Shown here: piece after piece, positions 1 to 64,000 of the stretch
How the letters are laid out: each line of letters begins with the position of its first letter
How positions within the stretch are numbered: position 1 is the stretch's first letter
From: Bacteroidales bacterium
Lineage (GTDB): Bacteria > Bacteroidota > Bacteroidia > Bacteroidales > P3
Reading direction: 5' to 3'
Length of the DNA: 64,000 nt
Assembly: GCA_017522065.1 (NCBI GenBank)
Contig: JAFXAD010000024.1
Span: 98,003 to 162,002 of the forward strand
The notes under the pieces: generated by a model
What the model was told of the DNA's origin: nothing
The model's input: the letters and a program-made list of their open reading frames with translations, nothing else
The model's database searches: none
Program-made: the position numbers and the translations under genes

Positions 1-1
1 C

Positions 2-1774
2 GAATTGTCTGCAACTGCACAAGGCTACCAGCCATTCTTCCAGACAATCAATGTTCATGCTGCCGGCCCGTATGTCTCTGTCATGGATTTGACGACAAAC
101 AACACAATCCAGTCCAATTCACGCATCGATTTCAGCATGGGAATCAAGAATATCGGAATCAATACCGCAAACAACATCACCGTCGAGCTGCAGTGTCTTG
201 ACGGAAGCATACTCTTCGACACAACCGGACAGATAGCCCTCAATCAAAGCTTGATTCCGGAGGACGAGCTGCAAATCAACAACATTATCAGCGGTTACGT
301 ATGGCCCAACGTGAAGGACCAGACAGAAACCACCATTAAAGTCATCATCCGTTGGGGCAACACCATCAACGACCAGTCGGTAACATCGTTCAGGTTTACA
401 GTCAATTCCGACAACCTAAGAGTGGACAACTATTCGCTGGACAATGTCGAAAGCTGCACTGCCGACCTTCATGTATCATACAAGAACAAGGGCCATATTG
501 CTCTCGACAGCGCCGAGATAACCCTCATCTCGCTCGACCCCAGCCTCTCAATCCTACAGCCGACCAACAATGTGAGCGACATCGACATCAATGAATTATT
601 CAACATCGACTACGAGCTGAGCGCAAGCACCGCATTGCCCACCGACCGCAAAGTGCCCTTCCTCGTCATTATAGACAAAGGCTATTACACCTACAACGAC
701 ACCCTCTATGTGCAGTTTGGCGTCGACAGAAGCCTCATCACATTCGAAGACGGAACCATAGACAACCTCATTACACAAAACAACTATCCTTGGGAGATAA
801 CGAACCAGAATGTCTACAACGGAACCTATTGTGTCCGCTCGAGGGCGTGGGCCAGCGGCGAAGGCAGCTATGGCAAGTCGGAAATGACCATCACACTGAC
901 CTCGGTCAAGGACGACAGCATCACGTTCTACAAGAATGTGTCGTCCGAAGAGGAATATGACTTCTTCAGATTCTACATCGACGGCCAGAGAGTCGAGAGC
1001 ATCAGTGGCACCTCCAATTCGTGGAGCCGCTCAGCACACTTCGTGCCTGAAGGAACACACACATTCAAATTCAGCTACGAAAAAGACGGCAGCGTCAACA
1101 GAGGAAGCGACTGTGCATGGATCGACGACCTTAAACTCCCACAGACCGGATATTTGGACATCTACATCATCGACAGCCTCTGTCAGGGTGACACATACTC
1201 CTATATGGACAGCATAATCAACACAGAAGAGATGTCGGCCGGCATATACCAAAGGTCTGACACTGTCGGAACAACCGTCAAATACCTCACCCTATTCATC
1301 AACGAGCGACCGGAAGTCAGCATCAGCGCAACTGCCGATACTATCCGCGCCGGCGAGAGTATCCGACTGACGGCTACCGGAGCAAACAACTACCTATGGA
1401 GTAGCGGCGAGAGCAATCCTATCATCGACGTCTACCCCACCGAGACAACAACCTATTCTGTCACTGGATACAACGGTTCGTGCAGTTCCACAGCCTCTTA
1501 CACCATTGTCGTTGACGGCACAATCGGCATCAACACGGCCAACGGCAACAACACCTACAAGGTATATCCCAATCCGGTCTACGACATCATCAACATCGAA
1601 GGCCCTGCCGCCAAAATAACGATTACCGACATCAACGGACGCCACATCACCACGCAAGCTGCTTCAACCGGCAAGACATCCATCGATGTCAACAGCCTTC
1701 CGGTCGGAATCTACATTGTCCAAATAGTCGATAACGAAGGTATAAAAACAGCAGTCAAATTCATCAAAAAATAA
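2..1774 (+). CDS. T9SS type A sorting domain protein, 5' end outside window
   Basis: The reading frame is open from the first full codon of the window (GAA at 2-4), so the true start lies upstream and at least the N-terminal part is missing; the TTG at position 5 is unlikely to be the start. The visible 590 residues contain beta-rich, CARDB/Ig-like stretches, then a jelly-roll-like segment (about residues 245-375) of the kind seen as accessory domains in Bacteroidota surface proteases. The last 75 residues are a type A T9SS sorting domain (motif VYPNP, then a GIYIVQI-type strand, ending KFIKK), which directs export across the outer membrane and cleavage/anchoring by PorU. No catalytic domain is visible, so the enzymatic role, if any, is in the missing part. 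A strong terminator follows. Confidence 0.85.
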   Translation, partial: ELSATAQGYQPFFQTINVHAAGPYVSVMDLTTNNTIQSNSRIDFSMGIKNIGINTANNITVELQCLDGSILFDTTGQIALNQSLIPEDELQINNIISGYVWPNVKDQTETTIKVIIRWGNTINDQSVTSFRFTVNSDNLRVDNYSLDNVESCTADLHVSYKNKGHIALDSAEITLISLDPSLSILQPTNNVSDIDINELFNIDYELSASTALPTDRKVPFLVIIDKGYYTYNDTLYVQFGVDRSLITFEDGTIDNLITQNNYPWEITNQNVYNGTYCVRSRAWASGEGSYGKSEMTITLTSVKDDSITFYKNVSSEEEYDFFRFYIDGQRVESISGTSNSWSRSAHFVPEGTHTFKFSYEKDGSVNRGSDCAWIDDLKLPQTGYLDIYIIDSLCQGDTYSYMDSIINTEEMSAGIYQRSDTVGTTVKYLTLFINERPEVSISATADTIRAGESIRLTATGANNYLWSSGESNPIIDVYPTETTTYSVTGYNGSCSSTASYTIVVDGTIGINTANGNNTYKVYPNPVYDIINIEGPAAKITITDINGRHITTQAASTGKTSIDVNSLPVGIYIVQIVDNEGIKTAVKFIKK

Positions 1775-1800
1775 CAAATCGAACCTATTCAGACAAACCA

Positions 1801-1847
1801 AATCTGCCGGATTGCCTCCAGAAAAGCAATCCGGCAGATTTATTTTT
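1801..1847 (+). terminator. Intrinsic terminator of the T9SS gene
   Basis: A perfect 15-bp inverted repeat (1801-1815 with 1826-1840, 10-nt loop) is followed by TATTTTTATT. It lies 27 bp after the stop at 1774. Confidence 0.9.
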
Positions 1848-1962
1848 ATTAATTCATGCAACATCATAGTCGATAAGTTTTGCATACAAACATCTAATTG
1901 TCAATAACTTTAATTTTATCACAAAGAGAGAACTGAGAATTTGCACCAAGCAAACCATTAAT

Positions 1963-1997
1963 TTTGCATCCAAATCACATAATTTATTGTACTTTTG
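1963..1997 (+). promoter_or_regulatory. Bacteroidota-type promoter of arginine decarboxylase
   Basis: TACTTTTG at 1990-1997 matches the -7 consensus TAnnTTTG. A TTTG at 1963-1966 is the best -33 candidate, with a slightly long spacer of 23 bp. The element lies inside the longest open frame (which begins at 1987), so that upstream extension is not translated and the start at 2074 is preferred. Confidence 0.65.
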
Positions 1998-2073
1998 CAA
2001 ATCATTTCGACGCAATCCAAGTGCGACGGATAGCTACAGAACAAACATAACCAACATTAACAAAACAACAAGT

Positions 2074-3474
2074 ATGCGAAACAAATATTACGATCTGATT
2101 GACCAGACATTCGAATTCCCGCAAGACGAATTCCGCACCGAAGACGGTGAACTCTACTTCCACGACATACCCCTGATGGAAATAATCAAGCAGTATGGGA
2201 CCCCGTTGAAGATAACATATCTGCCAAAAATAAGTTCACAGATACAGCGCGCCAAACGTCTATTCAATGTAGCTATCGCAAAGACAGACTACAAAGGCAC
2301 ATACAATTACTGCTACTGCACCAAGAGCAGCCATTTCAGCTTTGTGATGGAGGAAGCCCTGAAGAACGACATCAACCTCGAGACATCCAGCGCATTCGAC
2401 ATCAACCTCATTCTCGAGCTCTACAACCAGGGCCTTATCGACAAGAACATCTTCATCGTAAGCAACGGTTTCAAACGCCAACAGTATATCGACAACATCG
2501 CCGAGCTGTATAAGGACGGATTCCACAACATCGTTCCCATTATCGACAACAAGCACGAAATGGCCATGCTCGACGAGGCACTACAGGATCCCGAAGTGCC
2601 GATGAAGATTGGCATTCGCATCGCATCTGAAGAGGAACCGAAATTCGATTTCTACACCTCCCGTCTCGGCATCCGCTACCACGACATCGTATCGTTCTAC
2701 GAAGAAGCCATAAAGAACAACCCGAAGTACACCTTCAAGATGCTCCATTTCTTCATCAATACCGGCATCCGCGACACGGCGTACTACTGGAACGAGCTGG
2801 CAAAATGTGTCAATGTCTACTGCGACCTGAAGCACGTCTGCCCTGAACTCGACTCGCTCAACATCGGAGGGGGCTTCCCCATCAAGAACTCGCTGGCTGC
2901 CAACTACGACTATGAATACATGGCAGAAGAGATACTGGCACAGATCAAAAACATCTGCACCAACCGCGGTGTCGACGAGCCCAACATCTTCACCGAATTC
3001 GGTTCGTTTACCGTAGGCGAAAGCGGCGCAACCCTCTACAGCATCCTCGACCAGAAGCAGCAAAACGACCGCGAGTTGTGGTACATGATAGACTCATCGT
3101 TCATCACCACCCTCCCCGACACCTGGGGCATCAACCAGCGCTTCATCATGCTGCCCATCAACCACTGGGACTGCGAATACCAACGAGTGTTCCTCGGCGG
3201 ACTGACATGCGACAGCGAGGACTACTACAATGCCGACAGCCACGCCAATGCCATCTTCCTACCTAAACTACAAAAAGACGAACCCCTCTACATCGGATTC
3301 TTCCATACTGGCGCCTACCAGGAAAGCCTTGGAGGTTACGGCGGAATACAGCACTGCCTTATCCCGGCACCGAAACACATCATCATCGACAAAGACGAGA
3401 ACGGCGACTACACCACCAAACTATTCGCAAAAGAACAAAGCCACAAATCAATGCTCAAAATTTTAGGTTATTAA
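2074..3474 (+). CDS. speA: Arginine decarboxylase, short Bacteroidota form
   Basis: This is a 466-aa fold-III PLP-dependent decarboxylase (Orn/DAP/Arg decarboxylase 2 family). It would convert arginine to agmatine, the first step of polyamine synthesis through agmatine. The start MRNKYYDLIDQT lies downstream of the TACTTTTG promoter and matches the usual N-terminus of the ~465-aa Bacteroidota family. The PLP lysine is in YCTKSSHF; other family signatures are ETSSAFDIN, TSRLGI, HFFINTGI and the phosphate-binding GGGFPIKN; the C-terminal barrel carries FTEFGSFTVGES and LGGLTCDS. The protein is much shorter than the ~630-aa enterobacterial SpeA, which is normal for this subfamily. The substrate is inferred from the family; other basic amino acids cannot be excluded from sequence. 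The gene appears monocistronic. Confidence 0.82.
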   Translation: MRNKYYDLIDQTFEFPQDEFRTEDGELYFHDIPLMEIIKQYGTPLKITYLPKISSQIQRAKRLFNVAIAKTDYKGTYNYCYCTKSSHFSFVMEEALKNDINLETSSAFDINLILELYNQGLIDKNIFIVSNGFKRQQYIDNIAELYKDGFHNIVPIIDNKHEMAMLDEALQDPEVPMKIGIRIASEEEPKFDFYTSRLGIRYHDIVSFYEEAIKNNPKYTFKMLHFFINTGIRDTAYYWNELAKCVNVYCDLKHVCPELDSLNIGGGFPIKNSLAANYDYEYMAEEILAQIKNICTNRGVDEPNIFTEFGSFTVGESGATLYSILDQKQQNDRELWYMIDSSFITTLPDTWGINQRFIMLPINHWDCEYQRVFLGGLTCDSEDYYNADSHANAIFLPKLQKDEPLYIGFFHTGAYQESLGGYGGIQHCLIPAPKHIIIDKDENGDYTTKLFAKEQSHKSMLKILGY

Positions 3475-3539
3475 CCCCCCCTTAAACCCTTTAACCCTAT
3501 AACCCTAAAACCTTAAAACCCTAAAACCCTATCCCCACC
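3475..3539. repeat. Degenerate CCCTAAA tract in the FKBP leader
   Basis: The gap between the arginine decarboxylase stop and the FKBP start is almost wholly made of CCCTTAAA/CCCTAAAA/CCCTATA units, about eight near-repeats of 7-8 nt. Similar tracts (as AGGGTTT on the + strand) occur at about 13834, 15668 and 26754. No promoter is recognisable within it. Confidence 0.75.
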
Positions 3540-4274
3540 ATGAAAAAAACAGCACTCTACACAATCTGCTTTGCAATTCTCAGTTTGGCAACTTCATGCC
3601 ATAACAAGGATTGCATCATAGTGAAAACCAACGGAACACCCGAACTGAAAACCGCTACCGACACCGTCAGCTGGGCAATGGGATTCTCCATTGCACAAAC
3701 CATAGCAGCAAGTGGCGTAGAGCCCAACCGCGAACTCCTCTTCGAAGCCATCTGCGCCACCCTCGACAGTCGTCAGCAGGCCCTGACCGAGAAAGAGACT
3801 TTCGACGTGCTCAAAAACCTCGACCAAATCATAGCCCGTTCAACGATGGAGAAACAGGAGAACGAGCTGAAAGAAGTTCGCGAACGCGAAGCAGCCTACT
3901 TCAAAGAGCTGACAGCGAACAATCCGAACATCGTCAAGAGCGACCTTGGATTCTACTACGAGGTCATCAAAGAGGGCAACGGCCCCAAGTCCCAAATCGG
4001 ACAAGTCGTCACCTTCGACTATAAAGGCAGTCTGACAAACGGTCAAATCATCGACCAGACCTACGGCAACCGCGAGCCTATCACCCACATCGTCGGTGAA
4101 CCGATGATGCCCGGCCTTGTCAACGGACTGTGCCTGATGAACGAGGGCAGCATCTACAAGTTCTATTTCCCAAGCGAGATGGCATTCGGAGCCAACGGCG
4201 GAGACAACATCCCCCCCTATTCAACCCTGATATACGAAGTCGAACTGCATAATATCCGCAAGCACAACAACTAA
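3540..4274 (+). CDS. FKBP-type peptidyl-prolyl cis-trans isomerase lipoprotein
   Basis: A 244-aa lipoprotein. The signal peptide ends in a lipobox (LATSC, Cys20), so the protein should be acylated and act in the envelope, probably on the periplasmic face of a membrane. Residues about 35-120 are an FKBP N-terminal helical dimerisation domain (DTVSWAMGFSIAQTI). Residues about 150-240 are the FKBP fold: VTFDYKGSLTNGQIID, MPGLVNGLCLMNEGS, and a PPYSTLIYEVEL last strand in place of the usual PPNATLVFDVEL. Its role is folding of exported proteins by proline isomerisation. The gene ends in a 4-bp convergent overlap with the beta-helix gene on the other strand. Confidence 0.9.
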   Translation: MKKTALYTICFAILSLATSCHNKDCIIVKTNGTPELKTATDTVSWAMGFSIAQTIAASGVEPNRELLFEAICATLDSRQQALTEKETFDVLKNLDQIIARSTMEKQENELKEVREREAAYFKELTANNPNIVKSDLGFYYEVIKEGNGPKSQIGQVVTFDYKGSLTNGQIIDQTYGNREPITHIVGEPMMPGLVNGLCLMNEGSIYKFYFPSEMAFGANGGDNIPPYSTLIYEVELHNIRKHNN

Positions 4275-5806
4275 TCGTTGATCAGATTAATCATCCTTCC
4301 GCCGCCCAAATCAACATACTTGTAGTCGATTCTGAAGAGTTCTTTTGTAGAAAAGCGACGTTTCGAAAAATAAAGGTCACAGTATTCAGGTTTGCCCCGA
4401 CGTAAGGTTCTAAGCCCGTTGATTTCTATATGTTGCATATAATCAACGGGCTTTTTGCATTCAGACAGCGTCCCCGTAGGTTCGATTATTTCGAGTTTGC
4501 GCGTGAGGAACGGCAGGTTGACGGTCAGATCCTCCACATACACATTGGGCCAGCAACGAGGTGCGAGTTCCTGGCGCGGATTAGCTTCGGTCGAAAGCAG
4601 CATGACGTTGACCAGTGCATGATGACGCAAAGTGGCATCGAAAGTGCAATGACGTATCTTGATATCGAACGGAGTATAAGCATTATATGACGAACGAATA
4701 CGCACCGGTATGCAGTCGATGAAGTGGCAGCTGTCGAAGACCACCTCGCCATACATGGAGGAGAACTGCGTCTGCTTGTTGCGGAAGGTGCAATTCACAA
4801 GATAGGCATCGCGACCATAGCAATGGATGTCAAAGCGGTTGACATCACACTCGCGCAGAGTCACTTTGCTCACGTTGTTCGTCCCGAAGACGCCCCATGC
4901 CCCGTCAGCTTTCAGCCTGACAAAAGTAGTGTTCCAGGTGTTGTTCATAGAAACACCGTATCCGTAAGCACCGGGGTATGAGTAAGTCGAATCGATGGTC
5001 ACATCCTGTATCGTACAATTGGCACAGTTAGAGAGCGTGATGGCGCCATCGGCATTGAATTTTGTTTTCGGAGTGGAGATGTGCACGTTGCGGAGCGTGA
5101 TGTTGTTCTGGTTATTGAACCTGAAACAGTAGGTTTTGTGTTTCTCGTACCGTCCGCGGTGGATAGTGATGTTTTGTACAATTTTCGGTTCCGTATTCAC
5201 GGGGACATAAACAAAATGTGCTTTCGTAGATGGCGTTGTGTAGGTAGCCACCGGCTTGTTGAGTGCACGTCCGTCGCTGATATACAGCAAGTCGGACCTA
5301 TACACGGGGTATCCGAACCCGATGCGTTCCGTCCATACGGTCCGGTCGGAAGCTATGAGAAGATATTCACCAGCCTGAAATTCCGGTACCGATCTGAAAT
5401 CGCCGCTGTCGAGGAGTCTGCTGTCGAGAGCGATTTCCTTGACCGGCTGTTCCCCGTCAAGGGAGAACAAAGTGACATCCTTGTCCGAATCGTTACGGAC
5501 AAAGATGACGACGCCGGCGAAATCGGTGTTGTAAGTCAACGGCATAGGTTGCGCCGCAAAGGGGATTTCGAGGTAGATAGTATCGATACCGGCATACGAG
5601 ACGGGGCGGTGCTGACGGAAAGCCTCATAATGGCACGTGTAGAGTATTTCGTAACGCTGTTGTGCATCAGCGGCTTCGCGCAACCCGAACGAGAGCGGGT
5701 TGAGCGGCTCGTCCTGCAGGGAGGCATGTCCCTGCAGGCGTTCCGGCTGCTGAGCCGCTACGGAGAGCGACAAAAGCAGCATGATCATAAGCACCGTCCT
5801 TCTCAT
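4271..5806 (-). CDS. Secreted right-handed beta-helix protein
   Basis: A 511-aa protein with a signal peptide (MRRTVLMIMLLLSLSVAAQQ). Residues about 210-400 contain successive short beta-helix coils with regularly spaced N, C and V residues (for example NNITLRNVHIS, NCTIQDVTID, KVTLRECDV), the pattern of parallel beta-helix (pectate-lyase-like) proteins. I see no recognisable polysaccharide-lyase catalytic triad, no sorting domain and no lipobox, so a periplasmic or simply secreted location is likely. Its start is 10 bp downstream of the ileS stop on the same strand, which suggests co-transcription, an unusual partnership. The 3' end overlaps the FKBP gene by 4 bp tail-to-tail. Function is unknown; polysaccharide binding or processing is only an inference. 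Confidence 0.8.
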   Translation of the reverse strand: MRRTVLMIMLLLSLSVAAQQPERLQGHASLQDEPLNPLSFGLREAADAQQRYEILYTCHYEAFRQHRPVSYAGIDTIYLEIPFAAQPMPLTYNTDFAGVVIFVRNDSDKDVTLFSLDGEQPVKEIALDSRLLDSGDFRSVPEFQAGEYLLIASDRTVWTERIGFGYPVYRSDLLYISDGRALNKPVATYTTPSTKAHFVYVPVNTEPKIVQNITIHRGRYEKHKTYCFRFNNQNNITLRNVHISTPKTKFNADGAITLSNCANCTIQDVTIDSTYSYPGAYGYGVSMNNTWNTTFVRLKADGAWGVFGTNNVSKVTLRECDVNRFDIHCYGRDAYLVNCTFRNKQTQFSSMYGEVVFDSCHFIDCIPVRIRSSYNAYTPFDIKIRHCTFDATLRHHALVNVMLLSTEANPRQELAPRCWPNVYVEDLTVNLPFLTRKLEIIEPTGTLSECKKPVDYMQHIEINGLRTLRRGKPEYCDLYFSKRRFSTKELFRIDYKYVDLGGGRMINLIND

Positions 5807-5816
5807 AGTCAGAATG

Positions 5817-8800
5817 TTATGCTTTTTTTACAATTATTTTAGCTGGCTTTCCGTCGACAATCTCGACCGTTTGGGCTGCATCGTCCTGAATAGAAGGAAC
5901 TATCGTCAACTCCACGGCAAGTGTCTCGCTACAGATATAGCTTTCGTACTCTTTGACGGCAGCGTCCCATTCGCCGCTTTCCAACGATACGGCGATACGG
6001 TCGGTGACATCGAAACCTTCCTTACGGATGTTCTGGATACGATTCACCAGCTCACGTGCGATACCCTCGGACACAAGGCTCTGCGTCAGCGTGATATCGA
6101 GAGCAACCGTCAGGCTGCCTTCGTTGGCGACAACCCACCCGGGAATATCCTGAGTAGCGATTTCGACATCCGAGAGAAGCAGTTCGACAGGCTGGTCGGC
6201 GATAGAGATTACGTAACGTCCTGCCGATTCGAGTTCGTTGATCTGCTCTTGCGAGAACGAGGTGACAGCGGCGGCTATCGACTTCATAATCTTGCCGTAG
6301 CGGGGGCCGAGCGTTTTGAAGTTCGGCTTAATGCTCTTGACGAGCAGCGAGTTGTCGGCAGCGAGAAACTCGACATCCTTAATATTCAACTCATTGCAGA
6401 TAAGGTGCTTTACACGTTCAATCTGCTGACGGAAGTTGTCGTCATGTACAGGTAGTACGATCTTGGCAAGAGGCTGACGTACACGGAGGTTGCTCTTCTT
6501 GCGGAGCGAGAGGCCCATGGAGCAGATTTTCTGAGCCAACTGCATACGTTCCTCGAGGGATTTGTCGATGAGTTCGTCGTGGACATCGGGGAAGGCTGCA
6601 TGGTGGACAGACTGGACATCGAGACGGTTAGTAACGGCATTGAGGTCGCCGAAGAGCCTTTCGCTGAAGAAAGGAGCGATGGGCGCCATGAGGCGAGCGA
6701 GGGTTTCGAGACAGGTATAGAGCGTCTGGTAGGCCGAAATCTTATCGTCGGAGTAGTCGCCTTTCCAGAAGCGGCGGCGGCAGAGGCGCACATACCAGTT
6801 GCTGAGATAGGCGTCGACAAACTCGGCGATGGCACGACCGGCGCGCGTAGGCTCATAGTCGCCGAAAGCCTCGTCGACGGTTTTGACGAGCGTGTTGAGT
6901 TCGCTGAGGATCCAGCGGTCTATCTCGGGGCGTTTCTCCTTCGGGAGGTCGGGCTCCTTGTACTGGAAGCCGTCGATGTTGGCGTAGAGGGCGAAGAAGC
7001 TGTAGGTGTTGAAGAGCGTTCCGAAGAGCTTTCTGCGCACCTCGTCGACGCCTTCGGCATCGAACTTCAGGTTGTCCCAGGGCTGGCTATTGGTGATCAT
7101 GTACCAGCGGGTAGCGTCGGGACCGTACTTTTTGAGAGTTTCGAAGGGGTCGACGCCGTTGCCGAGGCGTTTCGACATCTTGTTGCCATTCTTGTCGAGC
7201 ACGAGGCCGTTGGAGATGACGTTCTTGAAGGCGACGCTGTCGAAGCACATGGTGGCGATGGCGTGAAGGGTGTAGAACCAGCCGCGTGTCTGGTCGACGC
7301 CCTCTGCGATGAAGTCAGCAGGGAACTGGTCCTTGCGGAGAGGCTCGCCCATGTAGTGGATTTGCGCATAAGGCATAGCGCCGCTGTCGAACCACACGTC
7401 GATGAGGTCGGGTTCGCGGTGCATGGGTTTGCCTGATGGTGAGAGGAGAACAACACTGTCGATATAGGGTCTGTGGAGGTCGAACGCGTTGATATCGTCG
7501 CTTGCGTAGGGGTTGTCCTTCATGAGGCCCGCAGCGACTGCCTTGTCAATTTCGCTGCGCAGCTGACTGATGCTGCCGATGCAGATTTCCTCGCGTCCGT
7601 CGTCGGTGCGCCAGATTGGAAGCGGCGTACCCCAGTAGCGGCTGCGGCTGAGGTTCCAGTCGACGATGTTCTCGAGCCAGTTGCCGAAACGTCCTGTACC
7701 GGTGGCCTCGGGCTTCCAGTTGATGGTCTTGTTGAGTTCGATCATTCTGTCCTTGAGCGCGGTAGTGCGGATGAACCAGCTGTCGAGGGGGTAGTAGAGC
7801 ACGGGTTTGTCGGTGCGCCAGCAGTGTGGGTAGCTGTGGGTGTGTTTTTCACTTTTGAGGAGTTTGCCTTCAGTTTTGAGCATGATGACGAGTTCGACGT
7901 CGAGGCTCATGTCCTTGTCGGTTTTTGTGGGGTCGAAGGCATTCTTTACGAATTTGCCTGCGTAGGGTGCGTAGAGGTCGACGTTGACATTGTCTTTGAC
8001 CCATTGCTGGTCAAGGTTTTCGATTGGTGCGAAGCGTCCCTGTCGGTCGACCATGGGCATCTGCTTTCCTTCCTTGTCGTAAAGGAGCAGGTCAGCGATG
8101 CCAGCTTTTTTTGCGACACGCGCGTCGTCAGCACCGAAAGTCGGGGCGATATGTACGATGCCCGTACCGTCTTCGGTGGTGACATAGTCGCCGAGGATGA
8201 TGCGGAAGGCTTCGGATGGTGTTGCCGGGCGATGAGTTTGGTTGGCGGAGTCGACCACGGTAGGCTTGACCCATGGGATGAGTTGTTCGTAGCAGATGCC
8301 TTCGAGGTCGGTACCTTTGCACTGGCCGAGGATACTGTATGCGGGTTCTTCGCCGGGTTTGGTCGGGAAGACACTGTCGACGAGGGCCTTTGCCATAACG
8401 ATGCGGCAGGGCTGCGACGTGTAGGGGTGCGTGGTTTGGAGGAGCACGTAGTCGATATTGGGTCCGACGCAGAGGGCTGTGTTACTTGGGAGCGTCCAGG
8501 GCGTGGTTGTCCATGCGATGGCGTAGGTGTCTAAGGGCGATGGTGGGAAGGGGAAATGGGCTTTCGACTCTGCGCTGGCATCGATTTTGAGCTTGAACAT
8601 GGCGATGCAGGTGGTGTCCTTGACATCACGGTAGCAGCCTGGCAGGTTGAGTTCGTGGCTTGAGAGGCCAGTGCCTGCTGCTGGGCTGAAGGGTTGGATG
8701 GTGTAGCCTTTATAGAGGAGACCTTTGTCGTAGAGCTGTTTGAGGAGGAACCAAAGGGTTTCGATGTATTGGTTTTCGAAGGTGATGTATGGGTTTTTGA

Positions 8801-9230
8801 GGTCGACCCAGTAGCCCATTTGTTTTGTGAGCTCGTCCCATAGGTCTTTGTATTTGAGCACTTCGTTGCGGCAGGCCTTGTTGTAGTCGTCAACGGATAT
8901 TTTGTTGCCGATGTCTTCTTTAGTGATGCCAAGGGATTTTTCGACGCCGAGTTCGACGGGGAGGCCGTGGGTGTCCCATCCTGCTTTGCGTTCGACGTGG
9001 AAGCCCTTTTGGGCCTTGTAGCGGCAGAAGACGTCTTTGATGGTGCGAGCCATGACGTGGTGAATGCCAGGTTTACCGTTTGCAGAAGGAGGTCCATCAT
9101 AGAAGACGAAAGCGGGGTGGCCTTGAGAAAGTTTTTGGCCGTTTTCGAAGGTATTGTTTTGTTCCCAGAGGCGTCTGATGTCGACGCCGATTTGTGTGAG
9201 GTCGAGCTGTTTGTATTCGTTGTATTTCAT
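5817..9230 (-). CDS. ileS: Isoleucine-tRNA ligase
   Basis: A class I aminoacyl-tRNA synthetase of 1137 aa that charges tRNA-Ile and edits valine. The HIGH motif appears as GIHH (residues 55-58, in GPPSANGKPGIHH) and the KMSKS motif as KMSKR. The CP1 editing domain lies between them, and a helical anticodon-binding domain and C-terminal beta region follow. The length and the YDGPPSANG form fit the eukaryote-like, large IleRS class found in Bacteroidota rather than the ~940-aa E. coli type with a C-terminal zinc finger; that class is often naturally mupirocin-resistant, which is family knowledge and not shown here. I chose the start MKYNEYKQ (9230): the longer open frame to 9773 is the antisense shadow of the next gene. 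TATTTTTG at 9286-9279 (minus) is a good -7 element 49 nt upstream. Confidence 0.96.
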   Translation of the reverse strand: MKYNEYKQLDLTQIGVDIRRLWEQNNTFENGQKLSQGHPAFVFYDGPPSANGKPGIHHVMARTIKDVFCRYKAQKGFHVERKAGWDTHGLPVELGVEKSLGITKEDIGNKISVDDYNKACRNEVLKYKDLWDELTKQMGYWVDLKNPYITFENQYIETLWFLLKQLYDKGLLYKGYTIQPFSPAAGTGLSSHELNLPGCYRDVKDTTCIAMFKLKIDASAESKAHFPFPPSPLDTYAIAWTTTPWTLPSNTALCVGPNIDYVLLQTTHPYTSQPCRIVMAKALVDSVFPTKPGEEPAYSILGQCKGTDLEGICYEQLIPWVKPTVVDSANQTHRPATPSEAFRIILGDYVTTEDGTGIVHIAPTFGADDARVAKKAGIADLLLYDKEGKQMPMVDRQGRFAPIENLDQQWVKDNVNVDLYAPYAGKFVKNAFDPTKTDKDMSLDVELVIMLKTEGKLLKSEKHTHSYPHCWRTDKPVLYYPLDSWFIRTTALKDRMIELNKTINWKPEATGTGRFGNWLENIVDWNLSRSRYWGTPLPIWRTDDGREEICIGSISQLRSEIDKAVAAGLMKDNPYASDDINAFDLHRPYIDSVVLLSPSGKPMHREPDLIDVWFDSGAMPYAQIHYMGEPLRKDQFPADFIAEGVDQTRGWFYTLHAIATMCFDSVAFKNVISNGLVLDKNGNKMSKRLGNGVDPFETLKKYGPDATRWYMITNSQPWDNLKFDAEGVDEVRRKLFGTLFNTYSFFALYANIDGFQYKEPDLPKEKRPEIDRWILSELNTLVKTVDEAFGDYEPTRAGRAIAEFVDAYLSNWYVRLCRRRFWKGDYSDDKISAYQTLYTCLETLARLMAPIAPFFSERLFGDLNAVTNRLDVQSVHHAAFPDVHDELIDKSLEERMQLAQKICSMGLSLRKKSNLRVRQPLAKIVLPVHDDNFRQQIERVKHLICNELNIKDVEFLAADNSLLVKSIKPNFKTLGPRYGKIMKSIAAAVTSFSQEQINELESAGRYVISIADQPVELLLSDVEIATQDIPGWVVANEGSLTVALDITLTQSLVSEGIARELVNRIQNIRKEGFDVTDRIAVSLESGEWDAAVKEYESYICSETLAVELTIVPSIQDDAAQTVEIVDGKPAKIIVKKA

Positions 9231-9352
9231 ATTGAAAATATGATAGATGGTATAAAATCGAGTGTATGAAAGAAACTGCAAAAATACAAAAAAAATAAAT
9301 ATATTATAGATATAATATATAATGAGATGAAGAAAAGCAAGGTGTGTGGCGG

Positions 9353-12300
9353 TCAGCGGAGGAGTGTGACGGTGCCTTTGGCGGTCTGCTGGTACTGTGG
9401 GCTTACGTTGGTGCGGTAGTTGAGCACCCAGACGTAGGTGGCCTGTGGACAGGGGGTTCCGTTGTGGGTTCCGTCCCAGCCTTGGTCGGGGTCGAGGGTA
9501 TGGAAGACGAGGAGTCCCTGGCGCGTGTATATGGTGAGCTCGTATTGTATAATGCCGTGGTGGGCGATGAGGAAGCGACGGTTGGTGGCCTCGTCGGGGG
9601 TGAAGACGTTGGGTGCGAAGAGGTGGTGGGTGCGTATGGGTATTGTGGTGGATGCTGTATCGGTGCAGAGGTCGTTGGAGGCGACGAGGAGGAGGGCAAC
9701 GGAGTCGTGGTCGAGGTCGGCGGGATGGGTTATGCTGGTGGCAGTGCCGGCATCGATGCCGTCGATGTACCACTGGAGGTAGGTTGCGTCGGTGGAACGT
9801 GAGGTGGCGACAAGGGTGGGGCTGTCATAGGTGAGCATTTGGGGTCGAGCGTCGATAATGGCGACGGGCTGGAGGATTGGATGCAGAACGACCTGGGCGG
9901 TGTTGGGGCATGTTGGGGTTTCGAAATAATCGGCAAGGAGTGTGAGCTGCTGGTCGTGTGAGGGGCTAATGAGGATGCTGCTTGCGTGCGGGGAGCCCCA
10001 TGCACTGTTCCAGGCGGGCTCGGCGGACCAGTGTATGTAGTCGACATTGGTTTCGGCGTGGAGGCGGTATTGGCGCGTGGTGCAGTCGTGCTCGGCGACG
10101 ATTTTCACCATGGGTTTGGAGAGTTGGGTGAGTGCGAGGCTGACGACGCTGTCGCATCCGTTGCTGGCGGTGAGGGTGTCGTCGTAGCTGCCTCCGTAGG
10201 TGAGCGGGCGGTCGTGGAAATAGTAGACGGTGCCTGTGCAGAAGCTGTCGGCAAGGAGTGTCAGCCTGGTGGGAAGGACGTTGAGGGTGAGTGTGTAGGT
10301 ACTGTCGCAAAGGGCGGTGGTGAGGAAGGGAAAATGGTGTTGGTGTTGGCCTGTGCGCCAGGGGTTGAGGATAGTGTCACAGTAGTGGAGTTGGCTTCCC
10401 TGACAGAGTTGGATGGTGTCGCTGTGGTGGTATACGGGATTGACGGCGAGGTGGAGTGTGCGGAGGCTGTCGCAACCAGTGTGGGTGGCGAGGTGGAAGC
10501 TGTATGGACGGAGGACGGGGTCGGCGACGTTTGTGGGTATGGTGCTGTCGCAGTAGGTGAACGGGGTGTACTGGCAGAGAGCGATGGTATCATGGAGGTC
10601 GTAGACGGGGTTGACAGAGAGGTGGAGTGTGCGGAGGCTGTCGCATCCGTTGCGGGTGTTGAGGTGAAAACTGTAGGGCTTCTGAATGCCGTCACCTACA
10701 TTGGTGGGTATGGTGCTGTCGCAGTAGGTTAGCAAAGTGTACTGGCAGAGGGCGAGGGTGTCATGGAGGTCGAAGACGGGGTTGACGGTGAGGTTGAGGG
10801 TGTAGGTGCTATCGCAGCCCTCCTGGGTGGTGAAGTGGATGTCGGTGGTGTGCGACAGGATGCTGGCAATCTGGGTGGATATGGTGCTGTCGTGATAGAC
10901 AAGCGGTGTGTTCTGGCAGAGGGCTATGGTGTCGTTGTGGTGGTATACGGGATTGACGGCGAGGTGGAGTGTGCGGAGGCTGTCGCAGCCGGTGTGGGTG
11001 GCGAGGTGGAAGCTGTAGGGTCGGTAAATGCTGTCGGCGTGCTGGGTGGGCATGGTGCTGTCGCAATAGGTGAACGGGGTGTGCTGGCAGAGAGCGAGGG
11101 TGTCGTGGAGGTCGTAGACGGGGTTGACAGAGAGGTGGAGTGTACGGAGGCTGTCGCAGCCGGAGCGGGTGGCGAGGTGGAAGATGTAAGACCTCGGAAT
11201 GCCGTCACCTACATTGGTGGGAATGGTGCTATCGCAGTAGGTAAGCGGGGTGTGCTGGCAGAGGGCAAGGGTGTCGTGGAGGTCGTAGACGGGATTGACG
11301 GTGAGATTGAGGGTGTAGGTGCTGTCGCAGCCTTCCTGGGTGGTGAAGTGGAGGTCGGTGGCGATTGGGATGAGGCTGGCGATCTGGGTGGATATGGTGC
11401 TGTCGTGATATACGAGCGGGGTGTGCTGGCAGAGGGCGAGGGTGTCGTGGTGACGGTATACGGGGTTGACGACGAGGTGGAGTGTGAGGAGGCTGTCGCA
11501 TCCATTGTGGGTGGCGAGGTGGAAGCTATAGGACCTCTGAACGCCGTCACCCACCTCGGTGGGGATGGTGCTGTCGCAATAGGTTAGCGAGGTGTGCTGG
11601 CAGAGGGCGAGGGTGTCGTGGAGGTCGTAGACGGGGTGGACTATCAGGCGACGCAGTTCGGTACTGTCTGTTCCTATGGTGACGCGCTTGGTCATTGCAG
11701 CGGGGAATGTGATGCCGTCCCAGAGGAAGGGGAGCTGGTTGCTGCATATTGCGGTGTCGTGGTGGCTGCCGACGAAGACGGTGATGCTGTCGACGACGGG
11801 ACAGGAGACGGGCGTAGTGAGACTGTCGATGGCGATGAGGCGGTAGGTAGTGGTGGCTATGGGGGTCACAGTGCATGTGAACTGTGTGGTGATTACAGAG
11901 TCGGACAGTGTGGTCCATGTGCAGTGGTCGGTTCCCCAAGCGAGGAGGGTTGCGGAGGTTCCGGGATCGATGACGGTGTCGAGGGTATGAGCTGGTCGGC
12001 TCAGGGGGCGAACGGTGAGGTGGAGAGTGCGGAGACTGTCGCATCCGTTCTGGCTCGAAAGCATGATATCGAAGACTTCGGTTCCGGGCTGGGCCGTGGG
12101 CAGAATGCTGTCGCAGTAGGTGAGCGGGGTGTGCTGGCAGAGGGCGAGAGTGTCGTGGTAATGGTATGTGGGGTGGATGGTGACGGTGGCATAGATGGTA
12201 TCGTAACCAGCGATGGCGAGGAGTGTGGTCTGCATTGCGGTGTCGAAGCGGCAGGAGAATGTGCTGGTGGAGTCGGCTTGGAGGAGGCTGTCGGCAAGGT

Positions 12301-13744
12301 ACCATTGGACTATTCCGTCGTTGAAGGTGGGCTGGATCTCGAAGTTCAGTGAGTCGCCCTCACAGACTTGGATGGCGTGGTGGTGGTGCGTGCTGTCCTG
12401 ACCGTCGACGAGGAGCTGGCGAGTCAGCTTGCGTGCACTCATTCCGGCGACGTATGCATAGCTCTCGTCGGCACCGAGGCCGTAGAAGTGCGCGATGAAG
12501 GTTCCTTGTGTGTTGTCGATGGAATGGACGCCTTGAGCGAGGGGGACTTTGGCGTAGCTGTAGAGGGTATCCATCGGGGTGAACTGCGACGATATGTCGA
12601 CGGAATCGAGCATCATGCCGGCAACGTTTTCGGTGCGGGTGACGATGTTGGCATAGTGATGGTGTGTGAGGATGGTGTTGATTGCGTAGAAGGAGGAGTG
12701 GCATACGCCTTGCTCGACGGGTGGGAGCATCACCATGGCGGGGTCGCCAGGGGTGCCGCCATAGTTGCGTCCGGAGACATAGAGTCCTACGGATGCGGGT
12801 TGCGAGCAGAGCAGCCGCTTGGCTGGACCGGAGGGGAGGTGAAATTCGTGGGTCTGCCCTTTCTGGAGGGTTGCAATGACGGTACCGTCCAAGGTGAGCA
12901 CGCATCCGTTGCCTGCGGCGGTGACCCTGACGCGGTCGCCACCGGTGCGCACGGCGGTGGGGACGAGGACATAGTCCAAGCCCCATGTCTCGACGGGCAT
13001 GGCCTGGTCGTAGATGTGGTCGGCATAGGCATAGCCTTGTGGCACCTGGGCTTCGGTGCTTCCCTGGAACAGGGCGAAGGGCTTGCCGTTGGAGACTATC
13101 TCCATTCCGCTGAAGGAGTTGGAGCCGGAGGCCCACATCTGGTACGTCTGTCCGGCCTGGAGGGTGACGCTGAGGGTTTGGCCAACGGCATAGCTGCCTC
13201 CTGACGAGGGACAGGGCGGCTGCATCGTCAGTACGGTGCTGTCTTCGGTGGCCAACATCATAATCATGGCCCCCTTGAAGCCGGGATAGTCCTGGACGAT
13301 GTAGCGTCCGCGAAGGGTCGAGGTTGGGAGAATTGTCGCTATGTCGTGCGAAGCTTCCTGATAGTTGGACGAAAAGAGCGATATGGGGGCGGTGCTGCTG
13401 ACATGGAATCCGGCATTGCGCGGGGTGCACGAGGCGGTGCTTATGGCCATGTCGGTGGGCACGGTGAAGGTCACGGAGCTGCCTGCAACGAGGTGTTGGG
13501 TGCTGCTCCAGTTCGTGTTGGGGTTCTCAACGGTCACATCGGCATCGTTTTCGCCTGCGGCGACAATGGTCATGATTTTGCTTTTAGGGAATATCCCGAA
13601 TCTGTACTCCTGCGGCTGCCACATGAACGACACCCAGAAGTCGTCGCCTTCGGACACGGGGTGCGGACAGTCGGCACGGGGTGCATCCTGAGCCAAAGCA
13701 AACGTGCGGACGACAAGCAGCAACAACAGACATAGTATTTTCAT
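9353..13744 (-). CDS. Giant modular T9SS type B surface protein
   Basis: About 1463 aa. A signal peptide (MKILCLLLLLVVRTFALAQ, start 13744; another ATG at 13753 adds three residues) is followed by an IgGFc-binding-protein-like N-terminal region (about residues 30-450: DDFWVSFMW, GRYIVQDYPG, VPTAVRTGGD). Then come repeated ~57-aa modules, each with the pattern HDTLALCQ...YCDSTIP...GCDSLRTLHL and usually three cysteines; nine or ten copies are present, seven in an uninterrupted array. The last ~90 residues (FAPNVFTPDE...GWDGTHNGTP...YVWVLNYR) are a gliding-motility-associated type B sorting domain, which predicts T9SS export to the cell surface or medium. A role as adhesin or matrix protein is plausible but inferred. 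A natural HHHH stretch lies between the N-terminal region and the modules. Confidence 0.9.
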   Translation of the reverse strand: MKILCLLLLLVVRTFALAQDAPRADCPHPVSEGDDFWVSFMWQPQEYRFGIFPKSKIMTIVAAGENDADVTVENPNTNWSSTQHLVAGSSVTFTVPTDMAISTASCTPRNAGFHVSSTAPISLFSSNYQEASHDIATILPTSTLRGRYIVQDYPGFKGAMIMMLATEDSTVLTMQPPCPSSGGSYAVGQTLSVTLQAGQTYQMWASGSNSFSGMEIVSNGKPFALFQGSTEAQVPQGYAYADHIYDQAMPVETWGLDYVLVPTAVRTGGDRVRVTAAGNGCVLTLDGTVIATLQKGQTHEFHLPSGPAKRLLCSQPASVGLYVSGRNYGGTPGDPAMVMLPPVEQGVCHSSFYAINTILTHHHYANIVTRTENVAGMMLDSVDISSQFTPMDTLYSYAKVPLAQGVHSIDNTQGTFIAHFYGLGADESYAYVAGMSARKLTRQLLVDGQDSTHHHHAIQVCEGDSLNFEIQPTFNDGIVQWYLADSLLQADSTSTFSCRFDTAMQTTLLAIAGYDTIYATVTIHPTYHYHDTLALCQHTPLTYCDSILPTAQPGTEVFDIMLSSQNGCDSLRTLHLTVRPLSRPAHTLDTVIDPGTSATLLAWGTDHCTWTTLSDSVITTQFTCTVTPIATTTYRLIAIDSLTTPVSCPVVDSITVFVGSHHDTAICSNQLPFLWDGITFPAAMTKRVTIGTDSTELRRLIVHPVYDLHDTLALCQHTSLTYCDSTIPTEVGDGVQRSYSFHLATHNGCDSLLTLHLVVNPVYRHHDTLALCQHTPLVYHDSTISTQIASLIPIATDLHFTTQEGCDSTYTLNLTVNPVYDLHDTLALCQHTPLTYCDSTIPTNVGDGIPRSYIFHLATRSGCDSLRTLHLSVNPVYDLHDTLALCQHTPFTYCDSTMPTQHADSIYRPYSFHLATHTGCDSLRTLHLAVNPVYHHNDTIALCQNTPLVYHDSTISTQIASILSHTTDIHFTTQEGCDSTYTLNLTVNPVFDLHDTLALCQYTLLTYCDSTIPTNVGDGIQKPYSFHLNTRNGCDSLRTLHLSVNPVYDLHDTIALCQYTPFTYCDSTIPTNVADPVLRPYSFHLATHTGCDSLRTLHLAVNPVYHHSDTIQLCQGSQLHYCDTILNPWRTGQHQHHFPFLTTALCDSTYTLTLNVLPTRLTLLADSFCTGTVYYFHDRPLTYGGSYDDTLTASNGCDSVVSLALTQLSKPMVKIVAEHDCTTRQYRLHAETNVDYIHWSAEPAWNSAWGSPHASSILISPSHDQQLTLLADYFETPTCPNTAQVVLHPILQPVAIIDARPQMLTYDSPTLVATSRSTDATYLQWYIDGIDAGTATSITHPADLDHDSVALLLVASNDLCTDTASTTIPIRTHHLFAPNVFTPDEATNRRFLIAHHGIIQYELTIYTRQGLLVFHTLDPDQGWDGTHNGTPCPQATYVWVLNYRTNVSPQYQQTAKGTVTLLR
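10436..11632 (-). repeat. Seven tandem 171-bp coding modules with a 513-bp higher-order period
   Basis: Seven contiguous modules of exactly 57 codons lie inside the type B sorting-domain gene (V codon of the first at 11632, end of the seventh at 10436). Modules 3-4-5 (11461-10949) and 6-7-8 (10948-10436), counting from the N-terminus, match pairwise better than neighbours do: modules 3 and 6 share VYHDSTISTQIAS and TTQEGCDSTYTLNLTVNP, modules 4 and 7 share NVGDGI, and 5 and 8 share TPFTYCDST. Equivalent bases (for example 10802 and 11315) are 513 bp apart. Confidence 0.85.
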
Positions 13745-13833
13745 GTAATCCATCTGACGCTTAACGCAAAAAAACGTAGTTTATTGCATTTTGCATTCGT
13801 TTAAAATATTTTACTTAAATTGACGTTACGGGG

Positions 13834-13870
13834 AAGGGGTTTTAGGGTTGAAGGGTTAATGGGGCTGCCG
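13834..13870. repeat. AGGGTTT-type tract upstream of the channel gene
   Basis: The sequence GGTTTTAGGGTTGAAGGGTTAATGGGG belongs to the same degenerate family as the tracts at 3475, 15668 and 26754. It sits between two divergent genes. The rest of this gap (13745-13922) is AT-rich, with no clear promoter. Confidence 0.6.
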
Positions 13871-13922
13871 GGGAAAACGAAAAATTTTTTTTAAATGCTG
13901 AAAGGTAAATCAATATTTTGAT

Positions 13923-14684
13923 ATGAAAAAATTCTTTCTGAACGAGAAAATGATGCTGGGTGTGGTGCTGCTGAATGTGGCTATAATATTCCTGCAAGAA
14001 TGTGAAATCGAGAACGGTGTCTTCAGCGCAATAGATATTGTGTGCTCTTTGATTTTCGTATTGGAAATGATTGTCAAGCACAGTCATCTGGGGTTCAAGG
14101 CCTATTGGCGCGACGGGTGGAACGTGCTTGACGGGACGGTTACGATACTGACCCTCCCTGCGATGGTCGCATATTTCGTCCCCGACATTGCTGGCTACGG
14201 ATACATCATTGCTTTCCGTGCCATGAGGGTTTTCAAGCTGTTCCGCACGGCGCGACGCTTCCCTAACCTCGGAGAGATATGGAAGGGGTTCAAACTGGCT
14301 CTGCGCCAGTCGGCGGCTTTCCTGTTGGGCTATTTTGTCGTCATCGTCGTAATAGCGATGTTCAACAGTGCTCTTTTCGGAAACATAGCCCCTGAATATT
14401 TCTCTACTCCGCTCGACGGCATCTATGCGATGTTCCAAATGTTCACCGTCGAGGGGTGGTATGAGATACCTAATGCTGTCGCGCACAACCTGCCTGGCGT
14501 CTGGACTCACATTGTGCGTGTCTATTTCTGCACGCTGCTCATAGGTGGGGGTATTATAGGCATGTCGCTCATCAACTCTATCTTTGTCGATGCTCTTGCG
14601 GCAGACAACAACGACGATGTGAAGGCGAAGCTTGACGTTCTGGAACAGAAAATCGATGCCCTACAAAAATCTCTCGACAAATGA
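13923..14684 (+). CDS. Voltage-gated-like cation channel (Ion_trans family)
   Basis: A 253-aa inner-membrane protein of the size and layout of bacterial voltage-gated sodium channels (BacNav). S1-S3 lie in residues ~10-100. An S4-like segment has basic residues at three-residue spacing (FRAMRVFKLFRTARR). S5, a pore loop with filter-like TVEGWYEIP (compare TLESW in NaChBac-type channels), and S6 follow. The C-terminus ends in a heptad-patterned coiled coil (VKAKLDVLEQKIDALQKSL), as in BacNav tetramerisation domains. It would form a homotetrameric cation pore. Selectivity is uncertain because Gly replaces Ser in the filter. The stop overlaps the next start by 4 bp (ATGA), so it is translationally coupled to an EamA transporter. 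Confidence 0.85.
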   Translation: MKKFFLNEKMMLGVVLLNVAIIFLQECEIENGVFSAIDIVCSLIFVLEMIVKHSHLGFKAYWRDGWNVLDGTVTILTLPAMVAYFVPDIAGYGYIIAFRAMRVFKLFRTARRFPNLGEIWKGFKLALRQSAAFLLGYFVVIVVIAMFNSALFGNIAPEYFSTPLDGIYAMFQMFTVEGWYEIPNAVAHNLPGVWTHIVRVYFCTLLIGGGIIGMSLINSIFVDALAADNNDDVKAKLDVLEQKIDALQKSLDK

Positions 14685-15667
14685 TTGGTGAATCGCTGTC
14701 TCTCCTGGTCGCGCTGTCGTTTACGGCGACAGCTCTCTTTGCTGAAGTGGGTTCGAAACGGATGGGTTCGGTCTGCTTCAATGCTGTGCGGATGTCGATG
14801 TCGCTTGTTTTCCTTGCGCTGACGCTTTGGCTGACGATGGGTGCGCCGTGGCCACGCTATGCCGACGGCGGCACGTGGATGTGGCTGGCCCTCTCGGGGG
14901 CGGTGGGATACGTGGTGGGCGACTACTGCCTGATGCAGGGCTACATCATCATCGGTGCTCGTTTCGGCCAACTCTTCATGACGCTCTCCGCCCCCACGGC
15001 AGCCATCCTCGGCCGCATCTTCATGGGCGAACAGATAAAACCCTTGGCGCTGGTCGGCATGGTGGTGACCTTGTCGGGCATTGCCATCTCAATCCTCTCG
15101 AAACAGGGCGACACGGAAAAGAGCAGCCACAGCCTGAAGCTTTCAGTCTCGCCACGGGGCATCGTCATTGCTTGCATGGCTGGAATCTGTCAGGGTGCGG
15201 GGCTGGTGCTGAGCAAAATAGGGATGCAACACTACTATGCTTCGCTTGCGGAGCACGGCATCGACGGCACGTTCGTCCACCCCGACGCCATTATTCCCCT
15301 GCCGTTCGACATAGCCATTCCGTTTGCTTCGACCATGATGCGCGGCATCGTGGGACTGGTTGGCTTCTTCGCGCTGCTGTTGTTCCTTCGGCAGAGTGGC
15401 GGCATCGAGCAACTGGGGCGGGCACTGCGCGACCGCAAGGCTGTCGCTTCCGCCTTTTGGTCGATGATTTTCGGGCCTTTCGTCGGCGTAAGTCTCTCTC
15501 TCACCGCAACGCTCTACACCTCTACAGGCATCGCCCAGACGCTCTTCGCACTGACGCCCGTACTCATCATTGCCCCGTCTGCCCTACTCTTCCACCAAAA
15601 AGTGACAGCCCGCGAAGTACTCGGGGCTGTCATCAGTGTCATTGGTGCAAGTATGTTCTTTTTGTAA
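14681..15667 (+). CDS. DMT superfamily (EamA) transporter
   Basis: A 328-aa integral membrane protein with about ten hydrophobic helices arranged as two EamA-like halves (first half to residue ~140, second from ~160). Typical features are the helix-end pattern RFGQLFMTLSAPTAAILGRIFMGE and the mirrored ending ALTPVLIIAPSALLFHQKVT. Members export or import small metabolites; the substrate cannot be read from sequence. The start codon overlaps the stop of the upstream channel gene (ATGA at 14681-14684), implying one mRNA. The two C-terminal helices run to the stop, and the following DNA is low-complexity repeat. Confidence 0.88.
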   Translation: MIGESLSLLVALSFTATALFAEVGSKRMGSVCFNAVRMSMSLVFLALTLWLTMGAPWPRYADGGTWMWLALSGAVGYVVGDYCLMQGYIIIGARFGQLFMTLSAPTAAILGRIFMGEQIKPLALVGMVVTLSGIAISILSKQGDTEKSSHSLKLSVSPRGIVIACMAGICQGAGLVLSKIGMQHYYASLAEHGIDGTFVHPDAIIPLPFDIAIPFASTMMRGIVGLVGFFALLLFLRQSGGIEQLGRALRDRKAVASAFWSMIFGPFVGVSLSLTATLYTSTGIAQTLFALTPVLIIAPSALLFHQKVTAREVLGAVISVIGASMFFL

Positions 15668-15849
15668 GGGGAGGAAAGGGTTTGAAGGGTTGGAGGGGAG
15701 TTAATGGGGTTAATGGGCTTAATAGGGTTGATATATTTCCGTTCTCAGTTCTCAGTTCTCAGTTCTCCGTTTTCCGTTCTCCGTTCTCCGTTTTCCGTTC
15801 TCCGTTCTCAGTTCTCAGTTCTCCGTTCTCCGTTCTCCGTTTTCCGCTT
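15668..15849. repeat. Two adjacent degenerate heptamer tracts
   Basis: Between convergent genes, 15668-15728 is an AGGGTTT/GGGGTTAAT tract, and about 15740-15849 is a tract of TTCTCAG, TTCTCCG and TTTTCCG units (roughly 14 copies). The second tract reaches the stop region of the TonB-receptor-like gene. Neither has spacers of constant length, so this is not a CRISPR array. A related TTTTCCG/CTTTCCG tract lies at about 26925-26957. Confidence 0.8.
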
Positions 15850-18291
15850 TCAATTCATTCCTCCGACGGGGGTGTCGGTGGCACCTTGGCGGGCTTTGCT
15901 TTCGAGTTCCATCTTGCCGATACGCCAGGTGAGGCCGAGGCTGACGAAGCGCGAATCGAAACGTTGCTTGCCAGTAGTTTGATACTGCGGCGCGGTGGTG
16001 TTCTCGCCCCATTGGGCCAGTCCGAAGATGTCGTTGACGTTGAGGAAGATGCTCATGCGGCGCTCGAAGAAGTCGCTACTGACACCGAAGTCGAAGCCGC
16101 GGTTGGCGACAGTCTCGCTGTAGAGGGCTATGCTCGGCGAGCGGTAGTGTGCGTTGGCAAAGACCTCGAGTTTGTTCCACAGCTTGGCCCAAAGGTTGAG
16201 GCGGGCGCTGAAGCTCACCTTACTGTCGCTGAAGCCGTTGTAGTCGTAGCCGTAATTCCACACCGAGGCATTGAAGCGAATATTGAAGAAGCCCGTCGGA
16301 CGGTAGGTGGCGCTGAGTTCAAGGCCTTCGGTGTGCGACGAGCCAATGTTGACGGGATAGGAGTAGTTGACCAGGTATGGACCCAGAATGGGGTCGACCG
16401 TAGCGGCAGTCATCATTCCACGTTCGTCGGTATTAGCACGGAAATAGGCCTTTGCTCCGATATTGCCGAACTTCATAATATACTTGCTGAAGTTGGCCTC
16501 GAGGTTGTGCGAGAACGAGTTGCGCAGGTTGGGGTTGCCGGTGATAAAGCTGTAGTCGCTGTAGTTGCGGAACAGCGTGTAGTCGGCCCAGTCTTGACTG
16601 TAGCTGAAGCGACGCGTATAGCTGAGACTGTAGCTCTCGAAAGTCTTTGTCTGGTAGCTGAGGTGGATGCTGGGCACCAGGCCGGGAAACGACTCTTCGG
16701 CATCCATCTTGTCGTTAACCGAGTGATGTTCCATCGTGGCGTTGCCAAAGGCATCCTCGAAGCGCAATCCCAGCTTGGTGGTGAAGCCGCCCCAGCGTTT
16801 CTGGACGGTGGCATAGATGGCAGGAGTAAAAATATTGGCCTGCACCAACGATGAGCGATAGGCCATATTGCTCCAATCGCCCGAAGGCAGCAGGCTGTCG
16901 AGGGTTTCGTTCTCATAATAACGTCCATATCCCAATTCGCCGCCAGTTTCGAGTTCGAAACCACTCTTGAAGGGATGCGTGTAGTTGACGCTCAGCTGGC
17001 CGGAGGCGTTGTAGGTCGAAGCCTCCATATGGCGCTGGAAGTCGGCGAGCGAAGCGGAACGGTAGTAGCGCCATTCGTCGCTGTAGCCGCTGTTGGAGTA
17101 GTAACTGCCGTTGATGCTGACGCTCACCTTGCGCCCCGTGGTGTCGAAGCGATGCTCGTACCAGGCACCGCCGTAGGCACCATGGCTGAAGCCATTGTTC
17201 AGCGTAGTGTCAATATATCCCATATCGACGCGCGTGGGGTTGTACTCATAGTACTGATAGTCATTATAGAACGAATTGCGATCCCACCAGGGATAGGCGC
17301 CAGCCCATGCCATCAGGTTGGTCATACTGTCGATGCGCCAGTTGACGTTGAGGCCGGCATAGCCGCCCCAGTAGGGCATACGGTTCTTGTTGTCAAAACT
17401 TTGGAAGCGGCTGGTGTCGCCGTTGTCGTCAAGCAGCGTGCTGGTGCCGTCAGAGTATGAGTTGTGCGTTGCATAGTTGCCGCTTAGGTAGATATTCAAG
17501 TCCACCTTCTCGTTGGCCCACACGTAGCTAACCCAAGGCGAGACACTCGGCATTGTATTTGCACGGACGCCGACGCAGAGCAGCTCGTTACGCTTGATTT
17601 TCTGGTTAGTAATGATGTTGATGACGCCGCCGCTGGTCGAGTAGCGTGCCGATGGGTTGGTGATGACCTCGATGCGGTCGATGGCGTTGGCGGGAAGCTG
17701 CTTGATGTACTGCTTCAGGGCCTCGGCGTTCATATTGCTCGGACGGTCGTTGATCCAGATCTCCACACTGCTGACGCCACGCAGGGTGATGTTGCCCTCG
17801 GCGTCGACCTCAACGCCGGGCGCGTTCTGCAGGGCGTCGCTGGCAGTACCGTTCTGGATGGATGGGTCCTCGGTGGTGTTGTACATATTCTTCTCGCCGT
17901 CAACGGCATAGAGCGGTTTCTTGGCGGTGACCTTCACAGCGTCGAGCACCGTCGATGCACGTTTCAGGCTGAGCTTGCCGAGGTCGAGCGGCGACGTGGA
18001 GCCGGCCACCTGCACGGACTGCCAAAAAGGGTCGTAGCCGACATACGAGATGCGCATCAGGTAGTCGCCCTTGGCAACCTGCTTGAAAACGAACTTGCCT
18101 TTGTCGTCGGTGGTGGCACCATAGGCGAACGACGAGTCCTGCGCCTTGAGCAGCACGCAGTTGCAATAGAGCACCGGTTTGCCGTCGGCGCCGTCGGCCA
18201 CGGTACCCTTTATCTGGGTTTGGGCACTCGAAACAAGACTGCCGACAAGATAAACGACTATTGCTATAATTTTTATAAACTTACTATTCAT
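15850..18291 (-). CDS. TonB-dependent receptor-like outer membrane beta-barrel protein
   Basis: 813 aa. A signal peptide (to about residue 24, SSA-Q) is followed by a carboxypeptidase-regulatory-like beta-sandwich (GTVADGADGKPV...GKFVFKQVAKGDYLMRISYVGY, ~27-110). Next comes a plug domain (SDALQNAPGVEVDAEGNITLRG...IDRIEVITNPSARYSTSGGVINIIT, ~130-230) and a C-terminal outer-membrane barrel rich in alternating aromatic strands (~240-790). This matches the outer membrane beta-barrel family proteins of Bacteroidota, which take up or export ligands in a TonB-linked way; no ligand can be assigned. No susD-like partner is adjacent. It is the last gene downstream of a GntR regulator on the same strand, with a 77-bp gap holding an inverted repeat that could be its operator. 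Confidence 0.88.
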   Translation of the reverse strand: MNSKFIKIIAIVVYLVGSLVSSAQTQIKGTVADGADGKPVLYCNCVLLKAQDSSFAYGATTDDKGKFVFKQVAKGDYLMRISYVGYDPFWQSVQVAGSTSPLDLGKLSLKRASTVLDAVKVTAKKPLYAVDGEKNMYNTTEDPSIQNGTASDALQNAPGVEVDAEGNITLRGVSSVEIWINDRPSNMNAEALKQYIKQLPANAIDRIEVITNPSARYSTSGGVINIITNQKIKRNELLCVGVRANTMPSVSPWVSYVWANEKVDLNIYLSGNYATHNSYSDGTSTLLDDNGDTSRFQSFDNKNRMPYWGGYAGLNVNWRIDSMTNLMAWAGAYPWWDRNSFYNDYQYYEYNPTRVDMGYIDTTLNNGFSHGAYGGAWYEHRFDTTGRKVSVSINGSYYSNSGYSDEWRYYRSASLADFQRHMEASTYNASGQLSVNYTHPFKSGFELETGGELGYGRYYENETLDSLLPSGDWSNMAYRSSLVQANIFTPAIYATVQKRWGGFTTKLGLRFEDAFGNATMEHHSVNDKMDAEESFPGLVPSIHLSYQTKTFESYSLSYTRRFSYSQDWADYTLFRNYSDYSFITGNPNLRNSFSHNLEANFSKYIMKFGNIGAKAYFRANTDERGMMTAATVDPILGPYLVNYSYPVNIGSSHTEGLELSATYRPTGFFNIRFNASVWNYGYDYNGFSDSKVSFSARLNLWAKLWNKLEVFANAHYRSPSIALYSETVANRGFDFGVSSDFFERRMSIFLNVNDIFGLAQWGENTTAPQYQTTGKQRFDSRFVSLGLTWRIGKMELESKARQGATDTPVGGMN

Positions 18292-18305
18292 CTTACAAAT
18301 TACAT

Positions 18306-18324
18306 TATTAGTTCATTTCTAATA
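18306..18324. promoter_or_regulatory. Inverted repeat TATTAG-N7-CTAATA, possible operator
   Basis: A perfect 6-bp inverted repeat lies 15 bp upstream of the TonB-receptor-like gene and just downstream of the GntR gene. The left part (TATTAGTTCATT) resembles TATTAGTTTATT at 21132-21143, next to the ABC promoter. GntR-family regulators bind such short palindromes, so a shared operator is possible but unproven. Confidence 0.3.
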
Positions 18325-18368
18325 GACGTTTCAGAGAAGCGAAATCTTACAGGTGTCTCACATTTTTT

Positions 18369-18713
18369 TCAAACATATTGCTTCAAATCGTCGAGTGTCA
18401 TTCCCAGCACGCTGAGTCTCTGCATAAAAGCAGGCAGTTCATCTTCGAGGAATTCTTTGCGTTGCAGCTGCAGGATGCGTTCTTTTGCATCGGGAGCGAC
18501 GAAATATCCCACTCCGCGACGGTTATAGATGATTTCGGCCTGCTGCAGGTGGTCGAACGAGCGCATCACCGTGTTGGGGTTCACGCCCAGCTGCACGGCC
18601 ACGTCGCGTACACTCGGTATGCGGTCGTCAGCCATCCACTCGCCGCCCACAATGCGTTCGCACAGCGTATCGGCAATCTGCTGATATATCGGTTTTTGTT
18701 TTTTAAAGTCCAT
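18369..18713 (-). CDS. GntR family transcriptional regulator (YtrA-like)
   Basis: A 114-aa protein made of a GntR winged helix (residues ~8-75: PIYQQIADTLCERIVGGEW, IPSVRDVAVQLGVNPNTVMRSFDHLQQAEIIYNRRGVGYFV) plus a short helical C-terminus. This short architecture is the YtrA subfamily, which characteristically regulates adjacent ABC-transporter operons and lacks a large effector-binding domain. The context fits: an ABC ATPase, a permease and a YbjQ-like gene lie upstream on the same strand. It probably autoregulates this block. A hairpin repeat element separates it from the YbjQ gene. Confidence 0.9.
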   Translation of the reverse strand: MDFKKQKPIYQQIADTLCERIVGGEWMADDRIPSVRDVAVQLGVNPNTVMRSFDHLQQAEIIYNRRGVGYFVAPDAKERILQLQRKEFLEDELPAFMQRLSVLGMTLDDLKQYV

Positions 18714-18732
18714 AGTTGTTGGTTTTAAACGA

Positions 18733-18819
18733 TAACTTTAACCTTAACTTTAACCTCAGAATGTTTTCAGCAATCCGTGATGCGTCAGCCGGTTAAGGTT
18801 AACGTTATGGTTAAGGTTA
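18733..18819. repeat. Hairpin repeat element, copy 1
   Basis: The left arm TAACTTTAACCTTAACTTTAACC (about 18733-18755) and the right arm, made of GGTTAAGG/GGTTAACG units (18791-18819), are near-complementary. They flank a ~35-nt core containing CAGAATG, CAGCAATCCGTGATGC and TCAGCC. The same arms and core recur three more times in the next two intergenic gaps. Confidence 0.8.
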
Positions 18820-18825
18820 CGAACA

Positions 18826-19134
18826 TTAATTGAATTTCACTGCCGTTCCGTAGACCAGCACTTCGGCGGCCTGAGCCATAATGGACGACGTGGTGTAGCG
18901 GACACCGATGACGGCATCGGCGCCCATACGACGGGCCTGTTCCACCATACGCTCGGTGGCCATGTGGCGCGCCTTTTCCATCATATCGGTATACGAACGG
19001 AGTTCGCCGCCAACAATGTTCTTGATACTCTGTCCGAGGTCGCTGAATACGTTTTTCGACTGAATGGTGCTGCCAGTAACGACGCCCAGCGCACGATAGT
19101 TTCCCTGAATATTTTCTATTGTGTAAAGTTCCAT
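18826..19134 (-). CDS. YbjQ/DUF74 family heavy-metal-binding-like protein
   Basis: A 102-aa cytoplasmic protein that matches the YbjQ family along its whole length: the GVVTGSTIQSKN motif near the N-terminus, MEKARHMATERMVEQARRMGADAVIGVRY in the middle (20-residue windows match well) and a final strand VLVYGTAVK. Family members form pentameric beta-rich rings; their molecular function is not established. The gene lies between the GntR regulator and the ABC permease and probably belongs to the same transcription unit. Hairpin repeats sit on both sides. Confidence 0.88.
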   Translation of the reverse strand: MELYTIENIQGNYRALGVVTGSTIQSKNVFSDLGQSIKNIVGGELRSYTDMMEKARHMATERMVEQARRMGADAVIGVRYTTSSIMAQAAEVLVYGTAVKFN

Positions 19135-19149
19135 AGTTGTTGTTGTTTT

Positions 19150-19314
19150 AAACTTTAACCTTGACCTTAACGTTAACCTCAGAATGATTCCAGCAATCCG
19201 TGATGCATCTGCCGGTTAAGGTTAACCTCAGAATGTTTTCAGCAATCCGTGATGCGTCAGCCGGTTAAGGTTAAGGTTAAAGTTAAAGTTAACGTTAAAG
19301 TTAAAGTTAACGTT
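19150..19314. repeat. Hairpin repeat element, copies 2 and 3 in tandem
   Basis: Two copies of the CAGAATG...CAGCAATCCGTGATGC...GCCGGTTAAGG element (cores at about 19179-19215 and 19227-19264) share a central arm. They are flanked by AACTTTAACCTTGACCTTAACG on the left and a long GTTAAAGTTAACGTTAAAG run on the right. They fill almost the whole gap between the permease and the YbjQ gene. Confidence 0.8.
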
Positions 19315-19319
19315 ATTAA

Positions 19320-20114
19320 TTAATACTGCATTTTCTTAAGTCTGCGATAGGTGAAGAAGCACATCACGGCTGTGAATAGGAGCTCGAAGCCGAGGTTCAA
19401 CCAGAACATCAGGTTGTACAGGAAGCGTTCGTCCTTGCCTTCGAACCATTTGGCAAACCGCTCGACCCAGTTGAAATCCCAGTCCAGATGAATCATTATC
19501 GGAGCGATTACCACCATCGCCACAAAGCCTATCAGCAGCAGCCAAAGGACAGTCTTGATAAATTTGTTTTTCTTGAAGATGGTGTTGGTGAAGAGGAATA
19601 TCGACGAGATTGATACGATACCCACATAGAAAAGGACTACACCGCGGAACCCGAAGAAAGTGGGGAAACCGTAAGCCGACGCATACAGATCCGCATTCCA
19701 CAGATAATCCTTATAGGGGCCGAAAGGCAGTATGGTGAGCAACGTGTCGACGGCACAAGAGCCGACGAAGACAGCCAGTGGACTGACGACGAAGCTATAG
19801 AGCAGCATACTCCAGAATTTCTCGCACAGCGAGGCAGGCAGCATAGCGAAATAGTTGCCCTTGCCCTGCAGGTTGCAGCTGCCATAGATTTTCAGCGGCG
19901 CAATGATGGCGGCAAGATTCACCAAAAAATTAATTAAACGCATACGCACAAAAGGAGAACTGTCGCCTTCGCCCAAACCGAGGGCCACCTCCAGCATCCA
20001 AAGCATAGCCGGCACCAGCATGATGATAAGCAGACTCAGTCCGTAAAGGTTGTATGCACTGTGGAAATCGCGAACCACGACCTTTTTGAAACGATTGAAA
20101 TCGAAATTTTTCAT
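19320..20114 (-). CDS. ABC transporter permease-like membrane protein
   Basis: 264 aa with about six hydrophobic segments (near residues 24-46, 62-78, 104-128, 155-178, 188-210 and 235-255). The N-terminus is short and cytoplasmic with many basic residues (MKNFDFNRFKKVVVRDFH). I see no named domain beyond the general ABC-2-like layout. The assignment rests on topology and on position: the ABC ATPase gene ends 120 bp upstream on the same strand and a YtrA-type regulator follows. It would form the membrane channel of that ABC system; the substrate is unknown. Confidence 0.7.
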   Translation of the reverse strand: MKNFDFNRFKKVVVRDFHSAYNLYGLSLLIIMLVPAMLWMLEVALGLGEGDSSPFVRMRLINFLVNLAAIIAPLKIYGSCNLQGKGNYFAMLPASLCEKFWSMLLYSFVVSPLAVFVGSCAVDTLLTILPFGPYKDYLWNADLYASAYGFPTFFGFRGVVLFYVGIVSISSIFLFTNTIFKKNKFIKTVLWLLLIGFVAMVVIAPIMIHLDWDFNWVERFAKWFEGKDERFLYNLMFWLNLGFELLFTAVMCFFTYRRLKKMQY

Positions 20115-20131
20115 TTTATGATGTTTTTTCT

Positions 20132-20227
20132 CTAACTTTAACCTTGACCTTAACTTTAACCTCAGAATGAATCCAGCAATTCGTAATGCATCAGCCTATT
20201 AAGGTTAAGGTTAACGTTAAGGTTAAC
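20132..20227. repeat. Hairpin repeat element, copy 4
   Basis: The left arm is TAACTTTAACCTTGACCTTAACTTTAACC, the core is CAGAATGAATCCAGCAATTCGTAATGC, and the right arm is TTAAGGTTAAGGTTAACG. It is slightly diverged from copies 1-3. It occupies the gap between the ATPase and the permease. Confidence 0.78.
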
Positions 20228-20234
20228 AATAATG

Positions 20235-21062
20235 TTATTCAAAAATATTTTTAACCATAGCGCTGTTTCTCAGTACGGCGTTGAAAAGGGCCTCGATGTT
20301 CAGCTGGCTTTCGCCCAGGCCGTTGTTGACCAGCACATTGAGGTAGCCACCGGGCATCATCTCGCTGTAGAGGGCGTCGGGGCGCTGCTGGCCGCCATAC
20401 TCGAAATAGAGCTTTTCGGTGATCTTCTCGACTGGGGCGTTGAGCAGCACGCTGTTGCTCGACAGGATGATGATGGGGTCGATCAGGTTCTCGACGTCCT
20501 TCACCTGATGGGTCGAGATGATGATGGTCTGCTCGGCGCCGATGCGCTCAGTCAGTATGCGGCGGAAGTCGGCCTTCGAGGGGATGTCCAGTCCGTTGGT
20601 CGGCTCGTCCAGCAGCAGGTAGTCCGTGTTCAGCGCCAGCGCGCAGGCCAGCAGCGACTTCTTCTGCTGTCCGAAGCTCATTTCCTTGAACTTGCGCAGC
20701 GGGTCCACCTTCAGTTCGGCCGACAGGCGGTGCAGCTCGTCGCTGCTGTGCTTGGGGTAGAACACCGCTAGGTCGCGGAAGAAGCTGTCGGGCGTTGCGC
20801 TGTCGGGCAGCGGCACCTCGTCGGGCAGCAGGAAGATGTTCTGCAAAAACTCAGGCCGACGGTCGAAGCTCGTGTAGTCGTCCACCATGCAGCTACCTGC
20901 CGTGGGACGCAGCAGGCCGCTGATGACCTTCAGCAGGGTGGTCTTCCCTACCCCATTCTCGCCCAGAAGTCCGTAGATGGCACCCTTCTGGAACTGCAGA
21001 TTGATGTTGTCGAAAACGTGCGTCGTCTTGTACGCAAACGAGAAATCTTTAATGTCAATCAT
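20235..21062 (-). CDS. ABC transporter ATP-binding protein
   Basis: 275 aa. Walker A GENGVGKTT (residues ~35-43), a signature region with the unusual form MSFGQQKKS in place of LSGGQ, Walker B YLLLDEPTNGLD and the switch histidine in STHQV are all present. The C-terminal ~70 residues are an extension typical of multidrug/lantibiotic-type (CcmA/YtrB-like) ATPases. It powers the membrane protein encoded next. A canonical promoter lies upstream, so this is the first gene of the ABC-permease-YbjQ-GntR block. The variant signature motif is worth noting but does occur in this subfamily. Confidence 0.93.
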   Translation of the reverse strand: MIDIKDFSFAYKTTHVFDNINLQFQKGAIYGLLGENGVGKTTLLKVISGLLRPTAGSCMVDDYTSFDRRPEFLQNIFLLPDEVPLPDSATPDSFFRDLAVFYPKHSSDELHRLSAELKVDPLRKFKEMSFGQQKKSLLACALALNTDYLLLDEPTNGLDIPSKADFRRILTERIGAEQTIIISTHQVKDVENLIDPIIILSSNSVLLNAPVEKITEKLYFEYGGQQRPDALYSEMMPGGYLNVLVNNGLGESQLNIEALFNAVLRNSAMVKNIFE

Positions 21063-21131
21063 TTTCTGATAAGTTTTATTTATTATTTATTTTTCTATTT
21101 TTCAATTCGTTGTACAATTATTTCACTACTG

Positions 21132-21183
21132 TATTAGTTTATTAGTACACTGCAAAAGTACAACAACTTTTGAAACCACCAAA
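21132..21183 (-). promoter_or_regulatory. Promoter of the ABC/GntR block with adjacent direct repeat
   Basis: On the minus strand, TTTG (21183-21180), a 19-bp spacer and TACTTTTG (21160-21153) form a canonical Bacteroidota promoter. Just downstream, 21132-21146 holds the direct repeat TATTAGT-TTATTAGT, a candidate operator for the YtrA-type regulator. Confidence 0.75.
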
Positions 21184-21567
21184 TTTTTTAAGAAAAAAAA
21201 TATAAATTTTTACTCGAAAAGTAAATCTCCTGCTCGCCTGCGGCCTCGCGAAATCATATAAATCTTGTAAATTATTCGCTCCGCATCATTGCAATGACCG
21301 CTGTCGTCTGAACCAACGACATACCACTGCAAAACGCAAAAACGGCCTTGCATCATTGCAAGGCCGTTATCGTGATGTTTATTTTACAGTGTTTCCTTTT
21401 TAATTGCACCAGAATACATTCTTTTCGGCCGTTTTAATTTCATTTGGACCTTGAGACACTCTTTTCACCGCCTTTTGATCTCATAACACCCTTGTAAAAC
21501 CCTGTTTCAATTTCAAAAAAACTTTTGTAACCCGCGACATGCGGTGTCATAGGCGGTTGACCATATT
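21184..21567. other. Non-coding AT-rich stretch with one hairpin
   Basis: I see no gene here. The only clear structure is a 12-bp hairpin, 21341-21352 with 21357-21368 (AACGGCCTTGCA, 4-nt loop), followed by a T-rich but interrupted run on the + strand. It could be an orphan terminator. Confidence 0.5.
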
Positions 21568-21762
21568 TTATTCGATCCACTTCAAGTAGAACATATTGTT
21601 CTTGTAGTCGAAGATGAAGTTGAAGTGGCGGAAGTCTGCGGCAGGTGCAGGCAAATGAATTAAAAACAAAGGGAAACTTTTGTTCTCCGCTACGCTACCG
21701 GAACGGCCACGAGCAGATCCTTCATCCTCTCCGATTACTTGTGCAATCTGTAAGGGTAAAAA
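21568..21762 (-). pseudogene. Remnant of a gene 3' end
   Basis: An open frame without a start codon runs for 64 codons on the minus strand to a stop at 21568. Its last 28 residues (...DFRHFNFIFDYKNNMFYLKWIE) look like a genuine protein C-terminus. There is a stop immediately upstream (21763-21765), and no matching N-terminal part is nearby, so it looks like the decayed 3' end of a lost gene. I cannot identify the family. Confidence 0.35.
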
Positions 21763-21796
21763 TCAGCGAGTTATAAATATTATAATCCATATTCAA

Positions 21797-22105
21797 TTAG
21801 TTGATAATCATTTTCGAGGGCAATATCTTGTCCACTATCGCCACGTTGCCTTCGATATGGAAAATGATGTTCAGCTGCTTGTTGTGGGTGCGCATTTGCT
21901 TGGCGTGAGGGTGGTAGTGCCGAACGGAACGGTAACGGCTTTCGGGTATGATACCTGCCAGATAACTCAGCGACATAATCTCAGCCTGCAGCTCCCGCGC
22001 ATATTTGGCCGCGTGTTCAGGAGTGCTGACTGAAACAATATAGTCGGCAATGTCGCCAATGTCAGCAAAGGCCGTGTCGAGGATTCTGACCGTGTAGACC
22101 CTCAT
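21797..22105 (-). CDS. RelE/ParE family toxin
   Basis: A 102-aa protein with the ParE/RelE-type layout: N-terminal strand YTVRILDTAFADIGDIADYI, a helical middle (AAKYARELQAEIMSL) and three C-terminal strands including YRSVRHYHPHAKQMRTH, LNIIFHIEGNVAIVDKIL. Toxins of this family either cleave ribosome-bound mRNA or poison gyrase; the YRSVR...IIF form is closer to ParE-like plasmid-stabilisation proteins, but the target cannot be decided. The start overlaps the stop of the upstream antitoxin gene by 4 bp, the usual antitoxin-first arrangement. Confidence 0.85.
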   Translation of the reverse strand: MRVYTVRILDTAFADIGDIADYIVSVSTPEHAAKYARELQAEIMSLSYLAGIIPESRYRSVRHYHPHAKQMRTHNKQLNIIFHIEGNVAIVDKILPSKMIIN

Positions 22106-22338
22106 AGCCTCTCCAGCACAGCCTGTTCCAACTTGTCGATAAACTCCTCGACGGTGTGCAGCCGCTCTTTGGGCGTGGCCACCGTCTGCTTGTTGGCGCG
22201 TATTTTCTGCTCAAAAACGCGATTGAATTCCTCGCCCGCAACACAGCCTTCTGGAATTGCAGTATGGGTCTTTGCATCTTTTCGAGCTTGCGAGACATCA
22301 GGTTTCGTCGGCGTTGTGCATGCTACTTGTGATTCCAT
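22102..22338 (-). CDS. Antitoxin of the RelE/ParE-type pair
   Basis: A 78-aa protein if translation starts at MESQVACTT (22338). The longer frame to 22389 is excluded because the TACTTTTG promoter element lies within it at 22367-22360. The C-terminus is helical and charged (TVEEFIDKLEQAVLERL) and would wrap the toxin. I recognise no clear DNA-binding motif in the disordered-looking N-terminus. The 4-bp overlap with the toxin start indicates translational coupling. The assignment is mainly from context. Confidence 0.7.
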   Translation of the reverse strand: MESQVACTTPTKPDVSQARKDAKTHTAIPEGCVAGEEFNRVFEQKIRANKQTVATPKERLHTVEEFIDKLEQAVLERL

Positions 22339-22359
22339 TTTGTCGTTGTTTTCGATTTG

Positions 22360-22390
22360 CAAAAGTACGAAAAATTCTCGGATTGACAAA
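22360..22390 (-). promoter_or_regulatory. Promoter of the toxin-antitoxin pair
   Basis: Minus strand TTTG (22390-22387), 19-bp spacer, TACTTTTG (22367-22360): an exact match to the Bacteroidota consensus, 22 nt upstream of the chosen antitoxin start. Confidence 0.85.
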
Positions 22391-22496
22391 ATTATAATAA
22401 AAATAAGTTTCTACAAACGGATATAATATTTTTTCGCTAAAAACGTTTATCGTATTGATATCTCAATTCGCTTGTCACTAATTAAAAACAAATACT

Positions 22497-23675
22497 ATGC
22501 ACGACTTTACTTTTCAAAACCCTGTCAAGATTCATTTTGGTCACGAGAAACTGGCCCTTATCGGCGAAGAACTGAAGAAATTCGGCAAACGCGTGCTCCT
22601 CACCTACGGTGGTGGCAGCATCAAGCGCATAGGCCTCTACGACCGCGTGGTTGAGGAGGTCAAGAAGGCTGGTATGGAGCTCTATGAGCTGCCCGGCATC
22701 GAACCCAATCCCCGCATCGGCTCGGTGCGCGAGGGGGCACGCCTCTGCAAGGAGCACAACATCGACGTGCTGCTGGCCGTCGGTGGCGGAAGCACCATCG
22801 ACTGCACCAAATGGATTGCCGCAGCAGCCTGCGTGGACCACGACGCATGGGACTTCTTCGACTACGAGAAATGGTCGCCCGTCAACAAGGCCCTGCCCAT
22901 CGTCAGCGTGCTGACCCTCTCGGCCACAGGCTCCGAAATGGACAGCGGCGGCGTCATCAGCAACCCCGAGACCGACGACAAGCGCGGCCGCCTCAGCCCA
23001 CTGCTGTTCCCCAAAGTGTCGTTCCTCGACCCCTCACTCACCTACACCGTCAGCCCCTACCAGACGGCTTGCGGCAGCGCCGACATATTCTCGCACCTGA
23101 TGGAGGAATACTTCACCACCGGCGAGCCCATGTTTATGATTGACACCTTCATAGAGGGTATGATGCGCACCATTGTCCGCTACGCACCCATCGCTATGCG
23201 CGAGCCCGACAACTACGAGGCCCGCGCCAACCTGATGTGGGCATCGTCGTGGGCCATCAACGGCCTCATCGGTGCCGACAAGGGACAGGCCTGGAGCTGC
23301 CACCCGATGGAGCACGAGCTGTCGGCCGTATACGACATCACCCACGGCCATGGCCTGGCCATCCTCTCACCGCGCTGGCTCGAGTTCTGTATGGACGACG
23401 AGACAACGCCGCGCATTGCCCGCTTCGGCATCACCGTCTTCGGCCTCGACCCCACCCTGCCCCAACGCGAACTGGCCCTGCGCGCCATCGACCAACTCAG
23501 CCACTTCCTTTTCGACATCCTCGGCCTGAAGCGTACCCTGCCCGAGCTCAACATCGACGAGAGCCACTTCGACTCGATGGCAGCCAAGGCCGTACTGCCC
23601 TACAATGGCACCATCCCCGGCTTCCGCCCGCTGACCAAGGACGATGTGGTAAGCATCTACCGGATGTGTATGTGA
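22497..23675 (+). CDS. Iron-containing alcohol dehydrogenase (BDH/YqhD type)
   Basis: 392 aa, NAD(P)H-dependent group III alcohol dehydrogenase acting on aldehydes such as butanal. The Rossmann part carries VLLTYGGGSIKRIGLYD and the pyrophosphate-binding VGGGSTIDCTKWIA. The metal site is supplied by SADIFSHLMEEY (Asp, His) and by the later HPMEHELSA and HGHGLAIL histidines, all in the usual order. Length and sequence fit the butanol dehydrogenase/YqhD clade, whose members reduce short-chain and lipid-peroxidation aldehydes. Preference for NADPH or NADH is not decidable here. It is monocistronic, with a remnant and a terminator downstream. Confidence 0.93.
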   Translation: MHDFTFQNPVKIHFGHEKLALIGEELKKFGKRVLLTYGGGSIKRIGLYDRVVEEVKKAGMELYELPGIEPNPRIGSVREGARLCKEHNIDVLLAVGGGSTIDCTKWIAAAACVDHDAWDFFDYEKWSPVNKALPIVSVLTLSATGSEMDSGGVISNPETDDKRGRLSPLLFPKVSFLDPSLTYTVSPYQTACGSADIFSHLMEEYFTTGEPMFMIDTFIEGMMRTIVRYAPIAMREPDNYEARANLMWASSWAINGLIGADKGQAWSCHPMEHELSAVYDITHGHGLAILSPRWLEFCMDDETTPRIARFGITVFGLDPTLPQRELALRAIDQLSHFLFDILGLKRTLPELNIDESHFDSMAAKAVLPYNGTIPGFRPLTKDDVVSIYRMCM

Positions 23676-23720
23676 CATGTGACAAGTGATTTAAATTTTC
23701 AATTCTCATATTTCATTTCT

Positions 23721-23801
23721 ATGAGTGAATACTGTACCTACTTGCCCTCCGACAACGCCGAAGTCGTCAACCTCGGCTTACGCCTCGTGCTGGTGCCCTG
23801 A
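23721..23801 (+). pseudogene. Short remnant resembling a formylglycine-enzyme-like C-terminus
   Basis: A 26-codon frame begins MSEYCTYLPSDN and ends NLGLRLVLVP. The ending resembles the GFRLVL-type C-terminus of formylglycine-generating/SUMF1-like proteins, which suggests a decayed gene end. It may equally be a chance ORF. It is followed directly by a strong terminator, which supports a former gene 3' end. Confidence 0.3.
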
Positions 23802-23823
23802 GGCAAACACTTGTCTACGACCG

Positions 23824-23866
23824 AAGCTCCGCAGGATCGCCACCGATTCTGCGGAGCTTTTATTAT
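23824..23866 (+). terminator. Intrinsic terminator
   Basis: A perfect 11-bp stem, AAGCTCCGCAG (23824-23834) with CTGCGGAGCTT (23849-23859), with a 14-nt loop and TTATTATTTG after it. It would end the alcohol dehydrogenase transcript. Confidence 0.8.
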
Positions 23867-23921
23867 TTGCAAATGCCACATATATTGCTTGCGGGTTTAG
23901 TCTCCCGCGTTGGGGGCCTCC

Positions 23922-24127
23922 CGCTCGCGAGCGAGCGAAATCTTGAAAATCTTGGAAATCTTTTATTTTAAGAGCACTGGCAAATCTTTGAATTCTGATG
24001 GAATCTTGGAAATGGTTTCCGACTGCGTCGGAAATGAAGTTAATGTCGATGTCTAAATTATTTCTGGCAATTCCTGGATGATTTATGGAAATTCCTGTTT
24101 TAAAATCACGCTCGCGAGCGAGCGAAA
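23922..24127. repeat. Two copies of a 19-bp GC-rich palindrome-containing repeat
   Basis: CGCTCGCGAGCGAGCGAAA occurs at 23922-23940 and identically at 24109-24127. It contains the palindrome GCTCGCGAGC. The DNA between is AT-rich, with repeated GGAAATC words and no gene; this part of 23801-24272 seems to be decayed sequence. Confidence 0.7.
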
Positions 24128-24199
24128 AGCCATTCCGTTACGACGGATTTGCAATCCGCAAAGCAGAATATAATCAATTTTCAATTCATAAATGTCATT

Positions 24200-24240
24200 G
24201 CAAAAATAGAGAGTACCAAACCGCGAGGTGGTACTCTCTA
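24200..24240 (-). terminator. Terminator of the YD-repeat-like gene
   Basis: TAGAGAGTACCA (24207-24218) pairs perfectly with TGGTACTCTCTA (24229-24240) around a 10-nt loop. On the minus strand it is followed by TTTTTG, and it lies 33 bp after the stop at 24273. Confidence 0.85.
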
Positions 24241-24272
24241 TTTACTTATGGTATTAAGTATTATGCCCAAGG

Positions 24273-25100
24273 TCAATCTGCCGGGAAAGCAATCTCGCGC
24301 TCAATGACCTGATAGGGGTTGTTGTTGCGGAAGATGGTCTGGCGTACCCAGTTGTCGTCCTCGTCGTACTCGTAGACGTAACTGTGCTTCCAGTTCAGGT
24401 GCTCGTCGTAGTTGAACGAGCTGACTTCGACGACGTTGTCGTGGTCGTCGTAGTAGTAGGTGGTCAGGGCTACAAGGAACTCGTCGGCATCGTAGAAGCG
24501 CCACTCGATGCGGTTGCCGCGATTGTCGTACTTGTAGAGGTAGCGCTGCATGAGGTCGCCTTCGGGGTTGTAGAACTCGAGTTCGGTGTTGTTGCCCATG
24601 TTGTCGTACTTGTAGACACGACGCTCGGTCATCTGGCCGTCGGCACCGTAGCTCTGTTCCTCGACAAGGCGGTTGTTCTCGTACTTGCTGGTCTCTTTCT
24701 TCGACATACGCTCTTTCATATAGACAGTACGGGCAATGCGGTTGCCGTTCTTGTCGTTGAGGTATGCCGTACGGCCGGTCAGCTGGTTGGCCTTGTTGTA
24801 CTCGTTCCAGCCGAGGGCGTAGCCGTTGACGTCGAAATAGTAGGAGAAATAGGTATATTCACCATTGGTGCGACGGATCTTGTCGGCAAAATTGCCGCGT
24901 TTGTCAAAAGTTATACTGTCTATGCATACAAGCTGCCGACCTCCGTTCTTGCCACCAAACATGTTATACGTGTACTCAATGACATAGAGGGCGTTGCCGT
25001 GGATGCCCATCTCGGTGCGGCTGTTCTTGCGAGGACCACCGCCAGCAAGCGCAGAGCCTGCTATGGAAAGCACTAATGCGAGGGTGAAGAGTCTTTTCAT
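24273..25100 (-). CDS. Secreted protein with YD/MORN-like aromatic repeats
   Basis: 275 aa with a signal peptide (MKRLFTLALVLSIAGSALAGG). From about residue 70 to 265 it consists of ~20-residue beta-hairpin units with the pattern Y.YD..GN..E..FY (for example KYDNMGNNTELEFYNPEG, KYDNRGNRIEWRFYDADE, YYDDHDNVVEVSSFNYDE), similar to YD repeats of RHS proteins and to toxin/immunity-like repeat proteins. There is no RHS core cleavage motif and no sorting domain, so it is a small free secreted or periplasmic repeat protein of unknown function. It is flanked by its own terminator. Confidence 0.75.
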   Translation of the reverse strand: MKRLFTLALVLSIAGSALAGGGPRKNSRTEMGIHGNALYVIEYTYNMFGGKNGGRQLVCIDSITFDKRGNFADKIRRTNGEYTYFSYYFDVNGYALGWNEYNKANQLTGRTAYLNDKNGNRIARTVYMKERMSKKETSKYENNRLVEEQSYGADGQMTERRVYKYDNMGNNTELEFYNPEGDLMQRYLYKYDNRGNRIEWRFYDADEFLVALTTYYYDDHDNVVEVSSFNYDEHLNWKHSYVYEYDEDDNWVRQTIFRNNNPYQVIEREIAFPAD

Positions 25101-25202
25101 ATTATTGATATAGTAATGTTTAATATTTTAAGTTATTCTGAACACGCATTGGAGAGCTGTTCAAGTTTCTATTCCGAATTTTATTTATAACGCACGTCGT
25201 TT

Positions 25203-26744
25203 TTATTTATTGTTCAGGCTGGTATTTTTTCTGTAGCCGGCTTTCCAACGGACGAAAAGACCCCACAGGAAAACAGTGATACCGCCGGCAATGATGTAAC
25301 CATAGGTGGCAGGAATAATGCTGCCAAGACCTTCCTTCTGGGCGACGAAGATGAAGCTGATGGTGACCATACTCATGAAGAGTGCGGGCAACAGTGTCAG
25401 CAGGTACCAAGCGCTGCGGGGCTTGTGCTGCACGAGGAAGACAGTGATGGCCCACAGGGTGACCATGGCGAGGACTTGGTTGGCCCATGAGAAATAGCGC
25501 CAGATGTAGTCGAAACCTACGGGATTGGCCAATGAGAACACGAGCAGGGCTGCTGATATGACAAATACGGGCAGAGCGACGAGGAAACGCTTGCCAACGG
25601 GCTTCTGGTCGACATGCATGAAGTCGGCAACGATGAGGCGGGCCGAGCGCAGGGCTGTGTCGCCGCTGGTGACGGCAGCACTGATGACGCCGAGGATGCA
25701 GATGACGGCTATGACCCGTGGGAACCATGTGCTGGCAATGACGCCCACCATGGCGTTGCCTCCGAGCAGAACAGTATCGCCCGAAGCATTGACAGTCATA
25801 GTCTTGGCAGCGAGCACAGGGTCATGATAGAACACTGTGGCTGCTGCTGCCCAAATCAGGGCCACAACGCCTTCGGTTATCATGGCTCCATAGAAAATGG
25901 GGCGTGCCTGTTTCTCGTTGACCATACAACGGGCCATCAACGGGCTCTGCGTGGCATGGAAACCGCTGATGGCTCCACAGGCGATGCTGATGAACATCAT
26001 CGGGAACAGCGGTGTGTGCGGAGCATGCGTACGGGTCTGCATCAGTGGGAAGAGAGCTCCGTCGCCACGAGCATTCAGCTGGTTGGAGAGGTCACTCCAC
26101 ACCTCGGGCAACTCGGGACGATAGACGATGAAGGCTACGACAATGGCCACAGCCATGCCGAGAAGGAGGAGTCCGAAGACAGGATAGATGCGGCCGATAA
26201 GCTTGTCGATGGGCAGCATGGTGGCAATAAGATAATATGCGAAAATGATGCCAACCCAGATGAAAATGTTCCAATCGGGTGTGAAATTCTGGTTGAGCAA
26301 CACTGCCGGAGTATTTACAAAGACGGCTCCGACAAGAATCATCAGCAACACTGTGAATCCGCGCATGAACTGCTTCATGCCGTTGCCAAGGTAGGTGCCG
26401 TGGATCTCGGGCAACGAGGCACCGTCCTGACGGATGGAGATGAATCCGCTGATGAAGTCGTGGACTGCACCGGCGAAGATGCATCCGAAAACTATCCACA
26501 AGAACGACGCCGTACCAAACTGGGCTCCCATTATGGCTCCACAGATGGGTCCGACACCGGCAATATTAAGAAACTGAATAAGGAAAATGCGCCAGGGCTT
26601 CATGGGGACATAGTCGACACCATCGGGATGGGCAACGGCAGGTGTGGTGCGGCTGCCGTCAACTCCCAGCACACGCTCTACAAGCCTGGAATAAACAAAA
26701 TATCCCAGCAGCAGAAGAATAACCGCAATGACGAATGTTATCAT
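25203..26744 (-). CDS. cstA: Carbon starvation protein CstA
   Basis: A 513-aa polytopic inner-membrane protein (about 14 hydrophobic segments) of the CstA family, which imports peptides and in some species pyruvate under carbon limitation. Family marks include the conserved HPDGVDYVP...RIFLIQFLNIAGVGPICGAIMGA region near the N-terminus (split here into shorter matches), GAVHDFISGFISIR, the substrate-site motif FHATQSPLMARC and SGDTALRSARL. It is shorter than E. coli CstA (~700 aa) but normal for Bacteroidota. The leader contains a C-rich degenerate repeat, and I see no clear promoter. Confidence 0.93.
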   Translation of the reverse strand: MITFVIAVILLLLGYFVYSRLVERVLGVDGSRTTPAVAHPDGVDYVPMKPWRIFLIQFLNIAGVGPICGAIMGAQFGTASFLWIVFGCIFAGAVHDFISGFISIRQDGASLPEIHGTYLGNGMKQFMRGFTVLLMILVGAVFVNTPAVLLNQNFTPDWNIFIWVGIIFAYYLIATMLPIDKLIGRIYPVFGLLLLGMAVAIVVAFIVYRPELPEVWSDLSNQLNARGDGALFPLMQTRTHAPHTPLFPMMFISIACGAISGFHATQSPLMARCMVNEKQARPIFYGAMITEGVVALIWAAAATVFYHDPVLAAKTMTVNASGDTVLLGGNAMVGVIASTWFPRVIAVICILGVISAAVTSGDTALRSARLIVADFMHVDQKPVGKRFLVALPVFVISAALLVFSLANPVGFDYIWRYFSWANQVLAMVTLWAITVFLVQHKPRSAWYLLTLLPALFMSMVTISFIFVAQKEGLGSIIPATYGYIIAGGITVFLWGLFVRWKAGYRKNTSLNNK

Positions 26745-26753
26745 TTTTTTAAA

Positions 26754-26957
26754 AGGTTTTAGGGTTGAAGAGTTATAGGGTTTAAAGGTGGGGAGTGATG
26801 GGGGAGTGAGAGGGGGAGTGAAGGGGACAATAGTTATGTATCAGAAGTTATTACTATGATTTTTAATTATTTTCGTTTTATTTTCATTATCGGACGGAGT
26901 TAAAGCTTTCAGTTATTCGCTATCAGTTTTCCGCTTTCCGTTTTCCGCTTTCCGTTC
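26754..26957. repeat. AGGGTTT tract, GGGAGTGA tract and TTTTCCG tract
   Basis: 26754-26790 is AGGGTT-like, 26790-26825 is made of GGGGAGTGA units, and 26925-26957 consists of TTTTCCG/CTTTCCG units; an AT-rich segment separates the last from the rest. These fill the 213-bp gap between the MBL-hydrolase stop and the cstA start and resemble the tracts at 15668-15849. Confidence 0.7.
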
Positions 26958-28358
26958 TCAAATCTCTACAGCTTCGCGGAAGGTGGCTATCTCGACGCGC
27001 TTGAATCCGCGTTGGTTCAACGTTGCCTTGAAATGCTCCTGTGTCTCGGCTTCGCCGTGGACAAGGAAAATCTTCTTCAAGCGGCGTTTTTCCTGGCAGG
27101 ATATGTAGCGAATCAGCTCTTCGTAGTCGCCATGGCCGGACCACGACTCGATGCGTCGCAAGTCAGCCCGCACCTCGTAGACATGACCGAAAATGGAGAC
27201 GTGCTTGTCGCCGCGCATAATCTTGGCGCCCAAGGTGGACGGCTCGCAGTATCCGACACAGAGTATCGTGGTGGAAGGATTGTCGATATTGTTGGCCAGA
27301 TGGTGCTTGACGCGTCCGGCTTCCATCATACCCGAAGCTGAGATGATGATGCACGGTTTATGTCGCACATTGAGAGCCTTCGAAGCTTCGACGGACTGGA
27401 TGTACTGCAGGCGATCAAAACCGAAGGGGTCGGGATTGTCCTTCATGTAGGCTATGATGTCGTCGTTGAAGCATTCGGGGTGCATCCGCATGATGTTGGT
27501 GGCATTGACACTCAGCGGGCTGTCGACAAAGACATCGATGTCGGGGAGTAGACCTTTGGAGCGTAGACGGTCGAAGGCATAGATGATTTCCTGCGCACGT
27601 CCGATGGCGAAGGATGGGATGATGAGCTTGCCCTTCTTCTTGGTGCAGGTGTCGAGTGTGGCCATGAGGAGGTCTTGCTCTGCAGTGTCGAGTGTCGTAT
27701 GAAGGCGGTCGCCGTATGTCGACTCCATAAGCAGATAGTCGACCTGCGGGAAGGGTTCGGGATTCTTGAGAATATGCTTGTCGTAGCGGCCCACGTCGCC
27801 GGTAAAGCCGAGCTTGATGGTGCGTCGTCCGTCACGTATCTCGAGATATACCATTGCGCTGCCGAGTATGTGGCCGGCATCGAAGAACTCGAGGGTGACC
27901 TCGCCTTCGATATTGAACTTCTTGTGGTAAGGCACACTGATGAAACACTGCATGCAGGCCTGAGCATCCTCTTCGGTATAGATGGGTTCGACGGCTTCGA
28001 GTCCTTGTTTCTGACGTTTCTTGTTGAAAGTCTGCGTATCCGACTCCTGAATGCGACCGGCATCGGCAAGCATTATGGCGCACAGGTCGCGCGTGGCGGG
28101 TGTACATACCACCACGCCGTTGAATCCCTGCTTGTAAATGTATGGTATCAGACCGGAATGGTCAATATGGGCATGCGAAAGAATCAGATAGTCAATCTCC
28201 CTGGGGTCGAACCCGAGGTCGCGGTTCATAGCGTCGGTCTCGAGGCCTTTGCCTTGGTACATGCCGCAGTCGAGCAATATTTTCAGTCCCTTTTTCGTCG
28301 TGATAAGGTGCTTGCTACCTGTTACCTCCTGCGCTGCTCCTAAAAATTCCAGTTTCAT
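26958..28358 (-). CDS. MBL-fold/beta-CASP RNA-processing-type hydrolase
   Basis: 466 aa. The metallo-beta-lactamase domain carries the zinc motif HAHIDH (residues ~61-66), a later DAGHILGSA histidine and FTGDVGRYD. It is interrupted by a beta-CASP domain (VDSPLSVNAT, IISASGMMEAGRVKHHL) and followed by a RMMBL-type C-terminal segment (SWSGHGDYEEL, FLVHGE). Proteins of this architecture are related to CPSF73/YSH1 and bacterial RNases; they are annotated as exonucleases of the beta-CASP family. Cytoplasmic. The exact RNA substrate is unknown. Confidence 0.92.
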   Translation of the reverse strand: MKLEFLGAAQEVTGSKHLITTKKGLKILLDCGMYQGKGLETDAMNRDLGFDPREIDYLILSHAHIDHSGLIPYIYKQGFNGVVVCTPATRDLCAIMLADAGRIQESDTQTFNKKRQKQGLEAVEPIYTEEDAQACMQCFISVPYHKKFNIEGEVTLEFFDAGHILGSAMVYLEIRDGRRTIKLGFTGDVGRYDKHILKNPEPFPQVDYLLMESTYGDRLHTTLDTAEQDLLMATLDTCTKKKGKLIIPSFAIGRAQEIIYAFDRLRSKGLLPDIDVFVDSPLSVNATNIMRMHPECFNDDIIAYMKDNPDPFGFDRLQYIQSVEASKALNVRHKPCIIISASGMMEAGRVKHHLANNIDNPSTTILCVGYCEPSTLGAKIMRGDKHVSIFGHVYEVRADLRRIESWSGHGDYEELIRYISCQEKRRLKKIFLVHGEAETQEHFKATLNQRGFKRVEIATFREAVEI

Positions 28359-28503
28359 AAATATATAGTTATATTAGCTTTTTTGTTGTTTTCTTTGCAG
28401 AAAAATAGAATTCAACTTCTTACAAAGAATTTAGTTTCTAAAAACCGTTATTTTTCGGCTGTCAAAAATAAGATATTTTTTTCACATGACAACGATGTGG
28501 AGC

Positions 28504-31500
28504 TTATTTCTTGACAAGTTTGCGCACAATAGTGCCGTCGCGCCCGATGACACGAACCAAATATGTGCCCGATGGCAGTCCGCCAACAGGCAGCGTCAAA
28601 GCCGACGACGACAAGACGGCATCGCCCACCGACAGGACCTCGCGACCCGTCAGATTGTATACCCTTACGTCGAAGGACCCCTCCCCTCCTGCAATCGTCA
28701 GCACGACATCGCCTTCTGTGGGATTGGGCGAAAGAACGAGTTCTATCTTCTCTGATTTGCCGATGCCGATACAAAGCGGTGTATCGAACTCCTCGCTCTC
28801 GCGCCATTCGCCGAGTACACCGCCCTCGCACAGCGGACGTACACGCACTTGCCAATAGCCAGCTTTTCCCTCAAAATCGAAGTGATACGGACTTCCTGTG
28901 ACGGTGTCGCTATGGTAAACAACCTCGCCGACGCTAATTATCTGAACGATATACATGGCAGCTTCGCCGTTCCATGTCACTGTCAGCTCATAATCATCGA
29001 TCGTAATCTGTAGGTCTGTCACTGGCAGACACTCGACTGTATCGGGCGGCAACGGTGGAGTCGCTACAGTGTCGGTACGGAATCTGCCAATGAGACTCTC
29101 GGATGTGTCGCCAAAGCTGCAGACCGAACGAACCGAGAACAGATATTCGGTGTCGGCAACAAGACCGCGGGCCACATAGGAGGGCAACGACGTCGACACC
29201 ATTGTGTCACCATAGCTGACTATCCACGATTGTTCATTGCCTCCAACACTCCAGGTCAATGCTATGCTGTCTACTCCTGTTTCGGCCATTAGCGCAGTGG
29301 GGCGACGGCAGACCTGCAACTCGTACAACCCTATGTCGTCCATAAAAAACATCGCCGAGGCGTAGTTGTCACCACTTACGGTGGCCAGGATGGCCACATG
29401 ACGATTGGGTCCCTCGTAACTGTCGAGTGATACGCTATAATTTGCAAAGCCCGTGTCGCTATCGATACTCATTGTGGCAACAGGAGCAAATGTCTGCGGA
29501 CTTTCGGCATCGGCCATTGTGCCGACTGTTACCGTCGGGATTTCGAACAGTCCCATATAGTCGAACATCATGGCCTTGAAACGCAACTCGGTGTAGGTTA
29601 TGTCGATTGACTCGTCGAGTTCCGGAAGCAGAATGTATACACTGTCGAGCAGTCCGGAAGTGATGTTCCAATACAGACAGTTGTTTCCGTCCTCAACATC
29701 ATCAGAGATTTGTGGGGTGTAGCTGCTATGGTTCAGAGCACGTCCCCAGCAAGGTATGAATTGTTCGTTGCTTCCCATGCCAAGTGCATACGCTTCAAAG
29801 TCGCAGAAGTACGGCAGCGAAGCAACAGCCTCGCACTCGGTGCGAACAATCTGCGTGGCCGACAGGCTGGTATCGCCACTGTAGCAGATAGACGAGATGC
29901 TGAAGGTGTATTCGGTATTGGCATCGAGACCATTGACAATGCACGACGGTGTATATGCTATAAACGACGTGTCGCCATACTCCACCAACCAATATGAAAC
30001 ATCCGACCCACTGTTCCACGACAGTTCGACCGATGTCTGCATCGCGAGTGCCTCAACATCAAAAGGTATCGAACAACTGACGAAACCAATTGCGATATTG
30101 TCCACTGCGGCGGGCGGATTGCCGGGCGTATAGTCATCGTTTTCCCACATCAGCAAAAGGGCGTAATCGCCACTGTCGGCTACGGTGAAAGTGGTAGTAT
30201 GCGTGACCCAGTCAGTCTCTCCACTCATGTAGTGCGACTGTGGGTTGAGGTCCACCCAACCGGCAGGGACTGCCGTATAGTGGTTGTTGGCTATCGGAAA
30301 CGTGCCTGCCGATGGCAACGACGTTGCTGGCACTAAGAATGCTCGCATGAAGTGGAAATCCTCGTCTCCCAAACAGCGCCAATCGAAAGTGCAGTAGTAG
30401 TCGCCCGCATCGAAAAGGAACCGGCGGTAAGCATAGCTTATCGACGACGTGCTGCCGTCGTAACTGTTGGTGGTACCTCCATCGGACGATATGTATATAG
30501 AGCGGGTGCCATCTGGCGTATTGTTGGTCGCACTGCCTATGTACCAGCTATTGGTCTGGCCGTCACCGATGACGACCCATTGGGTCGCGGCAAGCGTATC
30601 CTCGAATGTGCAGCTGTATGGGAAGTGGCTCTCGGCCTGTCCTTCCGGAGTACGGAAGGTGGCTACGCTGGCGAGGCTGGTATCGCCAGCTCCACAAACG
30701 GCACGCACCACGAAGGTGTAGTATGTGTTGGGCTGCAAACCTGTGATAAGGTAGAAAGTGTCTTGCACATAGACTTCCAATCCATCATATTCGAGCAACC
30801 AAAGTGTCTCGCTGCCGCCCCGATGCCAGCTCAGCATCACCTCTCCGTCTGTCATATCAGTGGCAATCCCCTGTGGCTGTGGACACTGCAACATCTCCAA
30901 TCCTATATTGTCGACCGCAGCAGGCATATCGAGATCGGGCGGATATCCGTCAGTTTCCCAGTAAAAAACGAGGTGATAGCATCCGGTTGCAGGTACCGAC
31001 ACGACACCTTCGAATGATGTCCATGTCTGCTGTCCGACAAACACATTGCCCGGATTGAGGTCTATCCAGCCATTAGGTACCGCACTGCTATGCGGCTGAA
31101 GAGGAAATGACGCAGGTGTCTGCACAGTGAAGTTTACAGACGACGGCACAAGAAAGGCGCGCATGAAGTGGAAATAGGAAACGCCACTGCCCGACCCTTC
31201 CCACTCGCCGTAGGCTCGCCAGTCGAACGTCACGCGCCAGTCGCCCGACATGAGGTTCATGTCTCGATAGGCATAGCTTCCTATCCATTGATCGCCTCCA
31301 GTGTTGGTGCGTCCGGTGTCTTGCGAGATGTACATACCATAACTACCTTGCAGAGTGTTGTTAACGGCCGTATCCACGCACCAGAATGTCGACAGATTGC
31401 CATGCGGGATAATCCAGCCACCCCGTTCGTCAGCCTCTTCGAAATCGCAGAAATACGGGAACTCCGACACTGGTGAGACCGACAGGGTGCGCACTATTAT

Positions 31501-32472
31501 ATACGCTGCATTGCTCGTATCGCCGACATCGCATACCGAACGGACTCGTACATGGTATTGCGTGTTGGGTATCAGCCCCTCGATGGTAATGACCGTGTCG
31601 CTGGTCTGCAACACAGTACCGCTACCGGCAGCTGCACTTGTTCCATATTCTACCAAAAACTCGGACGAATATCCTGGATTTCCCCACCGCAACGTCATAG
31701 TGGTGTCGCCAATCGCTATCGCCGACAACGACGACGGCGACGGGCATACGTTGACAGGGAACGCAAACCGATAGTAACGGTTCACGTCGGGCCAGCAGCC
31801 GGCCGGAATCATTGTGGCACATCCATTGGTATAGTGGGTGGCCACGTGGTTTTCGTCCACAATCCACACATCGGTCTCGTCAACGCACATTCCCTGCTGA
31901 TGGCTGGCATTTGGCAATCGTGGCGGTGCCTGAGAAGGATACACTATCTCGATGTCGCCATTTTCGTACATCTGCACCTGCCACCTCAGCAGCGACGGAC
32001 GTGAGTAAGAATTATACGTCTGCAATGCAAATTCGACAACAGTCACGCGGTCGGGTGCCTGTCCGAACGTCTGTTTATGCACATAATTGCTGTCCGATGA
32101 ATAGCCGGCGCACCCCATAAAATTGATTTTGGGGTTGTTGTTTCCTGCTCGCGAGGGATGGAACGGAGAACCCTGGTTGCCAGAGGACGACAAGGCCAGC
32201 ACGCTTCCGAGACGCAGGTTGCCGTCGTGAGTTACCGAGAACTGAGTGTACGTCGTGTCGGCGAACGGGAATTCGAATCCCATCAACTCTAACTGTGACG
32301 TCCTATAGTAGGCCGACGACCCGAGAGCAAGCAGGTTTCGAGTGCTGTCGAGTGTATACCAACGCGAACTGTCGTTGCCGGTACTGTACTGATAGTCGGC
32401 CAGGCTCTGACCGCGGACCACTGTCGCAATCATCAGCAACAATGCCGTAAGTGCATAATTCCTAACTCTCAT
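28504..32472 (-). CDS. Fibronectin type III T9SS type A surface protein
   Basis: 1322 aa. The signal peptide ends near VVRGQS (~22). The N-terminal ~240 residues are beta-rich (DGNLRLGS...). Five fibronectin type III domains follow (each with an LSW/LRW strand and a LxPNTxYxFxVRSxC[S/G]xGDTS ending). They alternate with jelly-roll/choice-of-anchor-J-like domains that begin FPYxCDFE and contain tracts such as GSYGMYIS and CTFDWRC. The last ~75 residues are a type A sorting domain (LSPNPTEGDVVL...GTYLVRVIGRDG, ending KLVKK). The protein should be exported by T9SS and attached to the surface. No catalytic domain is seen, and an adhesive or ligand-binding role is inferred. A TAACTTTG -7 element lies at 32501-32494. 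Confidence 0.9.
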   Translation of the reverse strand: MRVRNYALTALLLMIATVVRGQSLADYQYSTGNDSSRWYTLDSTRNLLALGSSAYYRTSQLELMGFEFPFADTTYTQFSVTHDGNLRLGSVLALSSSGNQGSPFHPSRAGNNNPKINFMGCAGYSSDSNYVHKQTFGQAPDRVTVVEFALQTYNSYSRPSLLRWQVQMYENGDIEIVYPSQAPPRLPNASHQQGMCVDETDVWIVDENHVATHYTNGCATMIPAGCWPDVNRYYRFAFPVNVCPSPSSLSAIAIGDTTMTLRWGNPGYSSEFLVEYGTSAAAGSGTVLQTSDTVITIEGLIPNTQYHVRVRSVCDVGDTSNAAYIIVRTLSVSPVSEFPYFCDFEEADERGGWIIPHGNLSTFWCVDTAVNNTLQGSYGMYISQDTGRTNTGGDQWIGSYAYRDMNLMSGDWRVTFDWRAYGEWEGSGSGVSYFHFMRAFLVPSSVNFTVQTPASFPLQPHSSAVPNGWIDLNPGNVFVGQQTWTSFEGVVSVPATGCYHLVFYWETDGYPPDLDMPAAVDNIGLEMLQCPQPQGIATDMTDGEVMLSWHRGGSETLWLLEYDGLEVYVQDTFYLITGLQPNTYYTFVVRAVCGAGDTSLASVATFRTPEGQAESHFPYSCTFEDTLAATQWVVIGDGQTNSWYIGSATNNTPDGTRSIYISSDGGTTNSYDGSTSSISYAYRRFLFDAGDYYCTFDWRCLGDEDFHFMRAFLVPATSLPSAGTFPIANNHYTAVPAGWVDLNPQSHYMSGETDWVTHTTTFTVADSGDYALLLMWENDDYTPGNPPAAVDNIAIGFVSCSIPFDVEALAMQTSVELSWNSGSDVSYWLVEYGDTSFIAYTPSCIVNGLDANTEYTFSISSICYSGDTSLSATQIVRTECEAVASLPYFCDFEAYALGMGSNEQFIPCWGRALNHSSYTPQISDDVEDGNNCLYWNITSGLLDSVYILLPELDESIDITYTELRFKAMMFDYMGLFEIPTVTVGTMADAESPQTFAPVATMSIDSDTGFANYSVSLDSYEGPNRHVAILATVSGDNYASAMFFMDDIGLYELQVCRRPTALMAETGVDSIALTWSVGGNEQSWIVSYGDTMVSTSLPSYVARGLVADTEYLFSVRSVCSFGDTSESLIGRFRTDTVATPPLPPDTVECLPVTDLQITIDDYELTVTWNGEAAMYIVQIISVGEVVYHSDTVTGSPYHFDFEGKAGYWQVRVRPLCEGGVLGEWRESEEFDTPLCIGIGKSEKIELVLSPNPTEGDVVLTIAGGEGSFDVRVYNLTGREVLSVGDAVLSSSALTLPVGGLPSGTYLVRVIGRDGTIVRKLVKK

Positions 32473-32519
32473 AAATTAATGGTTTTAAAAATGCAAAGTT
32501 ACTATTTTTATTTTTATAA

Positions 32520-32550
32520 TTGAATATTTAAAATAAAAAAACTATTTTTG
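32520..32550 (+). promoter_or_regulatory. Promoter of phosphofructokinase gene
   Basis: ATTG/TTG at 32520-32522, a 20-bp spacer and TATTTTTG at 32543-32550 fit the Bacteroidota consensus. It gives a leader of about 105 nt. The divergent T9SS gene has its own TAnnTTTG element at 32501-32494. Confidence 0.7.
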
Positions 32551-32663
32551 TAAATCGTATTTTTTACGAATTATCACTACAAATCCAATTCCATCAACAC
32601 CTTACACAACACCGACATTATAACGCATACTCAATAACCATCAAACCTCATACTTCAAAGCTC

Positions 32664-33764
32664 ATGGCACTAAAACGAGTAATGGTCCTTACAGGGGGCG
32701 GCGACTGCCCAGGTCTCAACGCTGTGATTCGCGGCATCGTCAAACGCGCTTCTCAAGAAAACGACTGGGAAGTGGTGGGATGCATCGAATCCTTCAACGG
32801 CGTCCTTCGCGAGCCCACCGAGATCGAAATCCTTGACGAGAAACGCGTCGAAGGCCTTCAGATTCAAGGCGGCACTATTATCGGCACCACTAACAAAGGC
32901 GGTCCCTTCGCCTGGCCGGTAAAACAAAACGACGGAACATGGACCACCGTCGACCGCAGCGACGAGATGCTTCGCAAACTGCAATACCTCGGCATCGACG
33001 CCGTCATCAACATCGGTGGCGACGGCAGCCAGCGCATCTCGCTCGGGCTCTACAACAAGGGTCTCAACATCGTTGGCGTTCCGAAAACCATCGACAACGA
33101 CCTCTCGATGACCGACTATACCTTCGGATTCCAGACAGCAGTCCAGATCTGCACCGACGCTATCGACAAACTGGTGACCACCGCAGCCTCACACAACCGC
33201 GTCTTCATCATGGAGGTTATGGGACGCGATGCCGGCTGGATTGCACTGCATAGCGCAATTGCTGGCGGCGCCGATATATGCCTTATACCTGAAATACCGT
33301 ACGACATCAACAAGGTAAAAGCCAAAATCGAACAACGCTACAACAAACGTCGCGGCTATTGCATCATTGTCGTTGCCGAAGGAGCCATGCCTAAAGGCGG
33401 TACTGTCACCGGAACCGAGACCGGCGAAGTGGGCTACCAGCACGTCAAACTCGGTGGCGTAGGCGAGCAACTGGCCGCCGACCTCAAAGAAGCCGGTGTC
33501 GAGCACGACATACGCTGCACCATCCTCGGCCACCTGCAACGCGGTGGCACCCCCATCGCTTTCGACCGCGTTCTGGCTACGGAATTTGGCGTTCGCGCCA
33601 TGGAATTCGTTCTCGAAGGCCGCTTCGGACAAATGGTAGCTTACCACCATCCCGACATCGTCGGTGTCAGCCTTGAAGAGGCCGTCCGGACTCCACACTT
33701 AATCGACCCCAACGAACGTCTCGTCCACACCGCCAAGGGCGTCGGCATCGAGATGGGCGACTGA
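32664..33764 (+). CDS. pfkA: 6-phosphofructokinase, group III (mixed-substrate) type
   Basis: 366 aa. It phosphorylates fructose 6-phosphate in glycolysis. Signatures are the N-terminal LTGGGDCPGLNAVIRG, the phosphoryl-donor motif GGDGS (residues 118-122), the catalytic PKTIDND (140-146) and the sugar-binding EVMGRDAGWIALHS and GHLQRGGTPIAFDR. In this superfamily Gly at the GGDG position goes with ATP and Asp (GGDD) with pyrophosphate, while Lys in PKTIDND is typical of PPi or group III enzymes. The Gly/Lys pair here points to an ATP-using group III enzyme, but the donor should be regarded as unproven. It has its own promoter; purH follows 72 bp downstream. Confidence 0.93.
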   Translation: MALKRVMVLTGGGDCPGLNAVIRGIVKRASQENDWEVVGCIESFNGVLREPTEIEILDEKRVEGLQIQGGTIIGTTNKGGPFAWPVKQNDGTWTTVDRSDEMLRKLQYLGIDAVINIGGDGSQRISLGLYNKGLNIVGVPKTIDNDLSMTDYTFGFQTAVQICTDAIDKLVTTAASHNRVFIMEVMGRDAGWIALHSAIAGGADICLIPEIPYDINKVKAKIEQRYNKRRGYCIIVVAEGAMPKGGTVTGTETGEVGYQHVKLGGVGEQLAADLKEAGVEHDIRCTILGHLQRGGTPIAFDRVLATEFGVRAMEFVLEGRFGQMVAYHHPDIVGVSLEEAVRTPHLIDPNERLVHTAKGVGIEMGD

Positions 33765-33836
33765 GCCCACCCCTTTTGCACAGCGACAAATCACATATTC
33801 ACGATCATCTATAAACTTTACCCTTTACCAAACACA

Positions 33837-35363
33837 ATGGAAACAAAAAAAATAAAGAACGCGCTGATATCGGTTTATTATAAAGATGGCCTTGAAGATA
33901 TCGTCAAGGCTTTGGACAAAAACGGTGTTACCATCTACTCCACCGGTGGCACCTACAAATTCATCAAAGACCTCGGTATAGATGCCGTCACCGTCGAAAG
34001 CCTTACCGGATACCCCTCAATCCTTGGTGGCCGCGTGAAAACGCTACACCCCAAGGTATTTGGAGGCATCCTCAGCCGCCGCGACATGTTCAGCGACGGC
34101 GAACAACTCAACGAATACGAAATCCCGGAAATCGACCTCGTCATCGTCGACCTCTACCCCTTCGAACAGACTGTGGCAAGTGGCGCTGAAGAGCAGGACA
34201 TCATCGAGAAAATCGACATCGGCGGCATCTCCCTCATCCGCGCTGCCGCCAAGAACTACAAGGACGTCATCATCGTCCCCTCGGTGGACCGCTATGCCGA
34301 ATTCCTGAAGATATACACCGAACAGGACGGCGCCACCACACTTGAGGACCGCCACCGTTTCGCTTGCTATGCCTTCGGCGTCAGCAGCCACTACGACACT
34401 GCCATCTTCAACCACTTCAACAAGACGGAAAACCTGCCCGTATTCAAATGCAGCGTGGACAAATGCTCCGAACTGCGCTACGGCGAGAACCCCCACCAGA
34501 AAGGATGGTTCTACGGCGACATCGACGCCTGCTTCGACAAACTTAACGGCAAAGAAATCAGCTACAACAATTTGGGCGACATCGATGCTGCCTGCTGCCT
34601 GATAGACGACATCGAGGGAACCGCTTTCGCTATCCTCAAGCACAACAACGCTTGCGGAATGGCAGTCCGCGACACCCTGCTCGACGCATGGAAAGATGCT
34701 CTTGCCGGCGACCCCGTCAGCGCCTTTGGCGGAATCCTCATCACCAACCGCAAAGTCACAAAAGAGGTGGCTGAAGAGATGCACAAGATATTCTTCGAAG
34801 TCTGCATAGCTCCCGACTACGACGAAGACGCGCTGACAGTGCTGCGCGGCAAGAAAAACCGCATCATCCTGCGCCGCAAAGACTTCAAGATGAGCAACAC
34901 CATGTTCCGCAACGTGCTCAACGGTGTCCTTGTCCAGGACCGCGACAGCGTAGTGCCCAAAGCCTCCGAACTCACCGAGAGCGTCACCTCGACAAAGGTC
35001 ACACCCGAGATGGCTGCCGATATGGCTTTTGCCACCATTCTCGTCAAGCATACAAAAAGCAACGCCATTGTGCTCGCAAAGAACGGACAACTCCTGGCCA
35101 GCGGCACAGGACAGACCAGCCGTGTGGACGCCCTCCGTCAGGCTATAGCCAAAGCACAGTCGTTCGGATTCGACCTCAACGGAGCTGTTATGGCAAGCGA
35201 TGCCTTCTTCCCCTTCCCCGACTGTGTGGAGATTGCACACAAGGCCGGCATCACCGGTGTGGTCCATCCGGGAGGCTCTATCCACGACCAGGACAGCATC
35301 GACTATTGCGAGAAAAACCATATCGCCATGGTTATCACAGGGAAACGCCATTTCAAACACTAA
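33837..35363 (+). CDS. purH: Bifunctional AICAR transformylase/IMP cyclohydrolase
   Basis: 508 aa, the last two steps of de novo purine synthesis. The N-terminal MGS-like IMP cyclohydrolase domain (residues ~1-190) has STGGTYKFIKDLG and GRVKTLHPKVFGGIL. The C-terminal transformylase domain has LRYGENPHQKGWFYG, the catalytic KHNNACGMA, and TGQTSRVDA...HPGGSIHDQDSIDYC. Length and motifs are complete. It lies upstream of mreB, as in many Bacteroidales, with a 146-bp gap. Confidence 0.97.
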   Translation: METKKIKNALISVYYKDGLEDIVKALDKNGVTIYSTGGTYKFIKDLGIDAVTVESLTGYPSILGGRVKTLHPKVFGGILSRRDMFSDGEQLNEYEIPEIDLVIVDLYPFEQTVASGAEEQDIIEKIDIGGISLIRAAAKNYKDVIIVPSVDRYAEFLKIYTEQDGATTLEDRHRFACYAFGVSSHYDTAIFNHFNKTENLPVFKCSVDKCSELRYGENPHQKGWFYGDIDACFDKLNGKEISYNNLGDIDAACCLIDDIEGTAFAILKHNNACGMAVRDTLLDAWKDALAGDPVSAFGGILITNRKVTKEVAEEMHKIFFEVCIAPDYDEDALTVLRGKKNRIILRRKDFKMSNTMFRNVLNGVLVQDRDSVVPKASELTESVTSTKVTPEMAADMAFATILVKHTKSNAIVLAKNGQLLASGTGQTSRVDALRQAIAKAQSFGFDLNGAVMASDAFFPFPDCVEIAHKAGITGVVHPGGSIHDQDSIDYCEKNHIAMVITGKRHFKH

Positions 35364-35509
35364 TTGGAATTCAGCCATATCCGCTCGCAGAGTTTCGGCT
35401 GAGAGAATATTGAGAAAAAAACGAAACAATAATTCATCTTTTGCGTATACATTTTTTAACTTTACAGCAGACACACTAAATCAAAACGGATAAAACTACA
35501 GATTAGGAC

Positions 35510-36535
35510 ATGGGACTTCTCTCATTTTTCAATAAGGAACTGGCTATGGACCTGGGTACCGCCAACTCGATTGTCATATACAACGACCAAGTGGTTATCG
35601 ACGAGCCCTCCATTGTAGCCTACAACAAAAACACCAACAAGATCGAAGCTGTCGGCAAACGCGCCCAACTGATGGACGGAAAGACCGACAACAAGAATAT
35701 CGAGACTGTGCGCCCCTTGAAAGGCGGCGTCATTGCCGACTTCGAGATGGCACAGCACCTCATCCGCGAACTCATCAAGATGACCAACATCAGCCGCAGC
35801 TTCATGCCGCCAGCCCTGCGTATGGTTATCTGCATCCCTTCGGGCATCACCAACGTTGAGGAACGCGCTGTACGCGAAAGTGCCGAGCAGGCCGGAGCAA
35901 AGGAAATCAGAATGATTCATGAGCCTATGGCTGCCGCCATCGGTATCGGTATCGACGTGCTCGAACCCAACGGCAACATGATTGTCGACATCGGAGGCGG
36001 TACGGCTGAAATCGCTGTCATATCGCTTGGAGGCATTGTCTGCAACAAGTCAATCAAAGTCGCAGGCGACGAGTTCAACGAAAACGTCATTGAATACATG
36101 CGCAAACAGCACAATATCGTCATTGGTGTCCGCACCGCCGAAAAGGTGAAGATTGCCGTTGGCTCCGCAATATCGGAACTCGACACTCCGCCCGACGAAT
36201 TCGAGACACCAGGACGCGACCTGCTGACGGGTCTGCCGAAGACCATCTTTGTCAACTACAAAGAGATTGCACATGCCCTCGACAAATCCATCGCCCGCAT
36301 CGAGTCGGCAATCCTCGAAACCCTGGCCGACACGCCGCCCGAACTGGCAGCCGACATCTACAAGAACGGCATATACCTGGCCGGTGGTGGTTCGCTGCTG
36401 AGAGGTCTCGACCAGCGAATCAAATCCAAAACAAAACTCAACGTCCACATTGCCGAAGACCCCCTGCGCGCCGTGGCTCGCGGAACGGGTATTGCACTGA
36501 AGAACTTCAACAAGTTCTCGTTCCTGATCAAGTAG
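35510..36535 (+). CDS. mreB: Rod-shape-determining protein MreB
   Basis: A 341-aa actin homologue that polymerises under the inner membrane and directs lateral wall synthesis. Phosphate-1 DLGTANSIVIY, phosphate-2 DIGGGTAEIAV and adenosine motif LAGGGSLLRGLD are intact, and the N-terminal FFNKELAMDLG fits membrane-associated MreB. The neighbourhood is unusual: purH precedes it as expected, but a terminator and an opposite-strand rimO follow immediately, where mreC, mreD and the PBP2/RodA genes are usually found in related bacteria. Confidence 0.96.
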   Translation: MGLLSFFNKELAMDLGTANSIVIYNDQVVIDEPSIVAYNKNTNKIEAVGKRAQLMDGKTDNKNIETVRPLKGGVIADFEMAQHLIRELIKMTNISRSFMPPALRMVICIPSGITNVEERAVRESAEQAGAKEIRMIHEPMAAAIGIGIDVLEPNGNMIVDIGGGTAEIAVISLGGIVCNKSIKVAGDEFNENVIEYMRKQHNIVIGVRTAEKVKIAVGSAISELDTPPDEFETPGRDLLTGLPKTIFVNYKEIAHALDKSIARIESAILETLADTPPELAADIYKNGIYLAGGGSLLRGLDQRIKSKTKLNVHIAEDPLRAVARGTGIALKNFNKFSFLIK

Positions 36536-36560
36536 AGAACACGTATATTAATTACACAAA

Positions 36561-36598
36561 ACAGGAGGTGTCCCAAGCGGATACCTCCTGTTTTTTTA
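36561..36598 (+). terminator. Terminator after mreB
   Basis: ACAGGAGGTGTCC (36561-36573) pairs with GGATACCTCCTGT (36579-36591) with one G-T wobble, followed by seven T. It ends the mreB transcript 26 bp after the stop. Confidence 0.9.
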
Positions 36599-36629
36599 TT
36601 CGTAAGTTTACTTTAATCGCGCATGTATA

Positions 36630-37925
36630 TCAGTCCACGATGCGACCGTACAAATCGTGCTCAAGGGCATCGGTGACAACAACATTATAAAATTCACCAA
36701 CCCGCAACGCATAAGAACCATTGTCGGCTATCAGCACCTCGTCATCGACCTCGGGCGAGTCGTACTGCGTACGGCCAATCCAATAATCGCCTTCGCGACG
36801 GTCGATGATTACCTTATACTGCTTGCCTATGCATGACTGATTCTCCTTCAATGATATCTCCTCCTGTATAGCCATAAGTTCGTCGATACGGCGCTGTTTT
36901 TCCTCTTCCGTCACCGGGTCGCCCAACGCGTAAGCTGCAGTACCCTCTTCGGGCGAATAGGCGAAGACACCCATACGCGAAAAGCGGGCTCCCCGCACAA
37001 ATTCCTTAAGCTCATCATATTCAACTTCCGTTTCGCCAGGATACCCCACAATCAGCGTAGTGCGGATTGCGACATCAGGAATCGCCTTGCGGAAACGTTC
37101 GAGCAGCTGCAGTGTGCCCTCACGGTCAATGCCGCGTTGCATCGATGTCAGCAAGCGGCTGTCGATATGCTGCAACGGGATATCGATATACTTGCATATA
37201 TTTTCATATCGGGCTATGGCTTCGATGGCATCCTGCGGGAAGGAGGAGGGATAGGTATAGTGCAGGCGAATCCATTCGGCACCACTCTCTTCGGCAAGCC
37301 GCGAGAGCAACGTCCCAAGTCGGCGCTCACCATAGAGGTCCATGCCATAGTAGGTGGTATCTTGCGCTATTACAATTATTTCCTTAACGCCTTCTGCAAC
37401 CATCCGACGGGCTTCTTCGACCAGTTCGTCAATCGGGCGCGACACATGGCGACCTCTTATTAGCGGTATTGCGCAATAGGAGCAGCTCCGGTTGCAGCCT
37501 TCGCTGATTTTCAGGTAGGCATAATGACGCGGCGTAGACTGCATACGCTCCGCCTCGAGGCAATCGTGGAACTCAGCCTCAAGCGACCGAACCAGTTCGC
37601 CCCATTGATGGACACCATAAAAGGCATCGATCTCAGGCATCTCGGTACGAAGCTCTTCTTTGTAACGCTCTATCAGACAACCGACAGCAATGAGACGACG
37701 CTGTTTGCGACCACGCTGTTTCACAGCAATCTGTTCGAGAAGGACATTGATCGACTCCTCCTTGGCATCGCCGATAAAGCCACATGTGTTGACAATAACG
37801 ATATCGCAATCGTTACGATTACGGTCAAAATAGAGCTGGAATCCGGCTTTACGCAGATGGCCGGCAATATGTTCGGAGTCGACGATGTTTTTCGAGCATC
37901 CGAGGGTGATGATATTTATTTTCAA
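36630..37925 (-). CDS. rimO: Ribosomal protein uS12 methylthiotransferase
   Basis: A radical-SAM enzyme that thiomethylates an aspartate of ribosomal protein uS12. The UPF0004 domain opens with INIITLGCSKNIVDSE. The radical-SAM cysteines are in CNRSCSYCAIP, preceded by YLKISEG, and a TRAM domain ends the protein. No ATG is available: the frame offers TTG at 37952 or TTG at 37925. I prefer 37925 (431 aa, giving MKINIITLGCSKN), because it begins 16 bp after the ftsY stop and matches the family's N-terminus. The other start would overlap ftsY by 11 bp. It is co-transcribed with ftsY. Confidence 0.93.
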   Translation of the reverse strand: MKINIITLGCSKNIVDSEHIAGHLRKAGFQLYFDRNRNDCDIVIVNTCGFIGDAKEESINVLLEQIAVKQRGRKQRRLIAVGCLIERYKEELRTEMPEIDAFYGVHQWGELVRSLEAEFHDCLEAERMQSTPRHYAYLKISEGCNRSCSYCAIPLIRGRHVSRPIDELVEEARRMVAEGVKEIIVIAQDTTYYGMDLYGERRLGTLLSRLAEESGAEWIRLHYTYPSSFPQDAIEAIARYENICKYIDIPLQHIDSRLLTSMQRGIDREGTLQLLERFRKAIPDVAIRTTLIVGYPGETEVEYDELKEFVRGARFSRMGVFAYSPEEGTAAYALGDPVTEEEKQRRIDELMAIQEEISLKENQSCIGKQYKVIIDRREGDYWIGRTQYDSPEVDDEVLIADNGSYALRVGEFYNVVVTDALEHDLYGRIVD

Positions 37926-37941
37926 TGGAATTATATCTATA

Positions 37942-38895
37942 TCAATTATCAAAGAGCGAGTCTACAAACTCCTCGGCATTGAAAACCTGCAGGTCGGTCA
38001 TCTTCTCGCCAAGTCCGATGTAGCGCACAGGTATCTTGAACTGGTCGCTGATACCGATAATGACCCCACCCTTGGCGGTACCGTCCAACTTGGTGAGGGC
38101 AAGAGCATTGACTTCGGTAGCAGCCGTGAACTGCCGCGCCTGTTCTATAGCGTTCTGCCCTGTCGAGGCATCAAGAACCAACAGCACTTCGTGCGGAGCA
38201 TCCGGAATGAGTTTCTGCATGACTTTCTTTATCTTTGTCAACTCATTCATCAGACCAATCTTGTTGTGCAGACGGCCAGCCGTGTCAATCAGTACCACAT
38301 CGGTGTTCTTCGACAAGGCAGACTGGAGGGTGTCGTAAGCCACCGATGCCGGATCTGCATTCATTCCCTGCGAAACGATAGGAACCCCTACCCTTTCGGA
38401 CCATATCGTGAGCTGGTCGACGGCAGCAGCCCTGAAAGTGTCCGAGGCACCAAGCATCACACTTTTGCCAGCTTGCTTGAACTGGTATGCCAACTTGCCG
38501 ATTGTCGTTGTCTTTCCGACACCATTCACCCCCACGACAAGAATAACATAAGGTTTTTTGGGCAGCTGTGAATCGAAATCGGCAAATTCATCGTCATGAT
38601 GCTGATTCAAAAGTTCTGCAATCTCAGCTTTCAGGATACCGTTAAGTTCAGAAATGCCGATATATTTGTCACGTTTCACACGCTGTTGGATATTCTCGAT
38701 AATCTTCAGTGTGGTCTCGACCCCCACGTCGGACGAAATAAGCGTCTCTTCGAGGTTGTCCAAGACCTCATCATCGACAGTAGACTTCCCGAGTATTGAT
38801 TTCGAGAGTCTTGAAAAGAAATTTTGTTTTGTTTTGTCGAGACCCTTGTTAAGGGTTTCTTTCTTTTCTTTGCTAAAAAACGAGAAGAGTCCCAT
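37942..38895 (-). CDS. ftsY: Signal recognition particle receptor FtsY
   Basis: 317 aa. It is the SRP receptor GTPase that docks ribosome-nascent-chain complexes at the membrane translocon. It has an NG domain with P-loop GVNGVGKTTTIGKLA, DTAGRL and TKLDGTAKGG. The short basic N-terminus (MGLFSFFSKEKKE) replaces the long acidic A domain of E. coli FtsY, as is normal for Bacteroidota. The start MGLFSFF (38895) is preferred over the 15-residue longer frame. A TATCTTTG -7 element at 38973-38966 suggests it has its own promoter, since a terminator separates it from rpmG-DUF4295. Confidence 0.95.
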   Translation of the reverse strand: MGLFSFFSKEKKETLNKGLDKTKQNFFSRLSKSILGKSTVDDEVLDNLEETLISSDVGVETTLKIIENIQQRVKRDKYIGISELNGILKAEIAELLNQHHDDEFADFDSQLPKKPYVILVVGVNGVGKTTTIGKLAYQFKQAGKSVMLGASDTFRAAAVDQLTIWSERVGVPIVSQGMNADPASVAYDTLQSALSKNTDVVLIDTAGRLHNKIGLMNELTKIKKVMQKLIPDAPHEVLLVLDASTGQNAIEQARQFTAATEVNALALTKLDGTAKGGVIIGISDQFKIPVRYIGLGEKMTDLQVFNAEEFVDSLFDN

Positions 38896-39018
38896 GATTA
38901 TGTTGTGAGTTGAATGAACGAAAAAAACAATTTGAAGCACCTGAAAAGCATATCAAATCAATTTGCAAAGATAAGCATTTTTTTTGAAACAGGCGCTTTT
39001 TGCAATAGAGAAAACAGA

Positions 39019-39131
39019 AGAGCAGCTCTAATAATTATTTAAAACGGCGAATTATACTAATTAAACGAATTGATATTTAGAAATTTGTTTTGCAAACAAA
39101 ACGCGAATTAAACGAATTTTTAGAGATTACC
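39019..39131 (-). repeat. Dispersed MITE-like repeat, copy A (short form)
   Basis: Read on the minus strand this is GGTAATCTCTAAAAATTCGTTTAATT...TTTTAAATAATTATTAGAG-CTGCTC, the same element as at 45937-46162 and 63845-64000. It lacks about 55 bp near the right end and the extra ~65 bp of copy B. The ends are imperfect inverted repeats (CTCTAAAAATTCGTTTAA versus CTCTAATAATTATTTAA). It lies between the DUF4295 terminator and the ftsY promoter. Confidence 0.85.
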
Positions 39132-39142
39132 ACAAAAAGCAT

Positions 39143-39173
39143 AAAAAAAACCTCGCTTTACACGAAAGCGAGG
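39143..39173 (-). terminator. Terminator of rpmG-DUF4295
   Basis: CCTCGCTTT (39151-39159) and AAAGCGAGG (39165-39173) form a 9-bp stem. On the minus strand it is followed by eight T. It lies 43 bp after the DUF4295 stop. Confidence 0.9.
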
Positions 39174-39215
39174 CAAAACAAAAGCGTATGAAAAAAATTA
39201 TCTTTTCTGAACCAA

Positions 39216-39371
39216 TTATTTCTTTTTCAAATATTCCTGAACGTTGTCAGAGGGAACGATTTCCTCTTGGAAGACATAAGCGTTAGTCTTGGGGGAACGA
39301 ACCATGCGGATAACCTTAGCAAAACTTTTGCCGGTTGAAGTCTTCAGTGTTGCAACGACTTTCTTTGCCAT
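39216..39371 (-). CDS. DUF4295 family small protein
   Basis: 51 aa, starting MAKKVVATLKTSTGKSFAKV and ending VQEYLKKK. This very basic small protein belongs to the DUF4295 family of Bacteroidota, nearly always encoded just after rpmG; a ribosome-associated role is likely but not established in what I can see. The gene is short enough to be missed by ORF callers. It starts 19 bp after the rpmG stop and ends before a strong terminator. Confidence 0.9.
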   Translation of the reverse strand: MAKKVVATLKTSTGKSFAKVIRMVRSPKTNAYVFQEEIVPSDNVQEYLKKK

Positions 39372-39390
39372 TTCTTAATCCTCCTATATA

Positions 39391-39579
39391 CTATTTGATT
39401 TCTTTGTGTACGGTTACTTTCTTGAGGAACGGGTTGTATTTCTTCAGTTCCAAACGTTCCGGGGTGTTCTTCTTATTCTTGGTCGTGACATAACGCGACA
39501 TTCCCGGCACACCACTGGTCTTCTGCTCGGTGCATTCCAGTATCACTTGTACTCTTGCGTCTTTATTTTTCTTTGCCAT
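39391..39579 (-). CDS. rpmG: 50S ribosomal protein bL33
   Basis: 62 aa. The start [19 protein letters not shown] (39579) is chosen over a longer frame because a TATTTTTG promoter element lies at 39611-39604, inside that extension. The sequence keeps the family core [25 protein letters not shown] in overlapping short matches but has only one cysteine, so it is the zinc-free (C-minus) form. rpmB, often just upstream in Bacteroidota, is not present here. Confidence 0.95.
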
Positions 39580-39603
39580 TTCTTTTTTTCTGTTTTGGAG
39601 TTG

Positions 39604-39633
39604 CAAAAATACTACTATTTTTTCAATGCGCAA
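39604..39633 (-). promoter_or_regulatory. Promoter of rpmG
   Basis: Minus strand TATTTTTG (39611-39604) with a weak CTTG -33 box (39634-39631), spacer 19 bp. Confidence 0.6.
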
Positions 39634-40059
39634 GCAATTTTTGAAAAATATTTTCTCATAAACACCCACTCATCTGTTTATCTGCATATTACAACGCAAA
39701 GAAAATTTACCATAAGCCTTTAGCAACACTTTTTTTTGTTCATATTTACGTTCAAAAAATTAGATTTCGGACTTTTTTTGCATGATTTTTTTTCCATAGA
39801 CAACCCCTCACAACCATGTCGGGAAGTGGGGAAAACTATACAAATATGCCATTTTGTCATTAATATAATGACTAAACTGGCCGAAATCAGAATTTTTGTC
39901 AGGTGCAAAAACGAGTGGCATCAAAGTTGCATGATATGACTGTGAACAACGAACTCAGAAACGATACAGAAACGACACAGAGTTCGGAAGTTCAAAAAAG
40001 AAACAAACAAGCAAATCAAAAATAAAAAGTTTAACAATTAAATATAGGAGATTAAAACC
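39634..40059. other. Intergenic stretch upstream of hsp20
   Basis: About 390 bp between divergent genes holds no supported gene. It is AT-rich. Just before hsp20, TATAGGAG at 40043-40050 gives a Shine-Dalgarno-like AGGAG nine bases from the ATG, unusual for Bacteroidota. No clear TAnnTTTG element was found for hsp20. Confidence 0.5.
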
Positions 40060-40503
40060 ATGTTAGTAGCAACAAGAAACAACGACCTGATGAGCACAAT
40101 GTTCAATGAACTGATGAACTGGAACCGCTGGAACGGCATGTGCAGCTCCGAAGACACGACGACAGCTCCTAAAATGAACGTCAGCGAAAGCGACAAAGAT
40201 TACCGTTTGGAACTCAGCATTCCAGGCATGAAGAAAGAGGACTTGAACCTCAGCGTCGATCCTGACAACAACTTGGTGATCGAAATGCAAACCAAGGAAG
40301 AGAAAAAAGAAGACAAAGAAAAGCGTCACTTCCTGCGTCGCGAATTTTCGACGACCCAATTCAAGCAGATGCTTACACTGCCCGAGAACGTAAAGAAAGA
40401 TGCCATCGGAGCAAAAGTCGAGAACGGCATTCTGACAGTAACCCTGCCGAAATTCACTCCTGAAGAGCAGAAACAGCTGGCACAAACCATCGCAATCGAA
40501 TAA
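40060..40503 (+). CDS. Hsp20/alpha-crystallin small heat-shock protein
   Basis: 147 aa. The alpha-crystallin domain covers residues ~38-135: PKMNVSESDKDYRLELSIPGMKKEDLNLSVD, RREFSTTQFKQMLTLPENV (in short matching blocks) and the signature A.ENGILTVTLPK. The C-terminal tail is short and lacks a clear I-x-I motif. It is an ATP-independent holdase that binds unfolding proteins. A GG-rich ribosome binding site (AGGAG) precedes it, suggesting strong translation when induced. It is monocistronic, with a terminator downstream. Confidence 0.93.
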   Translation: MLVATRNNDLMSTMFNELMNWNRWNGMCSSEDTTTAPKMNVSESDKDYRLELSIPGMKKEDLNLSVDPDNNLVIEMQTKEEKKEDKEKRHFLRREFSTTQFKQMLTLPENVKKDAIGAKVENGILTVTLPKFTPEEQKQLAQTIAIE

Positions 40504-40543
40504 CAGCCAGCGGGAACAAGTTTCCAATGCATGCTCAAAAATT

Positions 40544-40573
40544 AAATCGGATTCTTTGAATCCGATTTTTTTT
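40544..40573 (+). terminator. Terminator of hsp20
   Basis: AAATCGGATTC (40544-40554) and GAATCCGATTT (40558-40568) form a perfect 11-bp stem with a 3-nt loop and a T run. The next gene's TATTTTTG -7 element (40575-40582) abuts it. Confidence 0.9.
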
Positions 40574-40654
40574 ATATTTTTGCAAACGGCAGCAGCGATG
40601 CACAACCGACCAAGTCATGCTTTAATAATATAGAATACATATATTTAATATTTA

Positions 40655-41476
40655 ATGGACAAAAAAAATGACATTCCGGAAAAATTAATCGACTTGGAAA
40701 AAGTTTTTTCCGACAAGAACATAAAGGTCTCACGATTAGTGTTGCGATTTTTGAACCGGCTTCTGCACGTGGACGAAATCAACAAGGGCATATACGACAA
40801 CCGCGACAAGGAAGGTGCCGACTTTGCACAGGCAATTCTTGAATACCTCGACGTAAAAGTCGACATGCAGAACACCGAACGCATACCCACCGACGGGAAC
40901 CCCATCATAGTGGCCAACCACCCGTTGGGCGGACCCGACGGCATGGCACTGATTGCCGCTGTGGGGCGAGTGCGCAAAGACATCAAGTTTCCCGTCAACG
41001 ACTTCCTTATGCACCTCAAGCCCATGCAGGATGTATTCGTTCCCATCGACAAAGTGCACGGGAACCGCACAACCGCATCGGGCATCAACGAAGCCTTTGC
41101 CGGAAACAACATACTGCTCTACTTCCCTGCCGGCCTATGCTCGCGACGCATAAAAGGACAGATTGCCGACCTCGAATGGAAACCCACCGTCGTCAAAAAA
41201 GCCGTGCAGCACCACCGCGACATCATACCCGTATACATCGACGCTCATAACAGACGACGGTTCTACACCATAGCAAACATCAGGAAACGTCTCGGCATAA
41301 AATTCAATTTCGAGATGGCTCTACTCCCCGGCGAGATGTTCGCCCAGCGCGGCAACACATTCCGGATGACAATAGGCGAACCGATTCCCTGGCAGCATTT
41401 CGACGAGAGTCACACTTCCAAAGAATGGGCCGCCATACTTCGCAACGAAGTATACCGCTTGAAGGAAAAAGCATGA
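40655..41476 (+). CDS. PlsC-like acyltransferase, probable glycine-lipid O-acyltransferase
   Basis: 273 aa. It has the lysophospholipid-acyltransferase fold with the catalytic block NHPLGGPDGMAL (HxxxxD variant, His ~89), the substrate-side block FPAGLCSRR and a final IGEPIPWQHF. It is followed by a GNAT-type N-acyltransferase gene. This pairing matches the GlsA (O-acyltransferase)/GlsB (N-acyltransferase) genes described for glycine-lipid synthesis in Bacteroides, so it probably adds the second fatty acid to N-acyl-3-hydroxyacyl-glycine. The specific product is inferred from family and pairing. A TATTTTTG promoter element lies at 40575-40582. Confidence 0.78.
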   Translation: MDKKNDIPEKLIDLEKVFSDKNIKVSRLVLRFLNRLLHVDEINKGIYDNRDKEGADFAQAILEYLDVKVDMQNTERIPTDGNPIIVANHPLGGPDGMALIAAVGRVRKDIKFPVNDFLMHLKPMQDVFVPIDKVHGNRTTASGINEAFAGNNILLYFPAGLCSRRIKGQIADLEWKPTVVKKAVQHHRDIIPVYIDAHNRRRFYTIANIRKRLGIKFNFEMALLPGEMFAQRGNTFRMTIGEPIPWQHFDESHTSKEWAAILRNEVYRLKEKA

Positions 41477-41658
41477 AAAAGAAGAAAAATAATCAAAAAA
41501 AAACAGATTTCTGAAAAGAAAATGCTATTTTTGCATTGCGACACAAGTCACAGCGCAGATCCCAATTGCGTCGAAACCACTAAAAACAAACCCCTTAATA
41601 AGGCTCACGCCCACCACCATCTTTTCGAACACCCAACAATCTCATAACACCTACAACG

Positions 41659-42834
41659 ATGGCAAAAGATTTAAGTTACATCATTCCTCCCGTTGACAGG
41701 AATCTTCTGAAAGCAGAATTATCCAGCAGGAATTTTCTGCGCCGCACCAACTACGGCGGAAAAGAGATTTATGTAACCACAGCGCACCTCTCGCCCAACA
41801 TCATGCAAGAGATAGGACGACTGCGCGAACTCTCCTTCGCAACCGAAGGCGGCGGGACCGGCAAACCAGTCGACATCGACGAGTTCGACACCCTGCCAGA
41901 GCCATACTGCTTCAAGCAGCTCTTTGTGTGGGACACCGAAAACGAATCGATTGTTGGAGGCTATCGTTTCATCCACGGCAGCAACATGTTCCGTTCAATC
42001 GACGGCGCGATATACACCCCAACCGCCGAACTGTTCCACTTCACAGACGAGTTCATAAACGAATATCTGCCCTACACCCTTGAACTGGGACGCTCGTTCG
42101 TGCAACCCGAATACCAGCCCGGCAACAACCTACGCAAAGGCCTGTATTCGCTCGACAACCTGTGGGACGGATTGGCTACGATAGCGCTGGAGATTCCCGA
42201 GACACGCTATTACTTCGGCAAGATAACCATGTACCCGCACATGAACCGTCGCGCCAAAGACATGATTCTATACTTCTACCAGAAACATTTTCCCGACAAA
42301 GACGGCCTGGTATGGCCCAACGAACCGATGAAGATAGAATCGGACCTCAACGAGCTCTATACACTCTTCAACGGACGCAACTACAAGGAAGACTATCAGA
42401 TACTGATGCGCACCGTCAAAAGTATGGGCTCCTACGTGCCACCTCTGGTCAATGCCTACATGAACCTCTCCTCAACGATGCGCTCGTTCGGGACGGCATA
42501 CAACCACGCCTTCGGCGAAACCGACGAGACAGGCATCCTGGTACAGGTCAAAGACATCTTCCCGGACAAAAAAACACGCCATTTTGAATCCTACGAGGAC
42601 CGGAACCACGGATTCGAGCGCCACAAGCTATTCAAAATAAACATCCGAAGAATGCCCTGGTTCCGCAAATCGCTCAACGAGGACGAAGCCAGCGACCTGA
42701 TGCTCCTCAAAGAACACAAAATAGCCCGCGACCGGGCAACCTCCGACAGCGAAAGCATGACCCCCTCGCAACGTCGACAGCAGAAACGCATCGAACGACG
42801 CGAACAGCGCAAAAAACAACGCAAAAACAACTAA
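41659..42834 (+). CDS. GNAT-family N-acyltransferase, probable glycine-lipid synthase
   Basis: 391 aa. Residues ~45-230 resemble the OlsB/GlsB hemolysin-like acyltransferase fold (IGRLRELSFATEGGGTGKPVDID, QLFVWDTENESIVGGYRF, LELGRSFVQPEYQ), which transfers a 3-hydroxy fatty acid from acyl carrier protein to an amino acid. The C-terminus is a highly basic tail (RRQQKRIERREQRKKQRKNN) that may bind membranes. It lies 182 bp after the PlsC-like gene with its own TATTTTTG element at 41526-41533 and directly before engB (13-bp gap). I infer the N-acyl step of glycine (or related amino-acid) lipid formation. Confidence 0.75.
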   Translation: MAKDLSYIIPPVDRNLLKAELSSRNFLRRTNYGGKEIYVTTAHLSPNIMQEIGRLRELSFATEGGGTGKPVDIDEFDTLPEPYCFKQLFVWDTENESIVGGYRFIHGSNMFRSIDGAIYTPTAELFHFTDEFINEYLPYTLELGRSFVQPEYQPGNNLRKGLYSLDNLWDGLATIALEIPETRYYFGKITMYPHMNRRAKDMILYFYQKHFPDKDGLVWPNEPMKIESDLNELYTLFNGRNYKEDYQILMRTVKSMGSYVPPLVNAYMNLSSTMRSFGTAYNHAFGETDETGILVQVKDIFPDKKTRHFESYEDRNHGFERHKLFKINIRRMPWFRKSLNEDEASDLMLLKEHKIARDRATSDSESMTPSQRRQQKRIERREQRKKQRKNN

Positions 42835-42847
42835 AAAACTATTCATT

Positions 42848-43459
42848 ATGGAGATCAAGAATGCCACTTTTGTCGTAAGCAACACCGACTACAAGAAATG
42901 TCCTGACACCGGGCTTCCCGAATACGCATTCATAGGACGCTCCAACGTCGGCAAATCCTCGCTAATCAACATGCTGACGAACAACAAAAGCCTCGCAAAG
43001 ACAAGCGTCCGCCCAGGCAAGACACAACTCATCAACCACTTCCTAATCAACAAACAGTGGTATCTTGTCGACCTGCCCGGCTACGGATATGCACGCATAT
43101 CGAAAAGCGCACGGGCCCAATGGCAGAAAATGACAAACGACTACCTCCTGCAGCGCGAAACGCTGATGAACACCTTCGTGCTCATCGACTCACGCCTGAC
43201 ACCGCAACAGATCGACCTCGACTTCATATCCTTCCTCGGACAAAACGGCATTCCGCTATCGATAGTATTCACCAAAGCCGACAAGCAGAACCAACGCGAA
43301 ACAGCACTGAACGTCAACGCTTTCAAAAAAGCTCTCAGCAACGAATGGGAAGAACTGCCTCCAATCTTCATCACATCGTCGGTTTCCGGCACAGGCCGCA
43401 GCAAAATACTCGACTACATAGAACTAATCAACAACTCAAAGAGCACCTTAGAACAATGA
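42848..43459 (+). CDS. engB: Ribosome biogenesis GTP-binding protein YihA/YsxC
   Basis: A 203-aa TRAFAC GTPase needed for 50S subunit assembly. All G motifs are present: G1 GRSNVGKSS, G2 RPGKTQ, G3 DLPGYGYA, G4 TKADK and G5 TSSVSGTG. The length is normal. The stop overlaps the dacB start by 4 bp (ATGA), and the gene starts 13 bp after the acyltransferase gene, so three genes are probably co-transcribed. Confidence 0.96.
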   Translation: MEIKNATFVVSNTDYKKCPDTGLPEYAFIGRSNVGKSSLINMLTNNKSLAKTSVRPGKTQLINHFLINKQWYLVDLPGYGYARISKSARAQWQKMTNDYLLQRETLMNTFVLIDSRLTPQQIDLDFISFLGQNGIPLSIVFTKADKQNQRETALNVNAFKKALSNEWEELPPIFITSSVSGTGRSKILDYIELINNSKSTLEQ

Positions 43460-44931
43460 AAAACAACATAGTACCCCGACTAATCACAGCCACCCTAATC
43501 GTCTGCGCCCTTATCACGCCAACGGCATCGGCCATGGCGCAAAACACCGCAGCACTATCAAAGAGCGTCTTGGAACTGGCACGCGAAAACGACATGAAGC
43601 ATGCCTCGTTGTCCGTATGCGTGTACAACATCGACCGCAACAGCGAAGTGTACTCCTACAACTCGCAGCGTTCGATGATACCCGCCTCGCTGACAAAGCT
43701 GCTGACCACCGCAGCGGGATTCGACAAGCTGGGCAGCAACTTCCGCTTCCGCACCACACTCTCATATTCGGGCGAGATCGACAAAAGCGGGACCCTGCGT
43801 GGCGACATCTACATTATCGGAGGAGGCGACCCCCTTCTCGGATCGTACCGGTACCGGCAAACACTTCCCGACACGCTCTTTGCCGCATGGCATCGCGCCA
43901 TAACCTCGGCAGGAATCAAAGCCGTCGACGGAAGAGTATACTATGACGCAACAATTTTCGACAACCGCCCCCTACACGACAACTGGCAATGGGGCGATAT
44001 CGGCAACTACTATGGATGCGGCGTCGGAGGCCTTAACTTCCACGAGAACATGTTCTTCATACACTACGCCCCCGGCGCGAAAGTTGGCTATCCCGCAACC
44101 GTGACACGCATGGAGCCCAAAGGCCTGAAGCTGCACCTCATAAACGAAGCCACCACCGGAGCTGCCAAAACCGGAGACCAAATAATCGTCTATGGCGACC
44201 CGGGGTCGTCAATACGCACTTGCTATGGCACCATGCCAATCGACGCAAAGAACTTCTCGGTGCGCGGGTCTCTCCCGAAACCCGCACAAACCTGTGCAGA
44301 CCTTTTCACAAACTACCTTCGCCAGCACCGCGTATCGGTCTCGGGTGCCGCCACCGAATCACTGAAGCGGCCCTCAAAGCTGACAACCCTGTTAGAGTAC
44401 ACCTCGCCCACCTACTACGTCATCGCGCAGTATACAAACATGACTTCCAACAACATGTACGCTGAAGCGATACACCGATACATGGGATACAAGAGCCATG
44501 GCATCGGCAGCAGCGCCAACGGAGCAAAAGCCGTCAGCGAGTATTTCCAGAAATTGCACTTGGAAAACTCTGGAGTGAACATCGAGGACGGATGCGGACT
44601 GTCGGTGCGCAACAGGCTGACGACCGATTTCATGTGCCGTTTCCTCAAAGAAGTATACAAGACACCCTATTTTGGCGACTACGAGAAAACCCTTGCACTT
44701 GCCGGCGAAAACGGCACCGTCAAGAACCTGCTCAACGGCCTGCCATCGAACATCAACGTCCGCATCAAAAGCGGCTCCATGACAGGTGTGCGAGCCTTCG
44801 CAGGCTACATTATCAACTCAAGGGGTCAACGGCTCTGCTTTGCCGTCATCGCCAACGACTTCGACTGCACAGGTGCACAGATGCGCACCAAGCTCGAAAA
44901 AATCATCATGAAAATCGCCACAATGGAATAG
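43456..44931 (+). CDS. dacB: D-alanyl-D-alanine carboxypeptidase/endopeptidase (PBP4)
   Basis: 491 aa, periplasmic. The start MKNNIVPRL (43456) overlaps the engB stop; the longer open frame to 43057 is engB in another frame. A signal peptide (to ~29, SAMA-Q) is followed by the S13 peptidase domain with SxxK in ASLTK (Ser78, Lys81), SxN as TSNN and KTG as KSGS. The large PBP4-type insertion after SxxK (DRDG-like IIGGGDPLLGS, then VYYDATIFDNRPLHDNWQWGD in short blocks) is present. It trims or cleaves peptidoglycan cross-links. Confidence 0.94.
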   Translation: MKNNIVPRLITATLIVCALITPTASAMAQNTAALSKSVLELARENDMKHASLSVCVYNIDRNSEVYSYNSQRSMIPASLTKLLTTAAGFDKLGSNFRFRTTLSYSGEIDKSGTLRGDIYIIGGGDPLLGSYRYRQTLPDTLFAAWHRAITSAGIKAVDGRVYYDATIFDNRPLHDNWQWGDIGNYYGCGVGGLNFHENMFFIHYAPGAKVGYPATVTRMEPKGLKLHLINEATTGAAKTGDQIIVYGDPGSSIRTCYGTMPIDAKNFSVRGSLPKPAQTCADLFTNYLRQHRVSVSGAATESLKRPSKLTTLLEYTSPTYYVIAQYTNMTSNNMYAEAIHRYMGYKSHGIGSSANGAKAVSEYFQKLHLENSGVNIEDGCGLSVRNRLTTDFMCRFLKEVYKTPYFGDYEKTLALAGENGTVKNLLNGLPSNINVRIKSGSMTGVRAFAGYIINSRGQRLCFAVIANDFDCTGAQMRTKLEKIIMKIATME

Positions 44932-44981
44932 GGTTCCAACCTACTTTTTCCGAAAAAAAAACATCACAACAAAACATTTTT

Positions 44982-45012
44982 TTTGTCACATTAAAAAATG
45001 TTTGTATTTTTG
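44982..45012 (+). promoter_or_regulatory. Promoter of DUF177-rpmF
   Basis: TTTG (44982-44985), 19-bp spacer and TATTTTTG (45005-45012): an exact Bacteroidota consensus. It excludes the ATG at 45002 as a start. Confidence 0.88.
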
Positions 45013-45034
45013 CAAACTCATTAAGAGTGCAAAA

Positions 45035-45571
45035 ATGGAACATAGTGTCGATACGACTATACAGTTCAGCGGCTTAAAATCAGGCGTTTATACGTATGAT
45101 TACACGTTGGATGACAGTTTTTTTTCAGAATACAAAAATGAAAAAATACTGGGAGCAAAGGTTGTATTTGACGTAAAAATGGAAAAAAGTGAGCGAATGT
45201 TGATGTTCCATTTCAAGTACTCGGGAGCGGTCAGGACAACGTGCGACAGATGCCTTGGAGAGATGACCTGGCCGGTGGAGGGGGAACAGACCCTGTGTGT
45301 GAAGTTCAGCGACACCGAGCAGAGCGACGACGAAGACGTGGCGATACTGCCCGAAAAGGCCTTCAAAATAGACCTTGCACAGTGGATGTACGAATATGTA
45401 GCAATAGCAATGCCTATCCAGTGCGTGCATCCTGACGACAGCGAAGGCAAGCCGACCTGCGACCCCGAAATGCTGAAATACCTCTCGCTCGACGACGACA
45501 ATGATGAGAGTGAGAATGGCAAGGAAGAAACCGACCCGCGCTGGGACGCTTTGAAAAAGCTAAAAGGCTAA
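45035..45571 (+). CDS. YceD/DUF177 family protein
   Basis: 178 aa from MEHSVDTTIQFSG (45035). The promoter position argues against the 11-residue longer frame. Family marks are the central TTCDRCLGEM cysteine pair and the acidic stretch DEDVAILPEKAFKIDLA. YceD proteins are needed for normal 23S rRNA accumulation in some bacteria and are linked to rpmF, as here (rpmF 42 bp downstream). The precise biochemical function is not established. The C-terminus is very acidic and ends DPRWDALKKLKG, a common ending in this family. Confidence 0.9.
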   Translation: MEHSVDTTIQFSGLKSGVYTYDYTLDDSFFSEYKNEKILGAKVVFDVKMEKSERMLMFHFKYSGAVRTTCDRCLGEMTWPVEGEQTLCVKFSDTEQSDDEDVAILPEKAFKIDLAQWMYEYVAIAMPIQCVHPDDSEGKPTCDPEMLKYLSLDDDNDESENGKEETDPRWDALKKLKG

Positions 45572-45613
45572 GGGAATAAAAAAGAAAAAAATAAACAATA
45601 AAAATATAAAATT

Positions 45614-45799
45614 ATGCCACATCCAAAACACAGATTCTCACAGACGAGAACACGCAAGAGAAGAACGCACGACGCTCTCGACGTTCCTCAGCTGACTACG
45701 TGCAGCAACTGTGGTGCACAGATCATGATGCACCATGTATGTCCCGAATGCGGATATTACAGAGGTAAATTAGCCATCGAAAAAAACGTCGAGGCATAA
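45614..45799 (+). CDS. rpmF: 50S ribosomal protein bL32
   Basis: 61 aa. It opens MPHPKHRFSQTRTRKRR and has a zinc ribbon with CSNC (33-36) and CPEC (46-49), so it is the zinc-binding C-plus form, in contrast to the zinc-free bL33 in this window. It lies in an operon with DUF177. Normally plsX/fabH follow in many bacteria; here a terminator ends the unit. Confidence 0.97.
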   Translation: MPHPKHRFSQTRTRKRRTHDALDVPQLTTCSNCGAQIMMHHVCPECGYYRGKLAIEKNVEA

Positions 45800-45820
45800 G
45801 CGCAAGCTTTTTACCGTAAA

Positions 45821-45856
45821 AAAAGAACCTCCTGCCAACAGGCGGTTCTTTTTTTG
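45821..45856 (+). terminator. Terminator after rpmF
   Basis: AAGAACCTCCTG and CAGGCGGTTCTT pair with one mismatch around CCAA, followed by a T run (45849-45855). Confidence 0.88.
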
Positions 45857-45936
45857 TGTATGTTTTTGCCACTTGTTATGCATTCGTTAAAATCCTGAAC
45901 CCTTCGGCGACAATGCTGATGCCGAAAACGTTTTAT

Positions 45937-46162
45937 GGTAATCTCTAAAAATTCGTTTAATTATCTTCGTTGACATTTCTTTGGCTCGGAAAAGCAAACA
46001 AGTTTTCTTTTCTCTCGCTTTGCGAAACGTTCGCGTTTTGTTAGCAAAACAAATTTCTAAATATCAATTCGTTTAATTCGTACAATTGCTCATTGCATTT
46101 TCTTTACTCATTAGGTATTCGCAGGCATACCACGCCGTTTTAAATAATTATTAGAGGTGCTC
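45937..46162 (+). repeat. Dispersed MITE-like repeat, copy B (long form)
   Basis: It begins GGTAATCTCTAAAAATTCGTTTAATT and ends CGCCGTTTTAAATAATTATTAGAGGTGCTC. Relative to copy C it carries ~65 extra bases (about 45963-46030, including TTGCGAAACGTTCGCG) before the shared CGCGTTTTG-GCAAAACAAATTTCTAAATATC segment. The rest of the 45857-46361 gap holds no gene. The element lies between the rpmF terminator and the yitT promoter. Confidence 0.85.
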
Positions 46163-46276
46163 TTATGTTACTATTTGATTGTGGGTTAAAAGTCCACGCC
46201 ACATCAGAGGCAACCATCAGATTCTTTTACAGAAAAGACCAAACGGCCGTTCAAACAAATTATTTTCGCACTTTTG

Positions 46277-46307
46277 TTTGGGAGTAATATGGTTTTATGT
46301 AATTTTG
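46277..46307 (+). promoter_or_regulatory. Promoter of the YitT-family gene
   Basis: TTTG (46277-46280), 19-bp spacer and TAATTTTG (46300-46307), 55 nt upstream of the start. Confidence 0.88.
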
Positions 46308-46361
46308 CAAACTGAGACGAAAAACGAAAAATTACTATAATTTACTAACAAATAAACAATT

Positions 46362-47300
46362 ATGAATAAAATCTTAAGCATTTTGGCCACCAGAAAATTC
46401 TGGATTGAGCTCATCATCATGACACTTGGCATGATGGTAACGGCCGCTGCAGTATACTATTTCCTTGTACCCAGCAAACTGATTATCGGTACAATATCAG
46501 GTCTTTCCATCGTCCTGAGCAACATTTTCACCCACGGACAAGGCCTGGGTATATGGATTATGTGCATAAACATTGTGCTTCTCATCCTCGCCTTCATATT
46601 GATAGACCATGAGTTTGGATTCAAAACCGTATATACGGCATTGATTCTCGGTCCATTGACCGATTTCTGGGATTGGGTATTCCCCTGGCAGAACATCGCC
46701 AACAACAACATCGTCACCGGTTCGCCGTCGGTCATGGGCGACCCATGGCTTGACCTGTGCTGCTTCGTCCTGCTTTTGAGCGCGTCACAAGCATTGATGT
46801 TCAGCATCAACGCCTCTACTGGCGGCCTCGACATCCTTGCAAAAATTGTAAACAAATTCCTTCATTTCGACATAGGAGCCTCCGTTTCGGTCGCCGGAGC
46901 CGTAATCTGCTGCACTGCATTCTTCATCAACGACTTCCGCATGGTTGTCATCGGACTTATCGGCACATGGATCAACGGTCTGGTTGTCGACTATTTCACC
47001 GCAACGCTGAACAACAAGAAACGCGTATGCATCGTATCGAAAGACTACGACCGACTGCGCCATTTCATCATCGACGACCTGCAGCGCGGATGCACCATGT
47101 ATGAGGTGATTGGCGGCTACACCAACGAGAAATCCATCGAGTTGGAAACACTGCTCAACAAGGACGAGTTCTCAAAACTGATGAACTACATCAACAAAAA
47201 CGAAATCAGCGCCTTCACGACTGCTGGCAATGTCAGCGAAGTCTACGGCTTCTGGAACAAACACAAGAGAAAATCCAAAGAACACGCCGAGCAGCGCTAA
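46362..47300 (+). CDS. YitT family membrane protein (DUF2179 C-terminus)
   Basis: 312 aa. Five or six hydrophobic helices (residues ~12-205) include FLVPSKLIIGTISGLSIVL and INASTGGLDILAKIVN, conserved in the YitT family. The cytoplasmic C-terminal DUF2179 domain (~220-300) has KRVCIVSKDYDRLRHFI and GCTMYEVIGGYTNEKS. Members are proposed transporters or transport-linked proteins, with no settled substrate. It is monocistronic, with its own promoter and terminator. Confidence 0.92.
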   Translation: MNKILSILATRKFWIELIIMTLGMMVTAAAVYYFLVPSKLIIGTISGLSIVLSNIFTHGQGLGIWIMCINIVLLILAFILIDHEFGFKTVYTALILGPLTDFWDWVFPWQNIANNNIVTGSPSVMGDPWLDLCCFVLLLSASQALMFSINASTGGLDILAKIVNKFLHFDIGASVSVAGAVICCTAFFINDFRMVVIGLIGTWINGLVVDYFTATLNNKKRVCIVSKDYDRLRHFIIDDLQRGCTMYEVIGGYTNEKSIELETLLNKDEFSKLMNYINKNEISAFTTAGNVSEVYGFWNKHKRKSKEHAEQR

Positions 47301-47324
47301 ACACTTGATTGAGAAACAATACAA

Positions 47325-47361
47325 CAAAAGGACACCATACAAAAGTGTCCTTTTGTTTTGT
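47325..47361 (+). terminator. Terminator of the YitT-family gene
   Basis: CAAAAGGACAC (47325-47335) pairs with GTGTCCTTTTG (47345-47355), followed by TTTTG. Confidence 0.8.
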
Positions 47362-47421
47362 GCAAAACAAGGAGCACGGAAAGGCATTTGAAATAAATTT
47401 CGCTATATTAAATAAATATAG

Positions 47422-47429
47422 TATATTTG
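47422..47429 (+). promoter_or_regulatory. -7 element of the methylmalonyl-CoA mutase gene
   Basis: TATATTTG matches TAnnTTTG; the -33 box is weak (TTTC at about 47398). It lies within the longer frame (from 47427), so the start at 47472 is preferred. Confidence 0.6.
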
Positions 47430-47471
47430 CACTTTATTAGAATTAGTCCGAAAACAAATAATATACTGATA

Positions 47472-49631
<2,160 letters not shown>

Positions 49632-49651
49632 GACTGAACTCTTAAAATACA

Positions 49652-49689
49652 AACGGGACTCTGAAATCAGAGTCCCGTTTATTTTTTCA
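49652..49689 (+). terminator. Terminator of the mutase gene
   Basis: AAACGGGACTCTGA (49652-49665) and TCAGAGTCCCGTTT (49668-49681) form a perfect 14-bp stem, followed by ATTTTTT. Confidence 0.93.
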
Positions 49690-49708
49690 AAAGCAAACAA
49701 TCAAAAGA

Positions 49709-49741
49709 AAAGGAATCCCGTAGCGGGATTCCTTTTTTTTG
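49709..49741. terminator. Second terminator, probably bidirectional
   Basis: AAAAGGAATCCCG (49709-49721) and CGGGATTCCTTTT (49725-49737) flank a 3-nt loop, with T runs on both strands. It also serves the small minus-strand gene ending at 49743. Confidence 0.88.
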
Positions 49742-49742
49742 G

Positions 49743-49934
49743 TCAGCCGGCCACCAAGAAGCCCAGCATTCTAACCAAGGATATGCCTCCTATCAGGACA
49801 AGCAATATTCCGATGATATTGCACCAGAACTGTATTTTCTGGCGGGTCTTTTTCTTGCCGTATTTCAGCCATTTGGGGATAAGCAACCAAACGAAAAGAC
49901 CTATAAGAATTGTTATGATTGGAGAAAGATACAT
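49743..49934 (-). CDS. Small two-helix membrane protein
   Basis: 63 aa with two hydrophobic helices (residues ~3-19 and ~38-60) joined by a basic loop (PKWLKYGKKKTRQK). I do not recognise the family. Support comes from the membrane pattern, the ATG start and a terminator immediately after the stop. It lies downstream of the seven-gene GTPase/tubulin locus on the same strand, but 161 bp of AT-rich repeat separate them, so membership is doubtful. Confidence 0.55.
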   Translation of the reverse strand: MYLSPIITILIGLFVWLLIPKWLKYGKKKTRQKIQFWCNIIGILLVLIGGISLVRMLGFLVAG

Positions 49935-49935
49935 G

Positions 49936-49980
49936 TTAACAATTAAAAATTAATAATCAAAAATTAACAATTAATAATTT
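49936..49980. repeat. AATTAACAATTAAAAATTAATAATC tract
   Basis: Degenerate AT-rich units (TTAACAATTA, AAAATTAATAATC) recur two to three times. The rest of the 49935-50095 gap shows no gene or promoter. Confidence 0.55.
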
Positions 49981-50095
49981 AAGGACTGTTTTAATTTGGT
50001 CGTAGGGATGAGGAGCTGGTTGAAAGGTTAAATTTTCCCTTTCACTTACAGAGATACTTGCGTACCAGCTGTTTATGTCAGAACTTGATGTTGTT

Positions 50096-51781
50096 TCAGA
50101 ATTTGGTTAATTCTGACATTTCCTTTACACCTTGACGCTTGAGAATATCGACAATCATGCGAGGCACGGTGTCAGAACCGTTCAATGCACTGACAGCATA
50201 GAAGTTGACCGAACGGAAATCGTTCTCGGCAGTAATGAGAGTTGTACTGAGACCGAGGTCACGATCCACAACCTTACGCAGCGGATTCTCACCTTCTGCC
50301 ACAGCCGAGGTGTCGAGAGCATCAAGATAGCCCAAATCGGTCTTAGCGAGCACAAAGTTGAAATCGATACTCTTCAGTTTGCGGCCACTTTGGATGATGA
50401 ATTCGCGTAGGCGTCCGAATAGTTCATTGGGATTGTAGCGGTCTGATTCATCACCGCCATTGCTCTCCATCCACTGCATGAATTCATGGCTGAATCGTGT
50501 TCCTGCAGCCTTGATGTCAAAGCGATGCGGGTCGACCACAAAAGCGATACTCATCACGTTGTCATAGAACTGGAGCGCTTTCTTGCGGGCATCCTCACTC
50601 ATATTCTGGTTGAAAGCCTCGCCAGCGACATCATAGAAATAGAGATGATACGGCACCGGGCGTCCAGAGGGTTTGAACATGAGTTGCACGGCATGATAGC
50701 GTTCTGCTGTGGCAGTCTGGATATCACCACCGGCATGGATAAGACGTACCTTCTGTTCGATGTCGGTATCGTCGTCCTTGTCGACCTGCGACAAGGGCAG
50801 TTGGTACTTGTTCTGCAGTTCGTCAAGAGCAGTATAAATCATATACGACTTGCCCGCAGCGGGAGCGCCGACTATTCCGATATGGATATCGGTTCCGTAA
50901 GTCATCGGTCCGTCGTTAGTTATGAGGTTGTGGCACTTGCAACACTGGCGTGTGAGTTTGCCACGACCATTCAGCAGCATTGTCGGCAGTTTTTTGCCAT
51001 CGGGATTAGTATGGTAGAAAATACCGTACATATTGGGACGCAGTTTGACGGGGTGCGGTTTGCCGTCAACGATATAGTCGAAAGCTTTCTCCTCGCCGCA
51101 GTAGGGGCATTTGCGGTGCACCTTGTACATAGCGGTTACGACACCCTCGATGGCCCAGCATACACCGTCGGCAATGATGATTACAGCGGCAATGGCAAGA
51201 ACGAGCACGACAGGAGCAGCAATGATCAATAGGATACCCTGCCAGTTCTCATATCCAAACATGGCAACACCCACCGACATATCCCACACGTCGCTCAGCA
51301 GATCTTGACACCACTCTACAGCGTCAGTCATCGCATCGCGCAGCCAGCGTCCGCCTGCGAGGAGCAGACCGCCAACGATGGCAACAAGGATACCCCATAT
51401 CTGGGCGGCAAACAGACTGAGAACACCGCCCACAATGGCAATCCATGCCACGACTATTATTATAAATGCCAATATCTTAAGCACCCAACATATTACCCAT
51501 AAAACACCTTCGAAAACGCCTACCATCAGGAAGGACAATATGATTGACGCAAGTACTGCAAGGAAAAATGTCAGTACATACATGTATATCGGTGAGTCGT
51601 ATACCAACATGCGTTTCATGCCCATTTTGGAATGGCGACGATAGACCGGCTCGTCGTTCCAAAACCATTCAAAGAAGAAACACAACCAGAAACCTATGAA
51701 ATTTACAACTGTCAATCCGAAGATTATCCAACCCATCACACTTATAGACGATAGGTCAAAATTTCGAAACATATCCATCAT
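50096..51781 (-). CDS. Membrane-anchored zinc-ribbon GTPase (double-GTPase-like)
   Basis: 561 aa, last gene of the seven-gene locus. The N-terminal ~210 residues hold five hydrophobic helices (~13-35, 64-88, 92-119, 121-144, 182-206). A zinc ribbon follows (CPYC at 225-228 and CCKC at 280-283). The P-loop GTPase domain has Walker A GAPAAGKS (305-312), a G3-like YDVAGEAF (383-390) and a G4-like AKTD (479-482). The G3 block is nearly identical to that of the soluble GTPase two genes upstream (YDNAGESF). This resembles the DO-GTPase families linked to GAP1 proteins in predicted conflict systems. It probably tethers the system to the inner membrane. Confidence 0.78.
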   Translation of the reverse strand: MMDMFRNFDLSSISVMGWIIFGLTVVNFIGFWLCFFFEWFWNDEPVYRRHSKMGMKRMLVYDSPIYMYVLTFFLAVLASIILSFLMVGVFEGVLWVICWVLKILAFIIIVVAWIAIVGGVLSLFAAQIWGILVAIVGGLLLAGGRWLRDAMTDAVEWCQDLLSDVWDMSVGVAMFGYENWQGILLIIAAPVVLVLAIAAVIIIADGVCWAIEGVVTAMYKVHRKCPYCGEEKAFDYIVDGKPHPVKLRPNMYGIFYHTNPDGKKLPTMLLNGRGKLTRQCCKCHNLITNDGPMTYGTDIHIGIVGAPAAGKSYMIYTALDELQNKYQLPLSQVDKDDDTDIEQKVRLIHAGGDIQTATAERYHAVQLMFKPSGRPVPYHLYFYDVAGEAFNQNMSEDARKKALQFYDNVMSIAFVVDPHRFDIKAAGTRFSHEFMQWMESNGGDESDRYNPNELFGRLREFIIQSGRKLKSIDFNFVLAKTDLGYLDALDTSAVAEGENPLRKVVDRDLGLSTTLITAENDFRSVNFYAVSALNGSDTVPRMIVDILKRQGVKEMSELTKF

Positions 51782-51856
51782 AATATTGTCTTTTGTATGT
51801 TTAAAGATGTATAAAAAAATATTCCTTTATCAAATTGAACACAAAATCCACAGGTA

Positions 51857-54250
51857 TTATTTCTTTTTACCAATAGATTTGAAGAAGCGTACAACTTTTT
51901 TGAAGAATGTGTTTTCTTTAGCTATTGCGGTAGCGAGGTCGCTAAGTTTGGAGCTGCGGTTGCAGTGTTCCATAAAGGCATTGATGTCCTCTTTCTTCCA
52001 TCCAGCACAGTGAATGAACCACATTATGGTGTTCACGCGCTGAGAATGTTCCATCTTTGAGGTCCAGACGGTCTCGATGCGGCTTTGCTGTTCTTTCTTC
52101 GATAGGCGGCTCCATGGGGCTATGCTTGCATAGCGCTGCACGTCGTCGGCCGAACGGCGACGTTCGTCCAACCATGTCTTGAACAGACCGAGCGAGAAAT
52201 CGTCGTTGCTCTCGCCGCGTTCAATATCGAACTGCAGGTCTTCGAAATTTACATTCGACGGCATCCTACCTGAAAGCATGTTGTAAACGTTGTTCAAGCG
52301 ATCCATGCAGTTGTCCGACGAAGAGTTTATTCCGAGATCCAGTATAGATTTGACAACTTCATTCTTAGCTTTTGAAGGTTTTGCGTACAGATGGTCGGCG
52401 TACTGTTTGAAGAGCGAGTCGAGACGCATTGATACAAAAACATCTTTCGAAATCCTATTGCACAATTCGACCAGTTCCTTTGCCGTGCCGGTCTTTTTCT
52501 CCTTCATGTGCTTGCCGTAGTAGTCGGAAGCAGTCTTTGCCAGGACTGTAGCCACCTCATTCTTGGTGCCTTGAGAAGCATTGATGAGCATAGAGAATTT
52601 CTCTTCCTGCTGGTTGGAGCAAACGCCCGAAACCGTACGTTTGTAGAAAACAATGGCATCAGGATTGGCTGCAAACCAAGCGAGCAACTGGTTTGCATTT
52701 TTAGACTGAGGGTAGAACGATTCGCACAATTGTTCGCGGTCGCTTTCCTGCAGCGATTTGGACGCAACCATCTCGCTGAGCACGCGATCCATCTTGGTCG
52801 ACAATTTGTCGCCATAGTAATGTCTTACAAACTGTTGCCACAAGGACTGAAGACTGCATGCGCGCATGGTGTCGAAGAAGCGCTCCTCGTCTACGTTTCT
52901 GAGATTCAGCAGCGGGAGCATCATTTCGGGCGAAGTTTTGGAAGCTATTGCATTAAGATAATTGTCTTTGCCAAAGAAAAACGATGTCATCCATTCAATT
53001 GTACGCTCATCGATATGCAGCAAGGGACAATTTTTGCGGCGGCAATAGTCGTTCATCTTGATGGCAGTAATCATATCGGCGGCACTGATGGTCTGCGAGA
53101 GGCTTCGGTTGAGGGCGATATTGATTTTATTCCAAAGAACTGCAGCATCGTCCTGTGGCATAGAGAGCCTCATAACCTTGTCGATAAAGACATTATCGAT
53201 TTTAGCAAGAGGCAATTCGTCGGATGTCTGCACCGAAAGGAAGATATCGTACACGAATGGGTATTCCTGCGGATTGTTGTAGTCCACACCGAGGAAGTAG
53301 ACGAGCAGCTTGCGCAGTTTCTCAGGCTCGTGAGCTGCGACCAACTCATCCATTTTTGAGAAGAGGAAATTGTTCTCGATATTGGAAGTCTTGCCAGATG
53401 TAAAGTCGACATAGACGTAATTGTCGGGAAACTGCTGTGTGGTGTTCCAATCGTTCATGAAAGCCACGCGGTATTTGCTCGGCATGGTACCTTTCATGAC
53501 GTTGCTCGAGAATGGGAAATGAGCCATCACCTGGTCTGGAATATGCGACAGGAGGCGCACCAAAGCGTCCTGTTCAGCAGCTGTCGTCTTGACCATAACC
53601 TTGTGGAGCATAGGATCTTTACCCATTTTCTCATTCATATATGACTGGAGCATAGCCTTTGCGAGCAGCAGAAAGCGAGGATCGGACGCCCAATCGTTGT
53701 TGTCGACAGTTTCGACGATGAGCGACTGGTGTTGGGGCAGCAATTGCGGCTCACCCGTCAACAACATCTGCCATTCGTGGTTGTCGGGACGGCACGAGCC
53801 GTCGTGTGGCATGCAGATGCGACCATCGATCATGTCGTTAATCAACTCGAAAGGAGGCACCTGACGGAATACAAGCATGTGTGTGAAGAAATTGCTTCCG
53901 GCGCGTTTAGCAGCACCGTTGCAGAAATATCCATACTCGATGCCCACATAGACAGTACGTGCAAGGACATAGCGCTTGCTGCCGTCGCCAAGCGTGAGGT
54001 CGCGGTACTCGAACGTTCTGGGATATTCGAGCACAATGTCGGGATTTTGCTGCAACTGTGCTTGGGTCACAGTCTTTGATGTCGGCAGAGGGTAGCCCGG
54101 AGCGAAGAGGGCAGATATCTCCTCGGCTTCGCGCGTGGGCATGCCTTCGGTGAAGGTACGGACACCAAAACCTATGCTTCCCGACACGGCAGACTTCTGC
54201 GTCGAGGCATAGAAGATTTCCTCATAAGAGATGTTGTATTCTTTTTTCAT
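51857..54250 (-). CDS. GTPase-associated protein 1 (GAP1)-like protein
   Basis: 797 aa, soluble. The N-terminal ~150 residues (ISYEEIFYASTQ...GSIGFGVRTFTEGMP, then YVGIEYGYFCNGAAKRAGSNFFTHMLV in shorter matching blocks) have the look of the GAP1-N domain found beside TRAFAC-type GTPases. The remaining ~640 residues are mostly helical, as in GAP1-M/C regions, with no catalytic motif I can name. It lies between two zinc-ribbon GTPase genes on the same strand (13-bp and 75-bp gaps), exactly the expected context. It may act as effector, scaffold or GTPase regulator; this is inference. A family search would settle the domain call. Confidence 0.7.
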   Translation of the reverse strand: MKKEYNISYEEIFYASTQKSAVSGSIGFGVRTFTEGMPTREAEEISALFAPGYPLPTSKTVTQAQLQQNPDIVLEYPRTFEYRDLTLGDGSKRYVLARTVYVGIEYGYFCNGAAKRAGSNFFTHMLVFRQVPPFELINDMIDGRICMPHDGSCRPDNHEWQMLLTGEPQLLPQHQSLIVETVDNNDWASDPRFLLLAKAMLQSYMNEKMGKDPMLHKVMVKTTAAEQDALVRLLSHIPDQVMAHFPFSSNVMKGTMPSKYRVAFMNDWNTTQQFPDNYVYVDFTSGKTSNIENNFLFSKMDELVAAHEPEKLRKLLVYFLGVDYNNPQEYPFVYDIFLSVQTSDELPLAKIDNVFIDKVMRLSMPQDDAAVLWNKINIALNRSLSQTISAADMITAIKMNDYCRRKNCPLLHIDERTIEWMTSFFFGKDNYLNAIASKTSPEMMLPLLNLRNVDEERFFDTMRACSLQSLWQQFVRHYYGDKLSTKMDRVLSEMVASKSLQESDREQLCESFYPQSKNANQLLAWFAANPDAIVFYKRTVSGVCSNQQEEKFSMLINASQGTKNEVATVLAKTASDYYGKHMKEKKTGTAKELVELCNRISKDVFVSMRLDSLFKQYADHLYAKPSKAKNEVVKSILDLGINSSSDNCMDRLNNVYNMLSGRMPSNVNFEDLQFDIERGESNDDFSLGLFKTWLDERRRSADDVQRYASIAPWSRLSKKEQQSRIETVWTSKMEHSQRVNTIMWFIHCAGWKKEDINAFMEHCNRSSKLSDLATAIAKENTFFKKVVRFFKSIGKKK

Positions 54251-54263
54251 AAGGCTATGGATT

Positions 54264-55463
54264 TTAGTCTACAATATTAAGTTTGTACCCCAATTCGTCG
54301 AGACACCATACCAGCGGGTCGAGGACTCGGAACGGGTTCAAGTTTCCGATGGCACCATCTACCGGCTCGTCGCCAAGTGGCGATGTGCCGAAGAACTTGA
54401 AGTCGGTGAAATTGTTGGATACGTTGTTGATGAAGTTGTTGCCTTTTGCTTCCATGCATTCCTCACGAAGGAATGAGACAATGCCCGCATGAACCTGATC
54501 AAAATCGGAACGTTTGACACCATTAGCACCCTTCTGCTTGAAAAAGCTGTCGACACGATTTTTGCCAATACCCGGAACATCCTGCATATTGAAAACAGAT
54601 GCATTGTTGTAGATGCGATCGAACTTGTTGAGTACAATGGCCATGGGTTTTTTAAGTATACTGGCATTGGCTTTGCCCTCGTCGCTTTGACAATACTGTA
54701 TGATGTTGTTTGGCACAAAACCGAAGTCGGGATTATGTATCTTAAAGCTTGCGTCGCTTACATTCAGTTTGTTCTTAACATCCTGAATCTGCTGCACATC
54801 AATCAGACAGATAAAGGCGTCGCTATGAACAAGGTATTTAGCATCGGGCACCATGTCGGCCACGCTATGAAAACTCTCGCCTGCATTGTCGTAGAAAACA
54901 AGGAAAACACTGGGTTGGCCCTTCTGACACATTTCGAAGATGAAGGGAGGACGTTTCTTTCCCTCACGGCGTTCGGTAGGCTGTGGTGTCACTTTGTCGC
55001 GATAGATTGGACCATACAGTTCCTCATTATAGCGATATTGTGTGCTCTCCTCAACGGTGTCGGCAATGGACGAAGCCATCACGCCTATGTCACCCAGTTT
55101 GTAACCGTATCGCATCAGTTCTTCGATAAGGACAGATACAAACACTGTTTTTCCTGCACTTTGGGCACCGATTATAGATATGATTTTGCCCCCCTCCTCG
55201 ACCATGTGGGCGGGAACCTGGCTATGGCAATGGGGACAGATCACCTTGTAGGTCTTCTGATGACATTCCGGACAGATGCCATATTCCGGAGCACCAAAAA
55301 GTTTCTTTTTGGCTGGAACTACAGGGTGGAGGATGCGGTCCTCGCCAAGCAGTTCGCTGAGGCGATCGTCGCGTCTGGATACACAGTCGGGGTTTGAGCA
55401 GCGAAAGAGAATGTCTTTCAGTTCGAAAGGTGTATAGCAATGGGGGCAGATACGTTGAGCCAT
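54264..55463 (-). CDS. Soluble zinc-ribbon TRAFAC-type GTPase (double-GTPase-like)
   Basis: 399 aa. Two N-terminal zinc ribbons (CPHC 6-9 with CSNPDC 22-27; CPEC 64-67 with CPHC 76-79) precede a GTPase domain: Walker A GAQSAGKT (99-106), YDNAGESF (191-198) as G3, and NKFD (279-282) as a clear G4. No TM segment is present. It shares its ribbon-plus-GTPase layout with the membrane GTPase encoded two genes later, so the locus has a soluble and an anchored version. The start lies 17 bp after the stop of the preceding gene. I infer a GTP-dependent switch in the assembly. Confidence 0.82.
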   Translation of the reverse strand: MAQRICPHCYTPFELKDILFRCSNPDCVSRRDDRLSELLGEDRILHPVVPAKKKLFGAPEYGICPECHQKTYKVICPHCHSQVPAHMVEEGGKIISIIGAQSAGKTVFVSVLIEELMRYGYKLGDIGVMASSIADTVEESTQYRYNEELYGPIYRDKVTPQPTERREGKKRPPFIFEMCQKGQPSVFLVFYDNAGESFHSVADMVPDAKYLVHSDAFICLIDVQQIQDVKNKLNVSDASFKIHNPDFGFVPNNIIQYCQSDEGKANASILKKPMAIVLNKFDRIYNNASVFNMQDVPGIGKNRVDSFFKQKGANGVKRSDFDQVHAGIVSFLREECMEAKGNNFINNVSNNFTDFKFFGTSPLGDEPVDGAIGNLNPFRVLDPLVWCLDELGYKLNIVD

Positions 55464-55480
55464 AGATGTATGTGTTTGAG

Positions 55481-57547
55481 TTATTTTATACTTTTGAATT
55501 CTGGACTGATAATCAGTTTGTCGGCTTGAGACAGGTCGGCTGCAGCAACGCGGAAATAGAGTTCCTGTTTCGACTTGCGCTCATAGTTGACGACAATCTC
55601 ATAGTTTGTTCCGGGAGTGACCTGCTCGGGCAGCACGGTGGTCATAGGCTGCAATCGGTCGAGTCCTATGGGGAAAGAGCCTTCGGCAGCATAGAGCGAC
55701 AATCCTACCGGCAACTGCTCGTTGCAGCGGACCACAATCGTGTATTTGTTCTTTGCGAAGAGTCCTCCTTTGCGAATTTCGATGAAGTCGACCATGACCT
55801 TATGCAGCGAAAAAGACTTGCTTTCGAAAGAACTCTCTACCAGCGAGCCGTCGTGAAGAGCGATGATAGAGGCGACCGACAACTCGGCCGTCGACGTGTT
55901 GGACGGGAGCGAGTAGGTAGCGTTGTTTTGCGGATGGTCGGCCACAAAGATGTCGTATTGCTGCTGGTTGCCACTGTCCGGCTTGACACGAATGCGCACA
56001 CCATCAATACCGTTCCAATCCCACCGCAGCATAGCGCTGGTGTCGCTGCAATCCATAGCAACCCCTTGCGGAGGGAGCACTGAGACTACCGAGACTTGGT
56101 TGCCCGCACAGCACACACCGTTGTCCTCTACCACTGGCAGATAGAAGCGCTGTCCACTGAAGTCCTTTACCACCGTCATGCTGTCGCCGACGGGCCTAAG
56201 AGCCTGTGCCGTCAACGCCGAAATGTCGACAACATCGCCCTTAGAGTACGGGAAAACCTTGTCCGCGACATAGATGCGCAGCAAACCCGTGCCAGGATTG
56301 GTCCACCGAATACGAGCCTCGTTGGTAAGGTTTTCTACCGCGAGCGATGCCGGCAGTGGAACACGGCCATTGCGTGGAACCGCAGGAGCCTGCGCCGTAG
56401 CTGAAACGGAAGACATAGGCTCTGAAGCCACTGACGTTGACTGCACAGGTGGAGCGGCAACAGGTGCAAAACCGTCTGCATTCCCAGAACTCATGCGCAA
56501 CTGGGCGAAGACTGCATTCCATACCGAGCGCTCCGATTCAGGGGTGACATTGATAACCACCGAAAAACGCGTCTTGAAGACATCGACAAAATAGTCGGTA
56601 GCCACTTCGCCTTGCAATATGACATCGATGGCAGCGGGTTGCCCGCCATTGTTGTAGACCAGGTTTTCAACCTCACTGAGGGTTACGCGAGCATCGTCGC
56701 ACTGAACCAGCCTGTTCTTGAGCTGAGTCATGAAAATCTGGTATTCAAAATCGACCCCCAGGTCAAGACGCACCGTTCCCTGAACGATAGGCATTCCCGA
56801 ATCGAGCACCTTGCGGGCTTCCTTCATAAGCACCTCGTTGTTGGAACTGCGATTGATTGCCAACCCAGGATTATTCATGCAAATCTGTTCATAGATGAAG
56901 TCGGCACAAACGCGGTAGCGCGGGTCCTGCCCTACTCCTGTAACGGTATGAGACCATGCTACCGGCGAACTCTTCGACGGGACGTAACTAACTGTCATTT
57001 CGTTGCCCGAACCGAACACGAGCAGTTTACCTCTATCGTTGTTAGACAGCGTGTTGAATAAGCATACATTGTACAGACCTATTGCTGCCACATTGGAATA
57101 GCCGGAGCCTTCAAACATGTCGCACACCATATCGGCCTCCGCCTTCGAGACATCGTTGGCAAAGTCGAGATAGAGCGGGAATGCGGTACGGTTGGCATCG
57201 ATTGAACTGTCTGGAGACGAGATACATTTCTCGAGAAAAAGCGAGAAATAATGTTCCAAACCCACACGTAGCAGGTGCGCTGCAGGCAGACGGCTGTTAT
57301 CCCACGCGAACGATGCGTCGGCATCGGCCAGAAGGCCGAAATAGTCAGCAAAAGCATTTTCGTCATGCTCCACGGCTCTGTCGGCAGCATATTGTCCCAT
57401 CAGCAGCCTGTCTCCATTGAGATAGAATGCCAGCGGGATTGCGGCGGATTTATCGTCAAAGAGGTACTCCTGGACTATGCCGTTCTCTATCTGGTAATGG
57501 AAACGCACCTTGCGACGCGACAGGCTGATGACAACACAGTAATTCAT
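55481..57547 (-). CDS. Degenerate Hsp70-like protein fused to beta-sandwich domains
   Basis: 688 aa, no signal peptide. Residues ~1-335 follow the Hsp70/actin order: an N-terminal strand pair lacking the DxGTT/S phosphate loop (MNYCVVISLSRRKVRF), LNGDRLLMGQYAADRA (like the NGDxxVGxxA region), a degenerate phosphate-2 (LLVFGSGNEMTVS, 176-187), LMKEARKVLDSG, and an adenosine-site-like VILQGEVATDYFVDVFKTRF (309-328). The catalytic residues look lost, so it may be a pseudo-ATPase. A Pro/Ala/Ser linker (~358-398) leads to two fibronectin-III-like domains (~400-590) and a final beta domain. Its place inside the operon suggests a structural or adaptor role. Confidence 0.65.
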   Translation of the reverse strand: MNYCVVISLSRRKVRFHYQIENGIVQEYLFDDKSAAIPLAFYLNGDRLLMGQYAADRAVEHDENAFADYFGLLADADASFAWDNSRLPAAHLLRVGLEHYFSLFLEKCISSPDSSIDANRTAFPLYLDFANDVSKAEADMVCDMFEGSGYSNVAAIGLYNVCLFNTLSNNDRGKLLVFGSGNEMTVSYVPSKSSPVAWSHTVTGVGQDPRYRVCADFIYEQICMNNPGLAINRSSNNEVLMKEARKVLDSGMPIVQGTVRLDLGVDFEYQIFMTQLKNRLVQCDDARVTLSEVENLVYNNGGQPAAIDVILQGEVATDYFVDVFKTRFSVVINVTPESERSVWNAVFAQLRMSSGNADGFAPVAAPPVQSTSVASEPMSSVSATAQAPAVPRNGRVPLPASLAVENLTNEARIRWTNPGTGLLRIYVADKVFPYSKGDVVDISALTAQALRPVGDSMTVVKDFSGQRFYLPVVEDNGVCCAGNQVSVVSVLPPQGVAMDCSDTSAMLRWDWNGIDGVRIRVKPDSGNQQQYDIFVADHPQNNATYSLPSNTSTAELSVASIIALHDGSLVESSFESKSFSLHKVMVDFIEIRKGGLFAKNKYTIVVRCNEQLPVGLSLYAAEGSFPIGLDRLQPMTTVLPEQVTPGTNYEIVVNYERKSKQELYFRVAAADLSQADKLIISPEFKSIK

Positions 57548-57552
57548 GATAT

Positions 57553-57578
57553 AGTTTAAAGTTTAAAGTTTAAAGTTT
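57553..57578. repeat. GTTTAAA heptamer tract
   Basis: Four units of AGTTTAA(A) lie directly upstream of the Hsp70-like gene, in the 105-bp gap of the seven-gene locus. The remaining gap is AT-rich without a clear promoter. Confidence 0.65.
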
Positions 57579-57652
57579 ATTAATCGCAGATTTTGAGAAT
57601 AATAAATAACTTTATCGTTACAACTTGTTATTAAATCATTACGTAGTTGGAA

Positions 57653-60600
57653 TTATCGGCTAAGACAGGGCATCAGATATTTGTCGTAGAACTTCATACC
57701 CTCAAGGATGATGATGGGAGCCACAAAGTCGAAAGGTTCTTTGGTGTTCTTGCTCTTGTTGACCTTAGCGGCATAGTACTCAGGCAGGTTGGTGATGAAG
57801 TCGTTAATATTCATATTGTTGAATCCATTCATAAACTCCTGCTGAGTCATCTTGAGTCCGAAGAGGGTCGAAGTGAACTGGTAGAAAGTACCTGCAAACT
57901 CCATAAATTTGGGACAGGGAGGCATACCCGGCTGTGGCATGTACATAAAGTATGAGCCGAGATACTGCATCATTTCGGGAGTGATACTGTTTGTGGCCGG
58001 AAGCGGAACAGGTTGTCCGTTCTGGATAGCTACAAATCCATCTTCTCCAAGTATTTCTATAGCCTCTTCATTTTGGGGCACAAGAAGTTTCTTTGCTGTG
58101 GAAGCAAGTCCTTTCGAGACCTCGTACTTCACATTGTCATCGTCACCCTGGTTAGTGGGGTTGATTTTAGGCGGTCCGAAAAGGAACTGCTGGGCAACAG
58201 CGAGGCCACCCATACCGTTGATGAACTGCTGCTGGAAATAGTTGTTGGCCGACGATGGGTCGACAGCGGGCAGCCAATCGAAAATGCGGGCTCCCTTGCC
58301 GGCAAAGACCACGTTAACCTGAGGTGTCCATGCGGCACCATTGAAGGTGATGTTGTTGCGCTCGGTCGAACTGCGGAGCGAGTTGATCATCTTGTAGGTC
58401 AGCTGACCGGCGTAGTAGAGGATAAGACCAGTCACGTAGGCATTGACGCTCATTATTTCAGGGCAACTGGTGCTGAGCATCGAGTAAAAACTGTTGAACT
58501 CCTCAGGGGTGTTGAGTCGGTCGAGAATCTGGTCGAAATAGTAGGGTGCCATTTCGGGTGTGAACTTGACGGGTTCGACATTGAGCCCCTGAACGCGGTA
58601 GTTGTGCTGGTTACAAACGTTGACAAGCACATCCTTAATATTCTTCGAATTGCGTGTTGCGCGACTAACACGTTGTGCGGCAAAACGAATAGAGTTCTGT
58701 TTGACAAGAGCCAGACAGTTCTGTCCGTCTTTGGGATTACGCATCTGGCAGAGTACCGATATGTCGGTTGTTGATCCTCCGACATCGAAACAGAGTGTAA
58801 GAGAGTTGACATCGTTGTTGACGTCGCTATTGGCGATGAAGTTGGCCACAGCACGGCTCTCGGTCATACTGTCGGGTGTTTCTCCCGCTCCACTGTCGCC
58901 ACCGAAGGGATTGTCACCCTGAGTGTCTCCCATTACTCTGAAATTGAATGTCGGTATGCCTGCATCGATATTGATATTAACCGTCTGAGGAGCCTCATTC
59001 TGGTTGCCCCATCCACCCCCGACGGGTTGAGGTTGGGCGGCAGGCGGTGTGGCGGTTGCGCCCCATCCACCGGCAACAGGCTGCTGTCCACCAGCAGGAG
59101 CACCCCATGGCGATGTCTGTTGCATGGGCTGACCCGCAGGAGCGCCCCATGGCGACGGCTGCTGCCCGCCTAAGGCTGCCGTATTGCCTCCGGCATTGCC
59201 CCATCCATTTGTGAATAGATTGGCTCCGTTGGAGTCGACATCGACGTTGCCACCAGCAACATTCAGAGTGGTTCCGCCTACAATGGGATTGACATCCACC
59301 AGACTACTCCAAATACCCTTATAGGTATTAATCATATTCTTCGACATTGACGACGGATACGACCAGTTGAGAATAACCGGTATTACTCCCTCTTCGAACA
59401 ACTGGGCATAGATATGAAGGAGCAACGAGCCGAGATAGGCCTTCTTGTATGCATTTTCGATAGCATTCTCCGACCACTTCATATCGTACACTATCTCGGC
59501 CGAGCCGCTGCGACGATAGAAGAGCTTGTAGCGGTTTTCGGTAACGCCCTCGATAGGCAGATGCTTCTCGAAGCATGGGAAACCACCGGTAACAGCCTGG
59601 CCTATTATCATATCGCGAGTACTGTTGCGTCCATCTTCGGGCAGACGTTTGCTGTCGTGAATCGTAAGCAAGCTCTTGATCGAATTGCTACCTATCTCTT
59701 CGTTTTGGAAGAAGAAGATTTCATCCTCCATTGCCGGTTGGATGTTGTTGTTCTTCTTGTCGGAATTGAAGAGGGAAATACGTTTATTGGTGAGCTTCAG
59801 ACCTTTGGCCATAGTGGAGTCGCTATTGCCGTGTACGCGGTATGCCACCGATGTGTTGGTCGAGCCGAAGTCGATACCCAGCGTTGCAGGACGAAGGTCC
59901 TTAGTGTCGCGCAGAAGGTCACTGGGAAGTCCGGGGAGGTTTCCTCCCGTGGAGTTGTATCGCAGGATGGCGTAACCGCTCTCCTGGTCGGCAGTCATCA
60001 GGCGGATGCCTTTGAAAGGATGCGAGCTCTCGTAAATCTCGTATTTATATTGGTTGTCGGAGACGCGCATATCGGAAACGACATGCAGCTTGACTTTCAG
60101 GCGGTCTTCGAACTTAGTGGGAACAGCCACTTTGCCTTCTTTGGCCAAATAGATTGGATTGGGCAGTTCGACATTGGGATTGGACGACGAGGGCATGGGG
60201 CCATCCATAAAGATGGGGAAGCGTGCGTCGTCCATGTCGCCAACAAAGGGCGTTGCGCGGAAGCGGCATTGCGACGAGGCGGTATTGTGCGGCATTTCGC
60301 TATAGAGAAAATAGCGGTTCCACTGCTTGCTGATAAAGTTTGGCCAAATGAGGATATCATGTCCCTGTATGGCATTGGGAACGGCGGTATAAACCTTCTC
60401 GATAGGCTGCGCTTCACCGTCGACCGAGACGAGCGAAAGCTTCACTTTCAGGTTGTGAGTCTCGACCATCGGGTCGAACACCGCCGTAAGGCGCGACTGC
60501 ACATCAGTATCGGGATTGATACCCACGAGGGCATCGACATTGTTGCCAAACACGTTGAGACCCAGAGGGCTCAGCGGCAGGGTGAAATAGTAATACGTAC

Positions 60601-61699
60601 CCGGCATCGCCTGCACTTCGGCACGCATCAGCGACACTGCGTTGTTACGCAAGAAATTTGGATCCTTCGAAGCCTCGTTGCCGTAATGTACACCGGCGAT
60701 GACGGCACCGTCGTCGAGCAGAAGTTTGCGGGGATCGAAGGGAATTCCGTTTTCAAGTATGCCGTTCATGATGATACCATTCGAGCCGTACATCTGGGTC
60801 GAATAGTTGAAGAGCACGCGGAAAGCACTCTGGCTGAAGCAGCTGACCTGCGGAACGCTGGCACTGTCGAGCTTCATTCCGTTAGCGGCAGCGTATTGCT
60901 CCATCTCCTCTTTCCATCGCTGCAGATTGTTGGTTACATTGACAGGATCCATTCGGATATCATCAGGCAGGCCGGCATACATCTTGACGAATTCGGGCAG
61001 CGAGCGGTTGAGTATATGCTTCACGTAGCCATACAGTTGCTGCAGCTGTTCCTGGTTCATCTTCGATTTGAGGGGATCGGTGAACTTCTTGGTGTTCACA
61101 TCGATAAAGGGCTGATGGTCGGCATTGTCCTCCACGCGGTAGGCCACGGAGGTGAAGAGGAGACTTTCGGGCGAAGTGCCACCAACAACCTTGCCACGAT
61201 ACTTGACAACGTTGATGTAAGGTATCTTCTTCTCGTTCTCGGCCACATCCTGGTCGCACCAGAGGGGGCGACGTTCGAAGAGCATGTTGCCGAAAGCGCC
61301 CTTAGGCTCATAGATGTTGGCCGTTTCGCCAATGGGGAGATGGTCAGAATATTCGAGCGAAATGCGTTCAGCCTCGACATGAGCATAGTCGATGGCGATG
61401 CAAGCGATGAAGCCCCGCCATTCGTCGACAAGTTGCTTGTAGAACTTCAGTAGACCGTCATCAACCTTGTCGGCCTCGTTGACGTAGTCGATAGCCAGCT
61501 TGAAGAGGTTGGCGCGAGCGAAAATCGTGGGCATACCCGACACAATGGTTCCCATGTTGTCGTCGCCGAGAGCCGGGGTTACGATGTCACGTGTGAAGGT
61601 GTTTATTTGCTGTCCGATGTCATTCCAGATGGCCTGGTTGCCGTTAGGGATGGAACGCGATTTGACCTTGATTACTAAAGGGGTTAGATTGTCTGCCAT
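57653..61699 (-). CDS. Large protein with a split actin/Hsp70-type ATPase domain
   Basis: 1348 aa, no signal peptide or TM. The first ~600 residues match nothing I recognise. An actin/Hsp70-like domain then begins with phosphate-1 DFGSTNTSVAYR (610-621). It is interrupted by a low-complexity Gly/Pro/Gln/Trp segment (~830-900; the unit SPWGAPAG occurs twice, plus GWG motifs), and resumes with phosphate-2 DVGGSTTDISV (972-982) and an adenosine motif FAGKGARIFDWLP (1132-1144). The nucleotide-site residues look intact, so ATP binding is likely. It starts 12 bp after the tubulin-like gene. A filament- or scaffold-forming role is inferred. Confidence 0.75.
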   Translation of the reverse strand: MADNLTPLVIKVKSRSIPNGNQAIWNDIGQQINTFTRDIVTPALGDDNMGTIVSGMPTIFARANLFKLAIDYVNEADKVDDGLLKFYKQLVDEWRGFIACIAIDYAHVEAERISLEYSDHLPIGETANIYEPKGAFGNMLFERRPLWCDQDVAENEKKIPYINVVKYRGKVVGGTSPESLLFTSVAYRVEDNADHQPFIDVNTKKFTDPLKSKMNQEQLQQLYGYVKHILNRSLPEFVKMYAGLPDDIRMDPVNVTNNLQRWKEEMEQYAAANGMKLDSASVPQVSCFSQSAFRVLFNYSTQMYGSNGIIMNGILENGIPFDPRKLLLDDGAVIAGVHYGNEASKDPNFLRNNAVSLMRAEVQAMPGTYYYFTLPLSPLGLNVFGNNVDALVGINPDTDVQSRLTAVFDPMVETHNLKVKLSLVSVDGEAQPIEKVYTAVPNAIQGHDILIWPNFISKQWNRYFLYSEMPHNTASSQCRFRATPFVGDMDDARFPIFMDGPMPSSSNPNVELPNPIYLAKEGKVAVPTKFEDRLKVKLHVVSDMRVSDNQYKYEIYESSHPFKGIRLMTADQESGYAILRYNSTGGNLPGLPSDLLRDTKDLRPATLGIDFGSTNTSVAYRVHGNSDSTMAKGLKLTNKRISLFNSDKKNNNIQPAMEDEIFFFQNEEIGSNSIKSLLTIHDSKRLPEDGRNSTRDMIIGQAVTGGFPCFEKHLPIEGVTENRYKLFYRRSGSAEIVYDMKWSENAIENAYKKAYLGSLLLHIYAQLFEEGVIPVILNWSYPSSMSKNMINTYKGIWSSLVDVNPIVGGTTLNVAGGNVDVDSNGANLFTNGWGNAGGNTAALGGQQPSPWGAPAGQPMQQTSPWGAPAGGQQPVAGGWGATATPPAAQPQPVGGGWGNQNEAPQTVNINIDAGIPTFNFRVMGDTQGDNPFGGDSGAGETPDSMTESRAVANFIANSDVNNDVNSLTLCFDVGGSTTDISVLCQMRNPKDGQNCLALVKQNSIRFAAQRVSRATRNSKNIKDVLVNVCNQHNYRVQGLNVEPVKFTPEMAPYYFDQILDRLNTPEEFNSFYSMLSTSCPEIMSVNAYVTGLILYYAGQLTYKMINSLRSSTERNNITFNGAAWTPQVNVVFAGKGARIFDWLPAVDPSSANNYFQQQFINGMGGLAVAQQFLFGPPKINPTNQGDDDNVKYEVSKGLASTAKKLLVPQNEEAIEILGEDGFVAIQNGQPVPLPATNSITPEMMQYLGSYFMYMPQPGMPPCPKFMEFAGTFYQFTSTLFGLKMTQQEFMNGFNNMNINDFITNLPEYYAAKVNKSKNTKEPFDFVAPIIILEGMKFYDKYLMPCLSR

Positions 61700-61711
61700 A
61701 ATAACACCTCC

Positions 61712-63364
61712 TTATAAGTTAAATTGTTGAGCAATAACGATACCATTGTAGATATGGGCAAGGAATTTCTCCTTGGTAGTATTGACGTGCTGGCTGTCGG
61801 TCGGATGGCCTTGATTGACAAAGTTCTTGATATATCCGTCGAATCCGTTGGGCCACCAATGCGTCTTGTCGGGGAAAATCTCACCCACCTTCAGACGCTT
61901 GGGCGAGAGTTCGGCAAGCTGTGTCGGGAACGCCTCGGGACGGAAGATGAATTTGCCCGGTTCGACCGACTTGTTGATTTGGTATATCCAGCCAGGTACG
62001 AAGCGATCCTTGTCGTACTCGTAGGCAAACATTCGCAGATAGTTGTCGATTTCTTCCAGTTCGTCGTCCTGCAACGTGTCGTACTCCCTCACCTTCAGTT
62101 CGCGCAGCTGTGCCAGGAAGGATTTAGTTCCGCGGTCGCCACCGTTGCCGCGCGAGCCCTCATAGTAAGAGAGCGATATGTGGGCGAATGAGAAGAATGC
62201 GCCCAGTTTGTTGAGGAACTTGTCGGCATCCTGCTGTCCGACGAAGTCACGAGCCGAGAAGTTGAACGCATTGTTCTGGAGTTCGATGTCGCGGAAAAGG
62301 TACTGTATTCCTTCCGTATTGAACTCCTTGTCGGGCAGCGTGAAGAAATCGTATGCAGCACAGGCGCACATGAGCTCGACTACATGGCAAGCGTTTTTCT
62401 GGTTGGCTCCGCCAGTTGTGGTCTCTTTCTCCTTGCCGTCGTCGAGCTTAGAGGCATCTATCGGCCAACCGATATGGTACATGCGTTTGTACGTTTTCTG
62501 CACGGTCGGGTCGCCCTGATAGAACTGCATAGCAGCCTGACTGTTGAGCGGGAAGAAGTTGGAATCGGCTATCACGCCCTCCTTCTTGAGCTGGTTGTCG
62601 TCCGGTTTCTTGAACGAAAAGTATTGTGTCAGCAGCGTGCTGCCGAACTTCGTCTTGGAAAGATCCAACGTGGCCTGGTCGCGGAAGCGGATTTTGACAG
62701 CGTCGCGGAATGCAACAGGAATGATGGGGATGGACGAAGCTCCCGTGCCTCCGAACACGGAGCCGAAGACAAACACGCGGGCATTTTCGCCAGCCTGCTG
62801 GAGTTTGATAAGGAACTTTTCGAGGTTATAGTCGCTCTCGGTACGATCCTTCTCACTGCCCGATGTCAGACGGCGTGCCGACTCGATGATGGCATGGTAC
62901 ATCAGATGGCTTCCCAAGTGGGTTTGAGCACGGTAGCCATGATCGAGGTTGAAATTCTGCACGGTTTCACGCTCCAGGAAGAGGTCACTGAGATCTTCGT
63001 TCTGTCGCTTTGTAAGCTCATCGCCGTCCGCAAGGCGCGAAATGTTGCGATACGTATTCCGGGTGCTTGAATTATAGTCTGTTACGAACTTGTAGAAATT
63101 GATTTTTGCAGAGAAGAAGGTATCCGTGTTCGGCGTACCGCCTTTTGCGTCGGGATTGTCACTATGGCCTTCTGTTTTAATCTTGTTATACAGATCGATA
63201 AGTATCTGTGTGCGACCAAGATTGCCGTTGGTGCTATCGGTGTCGAGCATCATAACCTCAATGGTCTGGTTGTTGAACATGCCGATTGCACAAAGATGGA
63301 CAAACGACTCCAGGCAACGCATACCTGTGCCGCCAATGGCCAGTACGAAAAGCTTTTCGTCCAT
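61712..63364 (-). CDS. Tubulin/FtsZ-like GTPase-fold protein
   Basis: 550 aa. The N-terminus LFVLAIGGTGMRCLES (5-20) is the first glycine-rich nucleotide loop and MLDTDS (39-44) follows as in tubulin-like proteins. The tubulin signature appears as FGGTGAS (204-210) in VFVFGSVFGGTGASSIPII, preceded by a helix-strand pattern like that of FtsZ. This fits the Tubulin_2-type (tubulin-like domain-containing) family, members of which occur in multi-gene loci of unknown function. The C-terminal ~300 residues are family-specific. No membrane segment is seen. It probably binds GTP; polymerisation is unproven. Confidence 0.8.
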   Translation of the reverse strand: MDEKLFVLAIGGTGMRCLESFVHLCAIGMFNNQTIEVMMLDTDSTNGNLGRTQILIDLYNKIKTEGHSDNPDAKGGTPNTDTFFSAKINFYKFVTDYNSSTRNTYRNISRLADGDELTKRQNEDLSDLFLERETVQNFNLDHGYRAQTHLGSHLMYHAIIESARRLTSGSEKDRTESDYNLEKFLIKLQQAGENARVFVFGSVFGGTGASSIPIIPVAFRDAVKIRFRDQATLDLSKTKFGSTLLTQYFSFKKPDDNQLKKEGVIADSNFFPLNSQAAMQFYQGDPTVQKTYKRMYHIGWPIDASKLDDGKEKETTTGGANQKNACHVVELMCACAAYDFFTLPDKEFNTEGIQYLFRDIELQNNAFNFSARDFVGQQDADKFLNKLGAFFSFAHISLSYYEGSRGNGGDRGTKSFLAQLRELKVREYDTLQDDELEEIDNYLRMFAYEYDKDRFVPGWIYQINKSVEPGKFIFRPEAFPTQLAELSPKRLKVGEIFPDKTHWWPNGFDGYIKNFVNQGHPTDSQHVNTTKEKFLAHIYNGIVIAQQFNL

Positions 63365-63425
63365 TATATACGATAATTAAATGTTTATACTAAAAAAAGA
63401 AGTGTAAAGCATACAAACAGAAACA

Positions 63426-63449
63426 GCTTGGAATGGGTGCATTCCAAGC
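63426..63449 (-). other. Hairpin between the small membrane gene and the tubulin-like gene
   Basis: GCTTGGAATG (63426-63435) pairs perfectly with CATTCCAAGC (63440-63449) around a 4-nt loop. It lies 13 bp after the upstream stop. On the minus strand it is followed by TGTTTCTGTTTG, a weak T-rich tail, so it may be a partial terminator/attenuator or an mRNA processing site. Confidence 0.6.
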
Positions 63450-63462
63450 CGTTTGTCGCTGT

Positions 63463-63810
63463 TTAGAACCACTGTCCTATCTTGCCGTTTTTGAAGATTT
63501 TGCTCATCACGAAGCCAAGGACCACATACAGAACAAATCCGATGGCGGTTCCGATGCTCAGAGCAGTCATGAACTTTGAGTGCATCGTTGGAACCGTGAT
63601 AGAGGGGGCTATGGCCAGGAAACCGACAAGGAATGTCGCCACAGGGGTCAGGAAGGCAAAGAGCCAGAACCATACTCTGCGTTTCTTTTTGTCGGTACGG
63701 TTAACACCCGTTTCGAACTTGATGAGGCTGGACACCAATGCGGCGAGAAGCAGAAAGGCTATCGAAATGACGACAGCAATCACGTAGGCAGTTAAAGTTT
63801 TATCGTTCAT
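63463..63810 (-). CDS. Small three-helix membrane protein
   Basis: 115 aa with three hydrophobic helices (~8-30, 46-68, 81-104), a short basic loop (RTDKKKRRVWFW) and a basic C-terminus. I do not recognise the family. It is the first gene of the seven-gene minus-strand locus, 98 bp before the tubulin-like gene with a hairpin between, so it may be expressed at a different level. Directly upstream lies the dispersed repeat copy C, and no TAnnTTTG promoter is obvious between them. Confidence 0.7.
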   Translation of the reverse strand: MNDKTLTAYVIAVVISIAFLLLAALVSSLIKFETGVNRTDKKKRRVWFWLFAFLTPVATFLVGFLAIAPSITVPTMHSKFMTALSIGTAIGFVLYVVLGFVMSKIFKNGKIGQWF

Positions 63811-63844
63811 ATTATGGTATTTATTAAATTAATTGTTTTTTTTA

Positions 63845-64000
63845 GTTAATCTCTAAAATTCGTTTAATTCGCGTTTTGTTTGCAAAACAAATTTCTAAAT
63901 ATCAATTCGTTTAATTCGTACAATTGCTCATTGCATTTTCTTTATTCATTATGTATTCGCAGGCATACCACGCCGTTTTAAATAATTATTAGAGGTGCTC
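63845..64000 (+). repeat. Dispersed MITE-like repeat, copy C (reaches window end)
   Basis: GTTAATCTCTAAAATTCGTTTAATTCGCGTTTTGTTTGCAAAAC... continues to ...TTTTAAATAATTATTAGAGGTGCTC at the last base, matching copy B nearly base for base over its last ~130 bp. The copy may extend beyond the window. It lies 35 bp upstream of the first gene of the GTPase/tubulin locus, so that locus must be transcribed from within or next to the repeat. Confidence 0.87.

Follow-up and report, generated by a model that had tools for sequence, protein, structure and literature searches.

The window, the whole 64,000-nucleotide stretch of DNA analysed here, carries between positions 50096 and 63810 seven consecutive intact open reading frames, all on the minus strand and separated, from mem to tmg, by gaps of 98, 12, 105, 17, 13 and 75 bp, in agreement with the compact single-strand arrangement (gaps of 12-105 bp) described in the first-pass annotation. 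The genes, the motifs discussed below and the neighbouring housekeeping gene are as follows.

63463..63810, minus strand: mem, 115 aa, with three predicted transmembrane (TM) segments (ORF; hydropathy scan)
61712..63364, minus strand: tub, 550-aa tubulin-like protein (remote profile matches and motifs)
63317..63337, minus strand: N-terminal glycine-rich motif of tub, IGGTGMR
62732..62755, minus strand: T4-like tubulin signature of tub, FGGTGASS
57653..61699, minus strand: act, 1348 aa, an N-terminal region of ~600 aa of no known type followed by a predicted actin/Hsp70-superfamily ATPase
59840..59878, minus strand: GIDFGSTNTSVAY in act, which we take to be the phosphate-1 motif (motif inspection, homologue alignment)
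58892..59197, minus strand: low-complexity G/A/P/Q-rich insert of act, between phosphate-1 and phosphate-2 (composition)
58751..58792, minus strand: phosphate-2 motif of act, CFDVGGSTTDISVL, in the region matched by MreB and Hsc70
58280..58306, minus strand: FAGKGARIF in act, presumably the adenosine-type motif (motif inspection, homologue alignment)
55481..57547, minus strand: hsp, 688 aa, without a recognised family assignment, with a homologue after act in many loci
54264..55463, minus strand: gtp, 399-aa DO-GTPase2 without TM segments and with zinc-ribbon-like cysteines (PF19993, 36.7 bits, cut-off 27)
51857..54250, minus strand: gap, 797-aa GAP1 protein with a GAP1-N2 domain (PF20013, 32.5 bits, cut-off 24)
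50096..51781, minus strand: tmg, 561-aa membrane DO-GTPase2 (PF19993, 31.7 bits, cut-off 27)
47427..49631, plus strand: mutB, methylmalonyl-CoA mutase (PF01642, E 9e-237), a housekeeping gene bounding the locus and lying outside the system

The contig stops 190 bp beyond mem, the first gene of the locus, which is thus truncated inside the operon, and an eighth gene, encoding lipoprotein X, forms the start of another contig of the same genome. At the opposite end the neighbour is mutB, as it is in loci L143 and L144; in L044 and L045 the unit sits between mutB and a gene designated c1, and the two contigs of the window genome present these same two flanks. Among eight relatives examined, mutB, c2 and c1 are adjacent in six, with no tub match in any of these, and a relative whose mutB is 98% identical likewise yielded no tub match. 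The unit is accessory: a single chromosomal site carries it in some genomes and lacks it in others.

In tub, the glycine-rich T4 signature follows an N-terminal half predicted to bind GTP, and the T4-like region aligns both with FtsZ and with Tubulin_2 proteins; across 16 homologues, residues G11 to G14 of the N-terminal motif and F204 to G208 of the signature are invariant, and R16 is nearly so. The accompanying profile matches are either weak or obtained with homologues. Tubulin_2 (PF13809) scores the window protein at 15 bits, under its curated cut-off of 27, and the protein is missing from the output of a Tubulin_2 search across the genome; one homologue matches Tubulin at E 2.7e-5, and three other family members are matched by Tubulin_2 with E-values between 1.1e-5 and 8.2e-5, none of them reaching the cut-off and one extending over model positions 2-179. 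When tub was compared with solved structures, FtsZ or tubulin/FtsZ accounted for 26 of 28 matches, the best at E 0.05. The protein resembles Tubulin_2 in signature motifs and profile matches and differs from it in falling under the curated threshold, and the tubulin/FtsZ assignment first proposed for it is supported, as a remote relationship.

The family profile of act matches MreB (E 8.3e-7) and DnaK (E 1.6e-4) among solved structures, and all three nucleotide-binding motifs are present, in line with the first reading of an actin/Hsp70-type ATPase with intact motifs; judged by these motifs and matches, act belongs to the actin/Hsp70 ATPase superfamily. Unlike MreB and DnaK, it has ~600 extra N-terminal residues and no match to any Pfam family. 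Its G/A/P/Q-rich insert is missing in four aligned homologues.

The start of hsp is, by eye, reminiscent of that of Hsp70. The protein had been described as a degenerate Hsp70 with beta-sandwich domains, which we could not confirm: searches by Pfam, by a 12-member profile against PDB sequences and by hhalign against act gave the Hsp70 assignment no support, and we drop it; FN3 repeats sought in the C-terminal part gave no match. The small membrane protein noted earlier corresponds to mem, with its three hydrophobic segments. Lipoprotein X looks vWA-like by eye; Pfam and PDB searches returned no such name for it.

Both predicted GTPases exceed the DO-GTPase2 cut-off and carry the shared motif reported for them, gtp with the P-loop GAQSAGKT, the Walker B sequence YDNAGESF and NKFD, and tmg with GAPAAGKS and YDVAGEAF; in place of the five TM segments counted earlier in tmg, a simple hydropathy scale gives six hydrophobic stretches, each of which precedes the GTPase domain. 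The Walker B motif includes a conserved glutamate in each (DNAGE in gtp, DVAGE in tmg), and CPxC pairs occur in both, with zinc-ribbon Pfam models matching below cut-off in gtp and none listed for tmg. The GAP1-like identity of gap, which lies 13 bp from gtp, is borne out by its GAP1-N2 score. For GAP1-M, a homologue in L092 lies above the cut-off (25.4 against 24) and the window protein has no match; an EAD7 match at the end of gap (E 0.02) is under cut-off, and we therefore make no claim for it.

We surveyed 395 genomes of the phylum, of which 13 have strong tub matches (E < 1e-30) and two, G255 and G310, weak ones (E 5.0e-6 and 3.8e-6, respectively). Matches to act over at least 316 model positions (E 2.5e-60 or better) occur in 12 of the 395 genomes, all of them among the 13, with two candidates scored per genome and a profile built from tub-linked loci that include those of the genomes scored. 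A scan of named genomes with the single window protein as query found no match; an alignment-based scan provided at least 579 relatives, the best 80 of which constitute the named loci, with annotation checked by six-frame search. In these best 80 of at least 579, act is present in 74 loci and directly follows tub in 73, mem has a homologue in 66 (61 of them with three TM segments) and hsp in 57; a loose lipobox pattern is found in 50 of 68 homologues of X. Five of the same 80 have downstream room after tub yet no recognisable act, which we count against the explanation proposed below.

Across the tree rows, a long act adjoins tub in 86 of 95, and the tub and act trees agree with a Mantel r of 0.978 (maximum of 1000 shuffles, 0.14) over 76 loci, ten distant rows having been excluded. 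Loci L042, L043, L034, L036, L083, L106, L113 and L117, together with L069, where tub is in two pieces, were dropped before tree building; L044/L045, L090/L092 and L078/L079 are near-copies, and L078, L106 and L113 come from metagenome-assembled genomes named for other phyla and possibly misbinned. The core genes recur together in the order X-mem-tub-act(-hsp), and tub and act are co-inherited; this recurrence of the set in other genomes supports the earlier view that the genes form one system. With respect to mobile elements, a phage origin was considered and rejected. In 50,697 phage records tub found no match; relatives are present on 5 IMG/VR contigs. Plasmid records contain no act match, five tub matches, all cyanobacterial (two inspected), and two gtp matches, both from Rhodococcus (one inspected); a reduced core is present on cyanobacterial plasmids.

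The module that follows the core differs between loci. Firm TerD genes, each locus having one that phmmer matches to a TerD verified by Pfam, lie downstream in 39 of the best 80 of at least 579 relatives, gtp plus gap in nine, and both in one downstream run in none; five more loci carry only a CW_7-type family without firm TerD. Cultured laboratory strains of the TerD type include Chitinophaga filiformis DSM 527 and Pedobacter suwonensis DSM 18130. That family had been considered as 'TerD-like' and was rejected as TerD, none of 17 proteins matching Pfam TerD and nine of the 17 matching CW_7. On the tub tree the GTPase-type loci are spread over four places, and the exchange between firm TerD and GTPase requires four changes there and six when the act tree is used. 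Exclusion between the modules is not strict, since in GTPase-type L092 TerD genes of a Ter cluster lie ~2 kb upstream on the opposite strand; on a Rhodococcus plasmid, TerD genes likewise adjoin a tubulin/GAP1-N2/DO-GTPase locus. Within the GTPase type, a second DO-GTPase directly follows GAP1 in five of eight genomes checked, and the other three have TIR-type genes nearby, which in two of these three genomes exceed the TIR_2 cut-off. Cation P-type ATPase genes were found in 15 of 92 stretches searched, none of them a GTPase-type locus. Finally, some distant tub-act loci carry a ZorB-like gene (E 7.7e-11 in L030, where the putative ZorA has no PADLOC match and a MotA_ExbB E of 0.024), L038 encodes a protein matching ZorA (1.2e-8) along with coiled-coil proteins, and GldM-like motor proteins lie near some members.

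Several of these parts have precedents, so that the first-pass statement that no described system combines them went too far. Conflict systems built on GAP1-N2 and DO-GTPases, with tubulin or with Hsp70, were predicted by Kaur et al. (2020, eLife, PMC7159879); one passage of that article places tubulin homologues and an HSP70 protein together in systems with these GTPases, and its section 29 presents the tubulin and HSP70 themes as non-overlapping, the tubulin theme being restricted to firmicutes and actinobacteria. These systems share with the present locus GAP1-N2 and either a single TRAFAC-type DO-GTPase or two, bearing zinc ribbons, one being a TM protein where there are two; tubulin, an extracellular vWA component and Hsp70 are each reported from subsets of them. 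In the Bacteroidota loci described here, by contrast, the remote tubulin is almost always paired with a giant actin-like protein, and TerD alternates with the GTPase-GAP1 half. The likeness to Ter clusters lies in the TerD genes occupying the module position, and the difference in the window genome (90.8% complete), which has no TerD match; Zorya, whose ZorA and ZorB form a MotAB-like motor, is approached by the distant ZorB-like and ZorA-matching genes, but neither ZorA nor ZorB is among the window's seven proteins (PADLOC). A tub-act-TerD or tubulin-ZorAB combination did not appear among the literature matches listed, in a search outside which most subscription journals lay, and within these bounds the paired core with exchange of modules is apparently undescribed.

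We propose, with a probability of about one half, that the locus encodes an eight-gene envelope-associated response system, in which X, mem, tub, act and hsp would be joined to a GTPase-GAP1 switch and whose likeliest use would be defence against phage or other attack on the envelope. Lipoprotein X would sense an event outside the inner membrane and mem would relay the signal; tub, using GTP, and act, using ATP, would build or remodel one nucleotide-driven assembly beneath the membrane, and hsp would adapt it to the module; the soluble DO-GTPase and GAP1 would then read the state of the assembly and trip the membrane DO-GTPase, which would act on the membrane as effector. The membrane-tethered, NTP-controlled character envisaged earlier agrees with mem and its three TM segments, with the TM GTPase and with lipoprotein X, and an immune role is suggested. 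TIR-type genes after GAP1 in some loci without a second GTPase suggest that the output could be growth arrest or cell suicide. Against defence we count a PADLOC-DB search in which the seven proteins gave only marginal matches (E 0.018 and 0.045); furthermore, the Pedobacter loci share one common architecture and cluster together, a pattern that resembles vertical inheritance rather than the outcome of an arms race. More broadly, and more tentatively, the family may represent an undescribed class of machine, with an envelope-anchored lipoprotein-3TM-tubulin-actin core pairing a GTP-driven tub with an ATP-driven act, and with plug-in modules (TerD with a cation pump, DO-GTPase-GAP1 with a TM GTPase or TIR, a ZorB-like motor) setting input and output.

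In many loci the TerD genes and cation P-type ATPases point to ion or envelope stress no less than to phage, and the locus could instead serve envelope/ion-stress homeostasis in a Ter (tellurite)-like rather than immune role, with TerD and pumps or the GTPase switch as alternative readers of membrane damage and tub-act repairing or bracing the envelope. TerD is indeed the commonest module and adjoins both L092 and the Rhodococcus plasmid locus, and the pumps recur; we nevertheless regard such a role as rather unlikely in view of the above-cut-off TIR domains after GAP1 in two GTPase-type genomes, the presence or absence of the unit at one site between relatives and the lack of a TerD match in the window genome.

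The co-inheritance of tubulin- and actin-superfamily proteins as a pair, along with the motor proteins of ZorB-like and GldM-like type that accompany some members, would suit a cytoskeletal or positioning apparatus whose filaments perform mechanical work in cell shape, secretion or DNA positioning. Strong tub matches in only 13 of 395 genomes argue against basic morphology, and the changing GTPase-GAP1, TerD and TIR modules are ill-suited to a purely structural role, making this reading improbable. Least probable is an ordinary, known GAP1-N2/DO-GTPase conflict system lying by chance downstream of an unrelated tub and act: two short contigs, L042 and L043, do bear DO-GTPase and GAP1-N2 but no tub, yet the intergenic gaps are short and nine other loci repeat the order act-hsp then gtp-gap, these loci and the window together falling in the four tub-tree places.

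Tubulin and actin normally form separate polymer systems. If the proposed envelope-associated response system is real, its near-constant tubulin-actin pair, passed on as a unit next to varying switch and effector genes, would bring cytoskeletal folds together in a single core with Ter stress genes, GAP1/DO-GTPase conflict systems, TIR effectors and perhaps motors of Zorya type, and the role of tubulins and Hsp70/actin ATPases in predicted conflict loci could be tested directly in cultures of Pedobacter, Chitinophaga and further Bacteroidota.

The seven ORFs of the locus, all intact, lie on the minus strand in the window, which is the final 64 kb of contig C21 in a 2.62-Mb draft genome of 62 contigs; from mem to tmg they are separated, in order, by 98, 12, 105, 17, 13 and 75 bp.

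47427–49631: mutB, the methylmalonyl-CoA mutase gene bounding the locus
50096–63810, minus strand: the locus, in transcription order as follows
mem, 115 aa, three predicted transmembrane (TM) segments
tub, 550 aa, tubulin-like
act, 1348 aa, actin/Hsp70-superfamily ATPase
hsp, 688 aa
gtp, 399 aa, DO-GTPase2
gap, 797 aa, GAP1-N2
tmg, 561 aa, DO-GTPase2
58892–59197: G/A/P/Q-rich low-complexity insert within act, with repeated SPWGAPAG-like units

Both gtp and tmg exceed the Pfam cut-off for DO-GTPase2, as gap does for GAP1-N2, and the two GTPases have a P-loop and a DxAGE Walker B motif in common, with NKFD in gtp as opposed to AKTD at the same place in tmg. Neither Pfam, nor profile searches of PDB sequences, nor hhalign against act tied hsp to Hsp70 or FN3. 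Judged by its sequence, tub is a remote tubulin-like protein: FtsZ or tubulin/FtsZ accounts for 26 of its 28 matches among PDB sequences (best E 0.05), one homologue matches Tubulin (E 2.7e-5), and the Tubulin_2 model picks up three other family members, reaching over model positions 2–179 in relative G224. The window's tub alone falls under the Tubulin_2 Pfam cut-off and is not among the matches of a genome-wide Tubulin_2 search, and profile-profile alignment of tub with three Tubulin_2 proteins is limited to the T4 signature (probability 42%). No Pfam family matched act; a profile of 15 homologues matched MreB (E 8.3e-7), DnaK (1.6e-4) and many Hsc70 chains among PDB sequences, over the phosphate-1 and phosphate-2 regions, and nothing was found that resembles the initial ~600 residues. 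The low-complexity insert is missing from all four aligned homologues.

The phylum is taken to be Bacteroidota, to which nearly all of the named-genome relatives belong. Of its 395 genomes searched, 13 have tub at E <1e-30 and 2 more have it more weakly; act was found, over at least 316 model positions (E 2.5e-60 or better), in 12, all within those 13, as scored on two candidates per genome with a profile built from tub-linked loci, those of the scored genomes included. In the thirteenth tub genome, G430, tub is broken and no act was recognised. Besides the 12 genomes with long matches, the act profile gives short ones in 317; those listed fall mostly in the phosphate-2 region of ORFs of about 330–470 aa, the pattern expected of MreB-like proteins. 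In our sample of named genomes, the best 80 of at least 579 tub relatives, act was found in 74 loci, X in 71, mem in 66 and hsp in 57, genes beyond the ends of short contigs being scored as misses, and act immediately follows tub in 73 of the 80; it lies 6.8 kb distant in L103, and in L083 the contig stops 135 bp past tub. Five loci (L098, L099, L105, L112 and L121) have room downstream of tub and no act recognisable by six-frame profiles, and these tub relatives may form a separate subfamily with other partners. Across 76 loci, the trees of tub and of act are congruent (Mantel r 0.978, against at most 0.14 in 1000 shuffles). Genes in fetched loci were called by a simple script and verified with six-frame profiles, and the genomes compared include metagenome-assembled ones. 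Contigs with tub and act also occur in MAGs named Saccharibacteria, Eubacteriales and Clostridia (L078, L106 and L113), the first probably misbinned, because its tub is identical to that of L079 from Bacteroidales, and the other two perhaps misbinned as well.

Related loci carry an eighth gene, X, of ~500 aa upstream of mem, and in the window C21 ends only 190 bp past mem. A search for X in the genome of the window returned a single copy, which stands at the start of contig C49 and is oriented as it would be if C49 comes after C21; past X, this contig carries relatives of c1 and of a 267–271-aa gene, the pair flanking X in L044 and L045. Among 68 X homologues, 50 have a loose lipobox pattern and 42 a D[FLM]S[DSN]G[MIL] motif. 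X is homologous to the lipoproteins of distant tub loci (hhalign 94%, E 1.2e-7), whose ExSxSM and SD motifs resemble, by eye, the metal site of vWA domains; Pfam and PDB searches did not confirm a vWA identity for X. Several of these distant loci encode the lipoprotein, a small 3- or 4-TM protein, tub and a giant act-like ORF, and in L029, L030, L032, L035 and L127/L128 the giant gene precedes a pair that profiles made here mark as ZorA-/ZorB-like; in L030 ZorB is backed by PADLOC (E 7.7e-11) and the ZorA label is weak. On two cyanobacterial plasmids, of Picosynechococcus (L155) and Gloeothece (L156), a gene for a small three-TM protein is followed by tub and then by act, an occurrence that suggests spread of tub-act past Bacteroidota; the tub from Gloeothece is annotated 'tubulin-like'.

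What follows the core, X-mem-tub-act(-hsp), is variable. On the core strand, 39 of the best 80 of at least 579 loci carry TerD, 9 gtp with gap, 5 only a CW_7-repeat family and 27 none of these, and in none of the 80 does TerD stand together with gtp and gap; restricting the count to the 56 whose downstream sequence reaches 9 kb or more gives 34, 9, 4 and 9 in the same order. TerD was Pfam-verified in L028 (E 4.3e-51), and all 39 loci contain a phmmer match to Pfam-verified TerD. The CW_7-repeat family was initially read as TerD-like, an assignment rejected since none of 17 such proteins matched TerD in Pfam and 9 matched CW_7. In L109, L118, L120, L123, L101 and L009, tub-act is followed by a family of ~190–250-aa proteins, of which some bear CW_7 repeats and which may be a third type of module. 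The GTPase-type loci (10 with the window's) occupy four places on the tub tree, where strongly supported branches require at least four changes; counting firm TerD only, the tub tree requires four changes between TerD and GTPase and the act tree six, these being quick trees, with locus counts inflated by near-copies. One GTPase-type locus has two TerD genes on the opposite strand ~2 kb upstream of X (L092:1661–6015), beside genes that by eye resemble TerY-type vWA proteins. A second physical link of GTPase-GAP1 with Ter genes, in another phylum, is Rhodococcus plasmid NZ_CP113952.1 (L190:1448–24704), on which a locus of Tubulin_2 (PF13809), GAP1-N2 and DO-GTPase2, with no match to act, adjoins a TerC/TerD/TerF-like cluster.

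The window's arrangement, GAP1 followed by a second DO-GTPase that has TM segments, is found in 5 of 8 GTPase-type genomes; in the remaining three (L147–L149), some of the genes beyond GAP1 are TIR-like. Two of these, one each in L147 and L149, exceed the TIR_2 cut-off of 28 bits (34.9 and 33.6), two further L149 genes and L148's sole TIR-like gene scoring under it. Run over 92 stretches, 8 of which extend other loci, a profile built on these TIR-like genes matched exclusively in GTPase-type loci; one for cation P-type ATPases matched in 15 stretches, none of them GTPase-type. L147 also has, after GAP1 and adjoining its TIR-like genes, a gene (9265–10758) whose product resembles GldM of the gliding/T9SS motor family (E 1e-19) and bears a zinc ribbon at its N terminus.

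The gene mutB adjoins tmg in the window, L143 and L144; on the opposite flank, c1 lies beside X in L044 and L045, and the window's genome has a 266-aa gene, then c1. In 6 of 8 relatives examined (G001, G002, G004, G008, G009 and G012), mutB, c2 and c1 are contiguous without the locus, and G005 and G025 have other genes at this site, G005 with a mutB 98% identical to the window's and no tub match; the site is possibly an insertion hotspot. Within the genus, tub occurs in 2 of 25 genomes, the window's own and G017, where the core is followed by other genes, a CW_7 protein among them. GAP1-N2 is rare: two of the phylum's 395 genomes have it and so do two of 61 relatives, the window's genome being one of the two each time. 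The mutB-c1 site is occupied differently from relative to relative, by the locus, by an LRR_5/BspA-like gene (L183, 2523–4333) or by other genes. Elsewhere, the window encodes two large predicted secreted proteins (9353–13753 and 28504–32472): one is of the IgGFc-binding family and carries a CHU_C type IX signal domain, and the other has fn3 and a Por secretion tail.

Kaur et al. 2020 (PMC7159879) predict GAP1-N2/DO-GTPase conflict systems with tubulin or with Hsp70; one section treats these two themes as non-overlapping and places the tubulin one in firmicutes and actinobacteria, and another passage mentions such GTPases together with homologues of tubulin and a member of the HSP70 family. 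The joining of tubulin to the Hsp70 superfamily is thus not new by itself, and the window locus is a variant of this kind of system through its GTPase-GAP1 half. The tub-act core, the TerD/GTPase alternation and the Zor-like relatives were found neither among the papers listed in our literature search nor in these passages, and the available part of PMC11237479 makes no mention of tubulin.

We propose that the conserved half (lipoprotein, TM protein, tub and act) would act at the envelope both as sensor and as nucleotide-driven assembly, and the variable half as decoder and effector, the window's decoder being the GTPase pair, one member of which would sit in the membrane, with GAP1. A response to envelope or ion stress, our second reading, seems rather unlikely, and a role in positioning or shape, the third, improbable. 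Immunity, at a probability of about 0.5, is the leading reading of a function that we infer at every step; some loci that lack the membrane GTPase have TIR genes after GAP1, which suggests a toxic output.
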